This document shows, piece after piece, positions 1-64,000 of a DNA stretch of 64,000 nt. The DNA comes from Rhodospirillaceae bacterium. GTDB taxonomy: Bacteria; Pseudomonadota; Alphaproteobacteria; Reyranellales; Reyranellaceae. The position numbers were made by a program, and so were the translations under genes. The stretch spans positions 1 through 64,000 of the forward strand of contig WOUR01000012.1 in the NCBI GenBank assembly GCA_009772935.1. Direction: 5' to 3'. Positions within the stretch are counted from its first letter, which is position 1, and the number at the start of each line of letters is the position of its first letter. The notes under the pieces were generated by a model. The model was not told the DNA's origin and did no database searches. It saw only the letters and a program-made list of their open reading frames with translations.

Positions 1-138
1 CTCCGGGCCGCAAACGCGGCGGCACAGCCGGCCGCGCCCGCAGGCCCGGCCCCGCGCGACCAGCGGGCCCTCGAGCGGCAGAGTGCCCTCGTGGCGCCGG
101 AACTCGGCACGCGTGCCACGCGGGGCCCGTTTTCATGA
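1..138 (+). CDS. C-terminal end of an unknown upstream gene (partial)
   Basis: The first reading frame is open from base 1 and stops at TGA 136-138. It gives a 45-residue tail rich in Ala, Pro and Arg with no recognisable motif. The stop overlaps the ATG of the next gene in an ATGA arrangement (135-138), the same coupling used by most genes in this window, which is the main reason to regard it as real coding sequence. Low-complexity Ala/Pro tails are common at the C-termini of GC-rich alphaproteobacterial proteins, so the function cannot be inferred. The reverse strand is also open here, but it shows no start codon and no coupling. Confidence 0.5.
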   Translation, partial: LRAANAAAQPAAPAGPAPRDQRALERQSALVAPELGTRATRGPFS

Positions 139-1130
139 AGGTCCTGTCGGCGGCCGAAATCGACGCCGCCTTGGACGACCTCGCATTGATCGACCGCCTC
201 GACGACCTGTTCCGGGCGGGCTGCGAGATGCCGGTACGGCACCATCATCCGATCAGGGAGCCGCTCGGCCCCGGTTCGGCCGATGCGATGCTGCTCCTGA
301 TGCCGGCCTGGACCACGGGGGCCTCGGGCCGCGTCGGGGTCAAGGTCGTGACGGTCTTTCCCGACAACGGCAAGCGGTCGCTGCCCTCGATCTACGGACA
401 GTACCTGCTGCTCGACGGCAGCACGGGCGCGACCCTGGCGCTGCTCGACGGCACGATGCTGACCAAGCGGCGCACCGCCTGCGCCTCGGGTCTCGCCTCG
501 CGCTATCTGTCGCGCCCCGACGCCGCCCGGCTGCTCATGATCGGCACCGGTGCACTGGCACCCGAACTGATCCGCGTGCATGCCAAGGTGCGGCGCATAG
601 AGGACGTGGCGATCTGGGGCCGCACGGCTGCCCAGGCCGAAGCGCTTGCTGCGAGGCTTTCGGCGTCGCTGCCCGCGGCGATCGGCCGTCCGGTCACCGT
701 CCGCGCCGTCGGCGACCGCGAGGTTGCCGTTCGCGACGCCGATATCGTCTCCTGCGCCACCCTTTCCACGACGCCGCTGGTCGAGGGCGGCTGGTTGCGC
801 GAAGGGCAGCATGTCGACTTGGTGGGCGCCTACACGCCGCAGATGCGCGAGAGCGACGATCGGGCCGTGCTGCGGTCTCGCCTCTATGTCGACACCCGTG
901 CCGGCGCATTGAAGGAGGGGGGCGACATAGTCCAGCCGATTGCCAGCGGCGCCATCAGGGACGCCGACGTGATCGCCGACCTGTTCGAACTGGCGCGCGG
1001 CCGGCGGACCGGCCGGGCGGCCGGAGACGGCGCCGCGATCACGCTCTTCAAATCGGTCGGCGCGGCGCTGGAAGATCTCGCCGCTGCCGAGCTTGCCGTG
1101 GAAGGGACCGTCGCCCCTACGGCTCGATAA
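135..1130 (+). CDS. ornithine cyclodeaminase / mu-crystallin family protein
   Basis: This 331-residue protein belongs to the NAD(P)-dependent ornithine cyclodeaminase/mu-crystallin family. Members deaminate and cyclise ornithine to proline or reduce cyclic imino acids such as 1-pyrroline-2-carboxylate. The segment LTKRRTACASG (109-119) is the family substrate-pocket motif, and MIGTGALAPELI (135-146) is the dinucleotide-binding glycine loop. Length is normal for the family. The ATG overlaps the stop of the upstream gene, suggesting translational coupling. It converges on the CoA-transferase gene, with the two coding ends overlapping by 14 bp. The substrate cannot be told from sequence; a cyclic imine or amino-acid reductase would fit the nitrogen-scavenging context. 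Confidence 0.85.
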   Translation: MKVLSAAEIDAALDDLALIDRLDDLFRAGCEMPVRHHHPIREPLGPGSADAMLLLMPAWTTGASGRVGVKVVTVFPDNGKRSLPSIYGQYLLLDGSTGATLALLDGTMLTKRRTACASGLASRYLSRPDAARLLMIGTGALAPELIRVHAKVRRIEDVAIWGRTAAQAEALAARLSASLPAAIGRPVTVRAVGDREVAVRDADIVSCATLSTTPLVEGGWLREGQHVDLVGAYTPQMRESDDRAVLRSRLYVDTRAGALKEGGDIVQPIASGAIRDADVIADLFELARGRRTGRAAGDGAAITLFKSVGAALEDLAAAELAVEGTVAPTAR

Positions 1131-2334
1131 GCGCGCCCGACGTCTTCAGGGCTTCGATGTCGTCGGCGCTGACGCCGGCCTCGGCCAGCACGGCGCGAGA
1201 GTCCTGTCCCTGCAGGGGCGCCAGGGACCGAATGGACGGCGGGGTCCGGCTCATCGTCATCGGCGGCTCGACCATCATGATCTCGCCCTCGGACGGGTGC
1301 GGATACTTCTTGAAGAGCTTGCGCCAGACGAGGTGAGGGTCCTCGAACAGATCGGCAGGCTTTGAGACCGGGGCGTTCGGGATCTGTGCCTGGTCGAGCA
1401 GCCTCACCCATTCGCCGGTGGTCTTCGAGGGCGCGATCGCCTCGACCATCGCGTACATGTCGCCGATGTGCATCGAGCGGGCGTTGATGGTCGAATAGCG
1501 CGGGTCCTGCAGCACCTCCGCCCGGCCGACCAGTTCGAAGAAGTTGCGCCAGTGCTTGTCGTTGTAGGGCAGGATCGCCATCCAGCCGTCGAGCGTGCGG
1601 TAGGGCTTGCGGGTGCGGGCGAGCAGGCGGGTGTAGCCGACCTCGCCCTCGTCGCTGAAGGTCCGCTCCCACAGATGCTCGACCATCAGCCAAGCCGACA
1701 TGGTCTCGAACATCGGCACCTCGACGAACTGGCCTTCGCCGGTCCGCTGTCGATGCATCAGTGCTGAAAGGGTCGAGAAGGCGAAGGTGAGACCGACCGT
1801 CTTGTCGGCGATGATGGTCGGCGGGTAGCGGGGTACGTCGTCGCCGGCAGCGCGGCCCATCAGGTCGGCGATGCCGAAGCGGGCCTGGATGGCATCGTCG
1901 TAGGCAGGCAGTTTTCCGTAAGGACCTTCGGCCGAGTAACCGTAGGCGCCGACATAGACGATGTCGGGCTTCACCTTGCGAATCTCCTCGTAGCCCAGCC
2001 CCAGCGCCTCGATGGCCTGGGGGCGCAGTGCATGGACGAAGGCGTCGGCCGCCGCCACGACCTTGAGCAGGGCGGCGCGCGCGTCCTTGTTCTTGAGGTC
2101 GAGGCAGAGCGAGCGCTTGTTGCGGTTCACATACAGATAGGTCGGTCCCATACCCGGGGTCTTGCCGGGCTTGCCGATGTGACGCACGGCGTCGCCTTCC
2201 GGAGCCTCGACCTTGATGACGTCGGCGCCCTGGTCGGCCAGCAGCATCGTGCCGTAGGGGCCGAGGATGATGTTGGTGAGGTCGACGATCCTGATGCCTT
2301 CGAGCGCGCCGGGCATGGTCTTGTCCTTTGTCAT
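1117..2334 (-). CDS. CaiB/BaiF (family III) CoA transferase
   Basis: This is a 405-residue family III acyl-CoA transferase, which moves CoA between carboxylic acids through an enzyme-bound aspartyl-CoA thioester. The N-terminal LADQGADVIKVE (32-43) and the Asp within AYDDAIQA (near 146-147), the expected nucleophile, are typical, and the length matches formyl-CoA transferase relatives. Translation could start at M1 or at M7 (MPGALEGIRIVDLT), which aligns better with family N-termini. The gene stands alone on the minus strand, with its promoter side facing the MarR gene. The acyl substrate is unknown; carnitine, oxalate, itaconate and aromatic acids are all used by this family. Confidence 0.88.
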   Translation of the reverse strand: MTKDKTMPGALEGIRIVDLTNIILGPYGTMLLADQGADVIKVEAPEGDAVRHIGKPGKTPGMGPTYLYVNRNKRSLCLDLKNKDARAALLKVVAAADAFVHALRPQAIEALGLGYEEIRKVKPDIVYVGAYGYSAEGPYGKLPAYDDAIQARFGIADLMGRAAGDDVPRYPPTIIADKTVGLTFAFSTLSALMHRQRTGEGQFVEVPMFETMSAWLMVEHLWERTFSDEGEVGYTRLLARTRKPYRTLDGWMAILPYNDKHWRNFFELVGRAEVLQDPRYSTINARSMHIGDMYAMVEAIAPSKTTGEWVRLLDQAQIPNAPVSKPADLFEDPHLVWRKLFKKYPHPSEGEIMMVEPPMTMSRTPPSIRSLAPLQGQDSRAVLAEAGVSADDIEALKTSGALIEP

Positions 2335-2623
2335 GGCTGCGTCGGATCACACTGCCATCGCCTTGCCCACGCGTCATCGTCCTTGCCATTGCGTCGCAAA
2401 ACGCCGCCGGAAATCGTTGAAGCCGCAGGATAATGCCCGGTGATTGCGATGGGCTTCTCGATTGCCTGGACAAGAGGTTGCAACGACGGGGAAAGTTCGC
2501 GCTTTCGGATTCCGAGTCGGGGAGTCAGAAGCTGCGCGCATTCATCATGGACAAAGAGTGTCATGTGACCGTTGTGCGATGAGCCGTGCCGGTGTAGCGA
2601 AGGGGAAGCAAGCCGGGGGGGCG
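2335..2623. other. divergent intergenic region, CoA transferase / MarR
   Basis: These 289 bases separate the CoA-transferase start (minus) from the MarR start (plus) and must hold both promoters. Several short open frames cross it, but none has a convincing ribosome site or protein-like composition. I found no strong inverted repeat or confident -35/-10 pair. In-frame alternative starts for the MarR gene exist upstream (for example ATG 2579) but would add residues atypical of MarR N-termini. Confidence 0.5.
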
Positions 2624-3097
2624 ATGCGAAGCAACGTTGCAAAGAAGCAGCTTGAGTCGAAGACTGCGTCGAGTGCGGCATCCAGGCCCTATCGCATCGA
2701 AGACCAGATCGGCTACCTGCTGCGACGCGCCCATCAGCGTGCGAGCGCCATCTTCCAGACCGGGATCGGCGATCCCAACATCACGCCGACCCAGTATTCG
2801 AGCCTGGCGAAGCTCGACGAATATACCGAGCTGTCGCAGAACCTGCTGGGCCGTCTCGTCGGCATGGACAAGGCCACGATGCAGGGCGTGGTGCGCCGGC
2901 TCAAGGAACGCGGTCTCGTCGATTCACGGCCCGATCCCGGCGATGCGCGCCGCACGCTGCTCAGCCTGACGACCGAGGGGCAGCGGCTGGTCAACAGGCT
3001 GCTGCTGAACGGGCCGGCGGTCTCGCGCGAGACCCTGAAGCCGCTCAATGTCCAGGAACAGAAGCAGCTCCTCGATCTTCTGTCGCGGATCATCTGA
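2624..3097 (+). CDS. MarR family transcriptional regulator
   Basis: This 157-residue protein has the MarR winged-helix layout: an N-terminal dimerisation helix (YRIEDQIGYLLRRAHQR), a helix-turn-helix around LSQNLLGRLVGMDKATMQGVVRRL, and a wing with the signature DPGDARRTLLSLTTEG. MarR proteins are usually ligand-released repressors of adjacent catabolic or efflux genes. ATG 2624 was chosen because it follows a purine-rich stretch (aggggaag) and gives a normal length. The gene lies 58 bp upstream of, and on the same strand as, the molybdenum-hydroxylase operon. An inverted repeat abuts that operon's first start codon, so it probably controls that operon, perhaps also itself. Confidence 0.88.
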   Translation: MRSNVAKKQLESKTASSAASRPYRIEDQIGYLLRRAHQRASAIFQTGIGDPNITPTQYSSLAKLDEYTELSQNLLGRLVGMDKATMQGVVRRLKERGLVDSRPDPGDARRTLLSLTTEGQRLVNRLLLNGPAVSRETLKPLNVQEQKQLLDLLSRII

Positions 3098-3135
3098 ATC
3101 CGACTGATTCGTTTGACTCGCACGCGGCCTGTGTC

Positions 3136-3155
3136 ATCGTACGTACACGAACGAT
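3136..3155. promoter_or_regulatory. inverted repeat abutting operon start; candidate MarR operator
   Basis: ATCGT (3136-3140) and ACGAT (3151-3155) form an inverted repeat with 10 bases between, and a CGTACG palindrome lies at 3138-3143. The right arm ends on the base before the ATG of the FAD-subunit gene, where no good Shine-Dalgarno sequence is visible. A regulator bound here would block transcription or initiation. Assignment to the adjacent MarR is inference. Confidence 0.4.
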
Positions 3156-3986
3156 ATGGGCGACTATCTCCGACCCCGAGGCCTTGACGAGGCGCTTCAG
3201 GCACTGACCCGGCCTTTCACGGTGCTGGCCGGCGGCACCGACTTCTATCCGGCGCGGGTCGGACGTGCCGTCACCGAAGACCTCCTCGACATTGCGGGAA
3301 TCGCTACTTTGCGCGGCATTTCCGAGACGTCGGCCGGTTGGCGGGTGGGCGCCACCACGACCTGGAGCGAACTGGTCGAAGCCGACCTGCCGCCGATGTT
3401 CGACGGGCTGAAGCAGGCGGCGCGCGAGGTGGGCGGCCGTCAGATCCAGAATACCGGTACGATTGCGGGTAATATCTGCAACGCCTCGCCGGCGGCCGAC
3501 GGTGTGCCGGCCTTGCTGGCCCTCGACGCGGAGGTGGAGCTCGCGCGCCGCGACGGCGCGCGGCGCCTGCCGCTCGCATCCTTCATCACTGGCGTCCGCA
3601 CGACGGCGCGGCAGCCCGGCGAACTCGTCGTGGCGCTCCATGTACGGCGCCCGCGGGGCGAGGCGAGGAGCGCCTTCCTGAAGCTCGGGGCGCGGCGCTA
3701 CCTGGTGATCTCGATTGCCATGGCCTCGACCTTGATCGAAGTCGAGGACGGAAAGGTCAAGGCGGCGCGCGTCGCCGTTGGGGCCTGCTCTCCCGTCGCA
3801 CAACGCTTGCCGGCCCTGGAGCACGCGCTGGTAGGCGCGACGATCGACGCCGATCTCGGCGAGCGGGTCGCTTTGTCTCACCTGGCGCCGTTGTCGCCGA
3901 TCGACGATGTGCGCGGCAGTGCCGGCTATCGCAGCGAGGTGGCCCTGGTCCTGCTCCGGCGGCTGCTGTCGAAGGTCGCCGCATGA
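3156..3986 (+). CDS. molybdopterin hydroxylase FAD-binding subunit (CoxM-like)
   Basis: A 276-residue medium subunit of a xanthine-oxidase-family hydroxylase. It carries FAD between the iron-sulfur clusters and the external electron acceptor. VLAGGTDFYP near residues 22-31 and QIQNTGTIAGNICNASPAAD (near 97-116) are the two FAD-binding loops, and the C-terminal CO_deh_flav_C region follows. The length matches CoxM/HcrB-type subunits. The gene's last four bases overlap the start of the fused FeS-Mo subunit, so the two are translationally coupled and form one complex. The start codon lacks an obvious Shine-Dalgarno, so leaderless or weak initiation is possible. Confidence 0.9.
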   Translation: MGDYLRPRGLDEALQALTRPFTVLAGGTDFYPARVGRAVTEDLLDIAGIATLRGISETSAGWRVGATTTWSELVEADLPPMFDGLKQAAREVGGRQIQNTGTIAGNICNASPAADGVPALLALDAEVELARRDGARRLPLASFITGVRTTARQPGELVVALHVRRPRGEARSAFLKLGARRYLVISIAMASTLIEVEDGKVKAARVAVGACSPVAQRLPALEHALVGATIDADLGERVALSHLAPLSPIDDVRGSAGYRSEVALVLLRRLLSKVAA

Positions 3987-6691
3987 AGCTCGAGTTCACG
4001 CTCAACGGAAGCACCGCGAGCTGGGACGGCGCGCCGGTCACGCGGCTGGCGACGGCGCTGCGCGATGATCTTGGCCTTACCGGAACGAAAATCGGCTGCG
4101 ATGCCGGCGATTGCGGCGCCTGCACGGTTCTGCTCGACGGCCGCCAGGTCTGTTCGTGCCTCGTGGCCATGGGCCAGGTGGCTGGCCGCAGCGTCGAGAC
4201 GGTCGAGAGTCTCTCCACGGAGGGGGAGGTCCTCGCCGCCCTCCAGCAATCGTTTCTCGATCATGGCGCGGCCCAGTGCGGCATCTGCACGCCCGGCATG
4301 CTGATGGCCGCACTGGAACTGGTGCGACGGAACAGCAAGCCAAGCCGTGCCGAGGTCGAAGATTTCCTGGGGGGCGTCCTCTGCCGCTGTACCGGCTACG
4401 GCAAGATCGTCGATGCGGTGATGGATGTCGTCGCGCCGGCGCCCGCGACCGCACCGGCAGCGGGCGAAGCCGTCGGGTCGCGCATCGTTCGGGTCGACGG
4501 CCCGGCCAAGGTCACCGGGCGCGACGTGTTCGGCGCCGATGGTATTCCCGCGGATGCGCTGTGGATCCGGGTCGTGCGCTCGCCCCATGCACGGGCACGC
4601 TTCGAACTGGGCGATCTCGAACCGCTGCGCCGGCGTCTCGCGGCGGTGTTGACGGCGGCGGACGTGCCGTCCAACGGCTACGGCATCTATCCCGACATCA
4701 AGGATCAGCCGGTCCTCGCCGACGGGCAGGTCCGGTATCGCGGCGAGGCGGTCGTCGCCCTGGTCGGCGAGCGGGTCGATGTGCTGGCGATTCGTGACGA
4801 CGAGGTGCCGATCACCTGGAGGCCCGAGCCGCCTTTGTTCGGCGTCGATGCCGCGAGGGCGGAAGATGCGCCGCGGGTACAGGCCGACAGGCCGGGCAAC
4901 CTGCTGCTGAAGGGCGGGGTGAAGCGCGGCGATCCGGCTGCAGCTTTCGACACCTGCGCGGCCGTGGCCGAAGGCACGTTCGAGACGGCGTTCGTCGAGC
5001 ATGCCTACATCGAACCCGAAGCCGGCTGGGCGCGCCGGGTCGGCGACCGGATCGAGATTCATGCCACCACCCAGACGCCCTACATGGACCGCGACGAGAT
5101 CGCCAACCTGATGCGGCTGACGCCCGAGGCCGTGCGCATCGTGCCGACGGCCTGCGGCGGCGGTTTCGGCGGCAAGCTCGATCTCTCGGTGCAGCCGCTG
5201 ATCGCGATCGCGGCCTGGACTCTGGGACGGCCGGTGGCGCTGGTCTACACGCGGCCCGAAAGCATGGCGGCCAGCACCAAGCGTCATCCCGCCAGGGTGA
5301 AAGCACGGTTCGGCTGCGATGCCGACGGCAAACTGCTTGCCTGCGACGTGACCGCCCTCTTCGACACCGGCGCCTATGCCTCCTGGGGACCGACCGTCGC
5401 CAACCGGGTGCCGGTACATGCGATGGGGCCGTACGCCATTCCGAATGTGCGGACCTGGGGCGAGGCCTTCTTCACCAACGGACCGCCGGCCGGGGCCTTC
5501 CGCGGTTTCGGCGTACCGCAGGCGGCCATTGCCCATGAGGCGATGCTGGACGAACTGGCGGACAAGCTGGGCATCGACCGATTGGAGTTCCGGCATCGCA
5601 ACGCCTTGCGCGCGGGCGACACGACGGCGACCGGCCAGACGCTCGCCCATTCCGCCGGCCTTGCGCAGTGCCTCGATGCGCTGCGGCCGCATTGGCGGAA
5701 GGCGCACGAGGAGTTTGCGGCGTTCAACGAGTCCGGTGGTGAGCGCCGTCGCGGCGTCGGCATCGGCTGCATGTGGTACGGCATCGGCAACACCTCGATG
5801 TCGAATCCCTCGCGCATGCGCGTGGGTCTATCGCCGGGCGGCACCTTGACGCTCTACAGCGGCGCGCTGGACATCGGTCAGGGCAGCAACACCATCATGT
5901 TGCAGATCGCCGCTGATGCGGTCGGTCTCCCCGCCGAACAATTCGACCTGGTGACGGGCGACACCGATCTCACCGCCGATGCCGGCAAGACCTCGGCCTC
6001 GCGCCAGACCTTCGTGTCCGGCAAGGCGGCCGAGAAGGCGGGACAGGACCTGCGCCAGCAGATCCTGCGGCTGGCCAATGCCGGTCCCGACGCGGTCCTG
6101 TCGCTCGACGGTGCGACGCTTTCCGTGCGCGATGGTGCCGAGGTCCGGACCATCGACCTCGCCACGGCGGGGCCGCTGATGGGAGAGGGCACCTTCGATC
6201 CACCGACGACGCCGCTCGATGCCGACGGGCAGGGGGTGCCCTATGCGACCTATGCCTTCGCCGCGCAGCTGGCCGAGGTCGAAGTCGATGTCGAGCTGGG
6301 CACGGTGAAGGTCCTGCGTATCGTGGCCGCGCACGATGTCGGCCGGGCGATCAATCCCACCCTCGTCGAAGGCCAGATCCAGGGCGGCGTGGCGCAGGGG
6401 CTGGGCCTCGCGCTGATGGAGGAATACCTCCCCGGCCGCACCGAGAACCTGCACGACTATCTCATCCCCACCGTCGGCGACGTCCCCGAAATCGAGTGCC
6501 TCCTGATCGAGGATCGCGAGCCGCTGGGTCCCTCGGGCGCCAAGGGGATCGGTGAGCCGGCCCTCGTGCCAACGGCGCCGGCCATCCTGGGCGCGGTCCA
6601 TCACGCGACCGGCGTGCGCGTCCGTCGCGTCCCATTGCTGCCGCACCGCCTGCGCGAGGCCATCGTCGCCCTGGAAAGGAACCGAGCATGA
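3983..6691 (+). CDS. fused [2Fe-2S] / molybdopterin subunit of a xanthine-oxidase-family hydroxylase
   Basis: A 902-residue fusion. Residues 1-155 are the small iron-sulfur subunit: a plant-type cluster at C39, C44, C47 and C59 and a second cluster at C99, C102, C134 and C136 (CRCTGY). After a short Ala/Pro linker, residues from about 165 form the molybdopterin subunit, with GGGFGGK, GAFRGFG and the C-terminal GAKGIGEPALVPTAPA containing the catalytic Glu. These enzymes hydroxylate N-heterocycles or aldehydes using water. FAD is supplied by the separate upstream subunit, an uncommon split. Because a 6-hydroxynicotinate-reductase-like gene follows directly, nicotinate or a related pyridine is the leading substrate guess. 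No XdhC-type cofactor-insertion gene is present nearby. Confidence 0.9.
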   Translation: MKLEFTLNGSTASWDGAPVTRLATALRDDLGLTGTKIGCDAGDCGACTVLLDGRQVCSCLVAMGQVAGRSVETVESLSTEGEVLAALQQSFLDHGAAQCGICTPGMLMAALELVRRNSKPSRAEVEDFLGGVLCRCTGYGKIVDAVMDVVAPAPATAPAAGEAVGSRIVRVDGPAKVTGRDVFGADGIPADALWIRVVRSPHARARFELGDLEPLRRRLAAVLTAADVPSNGYGIYPDIKDQPVLADGQVRYRGEAVVALVGERVDVLAIRDDEVPITWRPEPPLFGVDAARAEDAPRVQADRPGNLLLKGGVKRGDPAAAFDTCAAVAEGTFETAFVEHAYIEPEAGWARRVGDRIEIHATTQTPYMDRDEIANLMRLTPEAVRIVPTACGGGFGGKLDLSVQPLIAIAAWTLGRPVALVYTRPESMAASTKRHPARVKARFGCDADGKLLACDVTALFDTGAYASWGPTVANRVPVHAMGPYAIPNVRTWGEAFFTNGPPAGAFRGFGVPQAAIAHEAMLDELADKLGIDRLEFRHRNALRAGDTTATGQTLAHSAGLAQCLDALRPHWRKAHEEFAAFNESGGERRRGVGIGCMWYGIGNTSMSNPSRMRVGLSPGGTLTLYSGALDIGQGSNTIMLQIAADAVGLPAEQFDLVTGDTDLTADAGKTSASRQTFVSGKAAEKAGQDLRQQILRLANAGPDAVLSLDGATLSVRDGAEVRTIDLATAGPLMGEGTFDPPTTPLDADGQGVPYATYAFAAQLAEVEVDVELGTVKVLRIVAAHDVGRAINPTLVEGQIQGGVAQGLGLALMEEYLPGRTENLHDYLIPTVGDVPEIECLLIEDREPLGPSGAKGIGEPALVPTAPAILGAVHHATGVRVRRVPLLPHRLREAIVALERNRA

Positions 6692-8118
6692 GCGACGACA
6701 TCTCGCTCTCGGAGGCCGAACGCAGCGCCGGCATCGTGCGCTGCGACGCCTGTCCGGTCCTGTGCCGCATCCGGCCCGGGCGCGCCGGCGCCTGCGACCG
6801 CTACGCCAACGAGAACGGCGCGCTGGTGCGGGTCGATCCATTGGTCCTGCTGGCCAAGCCCGACCTTGCGCGCGTCGCCTTCATCGAAGGCAGCGATGCG
6901 TGGCGCGGCGAGCTGGGCAAAGGGGAAGGCGCCTTCGTCACCGGCATCGGCGCCACCACCACCTATCCCGACTACAAGCCCGCGCCGTTCATCGTCTCGT
7001 CGAAGCATGACGGCGTCGACATGGTCACCGTCGTGACCGAAGGCATCTTCAGCTACTGCGGCGTCAAGGTGAAGATCGATACCGACCGCTATCTCGGGCC
7101 CGAGCAGGCGACGGTGCGCGCCAAGGGTGAGGCGGTGGGCCATGTCACCACGGCCGAATACGGCTCGCAGATGCTGTCGCTGGGCGGCGTGCATCACCTC
7201 ACCGGTGGCAGCAAGAAGGAGGGTGTCGCCACCTGCGACGCGCTGCTGGCGCTATGTAACCGCGAGGCCGTCGAACTCACCATCGACGGCGGCTCGACGG
7301 TGGTGGTGCAGGCCGACAAGCCGCCGGTGGTGAACGGCGCGCTCGAAGAGCGCATGCGGGTCGGCTGCGGCTCGGCCGCCATCGGCATGTTCGCGCCGCA
7401 ATGGAAGGACCATGTCGACGAGGTGATCGTGGTCGACGACCACATCACGGGCGTTCTGAGCGAGCACCAGGGCGGCGTGTTCCTCGACATGAAGCCGGCC
7501 GGCATCCGCGTGCGCGGCCGCCGCTCGACGCCCGGCCGCTATTTCCAGGTGGCCGAGCCCGGGATGGGCTGGGGCGGCACCGATGTCAGCGACCCGCTGG
7601 AGATCATCGAGAAGATCGATCCGAAACAGGCCTGGCCGGGGCTCAAGCTGCTGATGGTCTCGACGACCGGCGAGCATTCGGCCTGGTTCACACTGGACGA
7701 TCAGCTGAAGCCGCAACCGGCTGAGATGCCCGCGCCGGTGCGCCATGTCGTCGAGCGCATCGCCGAGAACTGCGAGCCGGCGCTCTGTACCGTCCTTTTC
7801 ATGGCCGGCGCCGGCGGGTCGCTGCGGGCCGGCGTCACCGAGAACCCGGTGCGGCTCACGCGCTCGGTGCGCGACACGCTCACCAAGGTCACGCTGGGCG
7901 GCGCACCGGCCTTCATCTGGCCGGGCGGCGGCATCACCCTGATGGTCGATGTGGCGCGCATGCCGGAGAAATCCTTCGGCTATGTGCCGACGCCGGCGCT
8001 GGTCGCACCGATCGAGTTCACCCTGCGCGCCGACGATTATGCTGCGCTGGGAGGCTACGCCTCGCGCGCGGTCACGCTGGAGGACGTGCTGGCTCGCCAC
8101 AAGGTACGCGTCGAATGA
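6688..8118 (+). CDS. 6-hydroxynicotinate reductase-like iron-sulfur flavoprotein
   Basis: This 476-residue protein resembles, from recall of the family, 6-hydroxynicotinate reductase (Hnr) of anaerobic nicotinate fermentation, which reduces 6-hydroxynicotinate to 1,4,5,6-tetrahydro-6-oxonicotinate with reduced ferredoxin. Near the N-terminus C19, C22, C26 and C36 form an iron-sulfur ligand set. Further cysteines occur at 124, 183, 190 and 227. A GIGATTTYPD segment (86-95) resembles covalent-FMN attachment sites. The start overlaps the hydroxylase stop by four bases and the end overlaps the ApbE-like gene by four. Coupling to a hydroxylase suggests hydroxylation followed by ring reduction. Substrate identity is inferred. 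Confidence 0.72.
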   Translation: MSDDISLSEAERSAGIVRCDACPVLCRIRPGRAGACDRYANENGALVRVDPLVLLAKPDLARVAFIEGSDAWRGELGKGEGAFVTGIGATTTYPDYKPAPFIVSSKHDGVDMVTVVTEGIFSYCGVKVKIDTDRYLGPEQATVRAKGEAVGHVTTAEYGSQMLSLGGVHHLTGGSKKEGVATCDALLALCNREAVELTIDGGSTVVVQADKPPVVNGALEERMRVGCGSAAIGMFAPQWKDHVDEVIVVDDHITGVLSEHQGGVFLDMKPAGIRVRGRRSTPGRYFQVAEPGMGWGGTDVSDPLEIIEKIDPKQAWPGLKLLMVSTTGEHSAWFTLDDQLKPQPAEMPAPVRHVVERIAENCEPALCTVLFMAGAGGSLRAGVTENPVRLTRSVRDTLTKVTLGGAPAFIWPGGGITLMVDVARMPEKSFGYVPTPALVAPIEFTLRADDYAALGGYASRAVTLEDVLARHKVRVE

Positions 8119-8960
8119 GCGCCGTCGCCGCCTGCCTCGATGATGGACGGCTGCACCTGCAGCACGGTCCGATTGATCTCATCATCGAGGCGTTCGGCGT
8201 GCCGGGTGAGGTCGAGCGGGCCTATGCGCAAGCCATCGATCGCTTCGGCGACATCCTGCCAACCTTGGTCGGCGAGCTGATCGTGCTGCGCCGGCCGGTC
8301 GGAGAGGCCTATCCTCTGCTGCAGGGGCCGGTGGCGCGGCGCATGGCCGAAGCCGTGTGGCCGCATCGCGCCCGCTACATCACGCCGATGGCCGCCGTTG
8401 CCGGTGCCGTCGCCGACGAGATGCTGCAGGCGCTGGTGCGCGGCCGCACGCTCGACAAGGCCTATGTGAACGATGGCGGCGACATCGCGATCCATCTGGA
8501 GCCAGGCCAGTCGCTGCGCGCCGGCATTATCGCGCAAGCCCTCGATGGCGTGGCGCTGCTCACGCACGAGCGGCCCGTGCGCGGGATCGCGACCTCGGGC
8601 CGGGGCGGACGCTCCTTCTCGCTGGGCATCGCGCACTCCGTGACCGTGCTCGCCGCCAAAGCCGCGGCGGCCGATGCCGCGGCGACGATGATCGCCAACG
8701 CGGTGAATGCCGATCATCCGGCCATCGATCGCCGGCCCGCGCGTTCGCTGGATCCGGACAGCGATCTCGGCGAGCTGCCGGTGACGGTCGCGGTCGGTGA
8801 CTTGCCGTCGGAGATCATCGACGCCGCCCTTGACCGCGGCGCGGCTGAGGCGCGGCGGCTGAGGCTCTGCGGGCTGATCGACAGCGCGGCGCTGTCACTC
8901 GACGGACAATGGCGAATCGAAGCGGGCGGCACGCCGCTTGCTCTGTCGGAGGCGGGATGA
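8115..8960 (+). CDS. UPF0280 family protein, ApbE-like (putative flavin transferase)
   Basis: 281 residues, UPF0280 family, which shares the fold of ApbE FAD:protein FMN transferase. Visible ApbE-like elements are VNDGGDIAIHL (near 117-127), GIATSGRGGRSFSLGIAHSVTVL (a segment longer than this equals the ApbE ATSG...H...VTV core) and ADAAATMIANAVN, matching the metal-binding AD-x-x-AT region. It is coupled by four-base overlaps to the 6-hydroxynicotinate-reductase-like gene before it and the AA_synth gene after it. A direct inference is that it attaches flavin covalently to the preceding reductase. The family has no settled function, so this is a hypothesis. Confidence 0.8.
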   Translation: MSAVAACLDDGRLHLQHGPIDLIIEAFGVPGEVERAYAQAIDRFGDILPTLVGELIVLRRPVGEAYPLLQGPVARRMAEAVWPHRARYITPMAAVAGAVADEMLQALVRGRTLDKAYVNDGGDIAIHLEPGQSLRAGIIAQALDGVALLTHERPVRGIATSGRGGRSFSLGIAHSVTVLAAKAAAADAAATMIANAVNADHPAIDRRPARSLDPDSDLGELPVTVAVGDLPSEIIDAALDRGAAEARRLRLCGLIDSAALSLDGQWRIEAGGTPLALSEAG

Positions 8961-9544
8961 GCGATCTGGTGAAAGTGCGGAAGTACGTCGCGACCGTCGA
9001 GGAGACGCTCCACGACTTCGGGCCGGCGCTGGCGCGTCCGGTGACGAAGGCGGTGGTCGGCGGCGTCATCGCCAATCCCTATGCCGGGCGGCACGTGGCC
9101 GACATCCAGCCGATGATGAAGGCGCTGGAACCGCTCGCGGTCGATCTCACCGAGCGGGTGATGAAGATCCTGGGCGCCCAGGGCTCGGAGCTGGAGGCCT
9201 ACGGCAAGGGCGCGATCGTCGGCCTGAACGGCGAATTGGAACATGCCGCCCTGTGGCACCAGCCCAGCGGCTTCGGCATCCGCCATGCCATGGGCGGCGC
9301 CAAGTCGATCGTGCCCTCGACCGTGAAGGTCGCGACCGCGGGCGCCCGCATTGACATCCCGCTGCATCATGTGACGGCGGCCTATGTACGCAGCCATTTC
9401 GACGCCATCGAGTTCTGCGTGCCCGACGGGCCGCGGCCGGACGAGATCGTGTTCATCGTCGCTGCCGCGATCGGCGGCCGGCCCCATGCGAGGGTCGGTG
9501 GGCTGACGCCGGCCGAGATCAAGCTGGGGGATGGCCAGCGATGA
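8957..9544 (+). CDS. AA_synth (amino acid synthesis) family protein
   Basis: 195 residues of the family usually labelled amino acid synthesis protein (Pfam AA_synth), whose biochemical role is not established. Conserved-looking stretches are KAVVGGVIANPYAGRH near residues 31-46, GKGAIVGLNGELEHAALWH, and GIRHAMGGAKSIVPS. The ATG at 8957 overlaps the UPF0280 stop, and its own stop overlaps the next ATG, so it is a fully coupled operon member. The protein is likely soluble, with no signal peptide or membrane segment. Its regular placement with ring-degrading genes suggests a role in handling a pathway intermediate, which is only an inference. Confidence 0.75.
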   Translation: MSDLVKVRKYVATVEETLHDFGPALARPVTKAVVGGVIANPYAGRHVADIQPMMKALEPLAVDLTERVMKILGAQGSELEAYGKGAIVGLNGELEHAALWHQPSGFGIRHAMGGAKSIVPSTVKVATAGARIDIPLHHVTAAYVRSHFDAIEFCVPDGPRPDEIVFIVAAAIGGRPHARVGGLTPAEIKLGDGQR

Positions 9545-9921
9545 ACGACGATGCTCTGGCGGCCGCCCTGAAAGTGATGGACGCCTATATCGACGGTCTC
9601 AATCGCCACGACGAGCCGGCGGTCAACGATGCCTGCAACTTCCCGCATGTGCGGCTGGCCGGCGGCAAGGTCGTCACGTGGCCGAACCACGGCGACTACA
9701 AGCTGGGCGACTTCGTGGCCCGCGCCGGCGACGGATGGCATCACAGCACGTGGGACGAGCGCATGCCTATCCATGTCGGCCGCGACAAGGTCCATCTCAA
9801 GGTGAAGTTCAGCCGCTGGCGCAAGGACGGTTCGCTGCTCGGCGCCTTCGAGACGATCTACATCGTGACGCTTCAGGACGGTCACTGGGGGATACAGGCA
9901 CGGTCGAGCTTTGCCGACTGA
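9541..9921 (+). CDS. NTF2-like (SnoaL-type) small protein
   Basis: 126 residues with the cone-shaped NTF2/SnoaL pattern: a long N-terminal helix (ALAAALKVMDAYIDGLNRHD), then alternating strands ending in YIVTLQDGHWGIQARSSFAD. Members act as small-molecule isomerases, cyclases or hydrolases, or merely bind ligands; no catalytic residues can be assigned with confidence. It is the last gene of the six-gene coupled operon and starts inside the stop codon of the AA_synth gene. A 76 bp gap with no clear terminator separates it from the transporter binding protein, so transcription may continue. Confidence 0.75.
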   Translation: MNDDALAAALKVMDAYIDGLNRHDEPAVNDACNFPHVRLAGGKVVTWPNHGDYKLGDFVARAGDGWHHSTWDERMPIHVGRDKVHLKVKFSRWRKDGSLLGAFETIYIVTLQDGHWGIQARSSFAD

Positions 9922-9997
9922 GCGCTTGTGGGAGAGGGGCCGGCCTCGCTAGGGTCGGTTCACGGGGAATGTTTCACTTATCGAAGAGGGGGATGTC

Positions 9998-11203
9998 ATG
10001 CTGACCCGCAATCGCCTGCTCGCCGGCACCGCCGCGCTCGTGGCGCTGTCGCTCGTCGGACCGGCTGCCGCGCAGGCACCGATCAAGATCGGCGAGCTCA
10101 ACAGCTACAAGGTCTTTCCGGCCTTCCTCGAACCCTACAAGAAGGGCATCGAGCTGGCGGTCGAAGAGGTCAATACCGCGGGCGGCGTGCTCGGCCGCAA
10201 GATCGAGGTGGTGAGCCGTGACGACAACGGCAATCCCGGCGATGCGGTTCGCGTCGCCGAGGAGCTGCTGAGCCGCGAAGGTGCCGCCTTCCTGATCGGG
10301 ACCTTCCCGTCGAACGTCGGCCTCGCCGTTGCCGATTTCGCCAAGCAGCGCAAGGTCCTGTTCATCGCCGCCGAGCCGCTGACCGACAAGATCGTCTGGG
10401 ACCAGGGCAACGCCTACACCTTCCGCCTGCGCACCTCGACGTACATGCAGACGGCGATGCTCATTCCGGATGCCGTCAAGCTCAAGAAGAAGCGTTGGGC
10501 GATCGTCTATCCCAACTATGAGTACGGCCAGTCGGCGACGGCAGCCTTCAAGAAGCTCCTGAAGGAGAAGCAGCCCGACGTCGAGTTCGTCGCCGAGCAG
10601 GCGACGCCGCTGGGCAAGATCGATGCCGGCGCCGTGGCCCAGGCGCTGGCCGACGCCAAGCCCGACGCGATCTTCTCCTCGCTGTTCGGTCCCGACCTCG
10701 CCAAGTTCGTGCGCGAAGGCCAGACCCGTGGCCTGTTCAAGGGCGTTGAGGTCTTCAACCTGCTGGCCGGCGAGCCCGAGTATCTCGATCCGCTGAAGGA
10801 GGAGTCGCCCGACGGCTGGTACGTCACGGGCTATCCGTGGAGCGAGCTCAAGACGCCCGAGCACACCAAGTTCCTCAGCGCCTACCAGGCCAAGTTCAAG
10901 GACTATCCGCGGCTGGGCTCGGTGGTCGGCTACGCGACCGTGATGTCGGCGGCCGAGGCGATCAAGAAGGCGGGCTCGCTCGACCAGGAGAAGCTCGTTG
11001 CCGCCATGAAAGGGCTCACGCTGATCACGCCGTTCGGCAAGATTCAGTATCGGCCGCTCGATCACCAGTCGACCATGGGCGCCTATGTCGGCCAGATCGG
11101 CGTGAAGGACGGCAAGGGCTACATGAAGAACTGGCGCTTCGTCGACGGCAAGGACGCCCTGCCGAGCGACGCCGACGTCCAGAAGATGCGGCCGAAGAAC
11201 TGA
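9998..11203 (+). CDS. ABC transporter periplasmic substrate-binding protein (branched-chain type)
   Basis: This 401-residue protein is a Peripla_BP_6-type binding protein of a Liv-like ABC importer. Its Sec signal peptide has a basic start (MLTRNR), a hydrophobic core and a cleavage site after AAA near residues 24-26. The mature part begins IKIGELNSYKVFPAF and contains VVSRDDNGNPGDAVRVAEEL, a usual family motif. A strong ribosome site (gaagaggggg) precedes the ATG. The permease, two ATPases and an orphan HyuA follow on the same strand. The ligand is unknown; the genomic setting suggests a heterocycle, hydantoin or amino-acid-like compound. Confidence 0.9.
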   Translation: MLTRNRLLAGTAALVALSLVGPAAAQAPIKIGELNSYKVFPAFLEPYKKGIELAVEEVNTAGGVLGRKIEVVSRDDNGNPGDAVRVAEELLSREGAAFLIGTFPSNVGLAVADFAKQRKVLFIAAEPLTDKIVWDQGNAYTFRLRTSTYMQTAMLIPDAVKLKKKRWAIVYPNYEYGQSATAAFKKLLKEKQPDVEFVAEQATPLGKIDAGAVAQALADAKPDAIFSSLFGPDLAKFVREGQTRGLFKGVEVFNLLAGEPEYLDPLKEESPDGWYVTGYPWSELKTPEHTKFLSAYQAKFKDYPRLGSVVGYATVMSAAEAIKKAGSLDQEKLVAAMKGLTLITPFGKIQYRPLDHQSTMGAYVGQIGVKDGKGYMKNWRFVDGKDALPSDADVQKMRPKN

Positions 11204-11223
11204 CGGTGACGCAGTCACCGTCA
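11201..11223 (+). terminator. stem-loop overlapping the binding-protein stop codon
   Basis: TGACGGTGAC and GTCACCGTCA form a perfect 10 bp stem around a GCA loop, beginning on the TGA stop itself. There is no following T-run, so it is more likely an mRNA-stabilising or attenuating hairpin between the highly needed binding protein and the permease than a full terminator. It overlaps the start of a REP-like element by four bases. Confidence 0.5.
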
Positions 11224-11287
11224 TCCCGAGCGAAGTCGAGGGATCTTTGAGGCGCCCTGAAAGGTCCCTCGCTGCGCTCGGGATGAC
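11220..11287. repeat. REP-like palindromic element, family A copy 1
   Basis: Two imperfect inverted arms, beginning GTCATCCCGAGCGAAG and ending CTGCGCTCGGGATGAC, pair over about 28 bases each. A related element lies at 16708-16756. It fills most of the gap between the binding-protein and permease genes, and could form a long hairpin that tempers read-through. Confidence 0.7.
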
Positions 11288-11311
11288 ACCTTCTCTTTCC
11301 TCGGCCATCGC

Positions 11312-13186
11312 GTGACCCTCGCTTCCATCCTCATCCAGCTGCTGAACGGGCTGGCGGCGGCCGCGTCGCTGTTCCTGGTGTCCGCCGGCCTGTCGCTGAT
11401 CTTCGGTGTGACGCGGATCGTGAACTTCGCGCACGGTTCGCTCTACATGCTGGGACTCTACGGCACCTATTCGCTGATCCAGTTCTTCGGCCGCACGCCG
11501 CTCGGCTTCTGGGGCGCCGTCGTGCTGGCGGCGCTCGCGGTGGGCCTGGTCGGCATCCTGATCGAGGTGCTGGTGCTGCGGCGCATCTATCGAGCGCCGG
11601 AGCTGTTCCAGCTGCTGGCGACCTTCGCGGTCGTGCTGGTGATCAAGGACATCGCGCTGTTCACCTGGGGCGCCGAGGACTTGGTCGGGCCGCGTGCGCC
11701 CGGCCTTTCGACGGCGGTCGAGATCATGGGGCGGCGCATCCCGGCCTACGACCTGCTGCTGATCGCCATCGGTCCCGTCGTTCTGGCACTCCTCTGGCTG
11801 TTGCTGACGCGCACGCGCTGGGGCGCGTTGGTGCGGGCGGCAACGCAGGACCGCGAGATGGTGGGCGCGCTGGGCGTCGACCAGGCCAAGCTCTTCACCT
11901 CCGTCTTCTTCGTGGGCTCCGTCCTCGCAGGCCTTGGCGGCGCGCTGCAGATCCCGCGCGAGCCGGCCAATCTCGAACTCGATCTCGCCATCATCGCCGA
12001 CGCGTTCGTGGTGACGGTGGTGGGCGGGCTGGGCAGCATCGGTGGAGCCTTCCTGGCCGCTATCATCATCGGCGTGGCCAAGGCCTTCTGCATCGGCATC
12101 GGCACCGTGACCTGGTTCGGCTTCGAGGTGTCCTTCTCCAAGCTCACGCTGGTGGTCGAGTTCCTGATCATGGCGCTGGTGCTGGTCGTGCGGCCCTACG
12201 GGCTGCTGGGCAAGCCGCAGGCCGCGCAGCGGGCGACCGAACCGGCGCCGCGATTGCAGGTGCCGTCCTGGACCTTCGCGCTCGTCTGGCTGGCGCTGCT
12301 CGCCCTCGTGCCGCTGGCCGCCGATCGCTACACCACGATCCTGCTAACCGACATCGTCTGCTTCGCGCTGTTCTCCGTCTCCCTCCACTTCATCATGGGG
12401 CCGGCCGGCATGGTCTCGTTCGGCCACGCCGCCTATTTCGGCATCGGCGCTTATGCGGCGGGCCTGCTGATGAAGCGCTTCGGCCTGCCGATGGAGGCGG
12501 CGCTCCTGCTGGCGCCGCTGGTCGCCGGCCTCTTCGCCATCGTCTACGGCTGGTTCTGCGTGCGCCTGTCGGGCGTCTACCTCGCCATGCTGACGCTCGC
12601 CTTCGCGCAGATCAGCTGGTCGGTCGTCTTCCAGTGGGATTCGATGACGGGCGGCAGCAACGGTGTGTTTGGCGTCTGGCCGTCGGCCTGGCTCGCCGAC
12701 AAGACGACCTACTACTATCTCGCGCTCGTCCTGTGCGGCGCCGGCATCGTCTTCCTGTGGAGGGTGCTGTTCTCTCCCTTCGGCTATGCCCTGCGGGCCG
12801 GCCGCGATTCGCCGCTGCGCGCCGAGGCGATCGGCATCGACCTGCGCGGCTTCCAGTGGGCGGCCTTTGTGCTGGTCGGGGCGCTGGCCGGCCTTGCGGG
12901 CGCGGTCTATGCCTTTTCCAAGGGCAGCATCTCGCCCTCCAGCATCTCGATCGCGCAATCGACCGATGGCCTGATCATGGTGCTGCTGGGTGGCGTCGAG
13001 ACCCTGACCGGCCCGGTGGTCGGCGCGGCGATCTTCACCTGGCTGCGCGACGTCGTGGCCCGCAACACCGAATTCTGGCGCGCCGTGATGGGCGGCGTGA
13101 TCCTGCTGATCGTGCTCCTGTTCCCGCAGGGGCTGGTCGGCGGCCTGAAGGTGCTGGTCGCGCGCTGGCGGGAGCAGCGGGCATGA
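11312..13186 (+). CDS. fused LivH-LivM ABC permease
   Basis: A 624-residue double permease. Residues 1 to about 300 correspond to LivH (N-terminal LSLIFGVTRIVNFAHGSLYM signature, ending in VVRPYGLLGKP). After a short linker, residues from about 315 correspond to LivM (MGPAGMVSFGHAAYFGIGAY, then VRLSGVYLAMLTLAFAQ and the IGIDLRGFQWAAFVLVGALAG-type cytoplasmic loop). Liv permeases are usually two genes of about 300 residues; here one polypeptide supplies the whole membrane channel. Translation starts at GTG 11312, just after a REP-like element. The last four bases overlap the ATPase gene. Confidence 0.92.
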   Translation: MTLASILIQLLNGLAAAASLFLVSAGLSLIFGVTRIVNFAHGSLYMLGLYGTYSLIQFFGRTPLGFWGAVVLAALAVGLVGILIEVLVLRRIYRAPELFQLLATFAVVLVIKDIALFTWGAEDLVGPRAPGLSTAVEIMGRRIPAYDLLLIAIGPVVLALLWLLLTRTRWGALVRAATQDREMVGALGVDQAKLFTSVFFVGSVLAGLGGALQIPREPANLELDLAIIADAFVVTVVGGLGSIGGAFLAAIIIGVAKAFCIGIGTVTWFGFEVSFSKLTLVVEFLIMALVLVVRPYGLLGKPQAAQRATEPAPRLQVPSWTFALVWLALLALVPLAADRYTTILLTDIVCFALFSVSLHFIMGPAGMVSFGHAAYFGIGAYAAGLLMKRFGLPMEAALLLAPLVAGLFAIVYGWFCVRLSGVYLAMLTLAFAQISWSVVFQWDSMTGGSNGVFGVWPSAWLADKTTYYYLALVLCGAGIVFLWRVLFSPFGYALRAGRDSPLRAEAIGIDLRGFQWAAFVLVGALAGLAGAVYAFSKGSISPSSISIAQSTDGLIMVLLGGVETLTGPVVGAAIFTWLRDVVARNTEFWRAVMGGVILLIVLLFPQGLVGGLKVLVARWREQRA

Positions 13187-13932
13187 GCCAGGCGATCCTC
13201 CAGGTCGAGGGGCTGCACAAGGCGTTCGGCGGTGTCCAGGCGGTGGCCGACGTCTCCTTCGCCGTCTCGGCCGGCGAGATGCTGGCGCTGATCGGGCCCA
13301 ATGGCGCGGGCAAGAGCACCTGCTTCAACATGCTGAACGGCCAGCTTACGCCCGACTCCGGCATCGTGCGCCTCGAAGGCCGCGACATCGTGGGCCTGCG
13401 CCCGCGCGTGATCTGGCGGCTGGGCGTCGGCCGTACCTTCCAGATCACCGCCACCTTCGCCTCGCTCAGCGTGCGCGAGAACGTGCAGATGGCGCTCTAT
13501 TCCCATGCCGGCCGGCTGCGTTCGCTGCTGTCGCGCTTTGGCGCGGCATTCGGCCGGGAAGCCGATGCGCTGCTCGACCAGGTCGGCATGCTCGACCAGG
13601 CAGAGCGGACCTGCGGCGTGCTGGCCTATGGCGACCTGAAGCGCGTCGAGCTCGCCATCGCGCTGGCCAACCAACCGCGGCTGCTGCTGATGGACGAGCC
13701 GACCGCCGGCATGGCGCCCAAGGAGCGCGTCGCGCTGATGGAGCTGACGGCGCGACTCGCACGGGCACGCAACATCGCCGTGCTGTTCACCGAGCATGAC
13801 ATGGACGTGGTCTTCACCCAGGCCGACCGCATCATCGTGCTCGACCGCGGCGTGCTGATCGCCGGGGGCACACCGCCGGAAGTCCGCGCCAATCCCAACG
13901 TGCGCGCGGTCTATCTCGGGAGCGCGCATTGA
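13183..13932 (+). CDS. ABC transporter ATP-binding protein (LivG-like)
   Basis: A 249-residue ATPase of the LivG branch. Walker A is GPNGAGKST (39-47), the branch-typical signature is LAYGDLKRVELA in place of LSGGQ, Walker B is LLLMDEP, and the switch His lies in FTEHDMD. The QITATF segment after VGRTF is the LivG insertion. ATG 13183 overlaps the fused permease stop, and the end overlaps the LivF start. It powers the importer encoded by the neighbouring genes, acting at the inner face of the cytoplasmic membrane. Confidence 0.92.
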   Translation: MSQAILQVEGLHKAFGGVQAVADVSFAVSAGEMLALIGPNGAGKSTCFNMLNGQLTPDSGIVRLEGRDIVGLRPRVIWRLGVGRTFQITATFASLSVRENVQMALYSHAGRLRSLLSRFGAAFGREADALLDQVGMLDQAERTCGVLAYGDLKRVELAIALANQPRLLLMDEPTAGMAPKERVALMELTARLARARNIAVLFTEHDMDVVFTQADRIIVLDRGVLIAGGTPPEVRANPNVRAVYLGSAH

Positions 13933-14645
13933 CGGCGCCGCCGATGCTGGAGGTGAAGGACCTGCACGCCTTCTACGGCCGCGCCCATATCCTGCACGGC
14001 ATCTCGCTCGAGGTGCGCGCGGGCGAGGTCGTGGCGTTGCTGGGCCGCAACGGCGCGGGCAAGTCGACGGCGATGAAGGCGATCATGGGGCTGGTGACGC
14101 CGGCCCGTGGCGAGGTCAGCTTCGCCGGAATGCGCATCGAGCGCCTGCCGCCCTATCGCATTGCGCGTCTCGGCTTGGGTTATGTCCCGGAGGAGCGGCG
14201 CATCTTCACCGAACTGTCGGTGATGGAGAATCTCGAAGTCGGCCGCCAGGCCGTGCGGGCCGGCGTGCCGACCTGGACGGAAGAGAAGCTGTTCAAGCTG
14301 TTTCCCAATCTCGCCCGCATGCGCGAACGGCCGGGCGGACGGATGTCGGGCGGCGAGCAGCAGATGCTCACCATCGCCCGTACCCTGATGGGCAATCCCA
14401 GTTGCGTCCTGCTCGACGAGCCGTCCGAAGGGCTGGCGCCCATCATCGTCGAGGAGATGGCCAACTCCATCCGGGCGCTGAAGGGCGAGGGCGTGTCGGT
14501 CATCCTGTGCGAGCAGAACCTGCACTTCGCGCTGGGCGTGGCCGACCGCGCCTACATCATCGAGAAGGGCCAGATCCGCTTCGGCGGTTCGATGGCCGAG
14601 CTGGCGGCCAACGAGTCCCTCCGCGAACAATATCTTTCGGTTTGA
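13929..14645 (+). CDS. ABC transporter ATP-binding protein (LivF-like)
   Basis: A 238-residue LivF-type ATPase. Walker A is GRNGAGKST, signature MSGGEQQML, Walker B CVLLDEP, and the LivF-specific EERRIFTELSVMENL follows the Q-loop. Two starts are possible: TTG 13929, embedded in the LivG stop (TTGA), or ATG 13944 five codons downstream; coupling favours the first, codon preference the second. It pairs with the LivG-like ATPase. HyuA starts only four bases after its stop, so the hydantoinase gene belongs to the same transcript. Confidence 0.9.
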   Translation: MTAPPMLEVKDLHAFYGRAHILHGISLEVRAGEVVALLGRNGAGKSTAMKAIMGLVTPARGEVSFAGMRIERLPPYRIARLGLGYVPEERRIFTELSVMENLEVGRQAVRAGVPTWTEEKLFKLFPNLARMRERPGGRMSGGEQQMLTIARTLMGNPSCVLLDEPSEGLAPIIVEEMANSIRALKGEGVSVILCEQNLHFALGVADRAYIIEKGQIRFGGSMAELAANESLREQYLSV

Positions 14646-14649
14646 ACCC

Positions 14650-16695
14650 ATGTCGCTCAAGAGCAGCTTCACCGTCGGCATCGATGTCGGCGGAACCTTC
14701 ACCGACCTCCTGGCGATCGATCCGACGACCAACGAGGTGAAGCTCGCCAAGGTGCCGACCACCGTCGACAACCAGGCGATCGGCTTCATGGCGGCACTGG
14801 CGGCGGCGGGCCTCGATCCGGCGCTGCTGCAGGCGGTGGTCCACGGTACGACGACGACCACGAACGCCGTGCTCGAACGCAAGATCGCGAAGGTGGGACT
14901 TATCACGACCAAGGGCTTCCGCGACGTGCTGGAGCTGGGCCGCCGCACGCGGCCGCAGCCCTACGGCCTGCGCGGCACCTTCACGCCGGTGATCGACCGC
15001 GAGGTTCGGCTCGAAGTCCCGGAGCGCATGGATGCCGACGGCAAGGTCCTGACGCCGCTCGATGAAGAAGCGGTCGCCGAAGCCGCGCAAAACCTGCTGG
15101 CGGCGGGCTGCGAGGCCGTCGTCATCCATTTCCTGCACAGCTACATCAACCCGGCGCATGAGCGCCGCGCCGCCGAGATCGTGCGCGGGCTTTGGCCGAA
15201 CGAATACGTCACCGCGGGCCACGTCATCCTGTCGGAGTATCGCGAGTACGAGCGCGGCGTTACGGCGGCGGTGAATGCCTCGGTCCAACCGGTGCTCGAC
15301 CGCTATCTCTCGCGGCTGCGCACCGAGCTCAGGGCCAAGGGCTTCGACCGCGATCTGCTGGTGATGCAGGGCAATGGTGGCACGATCTCCTCGCAGCTGA
15401 TCGCCGAGGCGGCGGTGAACACGGTGATGTCCGGCCCGGCCTCGGGCGTGATGGCGGCCGCCTATACCGGCCGCGCCTCCGGCCATCCCAACCTGATCAC
15501 CTACGACATGGGCGGCACCTCGACCGATGTCGGGCTGATCGAGAATGCCGTGCCGCAGGTCTCGGGCGAGCTCGAACTCGAATACGCGATGCCGATCCAT
15601 GTGCCGATGGTCGACGTGCACACGATCGGTGCGGGCGGCGGCTCGATCGCCTCGGTCGATGCGGCCGGCATGCTGCGGGTCGGACCGGAGAGTGCGGGCG
15701 CGCGGCCGGGACCCATCTGCTACGGCCGCGGCGGCTCGGAGCCCACCATAACCGACGCCAACCTGGTGCTCGGCCGGCTCAACCCCGACAAGTTGCTGGG
15801 CGTCGATCATCCCGTGACGCTCGACCATGTGCGCAGTCTTGTGCTGGAGAAGGTCGGCCAGCGGCTCGGCCTCGATGCCGAGGCGGCCGCCGCCGCCATC
15901 CTGCGCATCGCCAACGACCGCATGGCCGGCGCCGTGCGTCTCGTGTCCTTGTCACGCGGCCATGATCCGCGCGACTTCGCGCTGTTCGCCTTCGGCGGCG
16001 CGGGACCCCTGCATGCGACGGCGCTGGCGCGCGAGCTCGGCATCCCGACCGTGCTGGTGCCGGTGCGGCCCGGCATCACCAATGCGCTGGGCTGCGTCGT
16101 GGCCGACCTGCGCCACGACTACGTGCGCACGGTGAACAAGCCGCTCTCCGCCGTCGACGACGCCACGGTGGCGCGCATCTATGCCGACCAGGCCGCCGAG
16201 GGCGAGGCGACGATCGCCCGCGAGGGCGTGCCGGTGCGCGAGCTGCGCCGCGTGCTCTCGGCCGACATGCAGTTCCAGGGGCAGAGCCATATCCTGTCGG
16301 TCGGCGTCGACAACGCCGACATCGGTGTTGCCGGCCTGCACAAGGCCTTCGCCGCCGCCTACTGGCGCCGGTTCGGCATAGAGCTGCCGGAGATCCCGCC
16401 GGTCCTCGTCAACCTGCACACCGCGGTGATCGGGGTGCGGCCGGAAATCTCGCTGGCCGCGCTGGCCGCGACCGATCGCGCCGCCACGCTCGACGCCGCG
16501 CGGCTCGGCACGCGCCGCGTCTGGTTCAGCGACGGCTGGCACGACACGCCGGTCTACGCCCGCGAGAAGCTGCCGCTCGATGCCACGCTGGAAGGCCCGG
16601 CGATCCTCGAGCAGCTCGACTGCACCACCGTCGTCGAACCGGGCGACACGGTCCGGCAGGACAGGCTCGGCGATTTGCTGATTTCCGTTTCTTAA
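14650..16695 (+). CDS. hydantoinase/oxoprolinase family protein, HyuA-like (no HyuB partner)
   Basis: 681 residues with the HyuA layout: an ASKHA-type phosphate loop GIDVGGTFTDLLAID (10-24), HGTTTTTNAVLER, the central YDMGGTSTDVGLIE and GAGGGSIASVDAAG segments, and FGGAGPLHATALAREL near residue 450. The family performs ATP-driven opening of hydantoins, 5-oxoproline or, with extra subunits, carboxylation of ketones. Normally a HyuB gene (about 550 residues) is adjacent; none is found here. It is tightly linked to the Liv-type importer and followed by two enolase-superfamily genes. The substrate is probably what the transporter imports. Confidence 0.88.
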   Translation: MSLKSSFTVGIDVGGTFTDLLAIDPTTNEVKLAKVPTTVDNQAIGFMAALAAAGLDPALLQAVVHGTTTTTNAVLERKIAKVGLITTKGFRDVLELGRRTRPQPYGLRGTFTPVIDREVRLEVPERMDADGKVLTPLDEEAVAEAAQNLLAAGCEAVVIHFLHSYINPAHERRAAEIVRGLWPNEYVTAGHVILSEYREYERGVTAAVNASVQPVLDRYLSRLRTELRAKGFDRDLLVMQGNGGTISSQLIAEAAVNTVMSGPASGVMAAAYTGRASGHPNLITYDMGGTSTDVGLIENAVPQVSGELELEYAMPIHVPMVDVHTIGAGGGSIASVDAAGMLRVGPESAGARPGPICYGRGGSEPTITDANLVLGRLNPDKLLGVDHPVTLDHVRSLVLEKVGQRLGLDAEAAAAAILRIANDRMAGAVRLVSLSRGHDPRDFALFAFGGAGPLHATALARELGIPTVLVPVRPGITNALGCVVADLRHDYVRTVNKPLSAVDDATVARIYADQAAEGEATIAREGVPVRELRRVLSADMQFQGQSHILSVGVDNADIGVAGLHKAFAAAYWRRFGIELPEIPPVLVNLHTAVIGVRPEISLAALAATDRAATLDAARLGTRRVWFSDGWHDTPVYAREKLPLDATLEGPAILEQLDCTTVVEPGDTVRQDRLGDLLISVS

Positions 16696-16707
16696 CTCAG
16701 ATTGAAT

Positions 16708-16756
16708 TGTCATCCTGAGCGAAGCGAAGGATCCTTCGCTCACGCTCAGGATGACA
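16708..16756. repeat. REP-like palindromic element, family A copy 2
   Basis: TGTCATCCTGAGC (16708-16720) and GCTCAGGATGACA (16744-16756) are perfect 13 bp inverted arms, and the interior holds the 14 bp palindrome CGAAGGATCCTTCG (16725-16738). It is related to the element at 11220-11287. An ATG within it (16751) is in frame with the next gene but is part of the repeat and unlikely to be the real start. Confidence 0.75.
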
Positions 16757-16777
16757 CTGAGTTTTGGGAGGAAAGAA

Positions 16778-17917
16778 GTGAAAGTAACAGACGTCGTCTG
16801 CCACATCCTGAGCTGCAAGGTCGACAAGCCGTTCGTCTCGGCGCGCGGCTGGGTCTATGGCACGCGCTCGACCTGCCTGGTCGAGATCTCGACCGACGAG
16901 GGCATCACGGGCTGGGGCGAATGCTACGGTCCGGCCGCCGTCGCCAAGACCTTCGTCGAGACGCAGTACAAGGCGCGCGTGGTCGGCCGAGATCCGTTCG
17001 ACGTCGAGGCGATCTGGGAAGACCTCTACAACAGGATCAAGGACTACGGCACGACCGGCATGGCGATCTCGGCCATCTCCGGCATCGACATTGCGCTGTG
17101 GGACATCATGGGTCGCGCCGTGAACAAGCCGGTGCACAAGCTGATCGGCGGCGCCTATCGCAGCGAGGTGATCGCCTACGCGACCGGCCTCTACTTCATC
17201 GACATGAATCGCCTGATCGACGAGGCGGTCGAGGAAGCGCTGGAGTTCAAGCACGCCGGCTTCCAGGCGATCAAGATGAAGATCGGCCTGGGTGACCTGA
17301 AGCTCGACGCGAAGCGGGTCACGGCGGTGCGCGAGGCGATCGGGCCGGACGTCAAGCTCGCGGTCGACGCCAACCACTGCTTCTCGGTGCCCAACGCCAT
17401 CAAGCTCGGCCGCATGCTGGAGGAACAGGACATCCTCTGGTTCGAGGAGCCGATCAGCCCCGAGGATCATGACGGTTATATCGAGGTGACGCGCGCGCTC
17501 GACATGGCGGTGGCGGGCGGCGAGAACGATTTCACGCGCTGGGGCTTTCGCGACGTCATCGCGAAGAAGGCGATGGACATCGTGCAGCCCGACCTCTGTG
17601 CCGCCGGCGGTTTCTCCGAATGCCGCAAGATCGCGACCTTGGCTTCGGCCTTCGGCGTCGAATGCGTGCCGCACGCCTGGGGCTCGGCGATCGGCCTTGC
17701 CGCCACGGTGCAGTTCCTGGCGGCCCTGCCGGACCAGCCGCCGGCTTTCCGCCCGATGCCGCCGATGCTCGAGTTCGAGCAGACGCCCAATCCGCTGCGC
17801 GATCACCTGGCGCAGGAGCCGATCGAGCAGAAGAAGGGCATCGTGAAGGTCCCGATGGGACCGGGCCTCGGCATCGAAATCGATCGCGAGGTCCTGAAGA
17901 AATACAAGGTGGGCTGA
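16778..17917 (+). CDS. mandelate racemase / muconate lactonizing enzyme family protein (copy 1)
   Basis: 379 residues from GTG 16778, which has a good ribosome site (gggaggaaag). Enolase-superfamily capping domain at 1-125, then a TIM barrel with K166-x-K168, metal ligands D197, E223 and E249, D272, and H299 as the opposite-face base. This matches dehydratases and racemases that abstract a proton alpha to a carboxylate. The reaction (sugar-acid dehydration, racemisation or cycloisomerisation) cannot be set by motif alone. It lies three bases upstream of a same-length paralogue and downstream of HyuA, so a carboxylate from ring opening could be its substrate. Confidence 0.88.
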   Translation: MKVTDVVCHILSCKVDKPFVSARGWVYGTRSTCLVEISTDEGITGWGECYGPAAVAKTFVETQYKARVVGRDPFDVEAIWEDLYNRIKDYGTTGMAISAISGIDIALWDIMGRAVNKPVHKLIGGAYRSEVIAYATGLYFIDMNRLIDEAVEEALEFKHAGFQAIKMKIGLGDLKLDAKRVTAVREAIGPDVKLAVDANHCFSVPNAIKLGRMLEEQDILWFEEPISPEDHDGYIEVTRALDMAVAGGENDFTRWGFRDVIAKKAMDIVQPDLCAAGGFSECRKIATLASAFGVECVPHAWGSAIGLAATVQFLAALPDQPPAFRPMPPMLEFEQTPNPLRDHLAQEPIEQKKGIVKVPMGPGLGIEIDREVLKKYKVG

Positions 17918-17920
17918 GCG

Positions 17921-19060
17921 ATGAAGATCGTCGACGTAAAGGCCTATCCGACCAGCTATCGCGTGCCAAAGGAGCTGCAGGTGTCGCTCGGCATCGGCAC
18001 CATGACCAAGCGCGACTGCGTGATGGTCAAGGTGACGACCGAGGACGGGATCGTGGGCTGGGGCGAGAGCCATCATGCGCGCTCGCCGGGCAGCATCGGC
18101 CACCTGATCAACACGACCCTGAAGGGCTTCGTGATCGGCATGGATGCCACCGATACGGTGGGCATCTGGGCCAGGATCTACAAGTTCCAGCTCGGCAGCC
18201 ACGGCATGGGCGCGGCCACCGCCATGGCGATGAGCGGTCTCGACCAGGCGTTGTGGGACATCAAGGGCAAGGCCGTGGGCTGGCCGCTCTACAAGCTGCT
18301 GGGCGGCTCCAACAGGCCGGTGCCGGCCTATGCCGGCGGCATCTCGCTGGGCTACCAGGCGCCGGAGTCGCTGGCCGACGAGGCCGAACCCATGGTCGCT
18401 GCGGGCTACAGGGCGCTGAAGCTCCGGGTCGGCGACAGCGTCAGGAACGACATCGCGCGCATGACCGCGGTGCGCAAGCGCTTCGGCGACGACATGGTGC
18501 TGCTGACCGACGCCAACACCGGCTACACGGTCGAGGACGTCCGGCGCGTGATGCCGGCGATGGACGAGCTGGGCATCTCCTGGCTGGAGGAGCCGTTCCC
18601 GGCACACGACCACCGCTCCTATGCGATGGCCAAGGGCTGGGGCGTGACGCCACTGGCGGCCGGCGAGAACCACTACACGCGCTTCGAGTTCCACCGCATC
18701 ATCGAGGATGGCAACATCACCATCCTGCAGCCCGACCTGTCGAAGAGTGGCGGCATCACCGAGGTGCAGCGCATCGCCGCGGCGGCCTCGATGTGGAAGC
18801 TGCCGATCCATCCGCACAGCTCTATGACCGGGCTCAATCACGCCGTGTCGATCCACTTCCTGGCGTCGATCGACAATGGCGGCTACTTCGAGGCCGATCT
18901 TTCGGTCGCCAACAAGTTCCGCGACGAGCTGGGCAGCGCGCCGTGGGAGATCGGCAAGGACGGAAACGTGCGCCCGCTCGACAAGCCCGGCATCGGCGTC
19001 GAGATCGACGAGGACTTCCTGATCGCCCACCCGGTCATCGAGGGGCCGGGGTACGTCTGA
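17921..19060 (+). CDS. mandelate racemase / muconate lactonizing enzyme family protein (copy 2, KxR)
   Basis: A second 379-residue enolase-superfamily enzyme. Its metal ligands D197, E223 and E249, together with D272 and H299, occupy the same numbered positions as in copy 1, but the barrel-strand-two pair is K167-x-R169 rather than K-x-K. The change of the second catalytic lysine to arginine indicates a different reaction or stereochemistry. ATG 17921 lies three bases after the stop of copy 1, so the pair is probably co-translated. The gene ends three bases before the convergent GMC oxidoreductase stop; no terminator hairpin is visible between them. Confidence 0.88.
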   Translation: MKIVDVKAYPTSYRVPKELQVSLGIGTMTKRDCVMVKVTTEDGIVGWGESHHARSPGSIGHLINTTLKGFVIGMDATDTVGIWARIYKFQLGSHGMGAATAMAMSGLDQALWDIKGKAVGWPLYKLLGGSNRPVPAYAGGISLGYQAPESLADEAEPMVAAGYRALKLRVGDSVRNDIARMTAVRKRFGDDMVLLTDANTGYTVEDVRRVMPAMDELGISWLEEPFPAHDHRSYAMAKGWGVTPLAAGENHYTRFEFHRIIEDGNITILQPDLSKSGGITEVQRIAAAASMWKLPIHPHSSMTGLNHAVSIHFLASIDNGGYFEADLSVANKFRDELGSAPWEIGKDGNVRPLDKPGIGVEIDEDFLIAHPVIEGPGYV

Positions 19061-19063
19061 TCC

Positions 19064-20662
19064 TTACGTCGCCGGAATGAGATCCGACGCCTTCTCCGCG
19101 ATGGCGTTGGTCGCGGCGTAGGTGTTGCCCGACACCATCGTCGGCATGCAGGAGGCGTCGGCGACGCGCAAGCCTTCGAGGCCGATCACGCGCATGCTCA
19201 GCGGATCGACCACGGCCATCGGATCGGTGCCGAGCTTGGCGGTGCCCACCGGGTGGTAGGTCGTCGAGCCGGTGGCGCGGGCATGCGCCATCCATTGCTC
19301 GTCGGTCTGCACCGCCGTTCCCGGCAGGTTCTCCTCGAGCACGAAGCCGCTGAGCGGCGGCGTGGCGAGCAGCTTGCGCAGGTACTTCATCGCTGCCAGC
19401 AGCGCGTCGCGATCGTGCTGGACCGCCAGGTAATTCGGCTGGATCTCGGGCTTGGCCGTGGGATCGGCGGTGGTCGCCCTGACATGGCCCGTGCTCTCGG
19501 GGCGGAGCTGCGAGACACCGAGCGTCATGCCGGGCACGCGGTCGAGTTCGGAAGTGCCATAGCGGCCGGGCATGTAGCTCGCCGGCGCGAAATAGAGCTG
19601 CATGTCGGGCGTGGCGAGGCCCGGCCGCGTCTTGAAGTAGCCGCCGGCATGGCTGGGCGCGGCCGTCAGCAGGCCCTTGCGCGTGACGGCATAGCGCAGC
19701 ACCTCGCCCACCAGCCGCAGGCCGCGGCTCTTCTCGTTCAATGAACCGGCGCCCTTGACCAGCGCCGAGACGCGCACGGCATAGTGGTCGCGGAAATTGC
19801 GGCCGACGCCCGGCAGCGCGTGCTTCACTGCCACGCCGATCTCGCGCAGGTCGTCGGCATTGCCGATGCCCGAGATCTGCAGCAGCTGCGGCGTGTTGAT
19901 GGCGCCACCGGACAGGATCACGTCGCGGCGGGCGCGGATCTGCTTCGTCTGGCCGCCCTGGCGATAGGTGATGCCGGTGGCGCGCTTGCCCTCGAAGTCG
20001 ATGCGCTCGACAAGCGCGTGGGTGATCACCTTGAGGTTAGCCCGGCCCATCGCGGGGCGCAGATAGGCGTCGACCGGGCTCCAGCGCCGGCCGCCCTTCA
20101 TCATGTTCTGGTAGAGCATGGTGCCTTCCTGGTCGCCGCCGTTGTAGTCGGGCGACCGCTTGAGGCCGAGCGCCTCGTTGGCGGCCATGAAGGCGTCGCT
20201 CAGCACGTGCGGATCGCGCTGGTCCTCGATGAAGAGCGGGCCCGAGCGGCCACGCGTCTCGTCGCTGCCGCCGGCGCGGCTCTCGGCGCGCTTGAAGTAA
20301 GGTAGCAGGTCGTCCCACGACCAGCCACGGCAGCCGAGCTGCGCCCACGTGTCGTAATCGGCCGACTGGCCGCGCACATAGAGATGGCCGTTGATCGAGC
20401 CCGAGCCGCCCAGCACCTTTCCGCGCGGAAATCGTATCTTCCGGCCATCGATGTAAGGACCGGGCGCGGTCTCGTAGCCCCAGTTGAGATTGTCGTTGTA
20501 GACCGTCTTGTTGAAGCCGGCCGGCACCTTGATCCAGATATGGTTGTCCTTGCCGCCGGCCTCGATCACCGCGACCGTGTTCTTGCCCGAGGCCGACAGG
20601 CGGTTGGCCAGCACGCAACCCGCGGCGCCGGCGCCCACGATGACATAGTCGAACTCTTCCAT
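19064..20662 (-). CDS. GMC family FAD-dependent oxidoreductase (choline dehydrogenase-like)
   Basis: 532 residues. The ADP-binding loop DYVIVGAGAAGCVLANRL lies at 5-22, GMC signature 1 is near FPRGKVLGGSGSINGHLYVR, signature 2 is GGAINTPQLLQISGIG, and the active-site pair is H470 (TYHPVGT) and N513 (SGNTYAATNA). The family oxidises alcohols, polyols or choline, passing electrons to quinone or oxygen. Length and motifs agree with bacterial alcohol/choline dehydrogenase-like members, but no betaine genes are nearby. It is the last gene of a minus-strand set with NadX and an amidase, separated from NadX by 20 bp. Confidence 0.9.
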   Translation of the reverse strand: MEEFDYVIVGAGAAGCVLANRLSASGKNTVAVIEAGGKDNHIWIKVPAGFNKTVYNDNLNWGYETAPGPYIDGRKIRFPRGKVLGGSGSINGHLYVRGQSADYDTWAQLGCRGWSWDDLLPYFKRAESRAGGSDETRGRSGPLFIEDQRDPHVLSDAFMAANEALGLKRSPDYNGGDQEGTMLYQNMMKGGRRWSPVDAYLRPAMGRANLKVITHALVERIDFEGKRATGITYRQGGQTKQIRARRDVILSGGAINTPQLLQISGIGNADDLREIGVAVKHALPGVGRNFRDHYAVRVSALVKGAGSLNEKSRGLRLVGEVLRYAVTRKGLLTAAPSHAGGYFKTRPGLATPDMQLYFAPASYMPGRYGTSELDRVPGMTLGVSQLRPESTGHVRATTADPTAKPEIQPNYLAVQHDRDALLAAMKYLRKLLATPPLSGFVLEENLPGTAVQTDEQWMAHARATGSTTYHPVGTAKLGTDPMAVVDPLSMRVIGLEGLRVADASCMPTMVSGNTYAATNAIAEKASDLIPAT

Positions 20663-20682
20663 TGGGCGTTTCCTTGTTCTTC

Positions 20683-21486
20683 TTACGCGGCGACCACGAG
20701 GGTCGATGCCAGCTGGCGCACCGACTTCACCATTGCCATGGCGACCAGCTTGCCGGTCTTGCGGTTCTCCTCGCTGACGGCGACGTCTTCCATGAAGGTG
20801 AAGCGGCCGAAGGCGCCCTTGGCTTCCAGTTCGACGATGTGCGTGGTGATCGTGGGATCGGCGACGATGACGACGCGGGTCTTGTCCAAACCGATGCCGG
20901 CGATCGCGGCGGCGGCCGAGATGTTCACGTTCTGCGGATAGAGGCGCGCGCCCTCGCGTACCGGCCCGTTGAACACGGTGTGCGGGGCCTTCAGCCCGTC
21001 GAGATCGACCAGCGTTTCGGCAATCGTGCCTTTCCAGGCCGACGGGTCCTTGCGCACCGTGACGGTGACGCTCTCCAGTCCGCCGACCGCGGCGCTGCTC
21101 AGGATATCGAGGGCGCCGATGCCGGCCGAAGGCAGGATGAGGCGGACGCCATTGGCCCTGGCGACGGCCAGCAGGCGCTCGAACAGGACCGTGTCGGCGA
21201 AGGCGCCGACGGAGGTCACGAGGAAATCTGCACCGCTTTCCAGCACGCGCTGCCCGTATGTGCGGACGGCCTCATGCCCCGCGCATTCGGCCACGGCATC
21301 GAAGCGATGCGCAAAGAAACGATCGGGCTCGTGCGTCAGCAGGCCACCTTCGGGCCGCGGGCGCTTCACCAGCGCCGTAACCAGGTCGAGGTTCTCGATG
21401 TTGCCGGCCTTCAGCGCCGCCTCGACATGTTTGCCGATGGCGCCGTAGCCGATCATGCCCAGCCGGACCGCGGCTCTGGTCGTCAC
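20683..21486 (-). CDS. nadX: L-aspartate dehydrogenase
   Basis: 267 residues from GTG 21486, whose GTGA overlaps the amidase stop. The N-terminal Rossmann loop LGMIGYGAIGKHV, the central LPSAGIGALDILSSAAVGG and the C-terminal ADPTITTHIVELEAKGAFG match NadX; the His in the last motif is the expected catalytic residue. NadX oxidises L-aspartate to iminoaspartate, either for NAD synthesis or as a catabolic amino-acid dehydrogenase. There are no nadA/nadC genes alongside. Instead it is fused in translation to an amidase, suggesting the amidase releases an amino acid that NadX deaminates. The frame stays open far upstream on this strand, but only by chance. Confidence 0.82.
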   Translation of the reverse strand: MTTRAAVRLGMIGYGAIGKHVEAALKAGNIENLDLVTALVKRPRPEGGLLTHEPDRFFAHRFDAVAECAGHEAVRTYGQRVLESGADFLVTSVGAFADTVLFERLLAVARANGVRLILPSAGIGALDILSSAAVGGLESVTVTVRKDPSAWKGTIAETLVDLDGLKAPHTVFNGPVREGARLYPQNVNISAAAAIAGIGLDKTRVVIVADPTITTHIVELEAKGAFGRFTFMEDVAVSEENRKTGKLVAMAMVKSVRQLASTLVVAA

Positions 21487-22757
21487 GAGAGGCGGCTCTC
21501 CACCCAGCGTGCCCAGGAGATGAGCTGGTCGTCGCTGCCGTGTTTGCCGATGAGCTGCACGGAGAGCGGCAGGCCGAACGGTCCGCTGTTGAAGGGCAGC
21601 GCGATGCAGGGCGTGCCGAGCAGGGTCCAGAAACGGTTGAAGACCGGGTCGCCGGTGTTGCCGAGACCGGCCGGCGCTTCGCCCTTGGCGGCCGGCGCCA
21701 GCAGGAGGTCGAACTTCTCCCAGGCATCGTCGAGTTGGGCCACCGCCATCTTCTTGCGCTTCTTCGCGTCGGCATATTGCTTCGCCGTCACCGCGTCGCC
21801 GTCGGCCAGGCCCTGCTGCATCACCGGCGAGAGGAGATGCGGGAAGCGCCTGCGTTCCGGGGCGTAGGATTGCGTCGCTTCCTTGGTCATGATGCGGTGT
21901 TGCGCCTGCATCAGCCCGGTCCAGTCCTCCGGCGCCTGCCATTCGCGCACCTTGGCGCCGGCGGCGCGCAGCGTGCGAACGGCTTCGAGGATGTTCTTCT
22001 GATTGTACGGCTCGGCCAGGTCCCACCACGGGGTGCGGAGCAGGCCGATCCGCGGGCCCTCGCGCACCGGATCGGCCGCTTCGTGGCCGTAGGCGGCGCG
22101 GATCAGCGCCAGGTCGTTGGCTTCGCGGACGAAGAAACCCAGCGTGTCGAGCGACGTGGCGTAGGTTTTCACCCCCGTCATGTCGGCCCAACCATAGGTG
22201 CCCTTGTAGGCGACCACGCCGTTGAAGGCGCCGGGCCGGATGACCGAGCCCGCCGTCTGCGTGCCGTAGCCGACCGGCGCCATGAAGTCGGCGACCGCGG
22301 CCGCTGAACCGGAGGAGGAGCCGGCCGGCGTGTGACGGAGATTGTGCGGGTTGTGGGTCTTGCCGGCATGGGCGCCGGCGAATTCGGTGGTGACCGCCTT
22401 GCCCAGCACGAGGGCGCCGGCTTTCGCCAGCTGTGTGACGCAGGCTGCGTCGAAGCCCGCGACATGGTCGCGATAGATCGGCGAGCCGCAGGTCGTTGGC
22501 ATCGTTCTGGTCGCAATGATGTCCTTCACGGCGAGCGGCACGCCATGCAGCGGGCCCACCGGCTTGGCGCGCTTGTCGAGCAGGTCGGCACGCTTGCGGG
22601 CACCCTCGGGATCGAGCGCCTCCCAGGCATGGACCTGGCCCTCGCGCTGCTCGATGCGATCGAGGCAGGCCTCGACGAGGTCGCGGGCCTTCAGCCGCTT
22701 CTCGCCCATCCGTCGCACGGCCTCGCTGGCCGACAGCCTGTTCGGCGATTTCGCCAT
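21483..22757 (-). CDS. amidase signature family hydrolase
   Basis: 424 residues from ATG 22757, with an aaggggaacg ribosome site. The Ser-cisSer-Lys triad is visible: K78 in AVKDI, the cis-Ser in AGSSSGSAAAV (147-148), and nucleophile S171 in TQTAGSVIRPG. Amidase signature enzymes hydrolyse amides, ureas or acyl-ureas. The four-base overlap with NadX links the two functions. The promoter side faces the RutA-like oxygenase across 127 bp, so the pair could share regulation. The natural amide is unknown; an amide made by the RutA-like enzyme is a reasonable guess. Confidence 0.9.
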   Translation of the reverse strand: MAKSPNRLSASEAVRRMGEKRLKARDLVEACLDRIEQREGQVHAWEALDPEGARKRADLLDKRAKPVGPLHGVPLAVKDIIATRTMPTTCGSPIYRDHVAGFDAACVTQLAKAGALVLGKAVTTEFAGAHAGKTHNPHNLRHTPAGSSSGSAAAVADFMAPVGYGTQTAGSVIRPGAFNGVVAYKGTYGWADMTGVKTYATSLDTLGFFVREANDLALIRAAYGHEAADPVREGPRIGLLRTPWWDLAEPYNQKNILEAVRTLRAAGAKVREWQAPEDWTGLMQAQHRIMTKEATQSYAPERRRFPHLLSPVMQQGLADGDAVTAKQYADAKKRKKMAVAQLDDAWEKFDLLLAPAAKGEAPAGLGNTGDPVFNRFWTLLGTPCIALPFNSGPFGLPLSVQLIGKHGSDDQLISWARWVESRLS

Positions 22758-22884
22758 TCGCTCGTTCCCCTTTTCCCGGCTCGTTCCGCGCATGATGGCC
22801 GAGCGGCGGACGGAAGGGTAGCCCGTGCCGGGAACACGCTGGCATGCCGATTGCTGCCGGGAGTCCATCCAAGAGGAGGGCTGC

Positions 22885-23970
<1,086 letters not shown>

Positions 23971-23997
23971 GGGCGGCTTCCCGGACGACCTGCTACC

Positions 23998-24855
23998 ATG
24001 GTCGGCATGACGACCATGGAAAGTCCCGAGCGCTGGCGCAATCACGGCCCGATGTCGGCGCCCGGCGCTGGGTCATTGAACTTCGACGGGTTGCCCGTCG
24101 ATGTCCCGGCGCTCTGCCGGATCGCGCAGGGCTTGCTGATCCATTCGGACTGGATCGCGGCCTATGGTGTAGACGAGTCGCAGTTCAGGACCGTGTCGCG
24201 CGAGACCCTGCCGATGGCCGGCCGGCTCAGGCAGATCGCCGAACTCGATGAATCCGCTTTGACGACAGAGCGGGCGCCGGATCGGCGCGCGGTAGGTACC
24301 TGTCGCGACTACGCGTTGATGCTGTGCGGCATGCTGCGCCAGCAAGGCGTGCCGGCACGCGTGCGCTGCGGCTTCGCGGCCTACTTCAAGAGGGACTGGG
24401 AAGATCACTGGATCTGCGAGTACTGGCATGACGGTCGCTGGTGCCGTGCGGACGCCCAGCTCGATCGTATCATTGCGCCGCGTCTGGACATCGGTTTCGA
24501 TCTCACGGACCTGCCGGACGACATGTTCATCACCGCCGGAGAAGCGTGGCGGCGTTGTCGTGCGGGCGAGGCCGATCCCATGGCCTTCGGGCATGGCTCG
24601 CAGGCAAGCGGCCTGTGGTTCGTCCGGGTGAACGTCGTCCGCGACCATCATTCTGTGAACGGGCGCGAGACGTCCGATTGGGATAGGTGGCGGCAAGCGA
24701 CCGCGGCGCACCACACATTGTCGGAGAGCGAGTGCGCCGAGACCGACGAAATCGCCGCCTGTCCGGCGGCGCCTTGGGCCGAGCCACGCCCGCCGTGGCT
24801 CGCTCCAATGAGCCTCAGTGCTCTGACTTGGCCGCCGTCGGTGCCGGAGGCTTGA
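23998..24855 (+). CDS. transglutaminase-like superfamily protein
   Basis: 285 residues. The papain-like triad of transglutaminase-fold proteins is C102 in GTCRDYALMLCGMLR, H137 in EDHWICEYW and D152 in CRADAQLD. Proteins of this layout in bacteria are usually cysteine proteases or amidohydrolases of unknown target. There is no signal peptide, so it acts in the cytoplasm. Upstream alternative starts (ATG 23998, 24007, 24016) lie within a few codons. The C-terminus after about residue 235 is irregular and its last 41 bases overlap the convergent RND permease gene, so the tail may be poorly constrained. Confidence 0.75.
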   Translation: MVGMTTMESPERWRNHGPMSAPGAGSLNFDGLPVDVPALCRIAQGLLIHSDWIAAYGVDESQFRTVSRETLPMAGRLRQIAELDESALTTERAPDRRAVGTCRDYALMLCGMLRQQGVPARVRCGFAAYFKRDWEDHWICEYWHDGRWCRADAQLDRIIAPRLDIGFDLTDLPDDMFITAGEAWRRCRAGEADPMAFGHGSQASGLWFVRVNVVRDHHSVNGRETSDWDRWRQATAAHHTLSESECAETDEIAACPAAPWAEPRPPWLAPMSLSALTWPPSVPEA

Positions 24856-27800
24856 CGCCCATCCAGCCCTTCACCGTCTCGCGGAAGCGCTGGAAGGCGA
24901 CGTAGAGGCCGGGGATCACGAAGATGCCGAGGAACGAGGCCGCGAGCATGCCGCCGAACACCGCGGTGCCGACGGCGCGCTGCGTGGCGGCACCGGCGCC
25001 CGAGGAGATGACCAGGGGCACCAGGCCCAGGATGAAGGCGAAAGAGGTCATCATGACGGCGCGGAACCGCAGGCTGGCGGCCGTCGTCGCCGCGGTGACC
25101 ACGTCGGCCCCCTTCTCGCGTTCGGCCATCGCGAACTCGATGATCAGGATGGCGTTCTTGGCGGCGAGCGCGATCAGGACCACGATGCCGATCTGGGCGA
25201 AGATGTTGTTGTCGAGGCCGGCGATCAGCAGCGCCGTCACGGCGCCGAACAGGCCAACGATGACCGACAGCAGCGCCGCCACCGGGATCGCCGTGCTCTC
25301 GTAGAGGCCGACCAGGAACAGGTAGGCGAAGACCACGGCGAGGCCCAGGATGAAGCCGGTCTGGCCGCTGGCCGCCTTTTCCTGCAGCGCCGTGCCCGTC
25401 CATTCGAAGCCGTAGCCGGCGGGCAGCGTGCGGGTCGCGAGCTTCTCCATGGCGGCAATGGCGTCGCCCGAGGAGTAGCCCGGCGCGGGCGCCCCGTTCA
25501 CCACCACCGAGCGCAGGTTGTTGTAGCGCACGACCGAGGAAGGCGCGGTGACCATCTCGATGTTCGCCACCGCCTGCAACGGCACGAGTTCGCCGCTCGC
25601 CGCACGCACGCGCACGCGGAAGACGTCGTTCACCTTGCTGCGGTCGGCGGCCTCGGCCTGTACCTTCACCTGCCAGGTCCGACCGAACAGGTTGAAGTCG
25701 TTGGTGTAGGCGCCGCCCAGTGCGGTCTGCATGGCGGAGAAGATGTCGGAAATGGAGATACCCAGCGCCTGGGCGCGTTCGCGGTCGAGTTTGAGATTGA
25801 TCTGCGGCGTCGAGGCGCTGTAGGTCGTGTAGACCCCGGCAAGCTCCGGTACTTCCTGGGCCGAGATCATGACGCCGCGCGACACGGCGGCGAGATCGGT
25901 GGGCGAGGCGCCGGCCAGCGACTGCACCACGAACTCGAAGCCCGCCGAATTGCCCAGTCCCATGATGGGCGGCAGGTTGAAGGCGAAGACATTGGCCGAG
26001 GCGATCTGGCTGAAGGCGACGTTCAGCTCCTTCAGGGCGCTGAATACCGAGAGCGACGGGTCCTTCCTCTGGTCGAACGGTTTCAGCTCGACCACGACCA
26101 GCGCGCGGTTTGGCAGGGCGAGCCCGTCGATCATGCTGTAGCCCGAGACGGTGAAGACGCTCTGCTTCCAGGGCCGGTTGGCGATGGTCTTCTCGACCTC
26201 CTCGACGGCCGCCAGCGTGCGGTTGGTCGAGGCCGCGTCGGGAAGTTGCACCTCGGCCATGAAGGCGCCCTGGTCCTCGTCGGGCAGGAAGCCCGAGGGG
26301 ACCATCGAGCCGATGCCGCCGGTCGCGGCGGCGAAGCCCACGACCAGCAGGAGCGCCACGATGCCGCGTCGCGCCAGCGGCGTCACGACCTTGGTGTAGC
26401 CGTCGCGGGTCCGGTCGATGCGGCCCTGCATCCAGCCCATGACTCCCGTGGGCTTCTTGCGATGGCGCAGGATCAGCGAGCAGAGCGCCGGCGAGAGCGA
26501 GAGGGCGTTGATCGCCGAGATCACCATCGAGACCGACACGGCCACGGCGAACTGGGCGTAGAGCTGGCCCGAGATGCCGGGGATGAAGGCGGTCGGGATG
26601 AACACCGACAGCAGCACCAGGGTGATGGCGATGATCGGCCCGGTAACCTGGCCCATGGCCTTCTCGGTCGCCTCTGCGACCGTGAGCTCGGGCTCGTGCT
26701 CCAGGATGTGCTCCACCGCCTCGACCACGACGATGGCGTCGTCGACCACGATGCCGATGGCCAGAACGAGCGCCAGCAGCGAGATCGTGTTGGCCGAGTA
26801 GCCCAGCGCCAGCATGACCGCGAAGGTGCCGATCAGCGCCACCGGCACGGCGATGATCGGGATCAGGGTGGCGCGCAGGTTGCCGAGGAAGATGAAGACG
26901 ACGATCGCCACGAGCACGAAGGCCTCGATCAGCGTGTGGATCACGCTTTCGATCGTGGCCTTCACGAAGACCGTCGTGTCGTACATCACGTTGTAGGCGA
27001 CATCCTCGGGAAAGCGCGGCTCAAGCGCCTTGATCGCGTTGCGCACACCCTGGGCGGTGGCCAGCGCATTGGCGCCGGGCAACTGGTAGATCTGGATGCC
27101 GGCCGCGGCCTGGCCGTTGTAGCGGCCGAGCTGGTCGCTGGTCTTGGCGCCCAGCTCGACGCGCGCGATGTCCTTGACCCGCACGAGCGCGCCGTCGGAC
27201 TTGGCGCGCACCACGATGTTCTCGAACTCCTCGACCGTGACGAGCCGGCCCTGGGTGGTGATGTTGAGCTGGAAGCTGACATCGTCCAGCAGCGGCGCGG
27301 CGCCCACCAGGCCGACCGCGGCCTGGACGTTCTGGGACTGGACCGCCTGCACCACCTCGTTCGGAGTGATGTCGAGGCTCGCCATGCGCTCGAGGTTCAG
27401 CCAGATGCGCATGGAATAGTCGAGCGCACCGAACAGCGATGCCTCGCCGACGCCCGGCACGCGACGCAGCGTGTCGAGCAGGGTGATGGTCGTGAAGTTC
27501 GAGAGGAACAGCGCGTCGCGCGAGCCGTTGGGCGAATAGACGGCCACGACCTGCAGCAGCGCCGAGGACTGCTTCTTGGTGGTGACGCCCAGCCGCTGCA
27601 CCTCGGGCGGCAGGAGGGCGATGGCCTGGTTGACCCTGTTGTTGACGTTGACGGTGTTGAGGTCGGGATCCGAGCCGACCTCGAAGCTGACGGTGAGCTG
27701 GTAACTGCCGTCGCCGCCCGAAGTCGACTTCATGTAGATCATGCGCTCGACGCCGTTGACCTGCGCCTCGATGACCTGCGCCACGCTTTCCTCGACCGCC

Positions 27801-27970
27801 TGGGCCGAGGCGCCGGGATAGGTCGCGGTGACGCGGACCTGTGGCGGCACGATGTCGGGGAACTGCGCCACCGGCATCGCCGTCATGGCGATGATGCCGG
27901 CGATGGTGATGACGGTCGAGATGACGAACGCCAGCCGCGGCCGGCGGATGAACAGCGACGAGATCGTCAT
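24815..27970 (-). CDS. RND multidrug efflux permease (AcrB/MexF-like, HAE1)
   Basis: A 1051-residue inner-membrane proton/drug antiporter. N-terminal TM1 (PRLAFVISTVITIAGIIAMT), a large periplasmic porter domain, the paired Asp of TM4 (GIVVDDAIVVVE), then the second half with the TM10 Lys (LAAKNAILIIEFA). Length and the proton-relay residues are those of functional hydrophobe/amphiphile exporters. The adaptor gene ends three bases upstream, so they form a two-gene operon. No outer-membrane channel gene accompanies them; a TolC/OprM-type protein encoded elsewhere would be needed. No regulator is adjacent either. Confidence 0.95.
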   Translation of the reverse strand: MTISSLFIRRPRLAFVISTVITIAGIIAMTAMPVAQFPDIVPPQVRVTATYPGASAQAVEESVAQVIEAQVNGVERMIYMKSTSGGDGSYQLTVSFEVGSDPDLNTVNVNNRVNQAIALLPPEVQRLGVTTKKQSSALLQVVAVYSPNGSRDALFLSNFTTITLLDTLRRVPGVGEASLFGALDYSMRIWLNLERMASLDITPNEVVQAVQSQNVQAAVGLVGAAPLLDDVSFQLNITTQGRLVTVEEFENIVVRAKSDGALVRVKDIARVELGAKTSDQLGRYNGQAAAGIQIYQLPGANALATAQGVRNAIKALEPRFPEDVAYNVMYDTTVFVKATIESVIHTLIEAFVLVAIVVFIFLGNLRATLIPIIAVPVALIGTFAVMLALGYSANTISLLALVLAIGIVVDDAIVVVEAVEHILEHEPELTVAEATEKAMGQVTGPIIAITLVLLSVFIPTAFIPGISGQLYAQFAVAVSVSMVISAINALSLSPALCSLILRHRKKPTGVMGWMQGRIDRTRDGYTKVVTPLARRGIVALLLVVGFAAATGGIGSMVPSGFLPDEDQGAFMAEVQLPDAASTNRTLAAVEEVEKTIANRPWKQSVFTVSGYSMIDGLALPNRALVVVELKPFDQRKDPSLSVFSALKELNVAFSQIASANVFAFNLPPIMGLGNSAGFEFVVQSLAGASPTDLAAVSRGVMISAQEVPELAGVYTTYSASTPQINLKLDRERAQALGISISDIFSAMQTALGGAYTNDFNLFGRTWQVKVQAEAADRSKVNDVFRVRVRAASGELVPLQAVANIEMVTAPSSVVRYNNLRSVVVNGAPAPGYSSGDAIAAMEKLATRTLPAGYGFEWTGTALQEKAASGQTGFILGLAVVFAYLFLVGLYESTAIPVAALLSVIVGLFGAVTALLIAGLDNNIFAQIGIVVLIALAAKNAILIIEFAMAEREKGADVVTAATTAASLRFRAVMMTSFAFILGLVPLVISSGAGAATQRAVGTAVFGGMLAASFLGIFVIPGLYVAFQRFRETVKGWMGVKPPAPTAAKSEH

Positions 27971-27973
27971 GAC

Positions 27974-29107
27974 TTACTGCTTCTGCGTCGAGGCAGAGGG
28001 TGGTGCCACGGTGGGGTTGACCGTCATGCCTGGCCGCACGCGCTGCTGGCCCTGGACGATGACCCGTTCGCCGTCCTTGAGGCCCGAGGTGATGGCGACC
28101 ATGCCGTCGCGCGAGACGCCGGTGCGGATGCGCTTCTGCTCGACCACGTTCTTGTCGTTGACGACGAACAGGTAGGCGCCGGTCTGGTCCTGGGCGATCG
28201 CCGCCTGCGGCACCGCGACCGATGTCGGAACCGTCTCGCCCTCGATGATGACGCGCAGGGTCTGGCCGTCGGTCAGCATGCCTTGCGGGTTCGGGAAGGT
28301 GGCACGCACGATCTGGCCGTCGGTCTTGGCGTCGACCGTATTGTCGATGAAGTCGATCTTGCCCACTTCCTTGTAGATCGAGCCGTCGGCAAGCCGGATG
28401 CGCACCACGATGCCGTTCGGGTCGGCGGCCTGGTCGCGACGGGCGTCGAGCAGCTCACGCTGCGTCACGGGGAAGAGCACGCGGATCGGGTTCTCGCTGA
28501 CCACGGTGGCCAGCACCCCAGAGTCGGGGCTGACGAGATTGCCCGGCGAGAAGGCGGCGCGACCGATGCGGCCGTCGATCGGCGATTTGATGTCGGTGTA
28601 GGAGAGCTGGAGCTCGGCGTCGCGGAGCTGGGCGCTGGCGTCCTCGACTTGCGCCTTGGCCTGGAGCTGCTCGGAGAGCCGCTGGTCGTAGGTGACCTGG
28701 GTGCCGGTATTGGTGCGCAGCAGCTCGGCGGCGCGCTTCAGCTGAAGCTCCGCGTTCGCCAGCGCCGCGCGCGCGGCATCGAGCTGGGCCTTCTTCTGAT
28801 CGACCGCCGCCTGGTAGGTCTCGGGCTCGATGGTGAAGACGACCTGGTCCTTCTTGACCTGGTCGCCGTCGGCGAACTTGCGCGGGCCCAGGAAGCCCTT
28901 CACGCGTGCCCGCAGCTCGACCTTGTCGACCGCGGCGGCTCGGCCGATGAACTCGGCCTGGTCGGCGATCGGCTTCATCTCGGCCGCTTGGACGAGCACG
29001 GCGGGCGGCGGAGCGCCCGGCTGCTGTGCGAGGACCGGCGCCGCGCCGCAGGCAGCCCAAAGCGCCGCAGCGACGAGCATCGATGCCGTCGAACGTCGGT
29101 TTTTCAT
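27974..29107 (-). CDS. RND efflux periplasmic adaptor (membrane fusion protein)
   Basis: 377 residues from ATG 29107, preceded by ggggaaccggg. The signal peptide (MKNRRSTASMLVAAALWAAC...VLAQ) may be lipid-modified or Sec-type; the Cys at about residue 20 is not in a perfect lipobox. Mature protein: lipoyl half-motifs (RARVKGFLGPRKFADGDQVK and TDIKSPIDGRIGRAAFSPG), a coiled-coil hairpin between them (about 95-160, Ala/Gln/Leu-rich), then beta-barrel and membrane-proximal domains. It bridges the RND permease to an outer-membrane channel. The 117 bp upstream region is a divergent promoter shared with the Kazal-domain gene. Confidence 0.92.
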   Translation of the reverse strand: MKNRRSTASMLVAAALWAACGAAPVLAQQPGAPPPAVLVQAAEMKPIADQAEFIGRAAAVDKVELRARVKGFLGPRKFADGDQVKKDQVVFTIEPETYQAAVDQKKAQLDAARAALANAELQLKRAAELLRTNTGTQVTYDQRLSEQLQAKAQVEDASAQLRDAELQLSYTDIKSPIDGRIGRAAFSPGNLVSPDSGVLATVVSENPIRVLFPVTQRELLDARRDQAADPNGIVVRIRLADGSIYKEVGKIDFIDNTVDAKTDGQIVRATFPNPQGMLTDGQTLRVIIEGETVPTSVAVPQAAIAQDQTGAYLFVVNDKNVVEQKRIRTGVSRDGMVAITSGLKDGERVIVQGQQRVRPGMTVNPTVAPPSASTQKQ

Positions 29108-29224
29108 CCCGGTTCCCCACTCAAAACTGACGCCGGGACAGTGCCTTAATTCGCCCAAATGGTCACGGCAATTCAGGTCGAGATGGGCCTTGCAACGCAG
29201 CGTATGATCGGGGAGGAGTCGGGA

Positions 29225-30688
29225 ATGGCGGCATGGCGGAGGTTGGTTATCGTTATCGCGACGGCGTGTGCCGTCGCGTCGTTCAACGCTGCCGCACAGA
29301 CGCCCCCGCAGACGCCTGCACAATCGTCAGGTCAGGCGTCCGGCCAGCTTCAGCGCAGTTCCTTCACCAACCCTGCCGAGTACGACAGCTACATGGCGGC
29401 GCTGAACACCAAGGATCCGGCGCGGCGGGCGCAGGCCATGGAGGTATTCATCGCCTGGTATCCGGGAAGCGTCCTGCGGCTCGACGCCCATGAGCAGGCG
29501 ATCTCGGCCTGGCAGGCGGCCAACCAGCCGGCCAAGGCCGACTTCCTCGTCGCCCGCCTGCTGCAGGTCGATCCCGACAATGTGCGCGCCCTCGCCAACC
29601 GGGCCTATGTCGGACGCCTCAAGGCCTCGGGCGGCGACGCCGCGGCGCTGGCCGCGGCCGTTGCGGCTTCCGGGCGTGGCCTTGCCGTAATGCCCAGGTG
29701 GCAGAAGCCCGCGCTGCTCGACGATGCCGGCTTCGCCCAGCTCAAGGAGCAGATGGCGGGCATCTTCAACGGCGTGCTGGGCTTCGCGGCGCTGCAGGAG
29801 AAGGACTATGACAAGGCACGCGAATACTATCGCGTCGCCGTGGCGGCCGACCCGGCCAACCTGCAGGACGTCTATCAGTATTCGGTGGCGCAGCTCGAAG
29901 GATCGCCGGTCGACGCGCTGGGCTTCTGGTACGGCGCCCGCGCCATCGCCATCGCCCGGGCGGCGAAGAACGACTCCGCCGCGCAGGACATCGATCGCTA
30001 CCTCCGCTCGCGCTACGGCGTCTATCGTGGCAGCGAGGAAGGATGGGACGCGATCGTGACGCGCGTCGCCAACGAGAGCGCGCCGCCCGCCAACTTCAGG
30101 AAATCGATCCCGCGCAACATGACGCCGCCGGAGCGGGCGCTGGAGCTCCTGGAGGACAACGAGCCGGCCAAGCTGACGCCGGCGCAGTGGGTGCTGGTGC
30201 TGCGCCATCGCGATGTCAGTCCGGCCAACAAGCGGGCGGCCGAGGCGGTGTGGAAGGCGATCGGCGACAGGCAGCAGGGTGGCCAGCGGCTGAAGCTGCC
30301 GCTGAAGGTGGTCAGCGCCACGCCCGAGCGCATCGAGGGTGCGATCACCGACGACGCGCAGGCTCGCAACCTCGTCGAACTCGAGGTGACGATGACTAGA
30401 CCCCTCAGCCCGCTGCCCGCGGTGGGGTCGAACATCTTCATGTTCGGAACGTTGGGCGAGTACCGGACCCAGCCGTTCCTGTTCCGCCTGACCCGCGCCG
30501 AGCTGGCACCGGAATCCTTGCCGGTGGCCGGTGGTCCCTGCGCCGATCCGCGGCCGAAGATGTGCACCAAGGATTATCGTCCCGCCTGCGGCCAGCTGCG
30601 CGACGGCACGCGCAAGACCTACGGCAACGCCTGTACGGCCTGCAGCGATCCCCAGGTCGTGACCCAGGGCGCCGGCGCCTGCCCCTGA
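29225..30688 (+). CDS. exported protein with C-terminal Kazal-type domain
   Basis: 487 residues from ATG 29225. A Sec signal peptide (RRLVIVIATACAVASF, cleavage near NAAAQ) is followed by a Gln/Pro/Ser linker and a helical, TPR-like region of about 350 residues (AYVGRLKASGGDAAALAAAV..., EKDYDKAREYYRVAVAADPANLQ), a beta-rich stretch, and a final 50-residue cysteine-rich domain. That domain holds six Cys with the spacing and YGNACTAC core of Kazal serine-protease inhibitors. Kazal domains in Gram-negative exported proteins are infrequent. It may inhibit a periplasmic or host protease, but no target is evident. A strong hairpin follows the gene. Confidence 0.72.
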   Translation: MAAWRRLVIVIATACAVASFNAAAQTPPQTPAQSSGQASGQLQRSSFTNPAEYDSYMAALNTKDPARRAQAMEVFIAWYPGSVLRLDAHEQAISAWQAANQPAKADFLVARLLQVDPDNVRALANRAYVGRLKASGGDAAALAAAVAASGRGLAVMPRWQKPALLDDAGFAQLKEQMAGIFNGVLGFAALQEKDYDKAREYYRVAVAADPANLQDVYQYSVAQLEGSPVDALGFWYGARAIAIARAAKNDSAAQDIDRYLRSRYGVYRGSEEGWDAIVTRVANESAPPANFRKSIPRNMTPPERALELLEDNEPAKLTPAQWVLVLRHRDVSPANKRAAEAVWKAIGDRQQGGQRLKLPLKVVSATPERIEGAITDDAQARNLVELEVTMTRPLSPLPAVGSNIFMFGTLGEYRTQPFLFRLTRAELAPESLPVAGGPCADPRPKMCTKDYRPACGQLRDGTRKTYGNACTACSDPQVVTQGAGACP

Positions 30689-30710
30689 GGCTGGTCCGGG
30701 TCGGACCGTT

Positions 30711-30741
30711 CTTCCCCTTTGCGGGCTCCGCAAAGGGGAAG
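30711..30741. terminator. strong hairpin between convergent genes
   Basis: A perfect 14 bp stem: CTTCCCCTTTGCGG, loop GCT, CCGCAAAGGGGAAG. It lies 22 bases after the Kazal-protein stop and 33 bases before the end of the convergent UspA gene. The arms are symmetric, so it could terminate both transcripts, although the plus strand lacks a clear T-tract. Confidence 0.7.
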
Positions 30742-30755
30742 TGCCCTCGTCTTAT

Positions 30756-30774
30756 GGCCGAGCTTTGCTCGGCC
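30756..30774. terminator. second small hairpin at the UspA 3' end
   Basis: GGCCGAGC, loop TTT, GCTCGGCC make an 8 bp perfect stem touching the TAG stop of the universal stress gene. There is no clear U-run on the minus strand. With the larger neighbouring hairpin it makes a two-hairpin termination zone. Confidence 0.45.
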
Positions 30775-31604
30775 TAGTGCGCCAGCAGCAGCGGCACGCG
30801 GCAGGACGAGATCACCTTGCCGGTGGCGCCGCCCAGGCCGAGGAAGCTCATCACCTGGCCGCGGCCATAGGCGCCCATCACCAGCAGGTCGGCGCCCTTG
30901 CCGTGCGTGTAGTCGAGCAGGGCGCGTCCGCGCGCGCGGCCCGACACGGCGCCGGGATCGATCGCGTCGATGGTGGTCTTGAGGCCGTGCCGGCCGAGAT
31001 TGCGCGCGAGATACGAGGCGCCGACATCGTCTGCCTTGGAACCGACGACCAGGATCGTGATGGTGCTCGCCTTTGCGAGGAACGGCAGGGAATATTCGAC
31101 GGCGCGGGCGGCCTGGAAGCTGCCGTTCCAGGCGACGATGACGGAGCCGAAGCCGCCGCTGCCGGCGTTCGGCGGCGCGATCATGACCGGGCGGGCGCAT
31201 TCGTGGATGGCGGCTTCGACGGTGGCGGGCGCCACGTTCTCCGGATCGGAGCCCGGGCGACCGAGCACCAGCAGGTCCGAGCAACGGCCCATGGCGACCA
31301 GTGTGTCGAGCGTCGCCGTTTCGGCGGCGGTGTAGGTCGAGCCGGCGTTGCTGGCGAGCACCTCCTTGTAGGCGCGGTCCGATTCCTTGGCACGCTCCTC
31401 GAGGCGCTCGTCGTCGAGGTTCATGATCAGCGGCATCGCCTCGCCGCTCATGGCGAGCCCGCCGACGGCGCCGCCGGCCGGACCGACCGGCAGGTGCAGC
31501 GCATCCACGGTGGCGTCGAAAATGCCGGCGACGCGGGCGGCCAGCCGGAACGACATTGCGGCGTCGGGACCGCCTTCGGACACGGCCAGAATCGACTTCA
31601 ACAT
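30774..31604 (-). CDS. tandem universal stress protein (UspA family)
   Basis: 276 residues with two Usp domains. Domain 1 (1 to about 145) starts MLKSILAVSEGG and ends LLVLGRPGSDPENVAPATVE; domain 2 (about 150-276) runs SVIVAWNGSFQAARAVEY to VMGAYGRGQVMSFLGLG followed by a C-terminal strand. The second domain keeps an ATP-binding GxxG...G-type motif (GAYGRGQ...GGATGK), the first is looser. Such tandem Usp proteins occur widely in alphaproteobacteria and respond to stress or energy limitation. The gene is monocistronic, with its own 84 bp leader and hairpins at the end. Confidence 0.88.
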   Translation of the reverse strand: MLKSILAVSEGGPDAAMSFRLAARVAGIFDATVDALHLPVGPAGGAVGGLAMSGEAMPLIMNLDDERLEERAKESDRAYKEVLASNAGSTYTAAETATLDTLVAMGRCSDLLVLGRPGSDPENVAPATVEAAIHECARPVMIAPPNAGSGGFGSVIVAWNGSFQAARAVEYSLPFLAKASTITILVVGSKADDVGASYLARNLGRHGLKTTIDAIDPGAVSGRARGRALLDYTHGKGADLLVMGAYGRGQVMSFLGLGGATGKVISSCRVPLLLAH

Positions 31605-31688
31605 GGATACTCCCCCAGGGATTCTTCAGGACGCGCGATTAAGAAGCGACGGCGCTCCCGGTGCAAGCCAAGTCTTTCGGTCGGCGGC

Positions 31689-32135
31689 TCAGCGTCGTGC
31701 CGATTGTGCGAGAGCGGTCATCAGCTCCGCGACGCCGCCCAGCTCCTGGCCGGCATTGCGGGCGCCCCGCAGAACCTCGTCGATCGAGCGGCCATTAGCC
31801 AGCGACGCGGCGCCCCAGAGCAGCGCGGAACGCATACCGCTCTTGCAGAAGGCGACGATCCGGCCGTCGTCTCCGGCAAGAAGGTCGGCGAAGGCACGCA
31901 CCTGGTCGACCGTCGCGCGGGGGCCGGAGAAGGGCAGGTCGAGGAATTTCAGTCCGGCTGACTCGGCAGCCGCCCGCAGGTCCGCCGTCTTCGGCTGGCC
32001 GAAAAAGGCCTCACCGTCCGGCCGGTTGTTCACGACGGTGGTTATGCCCGCAGCGGCGACTTCCTTCATGTCGCCCGGATCGAGCTGACCGGAGACGGAG
32101 ACGCGATCGTCGACCGGCAACAGCGAAAGACTCAC
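31689..32135 (-). CDS. DUF442 / TIGR01244-type phosphatase-like protein
   Basis: 148 residues from GTG 32135, whose GTGA overlaps the stop of the VUT transporter gene. It has the dual-specificity phosphatase-like fold of the beta-lactamase-hydrolase-like family: GITTVVNNRPDGEAF near 30-44 and a C-x5-R loop (FCKSGMRSALLW, about 96-107) with Cys and Arg retained. It lacks any fused lactamase domain. Family members have been linked to sulfide oxidation when fused to persulfide dioxygenase; no sulfur genes are visible here. Probably a small cytosolic phosphatase or sulfurtransferase. Confidence 0.8.
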   Translation of the reverse strand: MSLSLLPVDDRVSVSGQLDPGDMKEVAAAGITTVVNNRPDGEAFFGQPKTADLRAAAESAGLKFLDLPFSGPRATVDQVRAFADLLAGDDGRIVAFCKSGMRSALLWGAASLANGRSIDEVLRGARNAGQELGGVAELMTALAQSARR

Positions 32136-32698
32136 GTCGACAGCTCCCGTTTGCGGATCCAATGGATGAAGGGAAGGGCCAGCAGGACCATCCAGAGCTT
32201 GCCCAGGATCTGGCCGGCCAGATAGTCGAGGCTGCCGAAGGCCAGCCACAGGAAGAGGACGCTGTCGGCGATCAGCCCGACGACGCTGCTGGCCAGCACG
32301 GCGAGCACGAGGCCGCGCGACTGCAGCGGCGTATAGACCGCGAAGTCGGCGAGTTCGGACAGCAGGAAGGCCGTCGCCGAGGCGACGAGCAACTGCGTCG
32401 GCGCGACGGCTCCCGAGAGGGCGGCGCCCGCCACGATGGCGCCGACGGCGACGCCGCGGCCGAGCCGTCGCTGCACGAGGTCGCGCAGGACCAGGGCCAG
32501 CCCGATCATCAGGACGCCCGAGGGCGCCATCAGGGGCTTGCCGCCCGGACCCCACGGCCAGACCGGCACCAGGCACGGTCCGTGCGGCACGCAGACGGCG
32601 CCGACATTGCCGATCATCCAGTTGGCGAGCGGGATGCAGGCGATGAAGCCCAGGAAACAGATCAGGCCCGCCAGCTTGGCCTGCTTGGTCGAATTCAT
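32132..32698 (-). CDS. VUT family transporter (queuosine-precursor type)
   Basis: 188 residues with about five membrane spans: LICFLGFIACIPLANWMIG, the SGVLMIGLALVLRDLVQRRLG segment (which has the VUT-typical RD pair), GVAVGAIVAGAALSG, LVLAVLASSVVGLIADSVLF and LGKLWMVLLALPFIHWI. VUT/YhhQ-type proteins import queuosine precursors (preQ0/preQ1). The queC gene of the same pathway lies 0.6 kb away, supporting but not proving this role. It is coupled by a four-base overlap to the DUF442 gene. The assignment to vitamin or nucleobase substrate is family-level knowledge. Confidence 0.72.
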   Translation of the reverse strand: MNSTKQAKLAGLICFLGFIACIPLANWMIGNVGAVCVPHGPCLVPVWPWGPGGKPLMAPSGVLMIGLALVLRDLVQRRLGRGVAVGAIVAGAALSGAVAPTQLLVASATAFLLSELADFAVYTPLQSRGLVLAVLASSVVGLIADSVLFLWLAFGSLDYLAGQILGKLWMVLLALPFIHWIRKRELST

Positions 32699-32782
32699 GC
32701 CCGCGCTCCTAGCAGGTCCGAAGCCGCGCCGGAACCCGGGCGGGGATGGTTGCGTTCAGATGCATACAATTCAGGAGATTTC

Positions 32783-33301
32783 ATGCAGCCCATCGCCCGT
32801 CGTTCGGTCCTGTTCGGCGTCGCCGCCCTGCCGATCCTTCCCGCCACCGCTGCGTTCGCGGTCAACGCCCTGCCGGATGCCCGCTTCGTGGGCTTTGCCC
32901 AGGAATTCAACGACTTCGAGATCGCCTCGGGCCGGCTGGCCCTTGCCAAGTCGACGAACGAGAACGTGCGTGGCTTCGCGGCCCGCATGGTGGCCGACCA
33001 GACCGAGGCGGCGCAGTACCTGAGCAAGGCGCGGCAGGAAGCGGGTGTCTCCTACGCGCCCGATCCCAGCAACGCGCCGGGCTGGACGGCCACGCTGCAG
33101 CGGCTGCGGGTGCTGGAAGGCGTGGAATTCGATACTGCCTATGCCAACGCCCAGCTGGCCGCGCACATCGATGCCAATGCGCAATACGGCGCCTACTCGC
33201 AGGACGGCGGCAACGGTGCGCTGCGCCGTTACGCCCAGGGTCAACTCCCCAAGGTCCAGCAGAACCTGACAGGCGCGCGGCAGCTCGCGGGCGGCCGTTA
33301 G
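32783..33301 (+). CDS. DUF4142 family exported protein
   Basis: 172 residues from ATG 32783 (ribosome site tcaggag). The twin-arginine-like start MQPIARRSVLFGVAALPILP and AAFA site suggest export. The mature part is a four-helix DUF4142 domain (FVGFAQEFNDFEIASGRLAL, FAARMVADQTEAAQYL), ferritin-like in layout, usually found in periplasmic or outer-membrane proteins of unknown role. It is divergent from the VUT gene (84 bp spacer) and convergent with queC, whose stop is three bases away. Confidence 0.8.
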   Translation: MQPIARRSVLFGVAALPILPATAAFAVNALPDARFVGFAQEFNDFEIASGRLALAKSTNENVRGFAARMVADQTEAAQYLSKARQEAGVSYAPDPSNAPGWTATLQRLRVLEGVEFDTAYANAQLAAHIDANAQYGAYSQDGGNGALRRYAQGQLPKVQQNLTGARQLAGGR

Positions 33302-33304
33302 GCC

Positions 33305-34018
33305 CTACAGCGAGGGCCTGCCCTCGCGCCACGCGATGAAGCCCCGCTTGCGCAAGGCACAGGCGGGGCATTCGCCGCATCCATACCCCCAGTTGCTCCG
33401 CGTGCCCCGCACGCTGTCGTAGCAGGTGTGGGTGTGCTCCAGGATCAGATCGACCAGCGGCGGTCCGCCCAATTCGTTGGCAAGGCCCCAGGTCTCGGCC
33501 TTGTCGAGCCACATCAGCGGCGTGTGGAGCACGAAGGCGCGGTCCATGCCGAGATTGAGCGTCACCTGCAGCGCTTTGATCGTGTTGTCGCGACAGTCGG
33601 GATATCCCGAGAAATCCGTCTCGCACATGCCGCCCACCAGATTGCGGATGTTGCGCCTCCAGGCCACCGCCGCGGCGAACGTGAAGAACAGGAGATTGCG
33701 GCCGGGCACGAAGCTGTTGGGCAGCCCGTCCTTCTCCATTGCAAAGGCGACGTCGCGCGTCAGCGACGTGTCACTGATTTGTCCCAGCACGCCCATGTCG
33801 ATGAAGTGGTCTTCGCCCAGCCGCTCCGCCCAGTGCGGAAACGCCTGCCGGATCTGGTCGAGGACGACGAGCCGTTGATCCAGCTCGATCCGGTGGCGCT
33901 GGCGATAGTCGAAAGCGACCGTCTCGACATGCGCAAATCGCTCTAGCGCCCAGGCCAGACACGTGGTGGAGTCCTGTCCACCGGAGAAGAGGACGAGGGC
34001 AGATCGGGCATCGTTCAT
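33305..34018 (-). CDS. queC: 7-cyano-7-deazaguanine (preQ0) synthase
   Basis: 237 residues from ATG 34018; a TTG at 34039 is an alternative with a very close purine-rich site. It converts 7-carboxy-7-deazaguanine to preQ0 with ATP and ammonia, in queuosine synthesis. The PP-loop [14 protein letters not shown] sits at the N-terminus and the zinc-binding C-x2-C-x2-C cluster ([14 protein letters not shown]) at the C-terminus, with a fourth Cys upstream in TCYDSV. Length fits the family. It stands alone, back-to-back with a CBS-domain gene; queD/queE/queF are not in the window. Confidence 0.93.
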
Positions 34019-34099
34019 GAGGGGCTTTATCGCCCGCAACCTCCCTCCGCGCTACAGTGTTGGCGTTCGCAGACCCATCCACCACAGTGGGAGGAACCC

Positions 34100-34531
34100 A
34101 TGTTCGTCTCCGATATCCTGTCGCGTAAGGGCGGTCTCGTTCACACGGTCACGCCGGGCACGTCGGTTGGCCAGATATCCCAGCAACTCAGCACGCGTCA
34201 CATCGGCTCGGTGCTGATTCTCGATCCCGACGATTCGGTCGCCGGCATCGTTTCCGAACGCGACCTCGTGCACGCCTTCGCCCGGCACGGCGCCGCCGCC
34301 CTCGCGCTCGAGGCACGCACCATCATGACCCGCGATGTCGTGACCTGCGATCCCGACGATTCGATCGAGCATGTCATGCAGCTCATGACGCGCGGTCGCT
34401 TCCGTCACCTGCCGGTGGTGCGTCACGGCGAACTGCTGGGCCTCGTGTCGATCGGCGACGTCGTCAAGGCGCGTCTCGAGGAAGCCCAGTACGAAACCGA
34501 GGCGCTGCGGGCCTACATCGTTGCCGGCTGA
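34100..34531 (+). CDS. CBS-domain pair protein
   Basis: 143 residues consisting of two CBS motifs (about 1-65 and 72-135): VTPGTSVGQISQQLSTRHIGSVLI...VAGIVSERDLV and IMTRDVVTCDPDDSIEHVM...HLPVVRHGELLGLVSIGDVV, each ending in the usual I-x-x-x-D-[LV]V strand. Stand-alone CBS pairs bind adenine nucleotides and regulate other proteins. A good ribosome site (gtgggaggaa) precedes ATG 34100. The target is unknown. It shares an 81 bp divergent region with queC. Confidence 0.9.
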   Translation: MFVSDILSRKGGLVHTVTPGTSVGQISQQLSTRHIGSVLILDPDDSVAGIVSERDLVHAFARHGAAALALEARTIMTRDVVTCDPDDSIEHVMQLMTRGRFRHLPVVRHGELLGLVSIGDVVKARLEEAQYETEALRAYIVAG

Positions 34532-34596
34532 CGGCTGCGCTTAAGTTCGGACACGATCTCCGCTAGGGTCCCGGCCGGACCCTGGGCGGAGAAGGC

Positions 34597-35343
34597 ATGT
34601 CATTACCCCTGCAAGGCAAGGTCGCGCTGGTGACGGGCGCGGGCAAGAACATCGGCCGCACCATTGCGCTGACCCTGGCGCGAGATGGCGCGGCGATCGT
34701 GGTCAACGGGCGGTCGGACAAGGCCGCGGTCGATGCCGTCGTCGGCGAGATCGAGGCGGCGGGCGGCAGGGCGATGGCGGCGATGGGCGACGTCTCCGAT
34801 CCGGCGGTGCCGCCGCGCCTCGCGCGGGAAGCGGCGGCGACGTTCGGCGGCGTCGACATCCTCGTCAGCAACGCCGGCCTGCGCCGCCAGACCTCCTTCC
34901 TCGAGATGTCGTTCGAGGAGTGGCGCGAGATCATGTCGGTCGCGCTCGACGGCGCCTTCCTGCTGGGCAAGGCGATCGTGCCCCAGATGGTGGCGCGCGG
35001 CGGCGGCGCCTTCGTGGCGCTGTCGGGCATCTCCACCCATGTCGGCACGCCCAACCGCTGTCACGTGTCGGCCTCGAAGTCCGGCCTCGAAGGGTTGATG
35101 CGGGCGCTGGCGGTCGAGCTGGCGCCGCACAAGATCACCTGCAACGCGCTGGCGCCGGGGGCGATCGACACGACGCGCGGCGCGGCGGCGGGCGCGCGTC
35201 CGGCGGTGAACCGTCCGATCCCGCTGAAGCGCTTCGGCACGGTCGAGGAGATCGCGGCGATGGTGCGCCTGCTGGTCGGGCCGGAAGGCACCTTCATCAC
35301 CGGCCAGACGATCCATGTGAACGGCGGCGAGTTCCTGACATGA
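34597..35343 (+). CDS. SDR-fold protein with degenerate catalytic residues
   Basis: 248 residues with a classical SDR Rossmann fold: TGAGKNIG cofactor loop at 14-21, GDVSDPAV, and SNAGLRR. The usual Y-x3-K is absent. The aligned segment reads CHVSASK, with Val at the tyrosine position and only the lysine kept. The Ser 13 residues upstream is Gly (LSGIS), and the helix-4 Asn is Ala (VALDGAF). Thus three of four tetrad residues are missing although the C-terminal PGAIDTTRG and final NGGEFLT look normal. It may bind NAD(P) without ordinary oxidoreductase activity. Its end overlaps the P1 peptidase start (ATGA). Confidence 0.82.
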   Translation: MSLPLQGKVALVTGAGKNIGRTIALTLARDGAAIVVNGRSDKAAVDAVVGEIEAAGGRAMAAMGDVSDPAVPPRLAREAAATFGGVDILVSNAGLRRQTSFLEMSFEEWREIMSVALDGAFLLGKAIVPQMVARGGGAFVALSGISTHVGTPNRCHVSASKSGLEGLMRALAVELAPHKITCNALAPGAIDTTRGAAAGARPAVNRPIPLKRFGTVEEIAAMVRLLVGPEGTFITGQTIHVNGGEFLT

Positions 35344-36356
35344 GAAACCTGATCACCGATGTGCCGGGCGTGCTGGTCGGCAACGCGCAGGACATGCGCG
35401 CCGCCACGGGCGCCACCGTCGCGATCTTCGAGCAGGGTGCCGTGGCCAGCATCGCGACCCTGGGCGGCGCGCCGGGCGACCGCATGGGCACCTCGCTCGA
35501 GCCCGAGATGGTGGGCGAGATGATCGACGCCGTCGTGCTGTCGGGCGGCTCGGTCTACGGGCTCGACGCGGCGGGCGGCGCTTCGGCGGTGCTCTGCCAG
35601 CGCGGGCAGGGCCGGACCTTCGGCGGCCTCGCCATTCCGGTTGCGGTGCAGGCCATCCTGTTCGACCTGGTCAACGGCGGCGAGAAGGACTGGATGCGCG
35701 AGCCGGTGAGGCACGAGCCGCCCTATTGGGACCTCGGCCGCGACGCCGCCCTGGTGGCGGCGCACGACTTCGCGCTCGGCACGGCAGGTGCCGGCGTCGG
35801 CGCGACGACGGCGGGGTTGAAGGGCGGCCTGGGATCGACCAGCGCCCGCACCAGCCAGGGGTTCACGGTCGGCGCGCTGGTCGCGGTCAATGCGGTGGGT
35901 TCGGCCACGATCGGCAGCGGTCCGCATTTCTGGGCCGGCGCCTACGAGCAGGGAAGCGAGTTCGGCGGCCTCGGCTGGCCGGCCCGGCTACCCGACGATG
36001 CGCTCAAGATGCGCTTCAAGGGACAGCCCCTGCCGGTAACCGCGACGACCATCGCCCTGGTCGCCACGGATGCGGCGCTCACCAAGGCAGAGTGCAAGCG
36101 GCTGGCCATCATGGCGAACGACGGACTGTCGAAGTCGCTGCGGCCCGTGCATGCGCCGAACGACGGCGACACGGTGTTCGCTGCCGCGACCGGCAAGGCG
36201 GGACGGGGCGGCAATCCGCCCGTCCTGACGGAGCTCGGCACCGTGGCGGCCGACTGCCTGGCGCGGGCTGTGGCACGCGGTGTCTACGAGGCGACGGCGC
36301 TGCCGTTTCCCGGCGCCGTGTCCGACTGGAAGACGAAGTTCGGCGGCGGACGATGA
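35340..36356 (+). CDS. P1 family peptidase (DmpA-like, self-processing)
   Basis: 338 residues of the DmpA/S58 family: ITDVPGVLVGNAQD at the start, MIDAVVLSGGSVYGLDAAGG (61-80), AGVGATTAGLKGGLGSTS (151-168) and VNAVGS (183-188), where chain cleavage before a Thr/Ser would create the new N-terminal nucleophile (probably S188, an inference). The family contains aminopeptidases for D- or L-amino-acid amides and beta-peptides. The ATG overlaps the SDR stop and the stop overlaps the fluoride-channel start, so it sits in the middle of a coupled four-gene unit. There is no export signal. Confidence 0.85.
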   Translation: MRNLITDVPGVLVGNAQDMRAATGATVAIFEQGAVASIATLGGAPGDRMGTSLEPEMVGEMIDAVVLSGGSVYGLDAAGGASAVLCQRGQGRTFGGLAIPVAVQAILFDLVNGGEKDWMREPVRHEPPYWDLGRDAALVAAHDFALGTAGAGVGATTAGLKGGLGSTSARTSQGFTVGALVAVNAVGSATIGSGPHFWAGAYEQGSEFGGLGWPARLPDDALKMRFKGQPLPVTATTIALVATDAALTKAECKRLAIMANDGLSKSLRPVHAPNDGDTVFAAATGKAGRGGNPPVLTELGTVAADCLARAVARGVYEATALPFPGAVSDWKTKFGGGR

Positions 36357-36730
36357 GCTACCTGATCGTGTTCGTGGGCGCCGGCATCGGCGGTGCGGCG
36401 CGCCACGGGATGAACATCTGGGTGGCGCGGCTCATGGGCTCGCACTTTCCCTGGCACACGCTGGTGATCAACATCCTGGGCTCGATCATGATGGGGCTGA
36501 TCACCGGCTGGTTCGCCGAGCGCGTCGGCGCGGCCGCTCACTACCGGCTGTTCCTCGCCACGGGCGTGATGGGCGGCTTCACGACCTTTTCCGCCTTCTC
36601 GCTCGACGCGGTGCTGCTGTGGGAGCGGCACGAGTATCTGATGGCCGCGCTCTATGTCGGCGGCTCGGTGGCCGGTGCGATCGCGGGCCTCGCGGCGGCG
36701 CTCTGGATCATGGGCAAGGCGCTGGCGTGA
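36353..36730 (+). CDS. crcB: fluoride channel CrcB/FluC
   Basis: 125 residues with four membrane helices. VGAGIGGAARHGMN at the N-terminus, TLVINILGSIMMG (pore Asn in NILGS) and GVMGGFTTFSAFSLD (the phenylalanine-box helix) are the Fluc signatures. It works as an antiparallel dimer that lets fluoride leave the cell. ATG 36353 overlaps the peptidase stop, and the gene ends in a GTGA overlap with the BaiN-like gene. I saw no fluoride riboswitch ahead of it, as expected for an internal operon gene. Confidence 0.93.
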   Translation: MSYLIVFVGAGIGGAARHGMNIWVARLMGSHFPWHTLVINILGSIMMGLITGWFAERVGAAAHYRLFLATGVMGGFTTFSAFSLDAVLLWERHEYLMAALYVGGSVAGAIAGLAAALWIMGKALA

Positions 36731-37881
36731 GCCAGCCACAGGTCTTCGACGTCGTCGTCCTGGGTGGCGGCGCCGCGGGGTTGATGTGTGCGATGCGGGC
36801 GGGCCAGCGCGGCCGCAGGGTCCTGCTGCTCGATCATGCCGAGAAGGTCGGCAAGAAGATCCTGATCTCGGGCGGCGGGCGCTGCAACTTCACCAATCGC
36901 GACGCACGACCCGAGGCGTTCCTGTCGGCCAATCCGCATTTCTGCAAATCGGCGCTGGCACGCTACACGCAGCACGATTTCATCGATCTGGTGAACAGGC
37001 ACCGCATCGCCTGGCACGAGAAGACCCTGGGCCAGCTCTTCTGCGACGGTTCGGCTCGGCAGATCGTGGCGATGCTGCTCGACGAATGCGCGGCCGTGGG
37101 TGTCGATGTGCGTGTGGCACACAAGGTAACGCGGGTCGAGAAGTCGGACCGCTTCACGGTGATGACCGACCATGGCGATTTTTCCGCGTCTTCCGTGGTG
37201 CTGGCGACAGGCGGGCTCTCGATCCCGAAGATGGGCGCGACGGGCTTCGCGCACGAGACGGCGCGCCACTTCAAGCTGCGTGTCACCGATACGCGGCCGG
37301 CGCTGGTGCCGCTCACGCTGCCGGTGCCGGAGATCAGCGGCGTGTCGCTCGACGTCGAGGCGCGCTGCGGCCGCGCGCGCTTTCGCGAGGCGCTGCTGTT
37401 CACCCATCGCGGCCTGTCGGGTCCGGCGATCCTGCAGGTTTCGTCCTACTGGAAGCCGGGACGGGAGATCGTGGTCGACCTGCTGCCGGACGTTGACGCC
37501 GGATCTTTCCTGAAGGAGCGCAAGCGCACGCGGCCCAAGGCCGAGCTGCGCACGATCCTCACGGAAGTGCTGCCGCAACGCCTGGCACAAAGCCTCGCGT
37601 CGGAGGGCACCATGGCCAACCAGCGCGACCGCGATCTCGAGACGCTGGCGAGCAGACTGAAGAGCTGGACGTTCCTGCCGACCGGCACCGAGGGCTATGC
37701 CAAGGCCGAAGTCACCTTGGGCGGCATCGACACCGACGAATTGTCGTCCAAGACGATGGAGGCGAAGAAGGTTCCGGGCCTCTTTGCGATCGGCGAGGCG
37801 GTCGACGTCACCGGCTGGCTGGGCGGCTACAATTTCCAGTGGGCCTGGTCGTCGGGCTGGGTCGCGGGCGAGGCCGTCTAA
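36727..37881 (+). CDS. BaiN/RdsA (HI0933/YhiN) family FAD flavoprotein
   Basis: 384 residues from GTG 36727, inside the crcB stop. The N-terminal FAD loop VVLGGGAAGLMCAMRAG is followed by the family-specific KILISGGGRCNFTN (about 43-57), LATGGLSIPKMGATG, and the C-terminal GLFAIGEAVDVTGWLGGYNFQWAWSSG. Relatives include BaiN (bile-acid dehydroxylation) and YhiN, most with unknown physiological substrate. It probably acts as a soluble NAD(P)H oxidoreductase. It is the last gene of the SDR / P1 peptidase / CrcB / flavoprotein unit. Confidence 0.9.
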   Translation: MSQPQVFDVVVLGGGAAGLMCAMRAGQRGRRVLLLDHAEKVGKKILISGGGRCNFTNRDARPEAFLSANPHFCKSALARYTQHDFIDLVNRHRIAWHEKTLGQLFCDGSARQIVAMLLDECAAVGVDVRVAHKVTRVEKSDRFTVMTDHGDFSASSVVLATGGLSIPKMGATGFAHETARHFKLRVTDTRPALVPLTLPVPEISGVSLDVEARCGRARFREALLFTHRGLSGPAILQVSSYWKPGREIVVDLLPDVDAGSFLKERKRTRPKAELRTILTEVLPQRLAQSLASEGTMANQRDRDLETLASRLKSWTFLPTGTEGYAKAEVTLGGIDTDELSSKTMEAKKVPGLFAIGEAVDVTGWLGGYNFQWAWSSGWVAGEAV

Positions 37882-37903
37882 GTTCTCTGCCAGGAGGCGG
37901 GTG

Positions 37904-38185
37904 GTGTCATTCGGAACGATGTTGCAGATCGCCTATATCATTGGCGCCCTGGTTTCTCTGTACTACTGGCTCCAAGGGCTTCTGGAAATCCGGGCCGCGC
38001 GTCGGGAACCGGCGAGCCTGCTGGCTGACAAGAGCTTTCGCGCAATTTATCTCACGAAGCCGGACCACTATTTTGGTCGGGGTCGAGAGAGTGTTCTTCG
38101 TGCACAGAGGAGCTGGCGCTTGGCGCTGATCAGCGGCTTCATCGCCGCCCTTCTGGGCGGGCTTTCGCAAGTCCTTGGCAATTGA
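37904..38185 (+). CDS. small two-helix membrane protein, unknown
   Basis: 93 residues from GTG 37904, with an aggagg ribosome site seven bases upstream; ATG 37919 is an alternative. Two hydrophobic helices flank a charged middle: MLQIAYIIGALVSLYYWLQG at the N-terminus and LALISGFIAALLGGLSQVL at the C-terminus. The central portion (KSFRAIYLTKPDHYFGRGRE) is basic. It is less GC-rich than its neighbours. It starts 22 bases after the flavoprotein gene and could be co-transcribed. I do not recognise a family. Confidence 0.65.
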   Translation: MSFGTMLQIAYIIGALVSLYYWLQGLLEIRAARREPASLLADKSFRAIYLTKPDHYFGRGRESVLRAQRSWRLALISGFIAALLGGLSQVLGN

Positions 38186-38213
38186 CGGGCAGCCGCGCCG
38201 TGGTCGCGATGCG

Positions 38214-38907
<694 letters not shown>

Positions 38908-38915
<8 letters not shown>

Positions 38916-39636
38916 GAAGCACCTTGGCGGCGCCATGGCCGAGATAGGCTTCGATAACGGCTTCGTTATCCGCAATGGCAGCTGGCGTTCCCTCGGCGAT
39001 CATGCGGCCCTGATTCAGCACGTAGACGCGCTCGGCGAGCGAGGTCACGGCCTGCATGACGTGCTCAATCAGCAGGATGGTGACCCCGGCGGCGCGGATA
39101 TTCCGGATGACGCCCACGATCTCGACGATCTCCGTCGGATTGAGCCCGGCCATCACCTCGTCGAGTAGGAGAAGGCGCGGCCCGGTCGCCAGGGCGCGCG
39201 CGAGTTCGAGCCGCTTGCGGCCGGCGACCGTCAGGTCGGCGCCGCGCTGGTCGAGCTGGTCCTTCATGCCGACCAGGCCGGCCACCGCCTCGGCCTCGCG
39301 GGCGGCCAGCCGGCGATCGGCGGTATGGAGATAGGCGCCGACCATGATGTTCTCGCGCACGCTGATGCCCGCGAAGGGCTGCGTGATCTGGAAGGTGCGA
39401 ACCACGCCGGCGGCGCAGATGCGATGCGGCGCCAGGCCGGTGATCGGCTTGCCTTCGAAGGAGACCGTGCCGGCATCGGGCCGGTGGAAGCCGGCAATGG
39501 TCGCGAAGAGCGTCGTCTTGCCCGCCCCATTGGGGCCGATCAGGCCGACGATCTCGCCCGGGGCCACGTCGAGCGAGGCGCTGTCCACGGCCGTGAGGCC
39601 GCCGAAGGACTTCGAGATCTCGCGCACCTCAAGCAT
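38908..39636 (-). CDS. ABC transporter ATP-binding protein (LivG-like, second system)
   Basis: 242 residues. Walker A GPNGAGKTT, LivG-specific RTFQITQPFAGISVRENIMVGAYLH (long LivG insertion), a short signature region LTVAGRKRLELARAL, Walker B LLLLDEVMAGLNPTE and switch His in IEHVMQ. The DEV in place of DEP is the usual LivG form. The ATG 39636 overlaps the LivM stop by eight bases. Together with the LivF-like ATPase it energises the second Liv-type importer in the window. Confidence 0.93.
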
Positions 39637-40591
39637 GGCGCGGCTTCCTGCGGAACAGGCTCATCAGCCCGTCGGGCAGGCGCGCCACGATCAGGATCAG
39701 CATGATCCCGTAGACGACGAGGCTGAGCGGCTGGACGTTCTTGAGGGCCGGGACGACACTGGCCAGCCAGCGCGTCACCTCGTTGATGCCCATCAGGGTG
39801 AACGAGCCGATCAGCGGCCCGAAGATCGTGCCCGCGCCGCCCACCATGCTGACCAGCAGCATTTCCACCGACTTGTCGACGCCGAAGGCGATGCCGGGAT
39901 CGATGTAGAGATACTTCTGCGCATAGAACGTCCCGCCGGCCGCGCACATCGCGCCGGACAAAGTGAGCACCTTCACCTTCTCGGCGAAGACGTCGATGCC
40001 CAGGGCCCGCGCCGCATCCTCGTTCTCCCGGATCGCCACCAGCCGCGCGCCGAAGCGGCTGCGCGTCAGCTGCCAGGCGATCAGCAGCGAGACGATGCAG
40101 AGCAGCAGGGCGAGATAGTAGATCCAGATCGGATCCTTGAACTGGAAGTTGGCCGGTCGCGGGTCGGCCTTGATCAGCATGCCGAGCCCGCCCTTGGTGA
40201 AGGGTACCGAGTTGGCAAGGATGCGGAACACCTCGGCGAAGGCCAGCGTGATCAGCGCGAAATAGGAGCCGCGTAGTCCGGCGCGGAACGAGAGCACGGC
40301 GATCATCCAGCCGACCGCACCGCCCGCCGCCATCGCGACCGGCCAGGCGAGCCAGGGGTTCCAGCCGTAGGTGACCTGCAGGATGGTTGAGGTGTAGGCG
40401 CCGGTGCCGAAGAACACGACATGCCCGAACGAGGTCTGGCCGGCGAAGCCGCCGGCGATGTTCCAGGACTGGCCGATGAAGGCGGTGAAGAAGACCAGCA
40501 TTCCGATGGTGACGAGATAGTTCGGCACCATAAGGGGGTAGGCGATCGCGGTCGCGAGCCCCAGCGCGCACAGGAGGAGGGCCCGGCTCAC
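39629..40591 (-). CDS. ABC transporter permease (LivM-like, second system)
   Basis: 320 residues from GTG 40591, within the GTGA overlap of the LivH stop. About nine membrane helices. LivM markers are GGFAGQTSFGHVVFFGTGAYTS near residue 45, RGSYFALITLAFAEV, and the ATPase-contact loop ALGIDVFAEKVKVLTLSGAMCAAGG. In contrast to the fused permease at 11312-13186, here LivM is a separate gene. It forms the channel together with LivH. Confidence 0.93.
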   Translation of the reverse strand: MSRALLLCALGLATAIAYPLMVPNYLVTIGMLVFFTAFIGQSWNIAGGFAGQTSFGHVVFFGTGAYTSTILQVTYGWNPWLAWPVAMAAGGAVGWMIAVLSFRAGLRGSYFALITLAFAEVFRILANSVPFTKGGLGMLIKADPRPANFQFKDPIWIYYLALLLCIVSLLIAWQLTRSRFGARLVAIRENEDAARALGIDVFAEKVKVLTLSGAMCAAGGTFYAQKYLYIDPGIAFGVDKSVEMLLVSMVGGAGTIFGPLIGSFTLMGINEVTRWLASVVPALKNVQPLSLVVYGIMLILIVARLPDGLMSLFRRKPRHA

Positions 40592-41460
40592 GCCCTGCTC
40601 CCGAACAGGCCGGTGGGCTTCAGCAGCAGGATCAGGATGAAGATCAGCGAGATGCCGATCTGACCGAGCTGCTCGCCCAGGAAGAGCCCGCCCAGCGATT
40701 CGGTGATGCCGATGATGAAGCCGCCGACCGCCGCCCCCGCGAAGCTGCCCATGCCGCCCAGCACGACGATGGTGAAGGCCACGAGGACGAAGGCGTGGCC
40801 CGACGACGGCGTCACGTAGTAGGTCGGCATCAGCAGGCACGCCGCGGCGCCGAGGCAGGCGATGCCGATGCCGTAGGAGACGGCGAAGACGTTCTCGACA
40901 TCGATGCCGACCAGTCGCGCCCCCTGCCTCTCCTTGGCGACGGCGCGGATCGCCTTGCCCATGTCGCTCTTTGCCATGTAGAGGCCGAGCGCCGCGCAGA
41001 TCACCAACGAGGCGCCGAACGAGATGATCTTGGGCAGCGGCAGGAAGGCCGCGCCGATCTCGACGAAGGTGCCGGCGTAGGGAACGTCGATGGTCTGGGT
41101 GTCGCCACCAAAGAACAGCAGGGCGACATTGTCGATCACGATCGAGAGGCCGAGCGTAATCAGCAGGATATTCTCGTCGCGGCCGTGATTGTAGCGGCCG
41201 ATCAGCAGGCGATAGAGCACGAAGCCGAAGCCGAAGGCGCCGGCGATGACCACCGGCAGGGCGGCATAGGGATCGATGCCGATCAGTCGCCAGAGGTAGA
41301 AGACGGCGTACATGGCCAGCATCAGCAGGCTGCCATGGGCGAAGTTGATGATGTGCAGCACGCCGTAGATCAGCGTCAGGCCGACGGCCACGAGAACATA
41401 GATGCCGCCGGCCAGAAGGCCGTTCAGGACGCCCGCGAGGAGAAAGGCGGGGTCGAACAC
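40588..41460 (-). CDS. ABC transporter permease (LivH-like, second system)
   Basis: 290 residues from GTG 41460. LivH markers: VGLTLIYGVLHIINFAHGSL (27-46), ILLITLGLSIVIDNVALLFFG, the coupling loop ERQGARLVGIDVENVFAVSYG and TIVVLGGMGSFAGAAVGGFIIG. It is separated from the upstream substrate-binding-protein gene by a 169 bp gap that carries a large inverted repeat, which may reduce read-through so that permease is made at lower level than binding protein. Confidence 0.93.
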   Translation of the reverse strand: MFDPAFLLAGVLNGLLAGGIYVLVAVGLTLIYGVLHIINFAHGSLLMLAMYAVFYLWRLIGIDPYAALPVVIAGAFGFGFVLYRLLIGRYNHGRDENILLITLGLSIVIDNVALLFFGGDTQTIDVPYAGTFVEIGAAFLPLPKIISFGASLVICAALGLYMAKSDMGKAIRAVAKERQGARLVGIDVENVFAVSYGIGIACLGAAACLLMPTYYVTPSSGHAFVLVAFTIVVLGGMGSFAGAAVGGFIIGITESLGGLFLGEQLGQIGISLIFILILLLKPTGLFGSRA

Positions 41461-41479
41461 GCCTTCAGAGTCCCATACC

Positions 41480-41585
41480 CCTCATCCTGAGGAGGCCCGA
41501 AGGGCCGTCTCGAAGGATGGGCGGCAGGCGCGGTGCTCGTGCCCACCCTTCGAGACGCTCACCGCGTTCGCTCCTCAGGGTGAGG
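41480..41585. repeat. REP-like inverted pair, family B copy 1
   Basis: One arm begins CCTCATCCTGAGGAGG and ends GTCTCGAAGGATGGGC. The other, about 15 bases on, is its imperfect reverse complement (GCCCACCCTTCGAGAC ... CTCCTCAGGGTGAGG). Copies occur at 51740-51784 (single arm) and 63127-63240 (pair). It fills the gap between the binding-protein and livH genes. Confidence 0.8.
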
Positions 41586-41629
41586 ACTTTGTGGGATGGC
41601 TCGGCACCATTCAAAATCACCGGAAGCCC

Positions 41630-42856
41630 TCAGAGCTTCGGCTTGGGGAACACCGCCTTGGCCGAGGCGAATTCCTCGGGGGCGATCACTTCGATCTCGC
41701 CCTTGAGGGACTGCATGGTCGCCGGCCGCCCGCCCTGGTTCTGGCCGTTGACGAACTTGGTGGGCCCATAGGGCATCAGCTCGGCCTTGAAGGTCGAGAC
41801 GGCCAGCGCCGCGATCAGCTTCTCCTTGTCGGCCGAACCGGCATGCTCCAGCGCGTCGGCCAGCAACATGACGTTGGTGTAGGTGAGATAGACCTCGAAG
41901 GTGAACAGCGCGCCGGTCGCCTCGACTCGCTTCTTCAGCGCCTGGGCCTGCGGGCTCTTCGGGTTGTACCAGTGGTTCACGTCCATCATGTACTGGGAGA
42001 CGTCGGGCATCTCCTTGACGAACTTGTAATTGAAGCCGCCGCCCAGGATGGAGAAGAAGCCCGCCACGTTCACCTTCTGCTGGTAGAGCGTGCGCGCCAG
42101 CAGCATGTACTCGTTGCCGTAGTTCGACATCATGACGATGTCGGGGGCCAGCGAGCGGATGCGCAGCGCGATGTTGTCGAAGTTTCGCGTCGGGTTGTCG
42201 TGCGCGATCAGCTCTTTGGCCGCGATGCCGATCGAAGGCAGCTTGCCGGCGAGCAGCTTGGCCGTACCCGTGCCGAATTCGCCCGATTCGTGGACGATCA
42301 CGGCGGTCTTGGCGACGCCGTTGGCGGCCTTGTTCAGCGCCGCCAGGGAGGCGATGCCGTCGTCGACGCAGACGCCGAAGCCCGGTTTCAGGCGGAACAC
42401 GTTCTTGAGGCCGCGGCTCATCAGCAGGTCGGAGGCGCCGACATCCACGAGGAAGGGCGTGCCGTACTTGGCAGCGGCCTGGCTGGCGGCGATGCCGACC
42501 GGGCTCTGGAAGCAGCCGATATAGGCCGCCACGCCCTGCTCGTTCATCTTCTCGACTTCGCTGACGCCGACCTCGACCTTGGACTGGCTGTCGCCCAGCA
42601 GTGCCTCGAGCTTCGCGCCGCCCATCGACTTGATGCCGCCGGCCTTGTTCACGTCCTCGATGGCCATCGTGCCGCCGAGCCGGCTTTGCTGGCCGTTGTA
42701 GGCGACGAAGCCGGTGACGGGATGGATCATGCCGACCTTCACGGCGGCCGGCTGGGCGCGGACCACGGCGGGTGCGCCGATCGCTCCGGTCGCTAGCGCG
42801 GTGCCGCCCGCGATGAAGGTTCGACGCGAAACCCCAGTCTTCCGTTGCTTGGTCAT
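41630..42856 (-). CDS. ABC transporter substrate-binding protein (Tat-type signal, second system)
   Basis: 408 residues from ATG 42856 (site ccgggagg). A twin-arginine leader (SRRTFIAGGTALATGAIGAPAVVRA) is followed by a Peripla_BP_6 binding protein: VKVGMIHPVTGFVAYNGQQ near the mature start, EALLGDSQSKVEVGVSEVEKM, and a typical C-terminal lobe. Tat export suggests folding before secretion. The ligand is probably a purine-like, amide or dicarboxylate compound given the neighbouring ring-opening genes, but this is inferred only. It is followed by the REP-like pair and livHMGF. Confidence 0.92.
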   Translation of the reverse strand: MTKQRKTGVSRRTFIAGGTALATGAIGAPAVVRAQPAAVKVGMIHPVTGFVAYNGQQSRLGGTMAIEDVNKAGGIKSMGGAKLEALLGDSQSKVEVGVSEVEKMNEQGVAAYIGCFQSPVGIAASQAAAKYGTPFLVDVGASDLLMSRGLKNVFRLKPGFGVCVDDGIASLAALNKAANGVAKTAVIVHESGEFGTGTAKLLAGKLPSIGIAAKELIAHDNPTRNFDNIALRIRSLAPDIVMMSNYGNEYMLLARTLYQQKVNVAGFFSILGGGFNYKFVKEMPDVSQYMMDVNHWYNPKSPQAQALKKRVEATGALFTFEVYLTYTNVMLLADALEHAGSADKEKLIAALAVSTFKAELMPYGPTKFVNGQNQGGRPATMQSLKGEIEVIAPEEFASAKAVFPKPKL

Positions 42857-42873
42857 GAAAACCTCCCGGCAGG

Positions 42874-44208
42874 TCAACGAGCGAAGATCGAGCGTATGTC
42901 GGCGATGCTATCCAGTACCAGAATCTTCTTCCGCATTTCGTCGGCCACCTCGTGAGGCAACATCCGTGCCGTCAGCGAGAAGTACTTTCCGGTGAGCTCG
43001 TCGCGCGAGTAGGGATCCTGGTCATCGCCGCGATTGGCCTCGACGGACGCCGAGAGCGTGCGGCCGTCGCGTAGGCGGATATCGACCCGGGCCGGGCGGA
43101 ACTGCGGCAGTCTGGCCGTCATCGCTTTGTCCTCGGTCACGAAGACGCGCTTGGCGAAGGCTTGCACCTTCTCGTCGCCCAGGGCGTCCCATGTGAAGTT
43201 CTCGACCCGCGAGGAGCCACGCACGAGGCGCGTGGCGACCGCGAACGGCACCGAGAACTTGCCGGCCAGCGTATTGCGCGGCGCCTGGTCGTCGAGCTCG
43301 GCGGCGTAGAGATAGCTCGCCACATCCACCCGCTCGACCGCATCGGCGGCGACGGCTTGCTTCGCGAGCAGAAGGTCGAGCGCGTCCAGCGCACCGTGAT
43401 TGTAGCGGCAGCAGGAATGGAGCTTGAAATAGTTCTGGTCGATCTGCCAGTCGCGGCCCAGCCCGTCGATCATGCGCGCCGTGTCGAAGCGCTCCGACAC
43501 CACCTTGCCGAACACGCTGGACAGGCCGTCGCGCTCGCCGATGAACCCGGTCTCGACGAGATCGATCGCCATCAGCGCCATGCGGTTGGAGATGCCGGCA
43601 TAGGCGTTCCGCACCGTGCCGCCCTCAAGCATCGTGCGCTTGGAGCTGGCGAGCGTCAGCGAGGAGGCGACGTTGATCGTCTCGCGGATCCCCGCGGCGT
43701 CGTAGCCCAGCAGCTTCGCGACGGCGGCCGCGGCGCCTACCGTGCCCCAGGTGCCGTGCGGATGCATGTCGGGCCGCAGGGAGGCCGCGATGCCGATGCG
43801 CGCACCGACCTCGTAGCCCAGGATCAGCGCCTCCATCGCGGCCTTGCCGGAGAGGCCCTTGATCTCGGCCATGGCCCAGACGGCGGGCAGCGCATGGATC
43901 GAGGGATGGCCCTTGGCGAAGCGGTTGCCCTCGTCCATTTCCAGGAAGGTGCCGGCGGTGCCATTGAGGAAGGCGGCGGCGGCCGACACGGCCGTCTTGC
44001 CGGTGCCCATCACCGAGGCCTCGCCGACCGGGCTGACCGTGAGCCGGGCCGTCAGCGCCTGCATCTCGGGCTCGGCCGCGCCGCCCACGATGGCCCCGAT
44101 CGTATCGAGGATGACGTAGGCGGTCTGCTCGACCGTGGCGGCGGGAAGCTGTTCCAGGCGGAAGTCCGCGATGAACTCCGCGAGCGTATCGAGCCAGAGA
44201 ACGGTCAC
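42874..44208 (-). CDS. MmgE/PrpD family protein
   Basis: 444 residues from GTG 44208. MmgE/PrpD-type all-helical N-domain (DTIGAIVGGAAEPEMQAL, MDEGNRFAKGHPSIHALPAVWA, near 92-113) and smaller C-domain (HSCCRYNHGALDALD). Members include 2-methylcitrate dehydratase and cis-aconitate decarboxylase; most paralogues outside prp operons have unknown dehydratase/isomerase roles. No methylcitrate synthase or lyase is near. It is four bases from the upstream deacetylase and 17 from the binding protein, so it is firmly part of this catabolic unit. Confidence 0.88.
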   Translation of the reverse strand: MTVLWLDTLAEFIADFRLEQLPAATVEQTAYVILDTIGAIVGGAAEPEMQALTARLTVSPVGEASVMGTGKTAVSAAAAFLNGTAGTFLEMDEGNRFAKGHPSIHALPAVWAMAEIKGLSGKAAMEALILGYEVGARIGIAASLRPDMHPHGTWGTVGAAAAVAKLLGYDAAGIRETINVASSLTLASSKRTMLEGGTVRNAYAGISNRMALMAIDLVETGFIGERDGLSSVFGKVVSERFDTARMIDGLGRDWQIDQNYFKLHSCCRYNHGALDALDLLLAKQAVAADAVERVDVASYLYAAELDDQAPRNTLAGKFSVPFAVATRLVRGSSRVENFTWDALGDEKVQAFAKRVFVTEDKAMTARLPQFRPARVDIRLRDGRTLSASVEANRGDDQDPYSRDELTGKYFSLTARMLPHEVADEMRKKILVLDSIADIRSIFAR

Positions 44209-44212
44209 GCGA

Positions 44213-45136
44213 TCAGCCCATCATCGTTGCGCGGTAGTGCTTGGCCACCTCGCCCGGCGTCGCCTGCCAGATATTGCCGAAGCGCTCGATCCGCCGCAGC
44301 GCCTCGTCGAGATACTTGATGCGATGCGCCATGCCCATCAGCCAGGGATGGATCGACAGGTTGAACACCTGGCCGCCCTCGTGGTGCAGCAGCTCGAAGG
44401 CGTCGCCCACGATGTCGGGGTAGCGCGTGGTGTTGATGCGCCGCAGCCAGAGCTGCTGCACGTCGTCCCACTCCGGCTGGTTGGGCAGCGAGACGAATTT
44501 CCGTCCATCGCCGACATGCATGGCGTAGGGCTGGTCGTCGTTCGGCCAGTCGAGGACATAGTCGAGGCCGGCCTCGGCCAGCAGCTTGGGCGTGCGCTGG
44601 CTCTCGCCATATTCCTGGCCGAGCCAGCCCTTGGGCGGCGTGCCGGTCGCCTTCTCTATGGCGGCGATCGAGGTCGCGATCTCGGCCTTTTCCTCGGCCT
44701 CGCTCATCTTCGAGCTGATCATGCGATTGGCCGAGACGCCATGGCCAATGATCTCGTAGTTGCGCTTGCGGAACTGCTCCATCAGGAACGGATAGCGCTC
44801 GGCCGCCATCGCGTTGACGGCAACGCCCGCCCGGATCTGGTAGCGGTCGAGCACGTCGAGCACGCGGAAGATGCCGGTACGGTTGCCGTATTCACGCTGC
44901 GTCCAGGTGCGGTAGTCAGGATGGTAGGTGCCGAACTCGCCGGTGAAGCGGCTGTCCTTCACGATGCCGTCTGGCGGCAGCAGCTCGTAATATTCGAGGT
45001 GCAGCACGACGTAGAAGGCGACGCGGGCGTTGCGCGGCCAGGCGAGCTTCGGCCGTTTCGGATAGGGCGCGTAGTCGTACCAGGGATTGTCCATTCCGGC
45101 GGGCAGCGGCGGCGGGTTCTTAGGAACGGTGCTCAT
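44213..45136 (-). CDS. polysaccharide deacetylase-fold hydrolase, PuuE-like (copy 1)
   Basis: 307 residues with the NodB-fold arrangement of PuuE-type cofactor-independent allantoinases: PRNARVAFYVVLHLEYYE, YGNRTGIFRVLDVLDRYQIRAGVAVNAM, EIIGHGVSANRM and NDDQPYAMHVGDGRKFVSLP, with NLSIHPWLMGMAHR near the C-terminus. No signal peptide, so it acts in the cytoplasm rather than on cell-wall glycans. Ring opening of a hydantoin or similar cyclic amide is the probable chemistry. Its start lies one base after the stop of the second deacetylase gene. Confidence 0.85.
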   Translation of the reverse strand: MSTVPKNPPPLPAGMDNPWYDYAPYPKRPKLAWPRNARVAFYVVLHLEYYELLPPDGIVKDSRFTGEFGTYHPDYRTWTQREYGNRTGIFRVLDVLDRYQIRAGVAVNAMAAERYPFLMEQFRKRNYEIIGHGVSANRMISSKMSEAEEKAEIATSIAAIEKATGTPPKGWLGQEYGESQRTPKLLAEAGLDYVLDWPNDDQPYAMHVGDGRKFVSLPNQPEWDDVQQLWLRRINTTRYPDIVGDAFELLHHEGGQVFNLSIHPWLMGMAHRIKYLDEALRRIERFGNIWQATPGEVAKHYRATMMG

Positions 45137-45137
45137 G

Positions 45138-46037
45138 TCACGCCTCCTTCCCGAGATGCTGCTGGTAGGGTTTCAGCCCGTTGGCGACATACCAGTCGAG
45201 GATCTCCTCGGCGGTGCAGACCCAGGCGTCCTTGTGCTTGCGGATGTAGGACAGCGCACGATCGAGATGCTTCAGCCGGTGCGGTGCCCCCATCATGTAG
45301 GGGTGCAGCGCGAGGCACATGACCCGGCCGTTCTCGCCGCCCTCGCGATAGACCGTGTCGAAATGGTCGATGATCATCTGGGCGAATTCCTCCGCCTCGA
45401 CCGGCTGGCGATAGATCATCGCGTCGTTGAGATCCATCGAGTAGGGGACGTGGATCAGCGGTCCGTGCTTGGTCGCGAGCGGCGTCGGCTGGTCGTCGTG
45501 ATAGAAGTCGCAGAAATATTCGAGGCCGGCTTCCTTCACGAGGTCGGGCGTGTTCAGCGTGTTGGAGACGGCGGGCGAGAACCAGCCGCGCAGCTTGCGG
45601 CCGGTGAGCCGCAGATGCGTCGCCTTGCTGTGCTCGATGACCTCGAGCTCCTCCTGTTCGCTGTAACCCCAGTGATAGCGCGTGTTGAAGTAGCCGTGGC
45701 TCATATATTCCCAGCGGCGCGCCTCCATGGCCTCGAGGATCTCGGGGTACATCTCGATCACCGACATCGAAAGCGAGACGGTGCAGCGGATGCTGTGCTT
45801 GTCGAGCACCTCGAACATGCGCCACAGCCCGACCCGGTTGCCGTAGTCGCGGCCGCCATAGCCCAGCACGTCGGGATGCGGCATGCGCGGCCACGGGTTG
45901 CGCACGCGAACCTCGGCCGGGAGGTATTCGTAGTGCTCGATGTTGGGACAGACCCAGACCGCGACCCTCGCATTGTTGGGCCAGGAAAGCTTCGGCCGTT
46001 CGACGATGGGGGAATAGCCGAATCGATAGGGGTCCAT
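45138..46037 (-). CDS. polysaccharide deacetylase-fold hydrolase, PuuE-like (copy 2)
   Basis: 299 residues from ATG 46037. A paralogue of the next gene: WPNNARVAVWVCPNIEHYEYLP, YGNRVGLWRMFEVLDKHSIRCTVSLSMSVIEMYP, EYMSHGYFNTRYHWG, YHDDQPTPLATKHGPLIHVP and LALHPYMMGAPHRLKHL. Both retain the DDQP and HP-x-x-MG-x-x-HR segments of this subgroup. It is the first gene of the minus-strand unit, divergent from the xanthine-dehydrogenase-like pair. Two paralogues in one operon may form a heteromer or act on successive ring amides. Confidence 0.85.
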   Translation of the reverse strand: MDPYRFGYSPIVERPKLSWPNNARVAVWVCPNIEHYEYLPAEVRVRNPWPRMPHPDVLGYGGRDYGNRVGLWRMFEVLDKHSIRCTVSLSMSVIEMYPEILEAMEARRWEYMSHGYFNTRYHWGYSEQEELEVIEHSKATHLRLTGRKLRGWFSPAVSNTLNTPDLVKEAGLEYFCDFYHDDQPTPLATKHGPLIHVPYSMDLNDAMIYRQPVEAEEFAQMIIDHFDTVYREGGENGRVMCLALHPYMMGAPHRLKHLDRALSYIRKHKDAWVCTAEEILDWYVANGLKPYQQHLGKEA

Positions 46038-46070
46038 CCGGGGACTTTCTTTCTTGGGTTGGCATGCGGA

Positions 46071-46093
46071 GTGCAACACGTGTTGCGTTGCAC
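46071..46093. promoter_or_regulatory. nested palindromic operator candidate in divergent promoter
   Basis: GTGCAACACGTGTTGC starts a nested repeat: a perfect 14 bp palindrome GCAACACGTGTTGC (46073-46086) and a further inverted pair GTGCAAC (46071-46077) / GTTGCAC (46087-46093). It lies in the middle of the 80 bp between the deacetylase and xdhA starts, so one regulator could govern both directions. The regulator is not identified. Confidence 0.55.
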
Positions 46094-46117
46094 TTCAACG
46101 CCCAGCATCCTGTTCGC

Positions 46118-47506
46118 ATGGCGGATAACGTTCGGTTCACCCTCAACGACACGCACGTGGAAATCGTCGGCGTTCCGCCGATGACGACCCTGCTCGACTG
46201 GCTGCGCGACCATCGCGGCCTGCGCGGAACCAAGGAGGGTTGCGCGGAAGGCGATTGCGGCGCTTGCACCGTGGTTCTGGAGCGCGAGGGCCGCCGCGCT
46301 GCGGTCAATTCCTGCATCCTCCTGCTGGGCCAGCTCGACGGCCAGTCGGTCCGCACGGTCGAAGGGCTGAGGGGCGTCGACGGCGGGCCGCACCCGGTCC
46401 AGACCGCGATGGCCGAGGCCGATGCCACCCAATGCGGCTTCTGCACGCCGGGCTTCGTCATGTCGGCGCTGGCGCATGCGGGCAACGGCGGCACGGCCGA
46501 TTCCGACTCAATCCATGACGCCCTGGCCGGCAATCTCTGTCGCTGCACCGGCTACCGGCCGATCGTCGAGGCGATGACGAGAATCGCCGGTCTCGCCGTC
46601 GAGCCTCCGCCCGCACCTCCTCCCTTGGCGCCGCGAACGGGGGCGGTCGCCTTTGACGGAGCCTTCTTCGCGCCGCGCAGCCTCGAGGAGCTCCTGGCCC
46701 TGCGTGCCGCCCATCCCGAGGCGCCGCTGTTGGCCGGAGGAACCGATCTCGGCCTGCTGGCGAGCCGCGAGCGCAAGCCGCCGAAGGCAGTGATCCACCT
46801 CCTGCACGTGCCTGAGCTGGCGGCGATCTCTGCGACCGCAGACAAGATCACGATCGGCGCCGCGGCGACCTACACCGATGCTGCACCGACCCTGATCGAG
46901 GCCTTTCCCGCACTGCGACCCTATCTCTCGCGACTGGGGTCGCGGCAGATCCGCAACATGGGCACGATCGGCGGCAATATCGGCACGGCCTCGCCGATCG
47001 GCGACATGCCGCCGGTGCTGCTGGCGCTGGAAGCCAGCCTGACGCTGGTCTCTCAGCGGGGCACTCGCGAAGTCCTGCTGGACGATTTCTTCCTCGACTA
47101 CCGCAGGACGGCCCTGGCGCCCGACGAGATCATCCAGAGCCTGTCCATGCCGCGCCTGTGGGAGGGCGAGACCTTCCACTGCGACAAGGTGAGCAAGCGT
47201 CGTGACCAGGATATCTCGACCGTCGCCGGCGCCTACCGCGTGCGCATCAGCAACGGCAGGATCGAGGATGCGCGGCTGGCCTTTGGCGGCATGGCGGCAA
47301 CCCCGCGCCGGGCGCCGGCGGCCGAGGCCGCCCTGTTGAAGGACGGTTTTGCGGCCGCCATTGCTGCCATCGAGAGCGACTTCAAGCCGCTCGACGACTG
47401 GCGCGGCTCGGCCGCCTATCGCCGGCAGGTGGCAGCCAACCTGCTGCGACGGCTGGAACTGCGTCTCGCCGAGCCGGGCCGCGTGCTGGAGGTCGAAGCG
47501 CTGTGA
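46118..47506 (+). CDS. xanthine dehydrogenase-type small subunit (FeS + FAD)
   Basis: 462 residues from ATG 46118. An iron-sulfur part at 1-160 with C42, C47, C50 and C66, then C106, C109, C141 and C143 (CRCTGYRP), joined to a FAD-binding part (PLLAGGTDLGLLAS, QIRNMGTIGGNIGTASPIGDMP) and a CO_deh_flav_C tail. This is the ordinary bacterial XdhA layout. It transfers electrons from the Mo subunit encoded next, whose GTG start overlaps its stop. Substrate may be a purine or another azine rather than xanthine itself. Confidence 0.9.
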   Translation: MADNVRFTLNDTHVEIVGVPPMTTLLDWLRDHRGLRGTKEGCAEGDCGACTVVLEREGRRAAVNSCILLLGQLDGQSVRTVEGLRGVDGGPHPVQTAMAEADATQCGFCTPGFVMSALAHAGNGGTADSDSIHDALAGNLCRCTGYRPIVEAMTRIAGLAVEPPPAPPPLAPRTGAVAFDGAFFAPRSLEELLALRAAHPEAPLLAGGTDLGLLASRERKPPKAVIHLLHVPELAAISATADKITIGAAATYTDAAPTLIEAFPALRPYLSRLGSRQIRNMGTIGGNIGTASPIGDMPPVLLALEASLTLVSQRGTREVLLDDFFLDYRRTALAPDEIIQSLSMPRLWEGETFHCDKVSKRRDQDISTVAGAYRVRISNGRIEDARLAFGGMAATPRRAPAAEAALLKDGFAAAIAAIESDFKPLDDWRGSAAYRRQVAANLLRRLELRLAEPGRVLEVEAL

Positions 47507-49821
47507 GCGGCAAGGTCCACGTCGCACGCCGCCACGACAGTGCGCTGAAGCACGTCACGGGGCAGGCGCTCTATATCGACGACATGCCCGAGCCGCCGGG
47601 CACGCTGCATGCGGCCCTGGTGCTGAGCACGGTCGCCTGCGGACGACTCGTGAGGACCGATTTCTCGGCGGCGTCGGCAATGCCGGGCGTGGTGGCGGTG
47701 CTGGGACCTCACGACATTCCCGGCCGCAACGATATCGCGGCGATCGGCAAGAACGAGCCGCTGTTCGCCGTCGACCGGATCGAGTTCGCAGGCCAGACCC
47801 TGGCGATGGTCGTGGCGGAGAGTCTGGACGCCGCGCGCGCGGCCGCCGCGAAAGTCGTCGTCGAGATCGAGGCCGAGGAGCCGGTCCTCGACATCGCGAC
47901 GGCGCTCGCCCGCGAATCCTACGTGCAGGCGCCGGCCACGATCCTGCGCGGCGACCCGGAGCGGGCGATGGCCGCCGCGCCGCATCGGCTCGCCGCCGAA
48001 TTCAGCGTCGGCGGGCAGGAGCATTTCTATCTCGAGGGCCAGATCGCCTTCGCGCTGCCGGGTGAGGACGGCGACCTCACCGTCCACTCCTCGACCCAGC
48101 ATCCGACCGAGGTCCAGCATGTCTGCGCCCGGCTGCTGGGCTGGGACTTCAACCGCGTGACGGCGGTCGTCCGTCGTATGGGTGGCGCCTTCGGCGGCAA
48201 GGAGAGCAACGCCACCTGGGTTGCGGCCGCGGCGGCCATCGCGGCCGATCATACCGGACGGCCGGTGAAGCTTCGCCTGCCGCGCGAGGTCGACATGGTG
48301 ACGACCGGTAAGCGCCATGGGTTCGACTATCGCTACACGGTGGGCTTTGACGACGAGGGCCGTGTGCTGGCGCTCGACGCCGTGCTGGCGGCCGATGCCG
48401 GCTGGAGCCTCGACATGACGCCCGGCGTCGTGACGCGGGCGCTCACGCACACCGACAACGCCTACTGGATCCCGCACTTCCGGGCCGTCGGTTACGCCTG
48501 CCGCACCAACAAGCAGTCGAACACGGCGTTCCGCGGCTTCGGTGGGCCGCAGGGCGTGGTGGTGATGGAGGATGCGCTCGACCGGATCGCGCATCATCTC
48601 GGTCGCGATCCCGTCGAGGTGCGTGCGCTCAACTTCTATGCCGATGGCCGGGACGAGACGCCCTACGGCCAGACGGTCGACGAGAACCATCTGGAGCGCT
48701 GCTGGGCCGAGGTGAAGACCGGCGGCGAACTCGAGCGGCGGCGCGCCGAGATCGATGCCTTCAACGCCGCGAACCCGGTGCTGAAGCGCGGGCTGGGACT
48801 CTTTCCGCTGAAGTTCGGCATTTCCTTCAACCTGCCGCACATGAACCAGGCCGGCGCGCTGGTGCATGTCTATACCGACGGCTCGATCCGCCTGAACCAT
48901 GGCGGCACCGAGATGGGGCAGGGCCTGTTCATCAAGGTGGCCGAGGTGGTGGCCGAGGTCTTCCAGGTCGATCTCGATCGCATCCGGCCCTCCGCCACCT
49001 CGACCGCCGAGGTGCCCAACACGTCGCCGACCGCGGCCTCGACGGGCTCGGACCTCAACGGCTGGGCGGCCTGGGACGCGGCGAACACGATCCGTAGCCG
49101 CATGGTGGCCTTTGCCGCCGCGCATTTCGGTGTGGCCGAGGCCGACATCGAATTCGCCGACGGCACCGTGCGGATCGCGAAGCCGGGCAGCAACCAGGTG
49201 CTGAGCTTTGGCGAACTCGCCAAGCTCTGTTGGCTCGGTCGCGTTTCGCTGTCGTCGACCGGCTATTACAAGACGCCGAAGATCCATTGGGATCCGGCCA
49301 CGATGCGCGGCCGGCCGTTCTTCTATTTCTCCTTCGGTGCGGCGATGGCGGAGGTCGCGCTCGACACCTTGACCGGCGAGAGCCGCGTGCTGCGCGCCGA
49401 CCTCGTGCAGGATTGCGGGCGCTCCCTCAACCCCGCCATCGACCTCGGCCAGATCGAGGGCGCCTTCGTGCAGGGGCAGGGCTGGTTCACCTGCGAGGAA
49501 CTGTGGTGGGACGCGAGAGGCCGGCTGCGCACGGCGGGGCCGTCGACCTACAAGATCCCGGGCAGCCGCGACGTGCCGCCGGTGTTCAACGTCCGCCTGC
49601 TCGACAACGCGCCGTCGCGCGAAGCGACGATCTTCCGCTCCAAGGCGGTCGGTGAGCCGCCACTGATGCTGGCGACCGCCGTCTGGACGGCTCTCAAGGA
49701 CGCGATCGGCGCGGTGGCTGACCGAAAGGTGGCCGTGCGGCTCGATGCGCCGGCTACGCCCGAGCGCGTGCTCGCGGCGGTCGAGCAGGTTCGGCGGGAG
49801 ACCCGAACAGCCGCTCCATGA
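47503..49821 (+). CDS. xanthine dehydrogenase-type molybdopterin subunit
   Basis: 772 residues from GTG 47503 (GTGAGC, inside the XdhA stop). HVTGQALYIDDMPEPPGTLHAALVLS opens the domain; GGAFGGKES and NTAFRGFGGPQGV bind molybdopterin; FRSKAVGEPPLMLA at about 708-721 holds the catalytic Glu. The layout is that of XdhB. No XdhC chaperone or guanine deaminase follows. Its last 68 bases overlap the convergent TetR gene. Divergent PuuE-like hydrolases and a Liv importer point to hydroxylation, then ring opening of a nitrogen heterocycle. Confidence 0.92.
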   Translation: MSGKVHVARRHDSALKHVTGQALYIDDMPEPPGTLHAALVLSTVACGRLVRTDFSAASAMPGVVAVLGPHDIPGRNDIAAIGKNEPLFAVDRIEFAGQTLAMVVAESLDAARAAAAKVVVEIEAEEPVLDIATALARESYVQAPATILRGDPERAMAAAPHRLAAEFSVGGQEHFYLEGQIAFALPGEDGDLTVHSSTQHPTEVQHVCARLLGWDFNRVTAVVRRMGGAFGGKESNATWVAAAAAIAADHTGRPVKLRLPREVDMVTTGKRHGFDYRYTVGFDDEGRVLALDAVLAADAGWSLDMTPGVVTRALTHTDNAYWIPHFRAVGYACRTNKQSNTAFRGFGGPQGVVVMEDALDRIAHHLGRDPVEVRALNFYADGRDETPYGQTVDENHLERCWAEVKTGGELERRRAEIDAFNAANPVLKRGLGLFPLKFGISFNLPHMNQAGALVHVYTDGSIRLNHGGTEMGQGLFIKVAEVVAEVFQVDLDRIRPSATSTAEVPNTSPTAASTGSDLNGWAAWDAANTIRSRMVAFAAAHFGVAEADIEFADGTVRIAKPGSNQVLSFGELAKLCWLGRVSLSSTGYYKTPKIHWDPATMRGRPFFYFSFGAAMAEVALDTLTGESRVLRADLVQDCGRSLNPAIDLGQIEGAFVQGQGWFTCEELWWDARGRLRTAGPSTYKIPGSRDVPPVFNVRLLDNAPSREATIFRSKAVGEPPLMLATAVWTALKDAIGAVADRKVAVRLDAPATPERVLAAVEQVRRETRTAAP

Positions 49822-50392
49822 GCTGGACCAGCGTGCGGTCCATCTCGCGACGCGCGGTTTTCTCGTCCCTGGCTTCGGCGATCCAGAGAGCGGCTTCGTT
49901 GAAGGCGCCGGAAAGCAGGAACGTGGTCGGCTCGACGTTGAGGGTTTGATCCGGACGGGCCGCCAGCACCGCCGCGACGCCCTCGCGCAGGGAGCGCAGC
50001 CCGTGCGGCTCATCGATTTCGCGCCAGCGATGCCAACCCAGTACCGCGGGCGCATCGATCAGGTAGATGCGGCGAACGGCCGGATCGAGACAGGCATCGA
50101 GAAAAGCGCGCGTGCCCTCGATCAGTGCCTGCAGCGGATCGCCGACGGGCTCGGCGCTCTTGTCGATCGCCGCCGCGATCTCGCTCGCCACCTCTTCCAC
50201 GATGGCTTCGAACACAGCCCGCTTGTCCTTGAAGTGATAGTAGAGCGCGCCGCGCGTCACCTTGGCCCGCTGCACGATCTCCTCGGTCGCCGCGGCATCG
50301 TAGCCGGAGGCGGCGAAGATCAGCCGCGCTTCGCGCAGCAGAGTCGCGCGGGTGACGGCCAGCCGCTCCGCCTGGGTCCGCGGTCTTGACAT
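49754..50392 (-). CDS. TetR/AcrR family transcriptional regulator
   Basis: 212 residues. The N-terminal HTH is clear: RATLLREARLIFAASGYDAAATEEIVQRAKVTRGALYYHFKDK (a longer run than shown here is conserved), ending in the usual YYHF-K-DK. The ligand domain is variable. Just upstream are two inverted repeats (50395-50435), the likely operators, in the 66 bp shared with the VOC gene. It probably represses that gene and itself, released by an unknown ligand. Confidence 0.9.
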   Translation of the reverse strand: MSRPRTQAERLAVTRATLLREARLIFAASGYDAAATEEIVQRAKVTRGALYYHFKDKRAVFEAIVEEVASEIAAAIDKSAEPVGDPLQALIEGTRAFLDACLDPAVRRIYLIDAPAVLGWHRWREIDEPHGLRSLREGVAAVLAARPDQTLNVEPTTFLLSGAFNEAALWIAEARDEKTARREMDRTLVQLMERLFGSPAEPARPPRARARA

Positions 50393-50394
50393 AC

Positions 50395-50435
50395 ATACAT
50401 CCTGTATTTAAATCGCTGACATACTGATTGTATGT
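50395..50435. promoter_or_regulatory. two operator-like inverted repeats for the TetR regulator
   Basis: ATACA-TCC-TGTAT (50395-50407) and ACATAC-TGATT-GTATGT (50419-50435) lie with centres 26 bp apart between the divergent TetR and VOC genes. The shared ATACA/TGTAT half-site suggests that the same dimeric regulator binds both. The region is also AT-rich enough to hold the promoters. Confidence 0.6.
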
Positions 50436-50458
50436 AAATGGCCAGAGAGGAGAGGGCA

Positions 50459-50884
50459 ATGCAGCTCAGGGAGTTCTACACCGTGCTCTGCACCGACGAC
50501 GTCGCCGGCACCGCTGCCTTCTGGGAGAAACACTTCGGCTTCCGTCGCGCCTTCGAAGCCGACTGGTACGTCCATCTCGCGAGCACAGTCTCTGACAAGG
50601 CGAACCTCGCCATCCTCGACTATCGTCACGAGACGATCCCCGCGCCGTTCCGCAGGAAGGCCTCCGGCGTGCTGATCAATTTGGAGGTCGACGATGTCGA
50701 CGCCCTCTATGCCAGGGCACAGGCGGAAGGGCTCAAGATCCACCTCCCTTTGCGTGACGAGCCTTTCGGCCAGCGGCACTTCATCACCGAGGATCCCAAC
50801 GGCATCGCCATCGACGTCATCAAGCCGATTCCGCCCAGCGCCGAGTTCGCCCAGCAATACGCGCCGGACTCGCTGCCACGATGA
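50459..50884 (+). CDS. VOC (glyoxalase-like) family protein
   Basis: 141 residues from ATG 50459, chosen because of the strong gagaggagagg site; ATG 50438 would add seven residues. The two beta-alpha-beta-beta-beta modules of the vicinal-oxygen-chelate fold can be traced: [26 protein letters not shown] and [20 protein letters not shown], ending [14 protein letters not shown]. The expected metal-side Glu residues are not certain. Members include glyoxalases, dioxygenases and fosfomycin-type resistance proteins. It is adjacent to and probably controlled by the TetR regulator and is followed 47 bp later by an SDR gene. Confidence 0.82.
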
Positions 50885-50931
50885 TCGATGGATATGGTGT
50901 CGCCCGATTTTGAAGCTTTCGGGAGGACAAG

Positions 50932-51729
50932 ATGGACGTACGAATGGATGGCCGCGTCGCCGTGATCACCGGCGCGAGCACCGGCCTCGGCCTCGCCATG
51001 GCCAAGGAGTTCGCGGCGTCGGGCGCGTCGGTCGCACTGCTGGCGCGCAAGCAGGACGCGCTGGCTGCCGCCAAGGCGGAGGTGCAGAAGGCGGCGGGCA
51101 AGGCCAACACCAAGATCGAGGCCTATTCCTGCGACGTCGCGAAGGCCGCGCCGATCGCCGACACGTTCAAGAAGATCGAGGCCGAGTTCGGCAAGGTCGA
51201 CATCGTCGTCAACAATGCCGGCATCAGCCACGCCAAGTCGTTCGAGACCGTGACCGACGAGGACTGGCAGGGCGACCTCGACCTCAAGCTGTTCGCCGCC
51301 ATCCGCCTCAGCCGCGCGGCGATCCCCGGGATGCGCGAGCGCAAGTGGGGCCGCATCGTCAACGTGCTGAACATCGGCGCCAAGGCGCCGACCGCGAACT
51401 CGACCCCGACCAGCGTCAGCCGCGCCGCCGGCCTCGCGCTCACCAAGGCGATGAGCCAGGAACTGGCCAAGGACAATATCCTCGTCAACGCGATGCTGGT
51501 GGGTCTCATCGAGAGCGACCAGTGGGCGCGCCGCCACAAGGGACCGGCCGGCGAGGGCAAGACCTACGAGGAGTTCCTGGCCGGCATGGCCAAGGGCCGC
51601 ATCCCGCTCGGCCGCATGGGCAAGGCCGAGGAGTTCGCCCGCATGGCCTGCTTCCTCTGCTCCGATGCCGGCTCCTTCATCACCGGCGTCGCCATCAACG
51701 TCGACGGCGGCGCAAGCCCGGTGGTGTGA
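50932..51729 (+). CDS. SDR-fold protein lacking catalytic Tyr and Lys
   Basis: 265 residues with a normal SDR N-terminus (VAVITGASTGLGLAMAKEF, VVNNAGISHAKS) and C-terminal FITGVAINVDGGASPVV. At the active site the usual Y-x3-K is replaced: the aligned segment is TPTSVSRAAGLALTKAM, putting Thr where Tyr belongs and Arg where Lys belongs, and the conserved Ser region reads VNVLNIG. So it is unlikely to be a standard reductase. The ATG has a gggaggac site. It probably shares the transcript of the VOC gene. Confidence 0.82.
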   Translation: MDVRMDGRVAVITGASTGLGLAMAKEFAASGASVALLARKQDALAAAKAEVQKAAGKANTKIEAYSCDVAKAAPIADTFKKIEAEFGKVDIVVNNAGISHAKSFETVTDEDWQGDLDLKLFAAIRLSRAAIPGMRERKWGRIVNVLNIGAKAPTANSTPTSVSRAAGLALTKAMSQELAKDNILVNAMLVGLIESDQWARRHKGPAGEGKTYEEFLAGMAKGRIPLGRMGKAEEFARMACFLCSDAGSFITGVAINVDGGASPVV

Positions 51730-51739
51730 TCAACACCAT

Positions 51740-51784
51740 CCTCATGCTGAGGAGGCCGCGCAGCAGCCGTCTCGAAGGATGAGG
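51740..51784. repeat. REP-like single arm, family B copy 2
   Basis: CCTCATGCTGAGGAGG to GTCTCGAAGGATGAGG matches one arm of the family B pairs at 41480-41585 and 63127-63240. It is self-complementary at its ends, so it can form a small hairpin between the SDR gene and the convergent Coq4-like gene. Confidence 0.7.
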
Positions 51785-51812
51785 TGGTGCGGGTGAACTC
51801 GAAGCGAAGCCC

Positions 51813-52769
51813 CTACCGCCGGTTGCCCGGCGGCGTCACCTTCCAGAGGCGGCGCAGCTCCTCGAGGTCGTGCTCGACCCAGTCCCACAGGCTCCACTTC
51901 GGATCGAACAGGTCGACCGTCATCTCGGCGCCGCGCGCCCAGGCGTGCCAGAACTCGTCGGGGTCGAGGCCGCCCTTGCCGGCATGGCCGACGTCGTTCA
52001 GCTGCTCGCCGAAGTGAAAGAAGAAGATCACCGGAAGGATGTGGCCGCTCATCGGATTGATCGGATGCATGCCGGCCGTGAAGGTCGACACGAGGAGCTC
52101 GCCGCGCGCGCTGGTGTCGTAGCCCGAGATCACGTGGGTCGAATCGTGCGCCGTGCCGAAGGCTGCGTTGAGCGCCGCCGGATCGCCGGGGAAGGGATAG
52201 CCGTTGGTCTTGTCGAAATCCCACAGTGCCTTGCCGAAACTGTTCTCAGGCAGCACGCCCAGCGCCTCGTAGCGCGCGACCAGTCCGGGATCGGCGCTGG
52301 CGCCGGCATAGGGCCGGATCCAGGTATTCGGATCGAGGCCCGCGGAGGAACGGCTCAGCACGCTGTCGAAATTCTTGCGCCACATGTCGGCGGTGGCCCA
52401 GGCGAGATGACCGGACGCCGCCTCGACCAGGTCGGTGAGATAGTCGGCCTCGATGTCGAGGGCGCGCGAGTATTCGAGCACGCGCTTCAGCTTGCCGTGA
52501 TCGAGCGAGCCGTCGACCATCGCCATGATGGCGAGATACTTCACCGCCTCCTCTGCCAGCGCACGGTCCGGCAGTGCCGCGACGAGGTCGGCCGGCTCGA
52601 CTGCGGGAAGCGTGCCGGGATCGGTCAGGCCGCGGCGGCGCAGCAGATAGTGACCCGCCGCCAGGATGCTCGTGGTGTCGGCATAGGAGAGCGCCCGTCC
52701 GCCGGCCAGCGCCACCTGGCGCATGGCGCCCAGGATGGCGTCGCTCTCGCGGTGGCCGACGGTGCGCAC
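51813..52769 (-). CDS. Coq4-like / TerB-like two-domain protein of unknown function
   Basis: 318 residues from GTG 52769, 17 bases after the thiolase stop; ATG 52724 is an alternative. The first 150 residues are helical and TerB-like (EEAVKYLAIMAMVDGSLDHGKLKRVLEYS). The rest contains the pattern HDSTHVISGYDTSARGE: H-D-x2-H followed by 11 residues and a Glu, which is the metal-ligand motif of the Coq4 family. Coq4 assists ubiquinone synthesis. Here the neighbour is an SCP-x thiolase, so a lipid or CoA-ester role is possible. I have no firm family name. Confidence 0.62.
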   Translation of the reverse strand: MRTVGHRESDAILGAMRQVALAGGRALSYADTTSILAAGHYLLRRRGLTDPGTLPAVEPADLVAALPDRALAEEAVKYLAIMAMVDGSLDHGKLKRVLEYSRALDIEADYLTDLVEAASGHLAWATADMWRKNFDSVLSRSSAGLDPNTWIRPYAGASADPGLVARYEALGVLPENSFGKALWDFDKTNGYPFPGDPAALNAAFGTAHDSTHVISGYDTSARGELLVSTFTAGMHPINPMSGHILPVIFFFHFGEQLNDVGHAGKGGLDPDEFWHAWARGAEMTVDLFDPKWSLWDWVEHDLEELRRLWKVTPPGNRR

Positions 52770-52786
52770 GTGGTCTCGCCCCGGGT

Positions 52787-53956
52787 CTAGCGCAGCGGCT
52801 CGAGGATGCTCACATAGTTGGCGACGGCGGCGCCGCCCATGTTGAACACGCCGCCCAGCTTCGCCCTGGGCAGTTGCAGACCTTCGGGCGCCGTGCCCGA
52901 GAGCTGCATCGCCGTCATCACGTGCATGCTGACGCCGGTGGCGCCGACCGGATGGCCCTTGGCCTTGAGGCCGCCCGAAACGTTGACCGGCAGCTTGCCG
53001 TCGCGTTCGACCCAGCCTTCGTGGATGGCGCGCTCGCCTTCGCCCGGCGCGGTGAGGCCCATCGCCTCGTATTCGATCAGCTCGGCCGAGGTGAAGCAGT
53101 CGTGACTCTCGACGAAGGAGAGGTCGAGCAGGTCGAGATGCGCGGACTTCAGCGCCCGCTGCCAGGCGAGCTGCGGCCCCTCGAACTTGATGATGTCGCG
53201 GCGGCTCATCGGCAGGAAGTCGTTGACGTGCTCGGCGGCGCGGAAGGCGATCGCCTGCTTCATGCCCAGCGCCGTGCCGACGTCGGTCAGGATCACGGCG
53301 GCCGCGCCGTCGGTGACGGGCGAGCAGTCGGTGCGCTTCAGCGGACCGGCGACGAACGGGTTCTTGTCCGACGGCGTGCGGCAGAAATCGTAGGCGAACT
53401 CCTTCTGGAAGTGCGCATAGGGGTTCTTCGCGCCGTTCTTGTGCGCCTTGACCGCGATCTTGGCGAGCGCGTCGGACTTGTCGCCGTAGCGCTGGAAGTA
53501 GGCCGAGGTGATCTTGCCGAAGATGCCGGCGAAGCCCGCCTCGATGGTCGCTTCCTCGGCCACGTAGGAGGCCTTGATCAGCACCTCGCCCGCCTGGGCG
53601 GAATTGAGCTCGGTCATCTTCTCGACGCCGACCACCAGCACGAAGCGCGCCTTGCCGGCGGCCAGCGTGTTGAGCCCCATGTGGATCGCGGCCGAGCCGG
53701 TGGCGCAGGCATTCTCGACCCGGGTCGACGGCTTGAAGCGCAGGTCGGGATGCGTCTGCAGCGGCAGCGACGAATGGAACTCCTGGCGCACGAAGCCGCC
53801 GTTCATGTTGCCGACGTAGATCACGTCGACGTCCCTGGGCTCGATGCCGGCATGGGCGATGGCTTCGGACGCCGCCTTCACGATCAGCGACTCGCTGGTC
53901 TCGCCGTCGAGCTTGCCGAATTTGCCGTGGGACCAGCCAACGATGCAGGCCGTCAT
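52787..53956 (-). CDS. SCP-x-type thiolase family protein
   Basis: 389 residues. The nucleophile C84 sits in ENACATGSAA, GGLKAKGHPVGATG carries the second His, and the usual C-terminal CxG loop is replaced by the NMGGAAVANYV pattern, as in SCP-x/lipid-transfer thiolases. ESHDCFTSAEL is the other family motif. Such enzymes cleave or hold branched or bulky acyl-CoAs (sterol side chains, for instance) and often pair with a DUF35 protein. No DUF35 protein is found; instead the Coq4-like protein follows. Confidence 0.88.
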   Translation of the reverse strand: MTACIVGWSHGKFGKLDGETSESLIVKAASEAIAHAGIEPRDVDVIYVGNMNGGFVRQEFHSSLPLQTHPDLRFKPSTRVENACATGSAAIHMGLNTLAAGKARFVLVVGVEKMTELNSAQAGEVLIKASYVAEEATIEAGFAGIFGKITSAYFQRYGDKSDALAKIAVKAHKNGAKNPYAHFQKEFAYDFCRTPSDKNPFVAGPLKRTDCSPVTDGAAAVILTDVGTALGMKQAIAFRAAEHVNDFLPMSRRDIIKFEGPQLAWQRALKSAHLDLLDLSFVESHDCFTSAELIEYEAMGLTAPGEGERAIHEGWVERDGKLPVNVSGGLKAKGHPVGATGVSMHVMTAMQLSGTAPEGLQLPRAKLGGVFNMGGAAVANYVSILEPLR

Positions 53957-54147
53957 GGAATGTCTCCTTGGTTCGTGGCGGGGACCCTAGACGCGGTCGT
54001 GCGGCGGGTCGAGAGGCGCCATAATGTGCATATACACATATATCGCGAGGCGGGCGATGCAAGAGCCTCCGGGCGGTCAGCGCGATGCCCAAATTCCGCC
54101 GCGCGGCGGGTATTGACTGTATCCCCCAACCGGAGCCTCACTGGTAC

Positions 54148-54534
54148 ATGGCCGCTTCCCTTCCGCCGCCCGATTCGTCGACACAAGAACAGCCGGCGCC
54201 GCGCTGGCCCTGGATCATGGGCGGGCTGTTGGGCGGGTTCTTCCTGCTGGCGGCCGGCCTGGGGCTGGGCTGGTACCTCTTCTATCGTCCGATCGTGAAC
54301 GTGGCCGTCCAGCTGCCGGCGCCGCCGGCGCCTCCCGCACCGGCCGGTCCCGATGCCGCGCAGGTCAAGGCGCTGGAAGAGCAGATCGAGAATCAGAAGC
54401 TCGCCAACAAGCAGATCGAGGATCAGATCGCGACCTTGAAGGAGCGTCTCCGCGCCGACGTCTGCACGGCGAAGGATCCCGCCGGCAAGGCCGCGCCCGC
54501 GGCAACGCCGGCGCCGGCCGGTCAGAAGACCTGA
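54148..54534 (+). CDS. single-pass membrane protein with coiled coil, unknown
   Basis: 128 residues from ATG 54148. A Pro/Gln-rich cytoplasmic start, one membrane span (GGLLGGFFLLAAGLGLGWYL, near 25-44), a Pro/Ala spacer, and an acidic/basic heptad region (VKALEEQIENQKLANKQIED, 72-91) that is a likely short coiled coil, then a single Cys and an Ala/Pro tail. Composition matches bacterial inner-membrane anchors with extra-cytoplasmic coiled coils. It lies between the thiolase promoter region and the cyo operon. Upstream starts (ATG 54085) lack a ribosome site. Confidence 0.6.
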   Translation: MAASLPPPDSSTQEQPAPRWPWIMGGLLGGFFLLAAGLGLGWYLFYRPIVNVAVQLPAPPAPPAPAGPDAAQVKALEEQIENQKLANKQIEDQIATLKERLRADVCTAKDPAGKAAPAATPAPAGQKT

Positions 54535-54627
54535 TCCACGAACCCAAACGTAACAAAAGAATCGTTGCTCAATACAAGAGCTAGCCTCACTCTGCCCTGA
54601 GAGTTCAAGACATCGGGGCGGGGGAGC

Positions 54628-55512
54628 GTGAGGCTGGCTTTAACTCGATGGCGGGGAGCGGCATCCGCGGCCGGCTTGGCCCTTTTGCTGGGTGCCTGTG
54701 ACCTCAAGCATGCAGCCGTGATCGATCCGAAGGGCCCGATCGCGCTCGCTGAGCGTAATCTCCTGTTCGACGCCTTCTGCGTGATGATGATCGTGATCGT
54801 GCCGGTCATCGTCCTGACCCTGTGGTTCGCTTGGCGGTATCGCGCCTCCAATACCAAGGCCACCTACACGCCGACCTGGTCCAACTCGGTCAAGCTCGAC
54901 GCCCTCACCTGGCTGATCCCGGCCGTCATCGTGGTCGCCGTCGCCGTCCTCCTGTGGCGCAGCACTCACCGGCTCGATCCCTATAGGCCGCTCGAATCCA
55001 AAGAACCGCCGATCGACGTCCAGGTCGTGGCGCAGGACTGGAAGTGGCTGTTCATCTATCCCGAGCAGGGCATCGCGGTGGTGAACCAACTCGTCTTTCC
55101 GGCGGGCCGGCCGGTCAGCCTGCGCATCACCTCCGACACGGTCATGAACTCCTTCTACGTGCCGCAGCTCGCCGGGCAGATCTACGCCATGGCCGGCATG
55201 CAGACGCGGCTGCAGATGCTGGCCGACCAGCCGGGCACCTTCGTCGGCCGCAACAGCCAGTACAGCGGTGGCGGCTACTCGCAGCAGCATTTCGAGGTCC
55301 GGGCCATGAGCCAGGCCGATTTCGACGCCTGGGTGGGCCGCGCGAAGCAGGCCGGCACGAGCCTCGACGCCACGACCTATCCCGCCCTGGCGGCCAAGAG
55401 CCGCGCCAACCCCATCACCTACTACTCGGCGGTCGAGCCCAAGCTGTTCGACTCGATCATCGACAAATACAGGCACAGCGGCCATGCGCACTCAGCGCCG
55501 GTCCGGAGATAG
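54628..55512 (+). CDS. cyoA: cytochrome bo-type quinol oxidase subunit II
   Basis: 294 residues from GTG 54628 (site gggggagc). A lipoprotein signal with LLGAC lipobox at about 20-24 is followed by two membrane helices (VMMIVIVPVIVLTLWFAW and ALTWLIPAVIVVAVAVLLW) and a periplasmic cupredoxin domain. The domain lacks the paired Cys of CuA (the loop reads NSQYSGGGYSQQHFEV), so this is a quinol rather than cytochrome c oxidase. The 93 bp upstream region holds no clear promoter I could mark. It starts the cyoABCD operon, three bases from cyoB. Confidence 0.93.
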   Translation: MRLALTRWRGAASAAGLALLLGACDLKHAAVIDPKGPIALAERNLLFDAFCVMMIVIVPVIVLTLWFAWRYRASNTKATYTPTWSNSVKLDALTWLIPAVIVVAVAVLLWRSTHRLDPYRPLESKEPPIDVQVVAQDWKWLFIYPEQGIAVVNQLVFPAGRPVSLRITSDTVMNSFYVPQLAGQIYAMAGMQTRLQMLADQPGTFVGRNSQYSGGGYSQQHFEVRAMSQADFDAWVGRAKQAGTSLDATTYPALAAKSRANPITYYSAVEPKLFDSIIDKYRHSGHAHSAPVRR

Positions 55513-55515
55513 CGG

Positions 55516-57489
55516 ATGTTCGGCAAACTGACGATCGAGGCCCTGCCGTTCTACAGCCCCATCGCCGCGGGCGGCGCCGCCGTCACCGTGGGCGGCGCGC
55601 TGCTGGTGGCCATCGTGCTCACCTGGCTGAAGGCCTGGAAGTATCTCTGGACCGACTGGCTGACCAGCGTCGATCACAAGCGCATCGGCATCATGTACGT
55701 GGTGCTGGCGCTGATCATGCTGCTGCGCGGCTTCGTCGACGCCCTGATGATGCGCGCCCAGCAGGCGATGGCGCTGAACAGCGGCGGCTACCTGCCGCCC
55801 GAGCATTTCGACCAGATCTTCAGCTCGCACGGCACCATCATGATCTTCTTCATGGCGATGCCGTTCATGACGGGGCTGATGAACGTCATCGTGCCGCTGC
55901 AGATCGGCACGCGCGACGTGGCCTTCCCGTGGCTGAACGCCGTCAGCCTGTGGCTGAGCGCGGCGGGCGCGGCGCTGGTCATGGTCTCGCTGGTCATTGG
56001 CAAGTTCTCGACCGCCGGCTGGACCGGTTATCCGCCCTATTCGGGCATCGAGTACAATCCCGGCGTCGGCGTCGACTACTGGATCTGGGCGATCCTGATA
56101 TCGGGCGTCGGCTCGACCATGTCGGGCATCAACTTCATCGTGACGATCCTGAAGCGCCGCGCGCCGGGGATGACCCTGATGCGCATGACGCCCTTCGTCT
56201 GGACCGCCCTGGTCGCCTCGGTGCTGATGGCCTTCGCCTTCCCGGCCATCACCGTGGCCTGCGGCCTGCTCGCCCTCGACCGCCTCGCCGGCATGCACTT
56301 CTTCACGAATGCGCATGGCGGCAACATGATGAACTACGTCAACCTGTTCTGGATCTGGGGCCATCCGGAGGTCTACATCCTGATCCTGCCGGCCTTCGGC
56401 ATCTTCTCCGAGGTCGTGTCGACCTTCTCGCGCAAGCGCCTGTTCGGCTACGAATCCCTGGTCTATGCCACCGCGGCGATCGGCATCCTGTCCTTCACCG
56501 TCTGGCTGCACCATTTCTTCACCATGGGCTCCAGCGCCAACGTCAACGCCTTCTTCGGCGTGATGACCATGATCATCGCCGTGCCCACGGGCGTGAAGGT
56601 GTTCAACTGGCTGCTGACCATGTATCGCGGCCGAATCGAGTTCCACCCGTCGATGATGTGGAGCATCGGCTTCATCGTGACCTTCGTCATCGGCGGCATG
56701 ACCGGGGTGCTGCTGGCCATCCCGCCGGCCGACTTCCTGATGCACAACACGACCTTCCTGGTCGCGCACTTCCACAACATGATCATCCCGGGCGTGCTGT
56801 TCGGCTATCTCGCCGGCTACATGTACTGGTTCCCCAAGGCCTTCGGCTTCGCCTTCCATCGCGGCTGGGGCCTCGGCGCCTTCTGGTGCTGGATCATCGG
56901 CTTCTATCTCGCCTTCATGCCGCTCTACCTGCTCGGCCTGAAGGGCATGCCGCGCCGCATGGAGACCTACAACGATCCGACCTGGCAGCCCTATCTGCTG
57001 GTCGCGGCGTCCGGCGCGGCAGTCGTCCTGTGCGGCATCGGCTGCATGGTGATGCAGCTCTACGTCTCGATCCGCGACCGAGCCAAGACGCGCGATCTGA
57101 CTGGCGACCCGTTCGACGGCCGTACCCTGGAATGGTCCACCTCGTCGCCGCCGCCGCCGTACAATTTCGCGGTGATCCCGACGGTGTCAGACCGCGAGGC
57201 CTTCCTCGAGATGAAGGAGAAGGGCATCGCCTGGCGCCGGCCGGCCGCCTACGAGCCGATCCGCATTCCGTCCAACACGCCGATCGGCGTGATCCTGGGC
57301 GCCTTCGGCTTCGTCCTGGGCTTCGCCATGGTCTGGCACATCTGGTGGCTGGTCGTGGCTTCGGGCGTCGTCATGTTCGCCGCCGTGATCGTTCGCTCCT
57401 CCAATGACGAGCAGGAGTTCACCATGTCCGCGGCCGAGGTGAAGGCGATCGAGGACCAGCGCTACCGGCTGCTGGGGAGCCGCTCATGA
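55516..57489 (+). CDS. cyoB: cytochrome bo-type quinol oxidase subunit I
   Basis: 657 residues, the heme-copper catalytic subunit with about fifteen membrane spans. [19 protein letters not shown] carries a heme-b His, [18 protein letters not shown] the CuB His and the cross-linked Tyr, HHFFTMG the two further CuB His, and [10 protein letters not shown] the distal heme ligands. It reduces oxygen to water with quinol electrons and pumps protons. The last four bases overlap cyoC. The length agrees with CyoB. Confidence 0.96.
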
Positions 57490-58085
57490 GCGTCGCCCAC
57501 ATGAGTGCGCACGAGCGCGAGGAGAGGGAGACCCACGAGCAGCGGGCGCTGGGCTTCTGGCTCTACCTGATGGGCGACGCCGTGATCTTCGCCCTGCTGT
57601 TTGCGACCTACGCCATCATGATCCCCGGCACTGCCGGCGGTCCGACGGGCAAGGAACTCTTCGACCTCGACAATGCCGCCATCGAGACGGCGCTGCTGCT
57701 GGTTTCCAGCATGACCTTCGGCTTCGCCAGCCTGCAGGTGAGGGCGGGCAATCGCGGCGCCGTGCTGCTGTGGCTCGCGATCACCTTCGTGCTGGGCGCG
57801 GCCTTCGTGTTCCTCGAGGTGCGCGAGTTCGCCGGCATGATCGCCAGGGGCGCCGGCCCCGACCGCAGCGGCTTCCTCTCGGCCTTCTTCACCCTGGTGG
57901 GCACGCACGGCGTCCACGTCACCATGGGCCTGATCTGGATCGTGGTGCTCGGCGCCCAGGTCGCGCTGAAGGGGCTTACCCTGCCGGTCGCCTCGCGGCT
58001 CTACCGCCTCGGCCTCTTCTGGCACTTCCTCGACATCGCCTGGGTCGGCATCTTCTCCATCGTCTACCTGCCGGGACTGCTGTGA
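57486..58085 (+). CDS. cyoC: cytochrome bo-type quinol oxidase subunit III
   Basis: 199 residues with five membrane helices: [84 protein letters not shown] and [22 protein letters not shown]. The final helix [11 protein letters not shown] is the typical subunit III end. It stabilises subunit I. ATG 57486 overlaps the cyoB stop and its stop TGA shares a base with the cyoD ATG. Confidence 0.95.
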
Positions 58086-58393
58086 TGGAACACCAACCCC
58101 CGCACGCCCTTCGCTCCTACCTGATCGGCTTCGTGCTGGCCGTCATCCTGAGCGCCGTTCCCTTCTGGCTGGTCTACACCCACGCCCTGCCGCCGCATCG
58201 TACGCTTCTGGTCATCGGCATCGCCGCGGTCCTGCAGGTGCTGGTCCATCTGCGCTTCTTCCTGCACATCAACTTCACCACGACGCCGCGCGAGAACGTC
58301 CTGGCGCTGGTCTTCACCTGCATCCTGCTGTTCATCATGGTGGGTGGCAGCTTCTGGATCATGTTCGACCTGCACACCCGCATGCTGCTCTAG
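58085..58393 (+). CDS. cyoD: cytochrome bo-type quinol oxidase subunit IV
   Basis: 102 residues, three membrane helices (YLIGFVLAVILSAVPFWLVY, LLVIGIAAVLQVLVHLRFFLHI, VLALVFTCILLFIMVGGSFWIM). QVLVHLRFFLH is the CyoD signature. It is an assembly subunit of the bo-type oxidase. The TGATG junction with cyoC couples translation. No cyoE (heme O synthase) follows, so that activity must be encoded elsewhere. Confidence 0.94.
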   Translation: MEHQPPHALRSYLIGFVLAVILSAVPFWLVYTHALPPHRTLLVIGIAAVLQVLVHLRFFLHINFTTTPRENVLALVFTCILLFIMVGGSFWIMFDLHTRMLL

Positions 58394-58409
58394 CCTGCGG
58401 GTGCGACGG

Positions 58410-58919
58410 ATGGCGCCGGTCAAGTCGAAGATGACGCCGATCCTGGCGTGGGAGTGGATCCTGGTCCTCTCGCCCGTGCCGGTGATGGTGCTGGCCTATG
58501 TCGTCCTCGCGAACACGACGATCGGGGAGGGCGTGGTCGGCTTCACCGAGAAGGCGCTCGATGGGCTGTGCGCCAACGGACTGCCCGCCGTCTGGTGCCG
58601 GGTTGCCAGGCCCGCGAGCCTGCTCACCGCCGTCCAGTTCCTGACTTTCCTCTGGTTCGTGGCGATGTCCGTCTACCTGTTCTGGCGTGTGCGCTTCGCG
58701 CCCTACGCCAAGCCGGCGAACTACGTGCCCGGCGCCGCCTCGCTCTTCGAGATGGCGAGCTGGGGCGCGATCTGGCTGTTCATGATGGCCGGCGGCCAGG
58801 TCTTTCCCTATCGCGACACGGCGCTGGCGGAACCCAGTCTCCTGTTCGGCATGTTGGGCCTCGGGCTCGGCCTGCTGTCGCTGCGCATGCTGGCGGTCGG
58901 CCTCAGGTTCCGGCACTAG
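58410..58919 (+). CDS. four-helix membrane protein after cyoD, unknown
   Basis: 169 residues from ATG 58410 (GTG 58401 in frame is an alternative). Four hydrophobic helices: WILVLSPVPVMVLAYVVLAN, LLTAVQFLTFLWFVAMSVYL, MASWGAIWLFMMAGGQVF and LLFGMLGLGLGLLSLRMLAV. It contains no His motif of an oxidase subunit. It starts 17 bases after cyoD and ends just before a large inverted repeat, so it is likely the last gene of the cyo transcript. The function is unknown; an assembly or accessory factor is possible. Confidence 0.7.
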   Translation: MAPVKSKMTPILAWEWILVLSPVPVMVLAYVVLANTTIGEGVVGFTEKALDGLCANGLPAVWCRVARPASLLTAVQFLTFLWFVAMSVYLFWRVRFAPYAKPANYVPGAASLFEMASWGAIWLFMMAGGQVFPYRDTALAEPSLLFGMLGLGLGLLSLRMLAVGLRFRH

Positions 58920-58924
58920 CACCT

Positions 58925-59003
58925 CAATGGAGCGCGCCACCGGTGGCGCTCATGTCTTCCAATCGACGAAGCTTGAGCGCACCTGGAGTGGCGCGCTCCA
59001 TTG
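58925..59003. repeat. long inverted repeat between cyo and kdp units
   Basis: CAATGGAGCGCGCCAC (58925-58940) and GTGGCGCGCTCCATTG (58988-59003) are perfect 16 bp inverted arms around 47 bases, and within them GCGCTCA (58946-58952) and TGAGCGC (58974-58980) pair again. The structure could terminate the cyo transcript or be a mobile miniature repeat; no flanking duplication was recognised. Confidence 0.65.
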
Positions 59004-59145
59004 ATTGCGGTCTCAACGCCGACTTTGTCTTTTCGGCAGCCGGTTCCCTCGCGAAAATTCCTACGAGTTTCCTATGCCGGCGGCGGCCCCGCCGGCTCGA
59101 ATTCCTATGCCTGGAACGCCTTCTATGCCGCCGAAGGAGACTTCC
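59004..59145 (+). promoter_or_regulatory. kdp operon upstream region with repeated TTCCTATGCC elements
   Basis: Between the inverted repeat and the first kdp microgene, TTCCTATGCC occurs at 59069-59078 and 59102-59111 (33 bases apart), with weaker relatives at 59058 (TTCCTACG) and 59121 (TTCTATGCC). These direct repeats could be sites for the response regulator KdpE. A good ribosome site (gaaggaga) precedes ATG 59146. No -35/-10 could be fixed. Confidence 0.35.
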
Positions 59146-59229
59146 ATGCTCGACATCCTGTTCTTCGGCGGCGGCCTCGTCCTGTTCTGCCTGCTGATCG
59201 CCTACGAGCGCCTGTGCAGCAGGCTGTGA
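59146..59229 (+). CDS. 27-residue membrane microprotein at head of kdp operon
   Basis: A tiny gene, ATG 59146 to TGA 59229, with ribosome site gaaggaga seven bases upstream. The product is one hydrophobic helix (LDILFFGGGLVLFCLLIAYE) with a short Arg-rich cytoplasmic end (RLCSRL). It differs from KdpF, which follows eight bases after. Similar short proteins before kdpF are, as far as I recall, seen in other alphaproteobacteria without a name. Its place suggests a role in assembling or tuning the Kdp complex. Confidence 0.7.
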   Translation: MLDILFFGGGLVLFCLLIAYERLCSRL

Positions 59230-59236
59230 GGCGGCC

Positions 59237-59326
59237 ATGAGCTTCGACTATGTCCTGGGCGGCGCTCTCGCCGCCCTTCTGCTCGTCTATCTGACGGTCG
59301 CGCTGGCGCGGCCGGAGAAATTCTGA
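59237..59326 (+). CDS. kdpF: K+-transporting ATPase subunit KdpF
   Basis: A 29-residue single-helix protein (ATG 59237, TGA 59324-59326). [20 protein letters not shown] followed by RPEKF matches the typical KdpF pattern, which ends in a short charged tail with a final Phe. KdpF lies at the lipid interface of the KdpFABC complex and stabilises it. It is eight bases from kdpA and shares the gaggcggcc junction sequence with its neighbours. Confidence 0.85.
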
Positions 59327-59333
59327 GGCGGCC

Positions 59334-61043
59334 ATGACTCTCAACGGCTGGGCGCAGATCGCGCTCTTCTGCGTCCTCGTGCTGCTGCTCACGCGGCCGC
59401 TCGGCGGCTATCTCGACAATGTCATGGCGGGACGCCGCACCCTGCTGTCGCCGGTTCTGCTGCCGGTCGAACGCGGCTTCTATCGCCTCGCCGGCATCGA
59501 TCCGGCGGAGGAGCAGAGCTGGTGGGTCTATGCCCGTGCCATGGTGGTCTTGCACATCGTGGGCTTTGCCTTCCTCTATCTGCTGCTGCGTGTTCAGGAC
59601 CTGTTGCCTCTCAACCCGCAGGGCTTGTCCGGCGTGGCGCCCGACCTGGCGGGCAACACCGCGGTGAGCTTCCTGACCAATACCAACTGGCAGAACTACG
59701 GCGGCGAATCGACGATGAGCTATCTCTCGCAGATGGCCGGCCTCTCGGTTCAGAACTTCCTGAGTGCCGCCACCGGCATTGCGCTCGCCGTGGCGCTCGT
59801 CCGCGGCTTCGCGCGCGCCGAGTCCAAGGGCATCGGCAACTTCTGGGCCGACCTGGTGCGTGTCACGCTCTACGTGCTGCTGCCTTTCTGCCTGCTGCTG
59901 ACGGTCTTCTACGTCTGGCAGGGCGTGCCGCAGAACCTGTCCTCCTATGTCGAAGCGACCACGCTCGAGGGCGCCAGGCAGACCATTGCACAGGGGCCGG
60001 TGGCCTCGCAGCTCGCCATCAAGATGCTGGGCACCAACGGCGGCGGCTTCTTCAACGCCAACTCGGCACACCCCTACGAGAACCCCACCGCGCTCTCCAA
60101 CCTGGTTCAGATGCTGTCGATCTTCGCGATCGGCGCGGCGCTCACCAACCTGTTCGGTCGGGCCGTCGGCGACGAACGCCAGGGTTGGGCAATCCTGGCC
60201 GCGATGGGTGTGCTGTTCCTGGCCGGCGTCCTTGTCTGCTACGGGGCCGAGGCGGGCGGCAATCCGCTGATCGGCGCGCTCGGCGTCGACAATGCCGCCG
60301 GCAACATGGAAGGCAAGGAGGTGCGCTTCGGCGCGCCACTCTCAGCCTTGTTCGCCGTGATCACCACGGCGGCCTCGTGCGGCGCGGTGAACGCCATGCT
60401 CGACAGCTTCATGCCGCTGGGCGGCCTGATCCCGCTGCTCAATATCCTGTTGGGCGAGATCATCATCGGTGGCGTCGGCGCGGGCCTCTACGGCATGCTG
60501 CTGTTCGCCATCCTGGCGATCTTCCTCGCGGGCCTGATGGTCGGCCGGACGCCGGAATATGTCGGCAAGAAGATCGAGGCGCGCGAGGTGAAGTTCACCA
60601 TGCTGGCGATCCTCTGCTGCCCGCTTGCCATCCTGGGCTTCACGGCGCTGGCCAGCGTCATCCCGGTGGGCCTGGCGGGCCCGGCCAATGCCGGCCCCCA
60701 CGGCTTCAGCGAGATCCTCTACGCCTACGCGTCGGCCGCGGGCAACAACGGCAGCGCCTTCGGCGGCCTGACGGGCAATACCATCTTCTACAACGGTACC
60801 CTGGCCGTCGCGATGATGGTCGGCCGCTTCGCCATCATCATCCCGATGCTGGCGGTGGCCGGTTCGCTGGCTTCCAAGCGCAAGGCCGCGATCTCGGCCG
60901 GCACCTTCCCGACCCATGGCGGACTGTTCGTCGGCCTGCTGGTCGGCGCCGTGCTGATCGTCGGCGGTCTCACCTTCCTGCCGGCCCTGGCTCTCGGCCC
61001 CATTGCGGAGCATTTCGCCCTGCTGGCCGGCTCGCTGTTCTAA
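59334..61043 (+). CDS. kdpA: K+-transporting ATPase subunit KdpA
   Basis: 569 residues, the potassium-selective channel-like subunit. Around ten membrane spans with four pore-loop segments: [18 protein letters not shown] (near 111-128), [20 protein letters not shown] (232-251), a third with [17 protein letters not shown], and [18 protein letters not shown]. The [13 protein letters not shown] motif is diagnostic. It feeds potassium into the KdpB half-channel. It is 12 bases from kdpB. Confidence 0.97.
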
Positions 61044-61055
61044 CGAGGCGTCATC

Positions 61056-63104
61056 ATGAGCAAACGTGACAAGTCGCAGTCGCTCTTCGACCCCGCGATC
61101 CTGAAGCCGGCGCTGCTCGGTAGCTTCACCAAGCTCGACCCGCGCGAGCTGGTGAAGAACCCGGTGATGTTCACCGTCGAGATGGTGGCCCTGGCCGCCA
61201 CGGTCCTCACCGTGCGCGACATCGCGACCGGCGCGGCTGGAAGCGGCTTCCAGATCCAGATCGTGATCTGGCTGTGGGTCACCGTCCTGTTCGCCACCTT
61301 TGCCGAGGCCGTCGCCGAGGGTCGCGGCAAGGCCCAGGCCGACACGCTGCGTCGCATGCGCAGCGAGACCATGGCCAAGGTGCTTCTGGGCGTCGGCGAC
61401 ACGTTCGAGCCGCGGCGCGCCCATACGTTGAAAGTCGGCGAGAAGGTCCTGGTCGAGGCCGGCGACCTGGTGCCGGGCGACGGCGAGATCGTCGAAGGCG
61501 TGGCGACGATCGACGAATCGGCCATCACCGGTGAATCCGCGCCCGTCATCCGCGAAGCCGGCGGCGACCGCTCGGCGGTCACCGGCGGCACGCGCGTCCT
61601 GTCGGACCGGATCAAGGTGCGCATCACCGCCGAGCAGGGATCGAGCTTCCTCGACCGCATGATCGCCCTGGTCGAGGGCGCGGCGCGCCAGAAGACGCCC
61701 AACGAACTGGCGCTCAGCGTCCTGCTGGCCGGCCTCACGCTCATCTTCGTCCTGGCGGTCGTCTCCATCCCGAGCTTCGCGACCTATGCCGGCGGCGCGG
61801 TCTCCGTCGTCGTGCTGATCGCGCTGTTCGTCACCCTGATCCCGACGACCATCGGCGCGCTCCTGTCGGCCATCGGCATCGCCGGCATGAACCGGCTGGT
61901 GCGTTTCAACGTGCTGGCGACCTCCGGCCGCGCCGTCGAGGCGGCGGGCGACGTCGACACGCTGCTGCTGGACAAGACGGGCACCATCACGCTCGGCAAC
62001 CGCCACGCCACGCAGTTCATCCCGGTGACGGGCGTGACCGACGAGGAGGTCGCCCGTGTGGCCCAGCTCGCGAGTCTCGCCGACGAGACGCCGGAAGGCC
62101 GCTCGATCGTCGTGCTGGCCAAGGAGAAATACGGCCTGCGCGGCGTCGACGTGGCCGAGATGCACGGGCAGTTCGTGCCCTTCACGGCGCAGACCCGCAT
62201 GAGCGGTGTCGACCACGAGGGGGCGGTGATCCGCAAGGGCGCCATCGATTCGGTGATCGAGCATGCGCGCGCGCTCGGCATCACGCCGCCGGTCGATGAA
62301 GTGAATCGAATCGCCTCGACCATCGGCAAGGAAGGCGGCACGCCGCTCGGCGTGTCGCGCAACGGCCGCATCCTGGGCGTCGTCTACCTGAAGGACATCG
62401 TGAAGGGCGGCATCCGCGAGCGCTTCGCCGAGCTGCGCGCCATGGGCATCCGCACCGTGATGATCACCGGCGACAATCCCCAGACGGCGGCCGCGATCGC
62501 GGCCGAAGCCGGCGTCGACGATTTCCTCGCGCAGGCGACGCCGGAGGCCAAGCTGCGTCTGATCCGCGAGGAGCAGGCCAAGGGCAAGCTGGTGGCGATG
62601 TGCGGCGACGGCACCAACGATGCGCCGGCGCTCGCCCAGGCCGATGTCGGTGTCGCCATGCAGACCGGCACCAATGCCGCCCGCGAGGCCGGGAACATGG
62701 TCGACCTCGACAGCGACCCGACCAAGCTCATCGAGATCGTGGCCATCGGCAAGCAGCTGCTGATGACACGCGGCGCGCTCACGACCTTCTCGATCGCCAA
62801 CGACGTGGCGAAGTACTTCGCCATCATCCCGGCGATGTTCATCGCCTTCTACCCGCAGCTCGGGGTGCTGAACGTCATGGGCCTGGCGACGCCACAAAGC
62901 GCCATCCTGTCGGCCATCATCTTCAACGCCCTGATCATCGTGGCGCTGATCCCGCTCGCCCTCCGCGGCGTGCAGTACCGGCCGAGCGGGGCCGCCGCCC
63001 TGCTGCGCCGCAACCTGCTGATCTATGGCCTTGGCGGTCTGGTCGTGCCCTTCGTCGGTATCAAGCTGATCGACGTGGTGGTCGCGGCCACCGGCCTCGC
63101 CTGA
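61056..63104 (+). CDS. kdpB: K+-transporting ATPase subunit KdpB
   Basis: 682 residues, a P-type ATPase. The actuator loop [10 protein letters not shown] (near 155-164; its Ser is the inhibitory phosphorylation site in E. coli KdpB), the phosphorylated Asp in [11 protein letters not shown] (near 306-316), nucleotide-binding KGAIDSVI and the hinge [19 protein letters not shown] are all present. Membrane helices surround these domains. With KdpA, C and F it forms the high-affinity K+ pump. A REP-like inverted pair separates it from kdpC. Confidence 0.97.
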
Positions 63105-63126
63105 GGCGCGCTTGTCTAATGCATTT

Positions 63127-63240
63127 GCCCACCCTTCGAGACGCGGTCCTTCGGACCGCTCCTCAGGGTGAGGTGGTTTGTAGTGTCATAGGAAACCTCA
63201 TCCTGAGGAGGCTGCGAAGCGGCCGTCTCGAAGGATGGGC
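63127..63240. repeat. REP-like inverted pair, family B copy 3, between kdpB and kdpC
   Basis: Arm GCCCACCCTTCGAGAC...CTCCTCAGGGTGAGG (63127-63173) faces its imperfect complement CCTCATCCTGAGGAGG...GTCTCGAAGGATGGGC (63196-63240). It is unusual in that it interrupts the normally tight kdpB-kdpC junction, giving a 148 bp spacer. An ATG at 63235 in frame with kdpC lies inside the repeat and is probably not used. Confidence 0.8.
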
Positions 63241-63252
63241 CAGGAGAAGAAC

Positions 63253-63843
63253 ATGCTTCGTCATTTCCGCGCCTCGCTCGTCACGTTGGTCCTCATGACC
63301 GCGCTGCTGGGCATCGCCTATCCGCTGGCCATGGTGGGCGTTGCCGGTGCGGCCTTTCCCGGCCAGGCCGGCGGCTCGCTCCTTCAGAAGGACGGCAAGG
63401 TGGTGGGCTCCAGTCTGATCGGCCAGTCCTTCACCGGTGACACCTACTTCCATGGAAGGCTGTCGGCGACGACCGACACCGATCCGGCGGATTCGACCAA
63501 GACCGTCGCAGCACCCTACAACGCGGCCAACTCGATGGGATCCAATCTCGGGCCGACGTCCAAGGCGCTGGTCGATCGCGTCAAGGAGGACGCCGACAGG
63601 CTCGGAAGGGGCGTGCCGGTCGACCTCGTCACCACCTCTGGAAGCGGTCTCGATCCGCATATCTCGCCTGAGGCGGCCGCCTGGCAGGTGGCACGCGTCG
63701 CCAGGGCGCGTGGCCTGCCGGAGGTTGAGCTGCAGGCGCTGGTGACCCGGCACACCGAGGGCCGCATGTATGGGCTGCTGGGCGAGCCGCGGGTCAACGT
63801 GCTGCAGCTCAATCTCGCCCTCGACGCGCTGCCCAGGCGGTGA
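63253..63843 (+). CDS. kdpC: K+-transporting ATPase subunit KdpC
   Basis: 196 residues from ATG 63253, with a ccaggagaag ribosome site. One N-terminal membrane helix ([21 protein letters not shown]) leads to a periplasmic domain with the conserved [20 protein letters not shown] (53-72), [14 protein letters not shown] and [19 protein letters not shown] segments. It acts as a catalytic chaperone of KdpB. kdpD starts 15 bases downstream. Confidence 0.96.
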
Positions 63844-63858
63844 CAATGATCCGGCTGC

Positions 63859-64000
63859 ATGCCCATAGCCGTTGACGACCTGCGGCCCTCCCCCGACGCT
63901 CTCCTGAAGGCGGCGGAGAAGGAGGCGCGCGGCAAGCACAAGATCTTCCTCGGCGCCGCGCCCGGCGTCGGCAAGACCTGGGAGATGCTGTCGGCGGCGC
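63859..64000 (+). CDS. kdpD: sensor histidine kinase KdpD, N-terminal fragment (window ends)
   Basis: The first 47 codons of kdpD from ATG 63859. The Walker-type GAAPGVGKTWEML loop of the KdpD N-terminal Usp/KdpD domain is seen near residues 33-45. KdpD senses potassium limitation and turgor and phosphorylates KdpE, which activates kdpFABC. The remainder lies beyond base 64000. Its position after kdpC is the standard gene order. Confidence 0.88.
   Translation, partial: MPIAVDDLRPSPDALLKAAEKEARGKHKIFLGAAPGVGKTWEMLSAA

Follow-up and report, generated by a model that had tools for sequence, protein, structure and literature searches.

Gene content and organization of the locus

The window, the whole stretch of 64,000 nucleotides analysed here, comes from a soil-type, Reyranella-like organism. 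Six genes on the + strand, between positions 3156 and 9921, code for the FAD subunit of a molybdenum hydroxylase, its fused FeS/Mo subunit, a 6-hydroxynicotinate-reductase-like protein (Hnr), a UPF0280 protein, an AA_synth protein and a small protein (Table 1). An original prediction, made from the sequence alone, had described these genes as coupled, and a 4-bp ATGA overlap is indeed found at all five junctions; third-position G+C is 0.83-0.89 across the six frames. The identities that it gave to the FAD subunit, the FeS-Mo hydroxylase, UPF0280 and AA_synth were recovered with domain models (from Pfam, and from NCBIfam for UPF0280). The unit extends further, from 2444 to 16695, with a MarR-family gene upstream, 58 bp from the FAD subunit gene, and a transporter and HyuA downstream. 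The MarR-family gene is the likely regulator of the unit; of the 46 loci that extend for 8 kb or more on each side of Hnr, 26 had a MarR match somewhere in the locus. Because gene order is kept in Reyranella-type loci, we conclude that the operon is not a chance arrangement.

Table 1. Features of the extended unit.
Feature	Position	Strand	Evidence or remark
MarR-family regulator (likely)	2444..3097	+	Pfam MarR_2 E 3.7e-11, residues 113-170; start codon uncertain, probably internal
FAD subunit, xanthine-dehydrogenase-family hydroxylase	3156..3986	+	FAD_binding_5, CO_deh_flav_C
Fused [2Fe-2S]/molybdopterin subunit, probable nicotinate 6-hydroxylase	3983..6691	+	Fer2, Fer2_2, MoCoBD_1/2
Hnr, 6-hydroxynicotinate-reductase-like, 476 aa	6688..8118	+	Plasmid homologues
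UPF0280 protein, ApbE fold (predicted)	8115..8960	+	NF003322
AA_synth (DUF1185, PF06684) protein	8957..9544	+	Pfam 224 bits
Small protein	9541..9921	+	Homologues in 10/80 loci
Periplasmic binding protein, branched-chain-amino-acid-type ABC transporter	9998..11203	+	Peripla_BP_6 254 bits
Fused ABC permease (LivHM type)	11312..13186	+	BPD_transp_2, two stretches
ABC ATPase (LivG type)	13186..13932	+	ABC_tran, BCA_ABC_TP_C; frame from 13186, start codon uncertain
ABC ATPase (LivF type)	13929..14645	+	ABC_tran
HyuA, hydantoinase/oxoprolinase-type alpha subunit	14650..16695	+	Best NCBIfam caprolactamase alpha, below cut-off

The small protein had no significant match in Pfam or the PDB, which leaves the NTF2-like label that it had been given without support in those searches; a homologue (in L039) showed a sub-threshold match to the NTF2-like DUF6841 (E 0.088). 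All the loci with homologues carry an Hnr at least 90% identical to that of the window. The AA_synth protein scored 223.8 bits against PF06684 (gathering cut-off 27), and a match to this family was present in 48 of the 64 loci that extend 4.5 kb or more downstream. When aligned to BB2672 (3BYQ), a member of the same family, it keeps E93, E95, H96, H101, H147, R175, H177 and R179, and thus has in common with BB2672 the cluster of conserved Glu, His and Arg residues named for DUF1185/AA_synth in the available part of the source (PMC2954203). Another member, HcdD, has been linked to coumarin breakdown, although an effect of HcdD could not be seen, and TgnF of trigonelline breakdown is named as homologous, as given in the accessible portion of that report (PMC7913881).

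The molybdenum hydroxylase and Hnr

The nicotinate fermentation cluster of Eubacterium barkeri encodes Ndh, Hnr and an enamidase. The operon resembles that cluster in combining a molybdenum hydroxylase with an Hnr-type reductase. Its fused hydroxylase subunit contains the motifs CDAGDCGAC, CG.C...CRC and GIGEP and aligns with the two molybdopterin subunits of nicotinate dehydrogenase from E. barkeri (3HRD_A, 277 bits over residues 163-568; 3HRD_B, 234 bits over residues 588-898), although the subunits are fused differently in the two systems. Higher-scoring single chains were those of aldehyde oxidoreductase (395 bits, residues 16-894) and 4-hydroxybenzoyl-CoA reductase (309 bits, residues 163-898). 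Among 84 clusters, the hydroxylase was this FAD-Mo pair in 71 and of the NicAB type in three, with neither assigned in 10.

Hnr, which we take to be a flavoprotein and which in E. barkeri is said to carry a covalent flavin, had no significant match in Pfam, NCBIfam or PDB searches, the one sub-threshold Pfam match being GCV_T_C (E 0.01), and structure comparison gave no clear match among solved folds. Eight Cys residues are invariant in an alignment of 53 rows. Matches were found on 26 plasmids, at 64-69% identity to the Hnr of the window, and 17 of these are annotated as 6-hydroxynicotinate reductase, three as hypothetical protein, while six carry no annotation there. It is these annotations, together with the 42% identity to the E. 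barkeri enzyme given for an alphaproteobacterial homologue in the part of the paper at hand (PMC3511419), that bear out the predicted identity and on which the name rests.

UPF0280 co-occurs with Hnr and resembles flavin transferases

A survey of whether the two families always co-occur had been called for with the original prediction, and its outcome is in favour of co-occurrence. Of 385 alphaproteobacterial genomes, 68 carry Hnr, and these and no others also carry UPF0280; among 33 genomes of the Burkholderiales order the two families again coincide, in 4 genomes, and UPF0280 is present on all 26 Hnr plasmids. In the two genomes with Hnr and UPF0280 apart for which both pieces were examined, UPF0280 has AA_synth and the binding protein as its neighbours, not Hnr. 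In 14 control genomes, NF003322 gave matches only below its cut-off, in two methanogens. We propose that UPF0280 is a dedicated pathway partner, most likely for maturing Hnr.

UPF0280 scored 365.5 bits against NF003322 (curated cut-off 290). In agreement with the ApbE fold claimed for it, its AF2 model (pLDDT 94) resembles the FmnB, Ftp and ApbE chains (Z 14-15.6, rmsd 3.2-3.7, about 210 residues). DVU1097 (2O34, UPF0280/COG2122) belongs to the same family and has the same fold (Z 20.7), with the stretches GGD, SxSLG and ADAAAT in common; its partner, however, is a DUF39/NIL-ferredoxin system, according to the available text of PMC5764234, whereas that of the UPF0280 of the window appears to be Hnr. 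The stretches GGD/E, ATSG and ADxxxT are shared with ApbE/Ftp (PF02424). In a profile alignment with ApbE, only residues 94-193 of UPF0280 align and the N-terminal half does not. The HTIDPxTG/YSHTID loop of ApbE, with a conserved His that is presumably catalytic, falls in a gap in UPF0280, which has no invariant His in 48 rows, and the conserved Lys of the ApbE IAKG stretch also stands opposite a gap. D187 and T191, present in 48 of 48 and in 0.96 of the rows, align to D255 and T259 of ApbE, in the motif whose Asp and Thr we take to serve a Mg site.

Enamidase and HyuB alternate among Hnr genomes

An enamidase opens the ring without ATP, so that an ATP-driven version needs a reason. Not noticed in the original prediction, HyuA and a distant HyuB stand in the place of the enamidase: HyuB is encoded on another contig (G000:C1:38391-40058), and no enamidase was found in the genome of the window at E <= 1e-5 (assembly 98% complete). 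The enamidase query matched 35 of the 385 genomes of the class at E <= 1e-60, and the enamidase of L105 matched the solved enamidase 2VUN at E 1e-110. With a close enamidase taken as at least 68% identical, 29 of the 68 Hnr genomes have a close enamidase and 39 a close HyuB, none having both or neither; likewise, 16 of the 26 Hnr plasmids carry an enamidase and 10 carry HyuB, again with none having both or neither. By E-value limits alone, two Hnr genomes (G104 and G289) count as having both. A close HyuB occurs without Hnr in four genomes (G114, G217, G307 and G383), a close enamidase without Hnr in one (G082), and a HyuB match without Hnr on the same replicon on eight plasmids. Neither ring-opener lay inside the flanks of 31 of the 80 named loci. 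All four combinations of hydroxylase type and ring-opener were seen, NicAB with HyuB once.

On a tree of 53 Hnr proteins the ring-opener label changes seven times, at least five of them on starred branches, and the labels for Hyu and enamidase are intermixed even within the sister pair L070/L106. Given this alternation, five to seven times, the two ring-openers probably share one substrate, tetrahydro-oxonicotinate.

HyuA starts 4 bp past the transporter, a place where it recurs in Reyranella-type loci, and shares 59-69% identity with the HyuA proteins encoded in HyuAB loci. Among the HyuB proteins of the genome, one reaches 76% identity to the HyuB of L045, and seven more in the same comparison 30-34%. 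The best NCBIfam matches of HyuA and HyuB are the alpha and beta subunits of the caprolactamase CapAB, but at 507 and 322 bits they do not reach the equivalog cut-off of 1000 bits, and the best PDB match of HyuA is N-methylhydantoinase (453 bits). Unlike in CapAB, N-methylhydantoinase and 5-oxoprolinase, the closest known enzymes, HyuA and HyuB are encoded apart in the genome of the window. We propose that together they form the ring-opening enzyme.

A probable reductive route for nicotinate

A reductive nicotinate route is already published for aerobic Alphaproteobacteria (Azorhizobium caulinodans, Bradyrhizobium and strain SG-6C), and the part of that paper available to us reports genes for the first three steps, found via the E. 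barkeri cluster, in a cluster that also holds two unknown proteins (PMC3511419). Found in this way, the genes presumably include an enamidase, whereas the genome of the window has the HyuA/HyuB pair. What goes beyond the published route is the co-occurrence of Hnr and UPF0280, the split between enamidase and HyuB, and the comparison of UPF0280 with ApbE.

We consider it fairly probable that the operon serves reductive nicotinate catabolism of the E. barkeri/Azorhizobium kind, with HyuAB in place of the enamidase and UPF0280 as a dedicated partner. The predicted hydroxylation and then reduction of a pyridine is supported, with nicotinate the most likely substrate, by the match of the hydroxylase to 3HRD and the annotation of Hnr homologues. 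The hydroxylase would convert nicotinate to 6-hydroxynicotinate, which Hnr, with Fe-S and, by analogy, covalent flavin, would reduce to 1,4,5,6-tetrahydro-6-oxonicotinate. A caprolactamase-like, ATP-dependent HyuA, with the HyuB encoded elsewhere, would open the lactam, and AA_synth, more speculatively, would handle the ring-opened enamine/aldehyde. UPF0280 would mature Hnr by transfer or insertion of its flavin, the chemistry that we favour as plausible, at slightly less than even chances. A more specific reading, tentative and somewhat doubtful, places UPF0280 in the flavin-transferase superfamily as a branch without the His, which would install the flavin of one client only, Hnr, a protein with no clear relative among solved folds. 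In this reading, ATP-driven, caprolactamase-like HyuAB replaced the enamidase in about half of the lineages and opens tetrahydro-6-oxonicotinate, and AA_synth performs an enamine/imine step.

The missing His loop and the eight invariant Cys of Hnr would also fit a UPF0280 that assembles or repairs Fe-S/persulfide centres of Hnr. The related COG2122 may do the like for the DUF39/NIL-ferredoxin system that forms homocysteine; it is required for homocysteine synthesis in D. vulgaris, with a suggested persulfide role (available portion of PMC5764234). Such a role for UPF0280 we regard as unlikely, since it retains the three ApbE stretches and has no Cys among the conserved columns of the 48-row alignment. 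Attachment of the flavin could also fall to a canonical ApbE encoded at another place in the genome, UPF0280 having an unrelated role. This is very improbable: with canonical ApbE taken as a PF02424 match at E <= 1e-10, none was found in 38 of the 68 Hnr genomes, or in 32 of the 56 that are at least 95% complete. Such an ApbE is nevertheless commoner in Hnr genomes (30/68, against 71/317 of the others; Fisher p 4e-4, kinship ignored), and the genome of the window has one (G000:C47); thus, ApbE may play a part where present.

Returning to the nicotinate route, molybdenum hydroxylases have a broad substrate range, no NicAB or enamidase match was found in the 40 kb at the start of the window, and the operon encodes a binding protein of its own, all of which would suit another pyridine or azine as substrate, HyuAB clusters then degrading a different compound than enamidase clusters. 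The interleaving of labels on the Hnr tree, and the occurrence of the NicAB-type hydroxylase with both ring-openers, make this quite unlikely. HyuA beside the transporter could instead belong to an unrelated pathway, the lactam being opened by AA_synth or spontaneously, as the position of HyuB outside the operon and the frequency of AA_synth downstream might suggest; the division of the Hnr genomes, and likewise of the plasmids, into those with a close HyuB and those with a close enamidase, none having both or neither, and the recurrent place of HyuA leave it only a slight probability.

The preferred reading, reductive nicotinate catabolism with HyuAB, would predict a second ring-opening enzyme for the breakdown of a vitamin (B3), and suggests a function for some of the 'hydantoinase/oxoprolinase' and 'acetophenone carboxylase' annotations on hnr replicons. 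AA_synth gains a concrete pathway for assay, and NF003322, a family described only as 'hypothetical protein', is tied to one enzyme by its presence and absence across genomes.

The operon and its surroundings

As the original prediction held, six genes on the forward strand are coupled by overlaps, each of the five junctions being a 4-bp ATGA. The sixth product had been labelled NTF2-like, a label left unconfirmed by the family scans, which found no significant family for it. On the 5' side, a MarR gene stops 58 bp short of the operon; 3' of the sixth gene lie genes for a binding protein, a fused permease and two ATPases, and then, 4 bp on, the gene for hydantoinase A (HyuA). The closest named relatives of the 6-hydroxynicotinate-reductase-like protein (Hnr), from a Rhodospirillales MAG (98%) and Reyranella aquatilis (94%), lie in a gene order identical to that of the window. 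Before the operon are two further genes, the first of which, of the ornithine-cyclodeaminase family, matches NCBIfam PRK06141 (pyrroline/piperideine-2-carboxylate reductase) above the cut-off. Of the 14 loci L031-L044, 10 likewise have both genes ahead of the operon. The second gene, a family III CoA-transferase, could act on glutarate-type products. The window also contains a second xanthine-dehydrogenase-family pair, separate from the operon.

Features of the window and the matching hydantoinase B of its genome (G000; C1, contig)
Feature	Place in operon	Position	Strand	Evidence or remark
Ornithine-cyclodeaminase-family gene and family III CoA-transferase		135-2334		before the operon
Six-gene operon		3156-9921	+
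FAD subunit	first		+	family scans
Fused FeS/Mo subunit	second		+	expected cluster motifs and GIGEP motif
Hnr	third	6688..8118	+	without significant Pfam, NCBIfam or PDB match
UPF0280	fourth	8115..8960	+	NF003322, 365 bits
AA_synth	fifth	8957..9544	+	PF06684 (DUF1185), 224 bits
Small protein	sixth	9541..9921	+
HyuA		14650..16695	+	hydantoinase A
Second xanthine-dehydrogenase-family pair		46064-49821		FeS-FAD and Mo subunits
HyuB		G000:C1:38391-40058 (L119:8374-10092)	- (in L119)	hydantoinase B

The hydroxylase matched both molybdopterin subunits of nicotinate dehydrogenase (3HRD) with 277 and 234 bits, together over 163-898, the summing of the two matches being a step added in this analysis; it matched aldehyde oxidoreductase with 395 bits over 16-894 and 4-hydroxybenzoyl-CoA reductase with 309 bits over 163-898. 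Across 84 loci (80 named loci, three plasmids and the window), 71 have the FAD-Mo pair and three a NicAB-type enzyme without it, a name taken from the annotation of locus L150 alone, and the remaining 10 are unassigned. Each hydroxylase type was found with each ring-opener, NicAB with HyuB once.

The probable ring reductase

An alphaproteobacterial homologue 42% identical to the E. barkeri enzyme is reported in PMC3511419, and for E. barkeri and A. caulinodans PMC9304392 describes breakdown by way of tetrahydro-6-oxonicotinate and enamidase; reductive degradation of nicotinate by aerobic Alphaproteobacteria is thus already known. The relatives of Hnr on 26 plasmids, 64-69% identical, were annotated as 6-hydroxynicotinate reductase (17) or hypothetical protein (3), with no annotation at that place in six. 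Two records titled Solirubrobacterales (L110) and Mesoflavibacter (L072) carry an Hnr 71-72% identical to that of the window; these are either mislabelled or misbinned records or cases of transfer.

The E. barkeri enzyme reportedly (Alhapel, in 2006) contains a covalent flavin and Fe-S clusters. Eight Cys are invariant in our alignment of Hnr (53 rows), a number that would be enough for two four-Cys clusters. T91/T92, which are invariant within the poorly modelled loop TGIGxxTTYPDY, were considered as the flavin-attachment residue, but we name no flavin site in Hnr because 22 Ser/Thr columns are at least 98% conserved in the 53 rows. No PDB structure clearly resembled the AF2 model of Hnr (mean pLDDT 82.7, residues 60-91 below 50), the top Foldseek match reaching E 0.015 and the top VIA match Z 4.7. 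A T-protein-like fold, to which the VIA match (T-protein barrel, residues 124-211, Z 4.7) and a sub-threshold GCV_T_C match (E 0.01) pointed, was set aside as too weak.

Plausible electron sources for Hnr are a ferredoxin-NADP-reductase-like gene, found in 8 of the 84 loci, and a 2-oxoacid:ferredoxin-oxidoreductase-like pair, found in five; at the thresholds used, the window's first 40 kb contain neither type. The pairs (POR/TPP), near hnr in L053, L070, L073, L079 and L094, possibly supply low-potential electrons for ring reduction.

Co-occurrence of Hnr and UPF0280

The expected co-occurrence of the two families was borne out: at E <= 1e-20 for Hnr and E <= 1e-10 for NF003322, both were found in the same 68 of 385 alphaproteobacterial genomes. 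The two genes are adjacent and on the same strand in 67 of these; in the 68th (G231) they lie on separate contigs, with a partial match for Hnr. In the order of a Burkholderiales MAG (L049), both were found in the same 4 of 33 genomes, a count that includes the centre genome, G385, known beforehand to hold both genes (3/32 without it), and omits one genome without Hnr of the 34 searched for Hnr. Fisher values for the association in the 385 genomes, and for that of Hnr with the ring-openers, ignore kinship. Among 14 control genomes NF003322 had no match at the cut-off and a weak match in two methanogens.

The 80 named loci, the best among at least 593 retrieved with two Hnr motifs, are biased to relatives of the window. 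Where at least 1.2 kb lies behind Hnr (73 loci), UPF0280 is on the strand of Hnr and no more than 600 bp away in 64, and in seven it stands at other distances, from a 9-bp overlap to 4.9 kb downstream. The last two, L055 and L110, lack UPF0280 at the locus; they were rejected as exceptions, both genomes having it elsewhere. In the L055 and G417 genomes, Hnr and UPF0280 are split and UPF0280 remains beside AA_synth and the binding protein, which weakens the case for a strict Hnr-UPF0280 pair.

UPF0280 is on all 26 Hnr plasmids and on one more, that of Hydrogenophaga sp. BPS33 (L153, NZ_CP044550.1), which has IS1071-flanked repeats with UPF0280, MarR, a Rieske protein and a PDR/VanB reductase. 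There IS1071 precedes the UPF0280 copies, and in the one copy inspected a stretch between the two resembles, by eye, roughly the last 30 residues of Hnr, with no tblastn match; hnr seems to be reduced there to a C-terminal stretch.

Enamidase or hydantoinase as the proposed ring-opener

Neither the window's first 40 kb nor its genome gave an enamidase match. HyuA lies inside the operon, and the matching HyuB is 76% identical to the HyuB of L045, to which seven others of the genome are 30-34% identical (eight of nine compared). Among the 80 named loci, 18 have enamidase (in L105 matching 2VUN at E 1e-110), 18 HyuA and HyuB, 13 HyuA alone and 31 neither within the flanks; none has enamidase together with HyuB. 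Among the 68 Hnr genomes, a close enamidase (identity >=68%) is present in 29 and a close HyuB, by the same limit, in 39, none having both or neither, the cut-offs being chosen after gaps were seen in the class genomes (enamidase 68-88% versus at most 42%; HyuB 68-97% versus at most 62%). By E-value limits alone, G104 and G289 score as both, through enamidase-like paralogues of 38-39%. The 26 Hnr plasmids divide, free of any cut-off, into 16 with enamidase and 10 with HyuB, none with both or neither; their HyuB is at least 66.6% identical, versus 60-65% on the eight plasmids that have a HyuB match without Hnr. Four genomes of one family (f114; G114, G217, G307 and G383) have a close HyuB, and G082 a close enamidase, without Hnr or UPF0280, which would reflect either loss or a variant that lacks the ring-reduction step.

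On a quick-method tree of 53 Hnr, drawn from the 84 loci after 31 without a ring-opener match were dropped (19 of them ended by contig ends), the ring-opener label switches seven times, at least five of these on starred branches; HyuA-only loci were scored as Hyu, and one row (L152) sits on a long branch. L070 (Hyu) and L106 (enamidase) are sisters. The simplest reading is that enamidase and HyuAB would open the same lactam. The top scores of HyuA and HyuB were to caprolactamase alpha and beta, both below cut-off, and HyuA is closer to N-methylhydantoinase and oxoprolinase than to carboxylases. After HyuB, on the same strand, comes an asparaginase-family gene, which may have a role in a later amide step. 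A search of open-licence papers for hydantoinase with 6-hydroxynicotinate terms found none.

AA_synth and UPF0280

An AA_synth homologue occurs in 48 of the 64 loci whose sequence extends 4.5 kb or more downstream, and two matches occur in 14 of 20 enamidase loci. Because of its chorismate-mutase-like fold, a fold shared with the RidA deaminases, our guess is that AA_synth might handle the ring-opened enamine or aldehyde. The window protein retains the Glu/His/Arg cluster (E93, E95, H96, H101, H147, R175, H177, R179) described in PMC2954203. PMC7913881 assigns one member to the degradation of coumarin and describes TgnF, from the trigonelline pathway, as a homologue. On an Agrobacterium vitis pAt plasmid (L155, NZ_CP118261.1) with no Hnr match, AA_synth stands immediately 5' of an enamidase-like amidohydrolase (41%), and a gene for a flavin monooxygenase is close by; AA_synth may be associated more widely with ring or amide opening.

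UPF0280 had been stated to share the ApbE fold, and its AF2 model (pLDDT 94.1) agrees, superposing on ApbE, Ftp and FmnB chains with Z 14.1-15.6 over 204-215 residues (rmsd 3.2-3.7); the solved UPF0280 structure 2O34 is matched at Z 20.7. In a profile comparison of UPF0280 (48 rows) with alphaproteobacterial ApbE (23 rows), residues 94-193 align (probability 94%, E 1.8e-7). Shared are the GGD/GGE stretch, ATSG and ADxxxT, whereas both the invariant-His loop of ApbE and the Lys of its IAKG face gaps in UPF0280, and the aligned region does not reach the N-terminal ApbE motifs. ApbE motifs serve the Mg site and provide the catalytic His. Membership of UPF0280 in the ApbE superfamily is thus well supported; its putative chemistry as a flavin transferase is not. 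Canonical ApbE (PF02424, E <= 1e-10), present in 101 of the 385 genomes and once in the window's own, is commoner with Hnr (30/68) than in the remaining genomes (71/317); it was rejected as the general flavinylating enzyme, having no match in 38 of the 68 Hnr genomes (32/56 among those at least 95% complete). Among open-licence papers, none was found on UPF0280, or on flavinylation, ApbE and hydroxynicotinate together.

The operon is ordinary-looking and its pathway known; the variant's proposed ring-opening enzyme and reductase helper appear to be undescribed in the open-licence literature searched. The reactions put forward for UPF0280, HyuAB and AA_synth are proposals; the comparative evidence is unusually clean.
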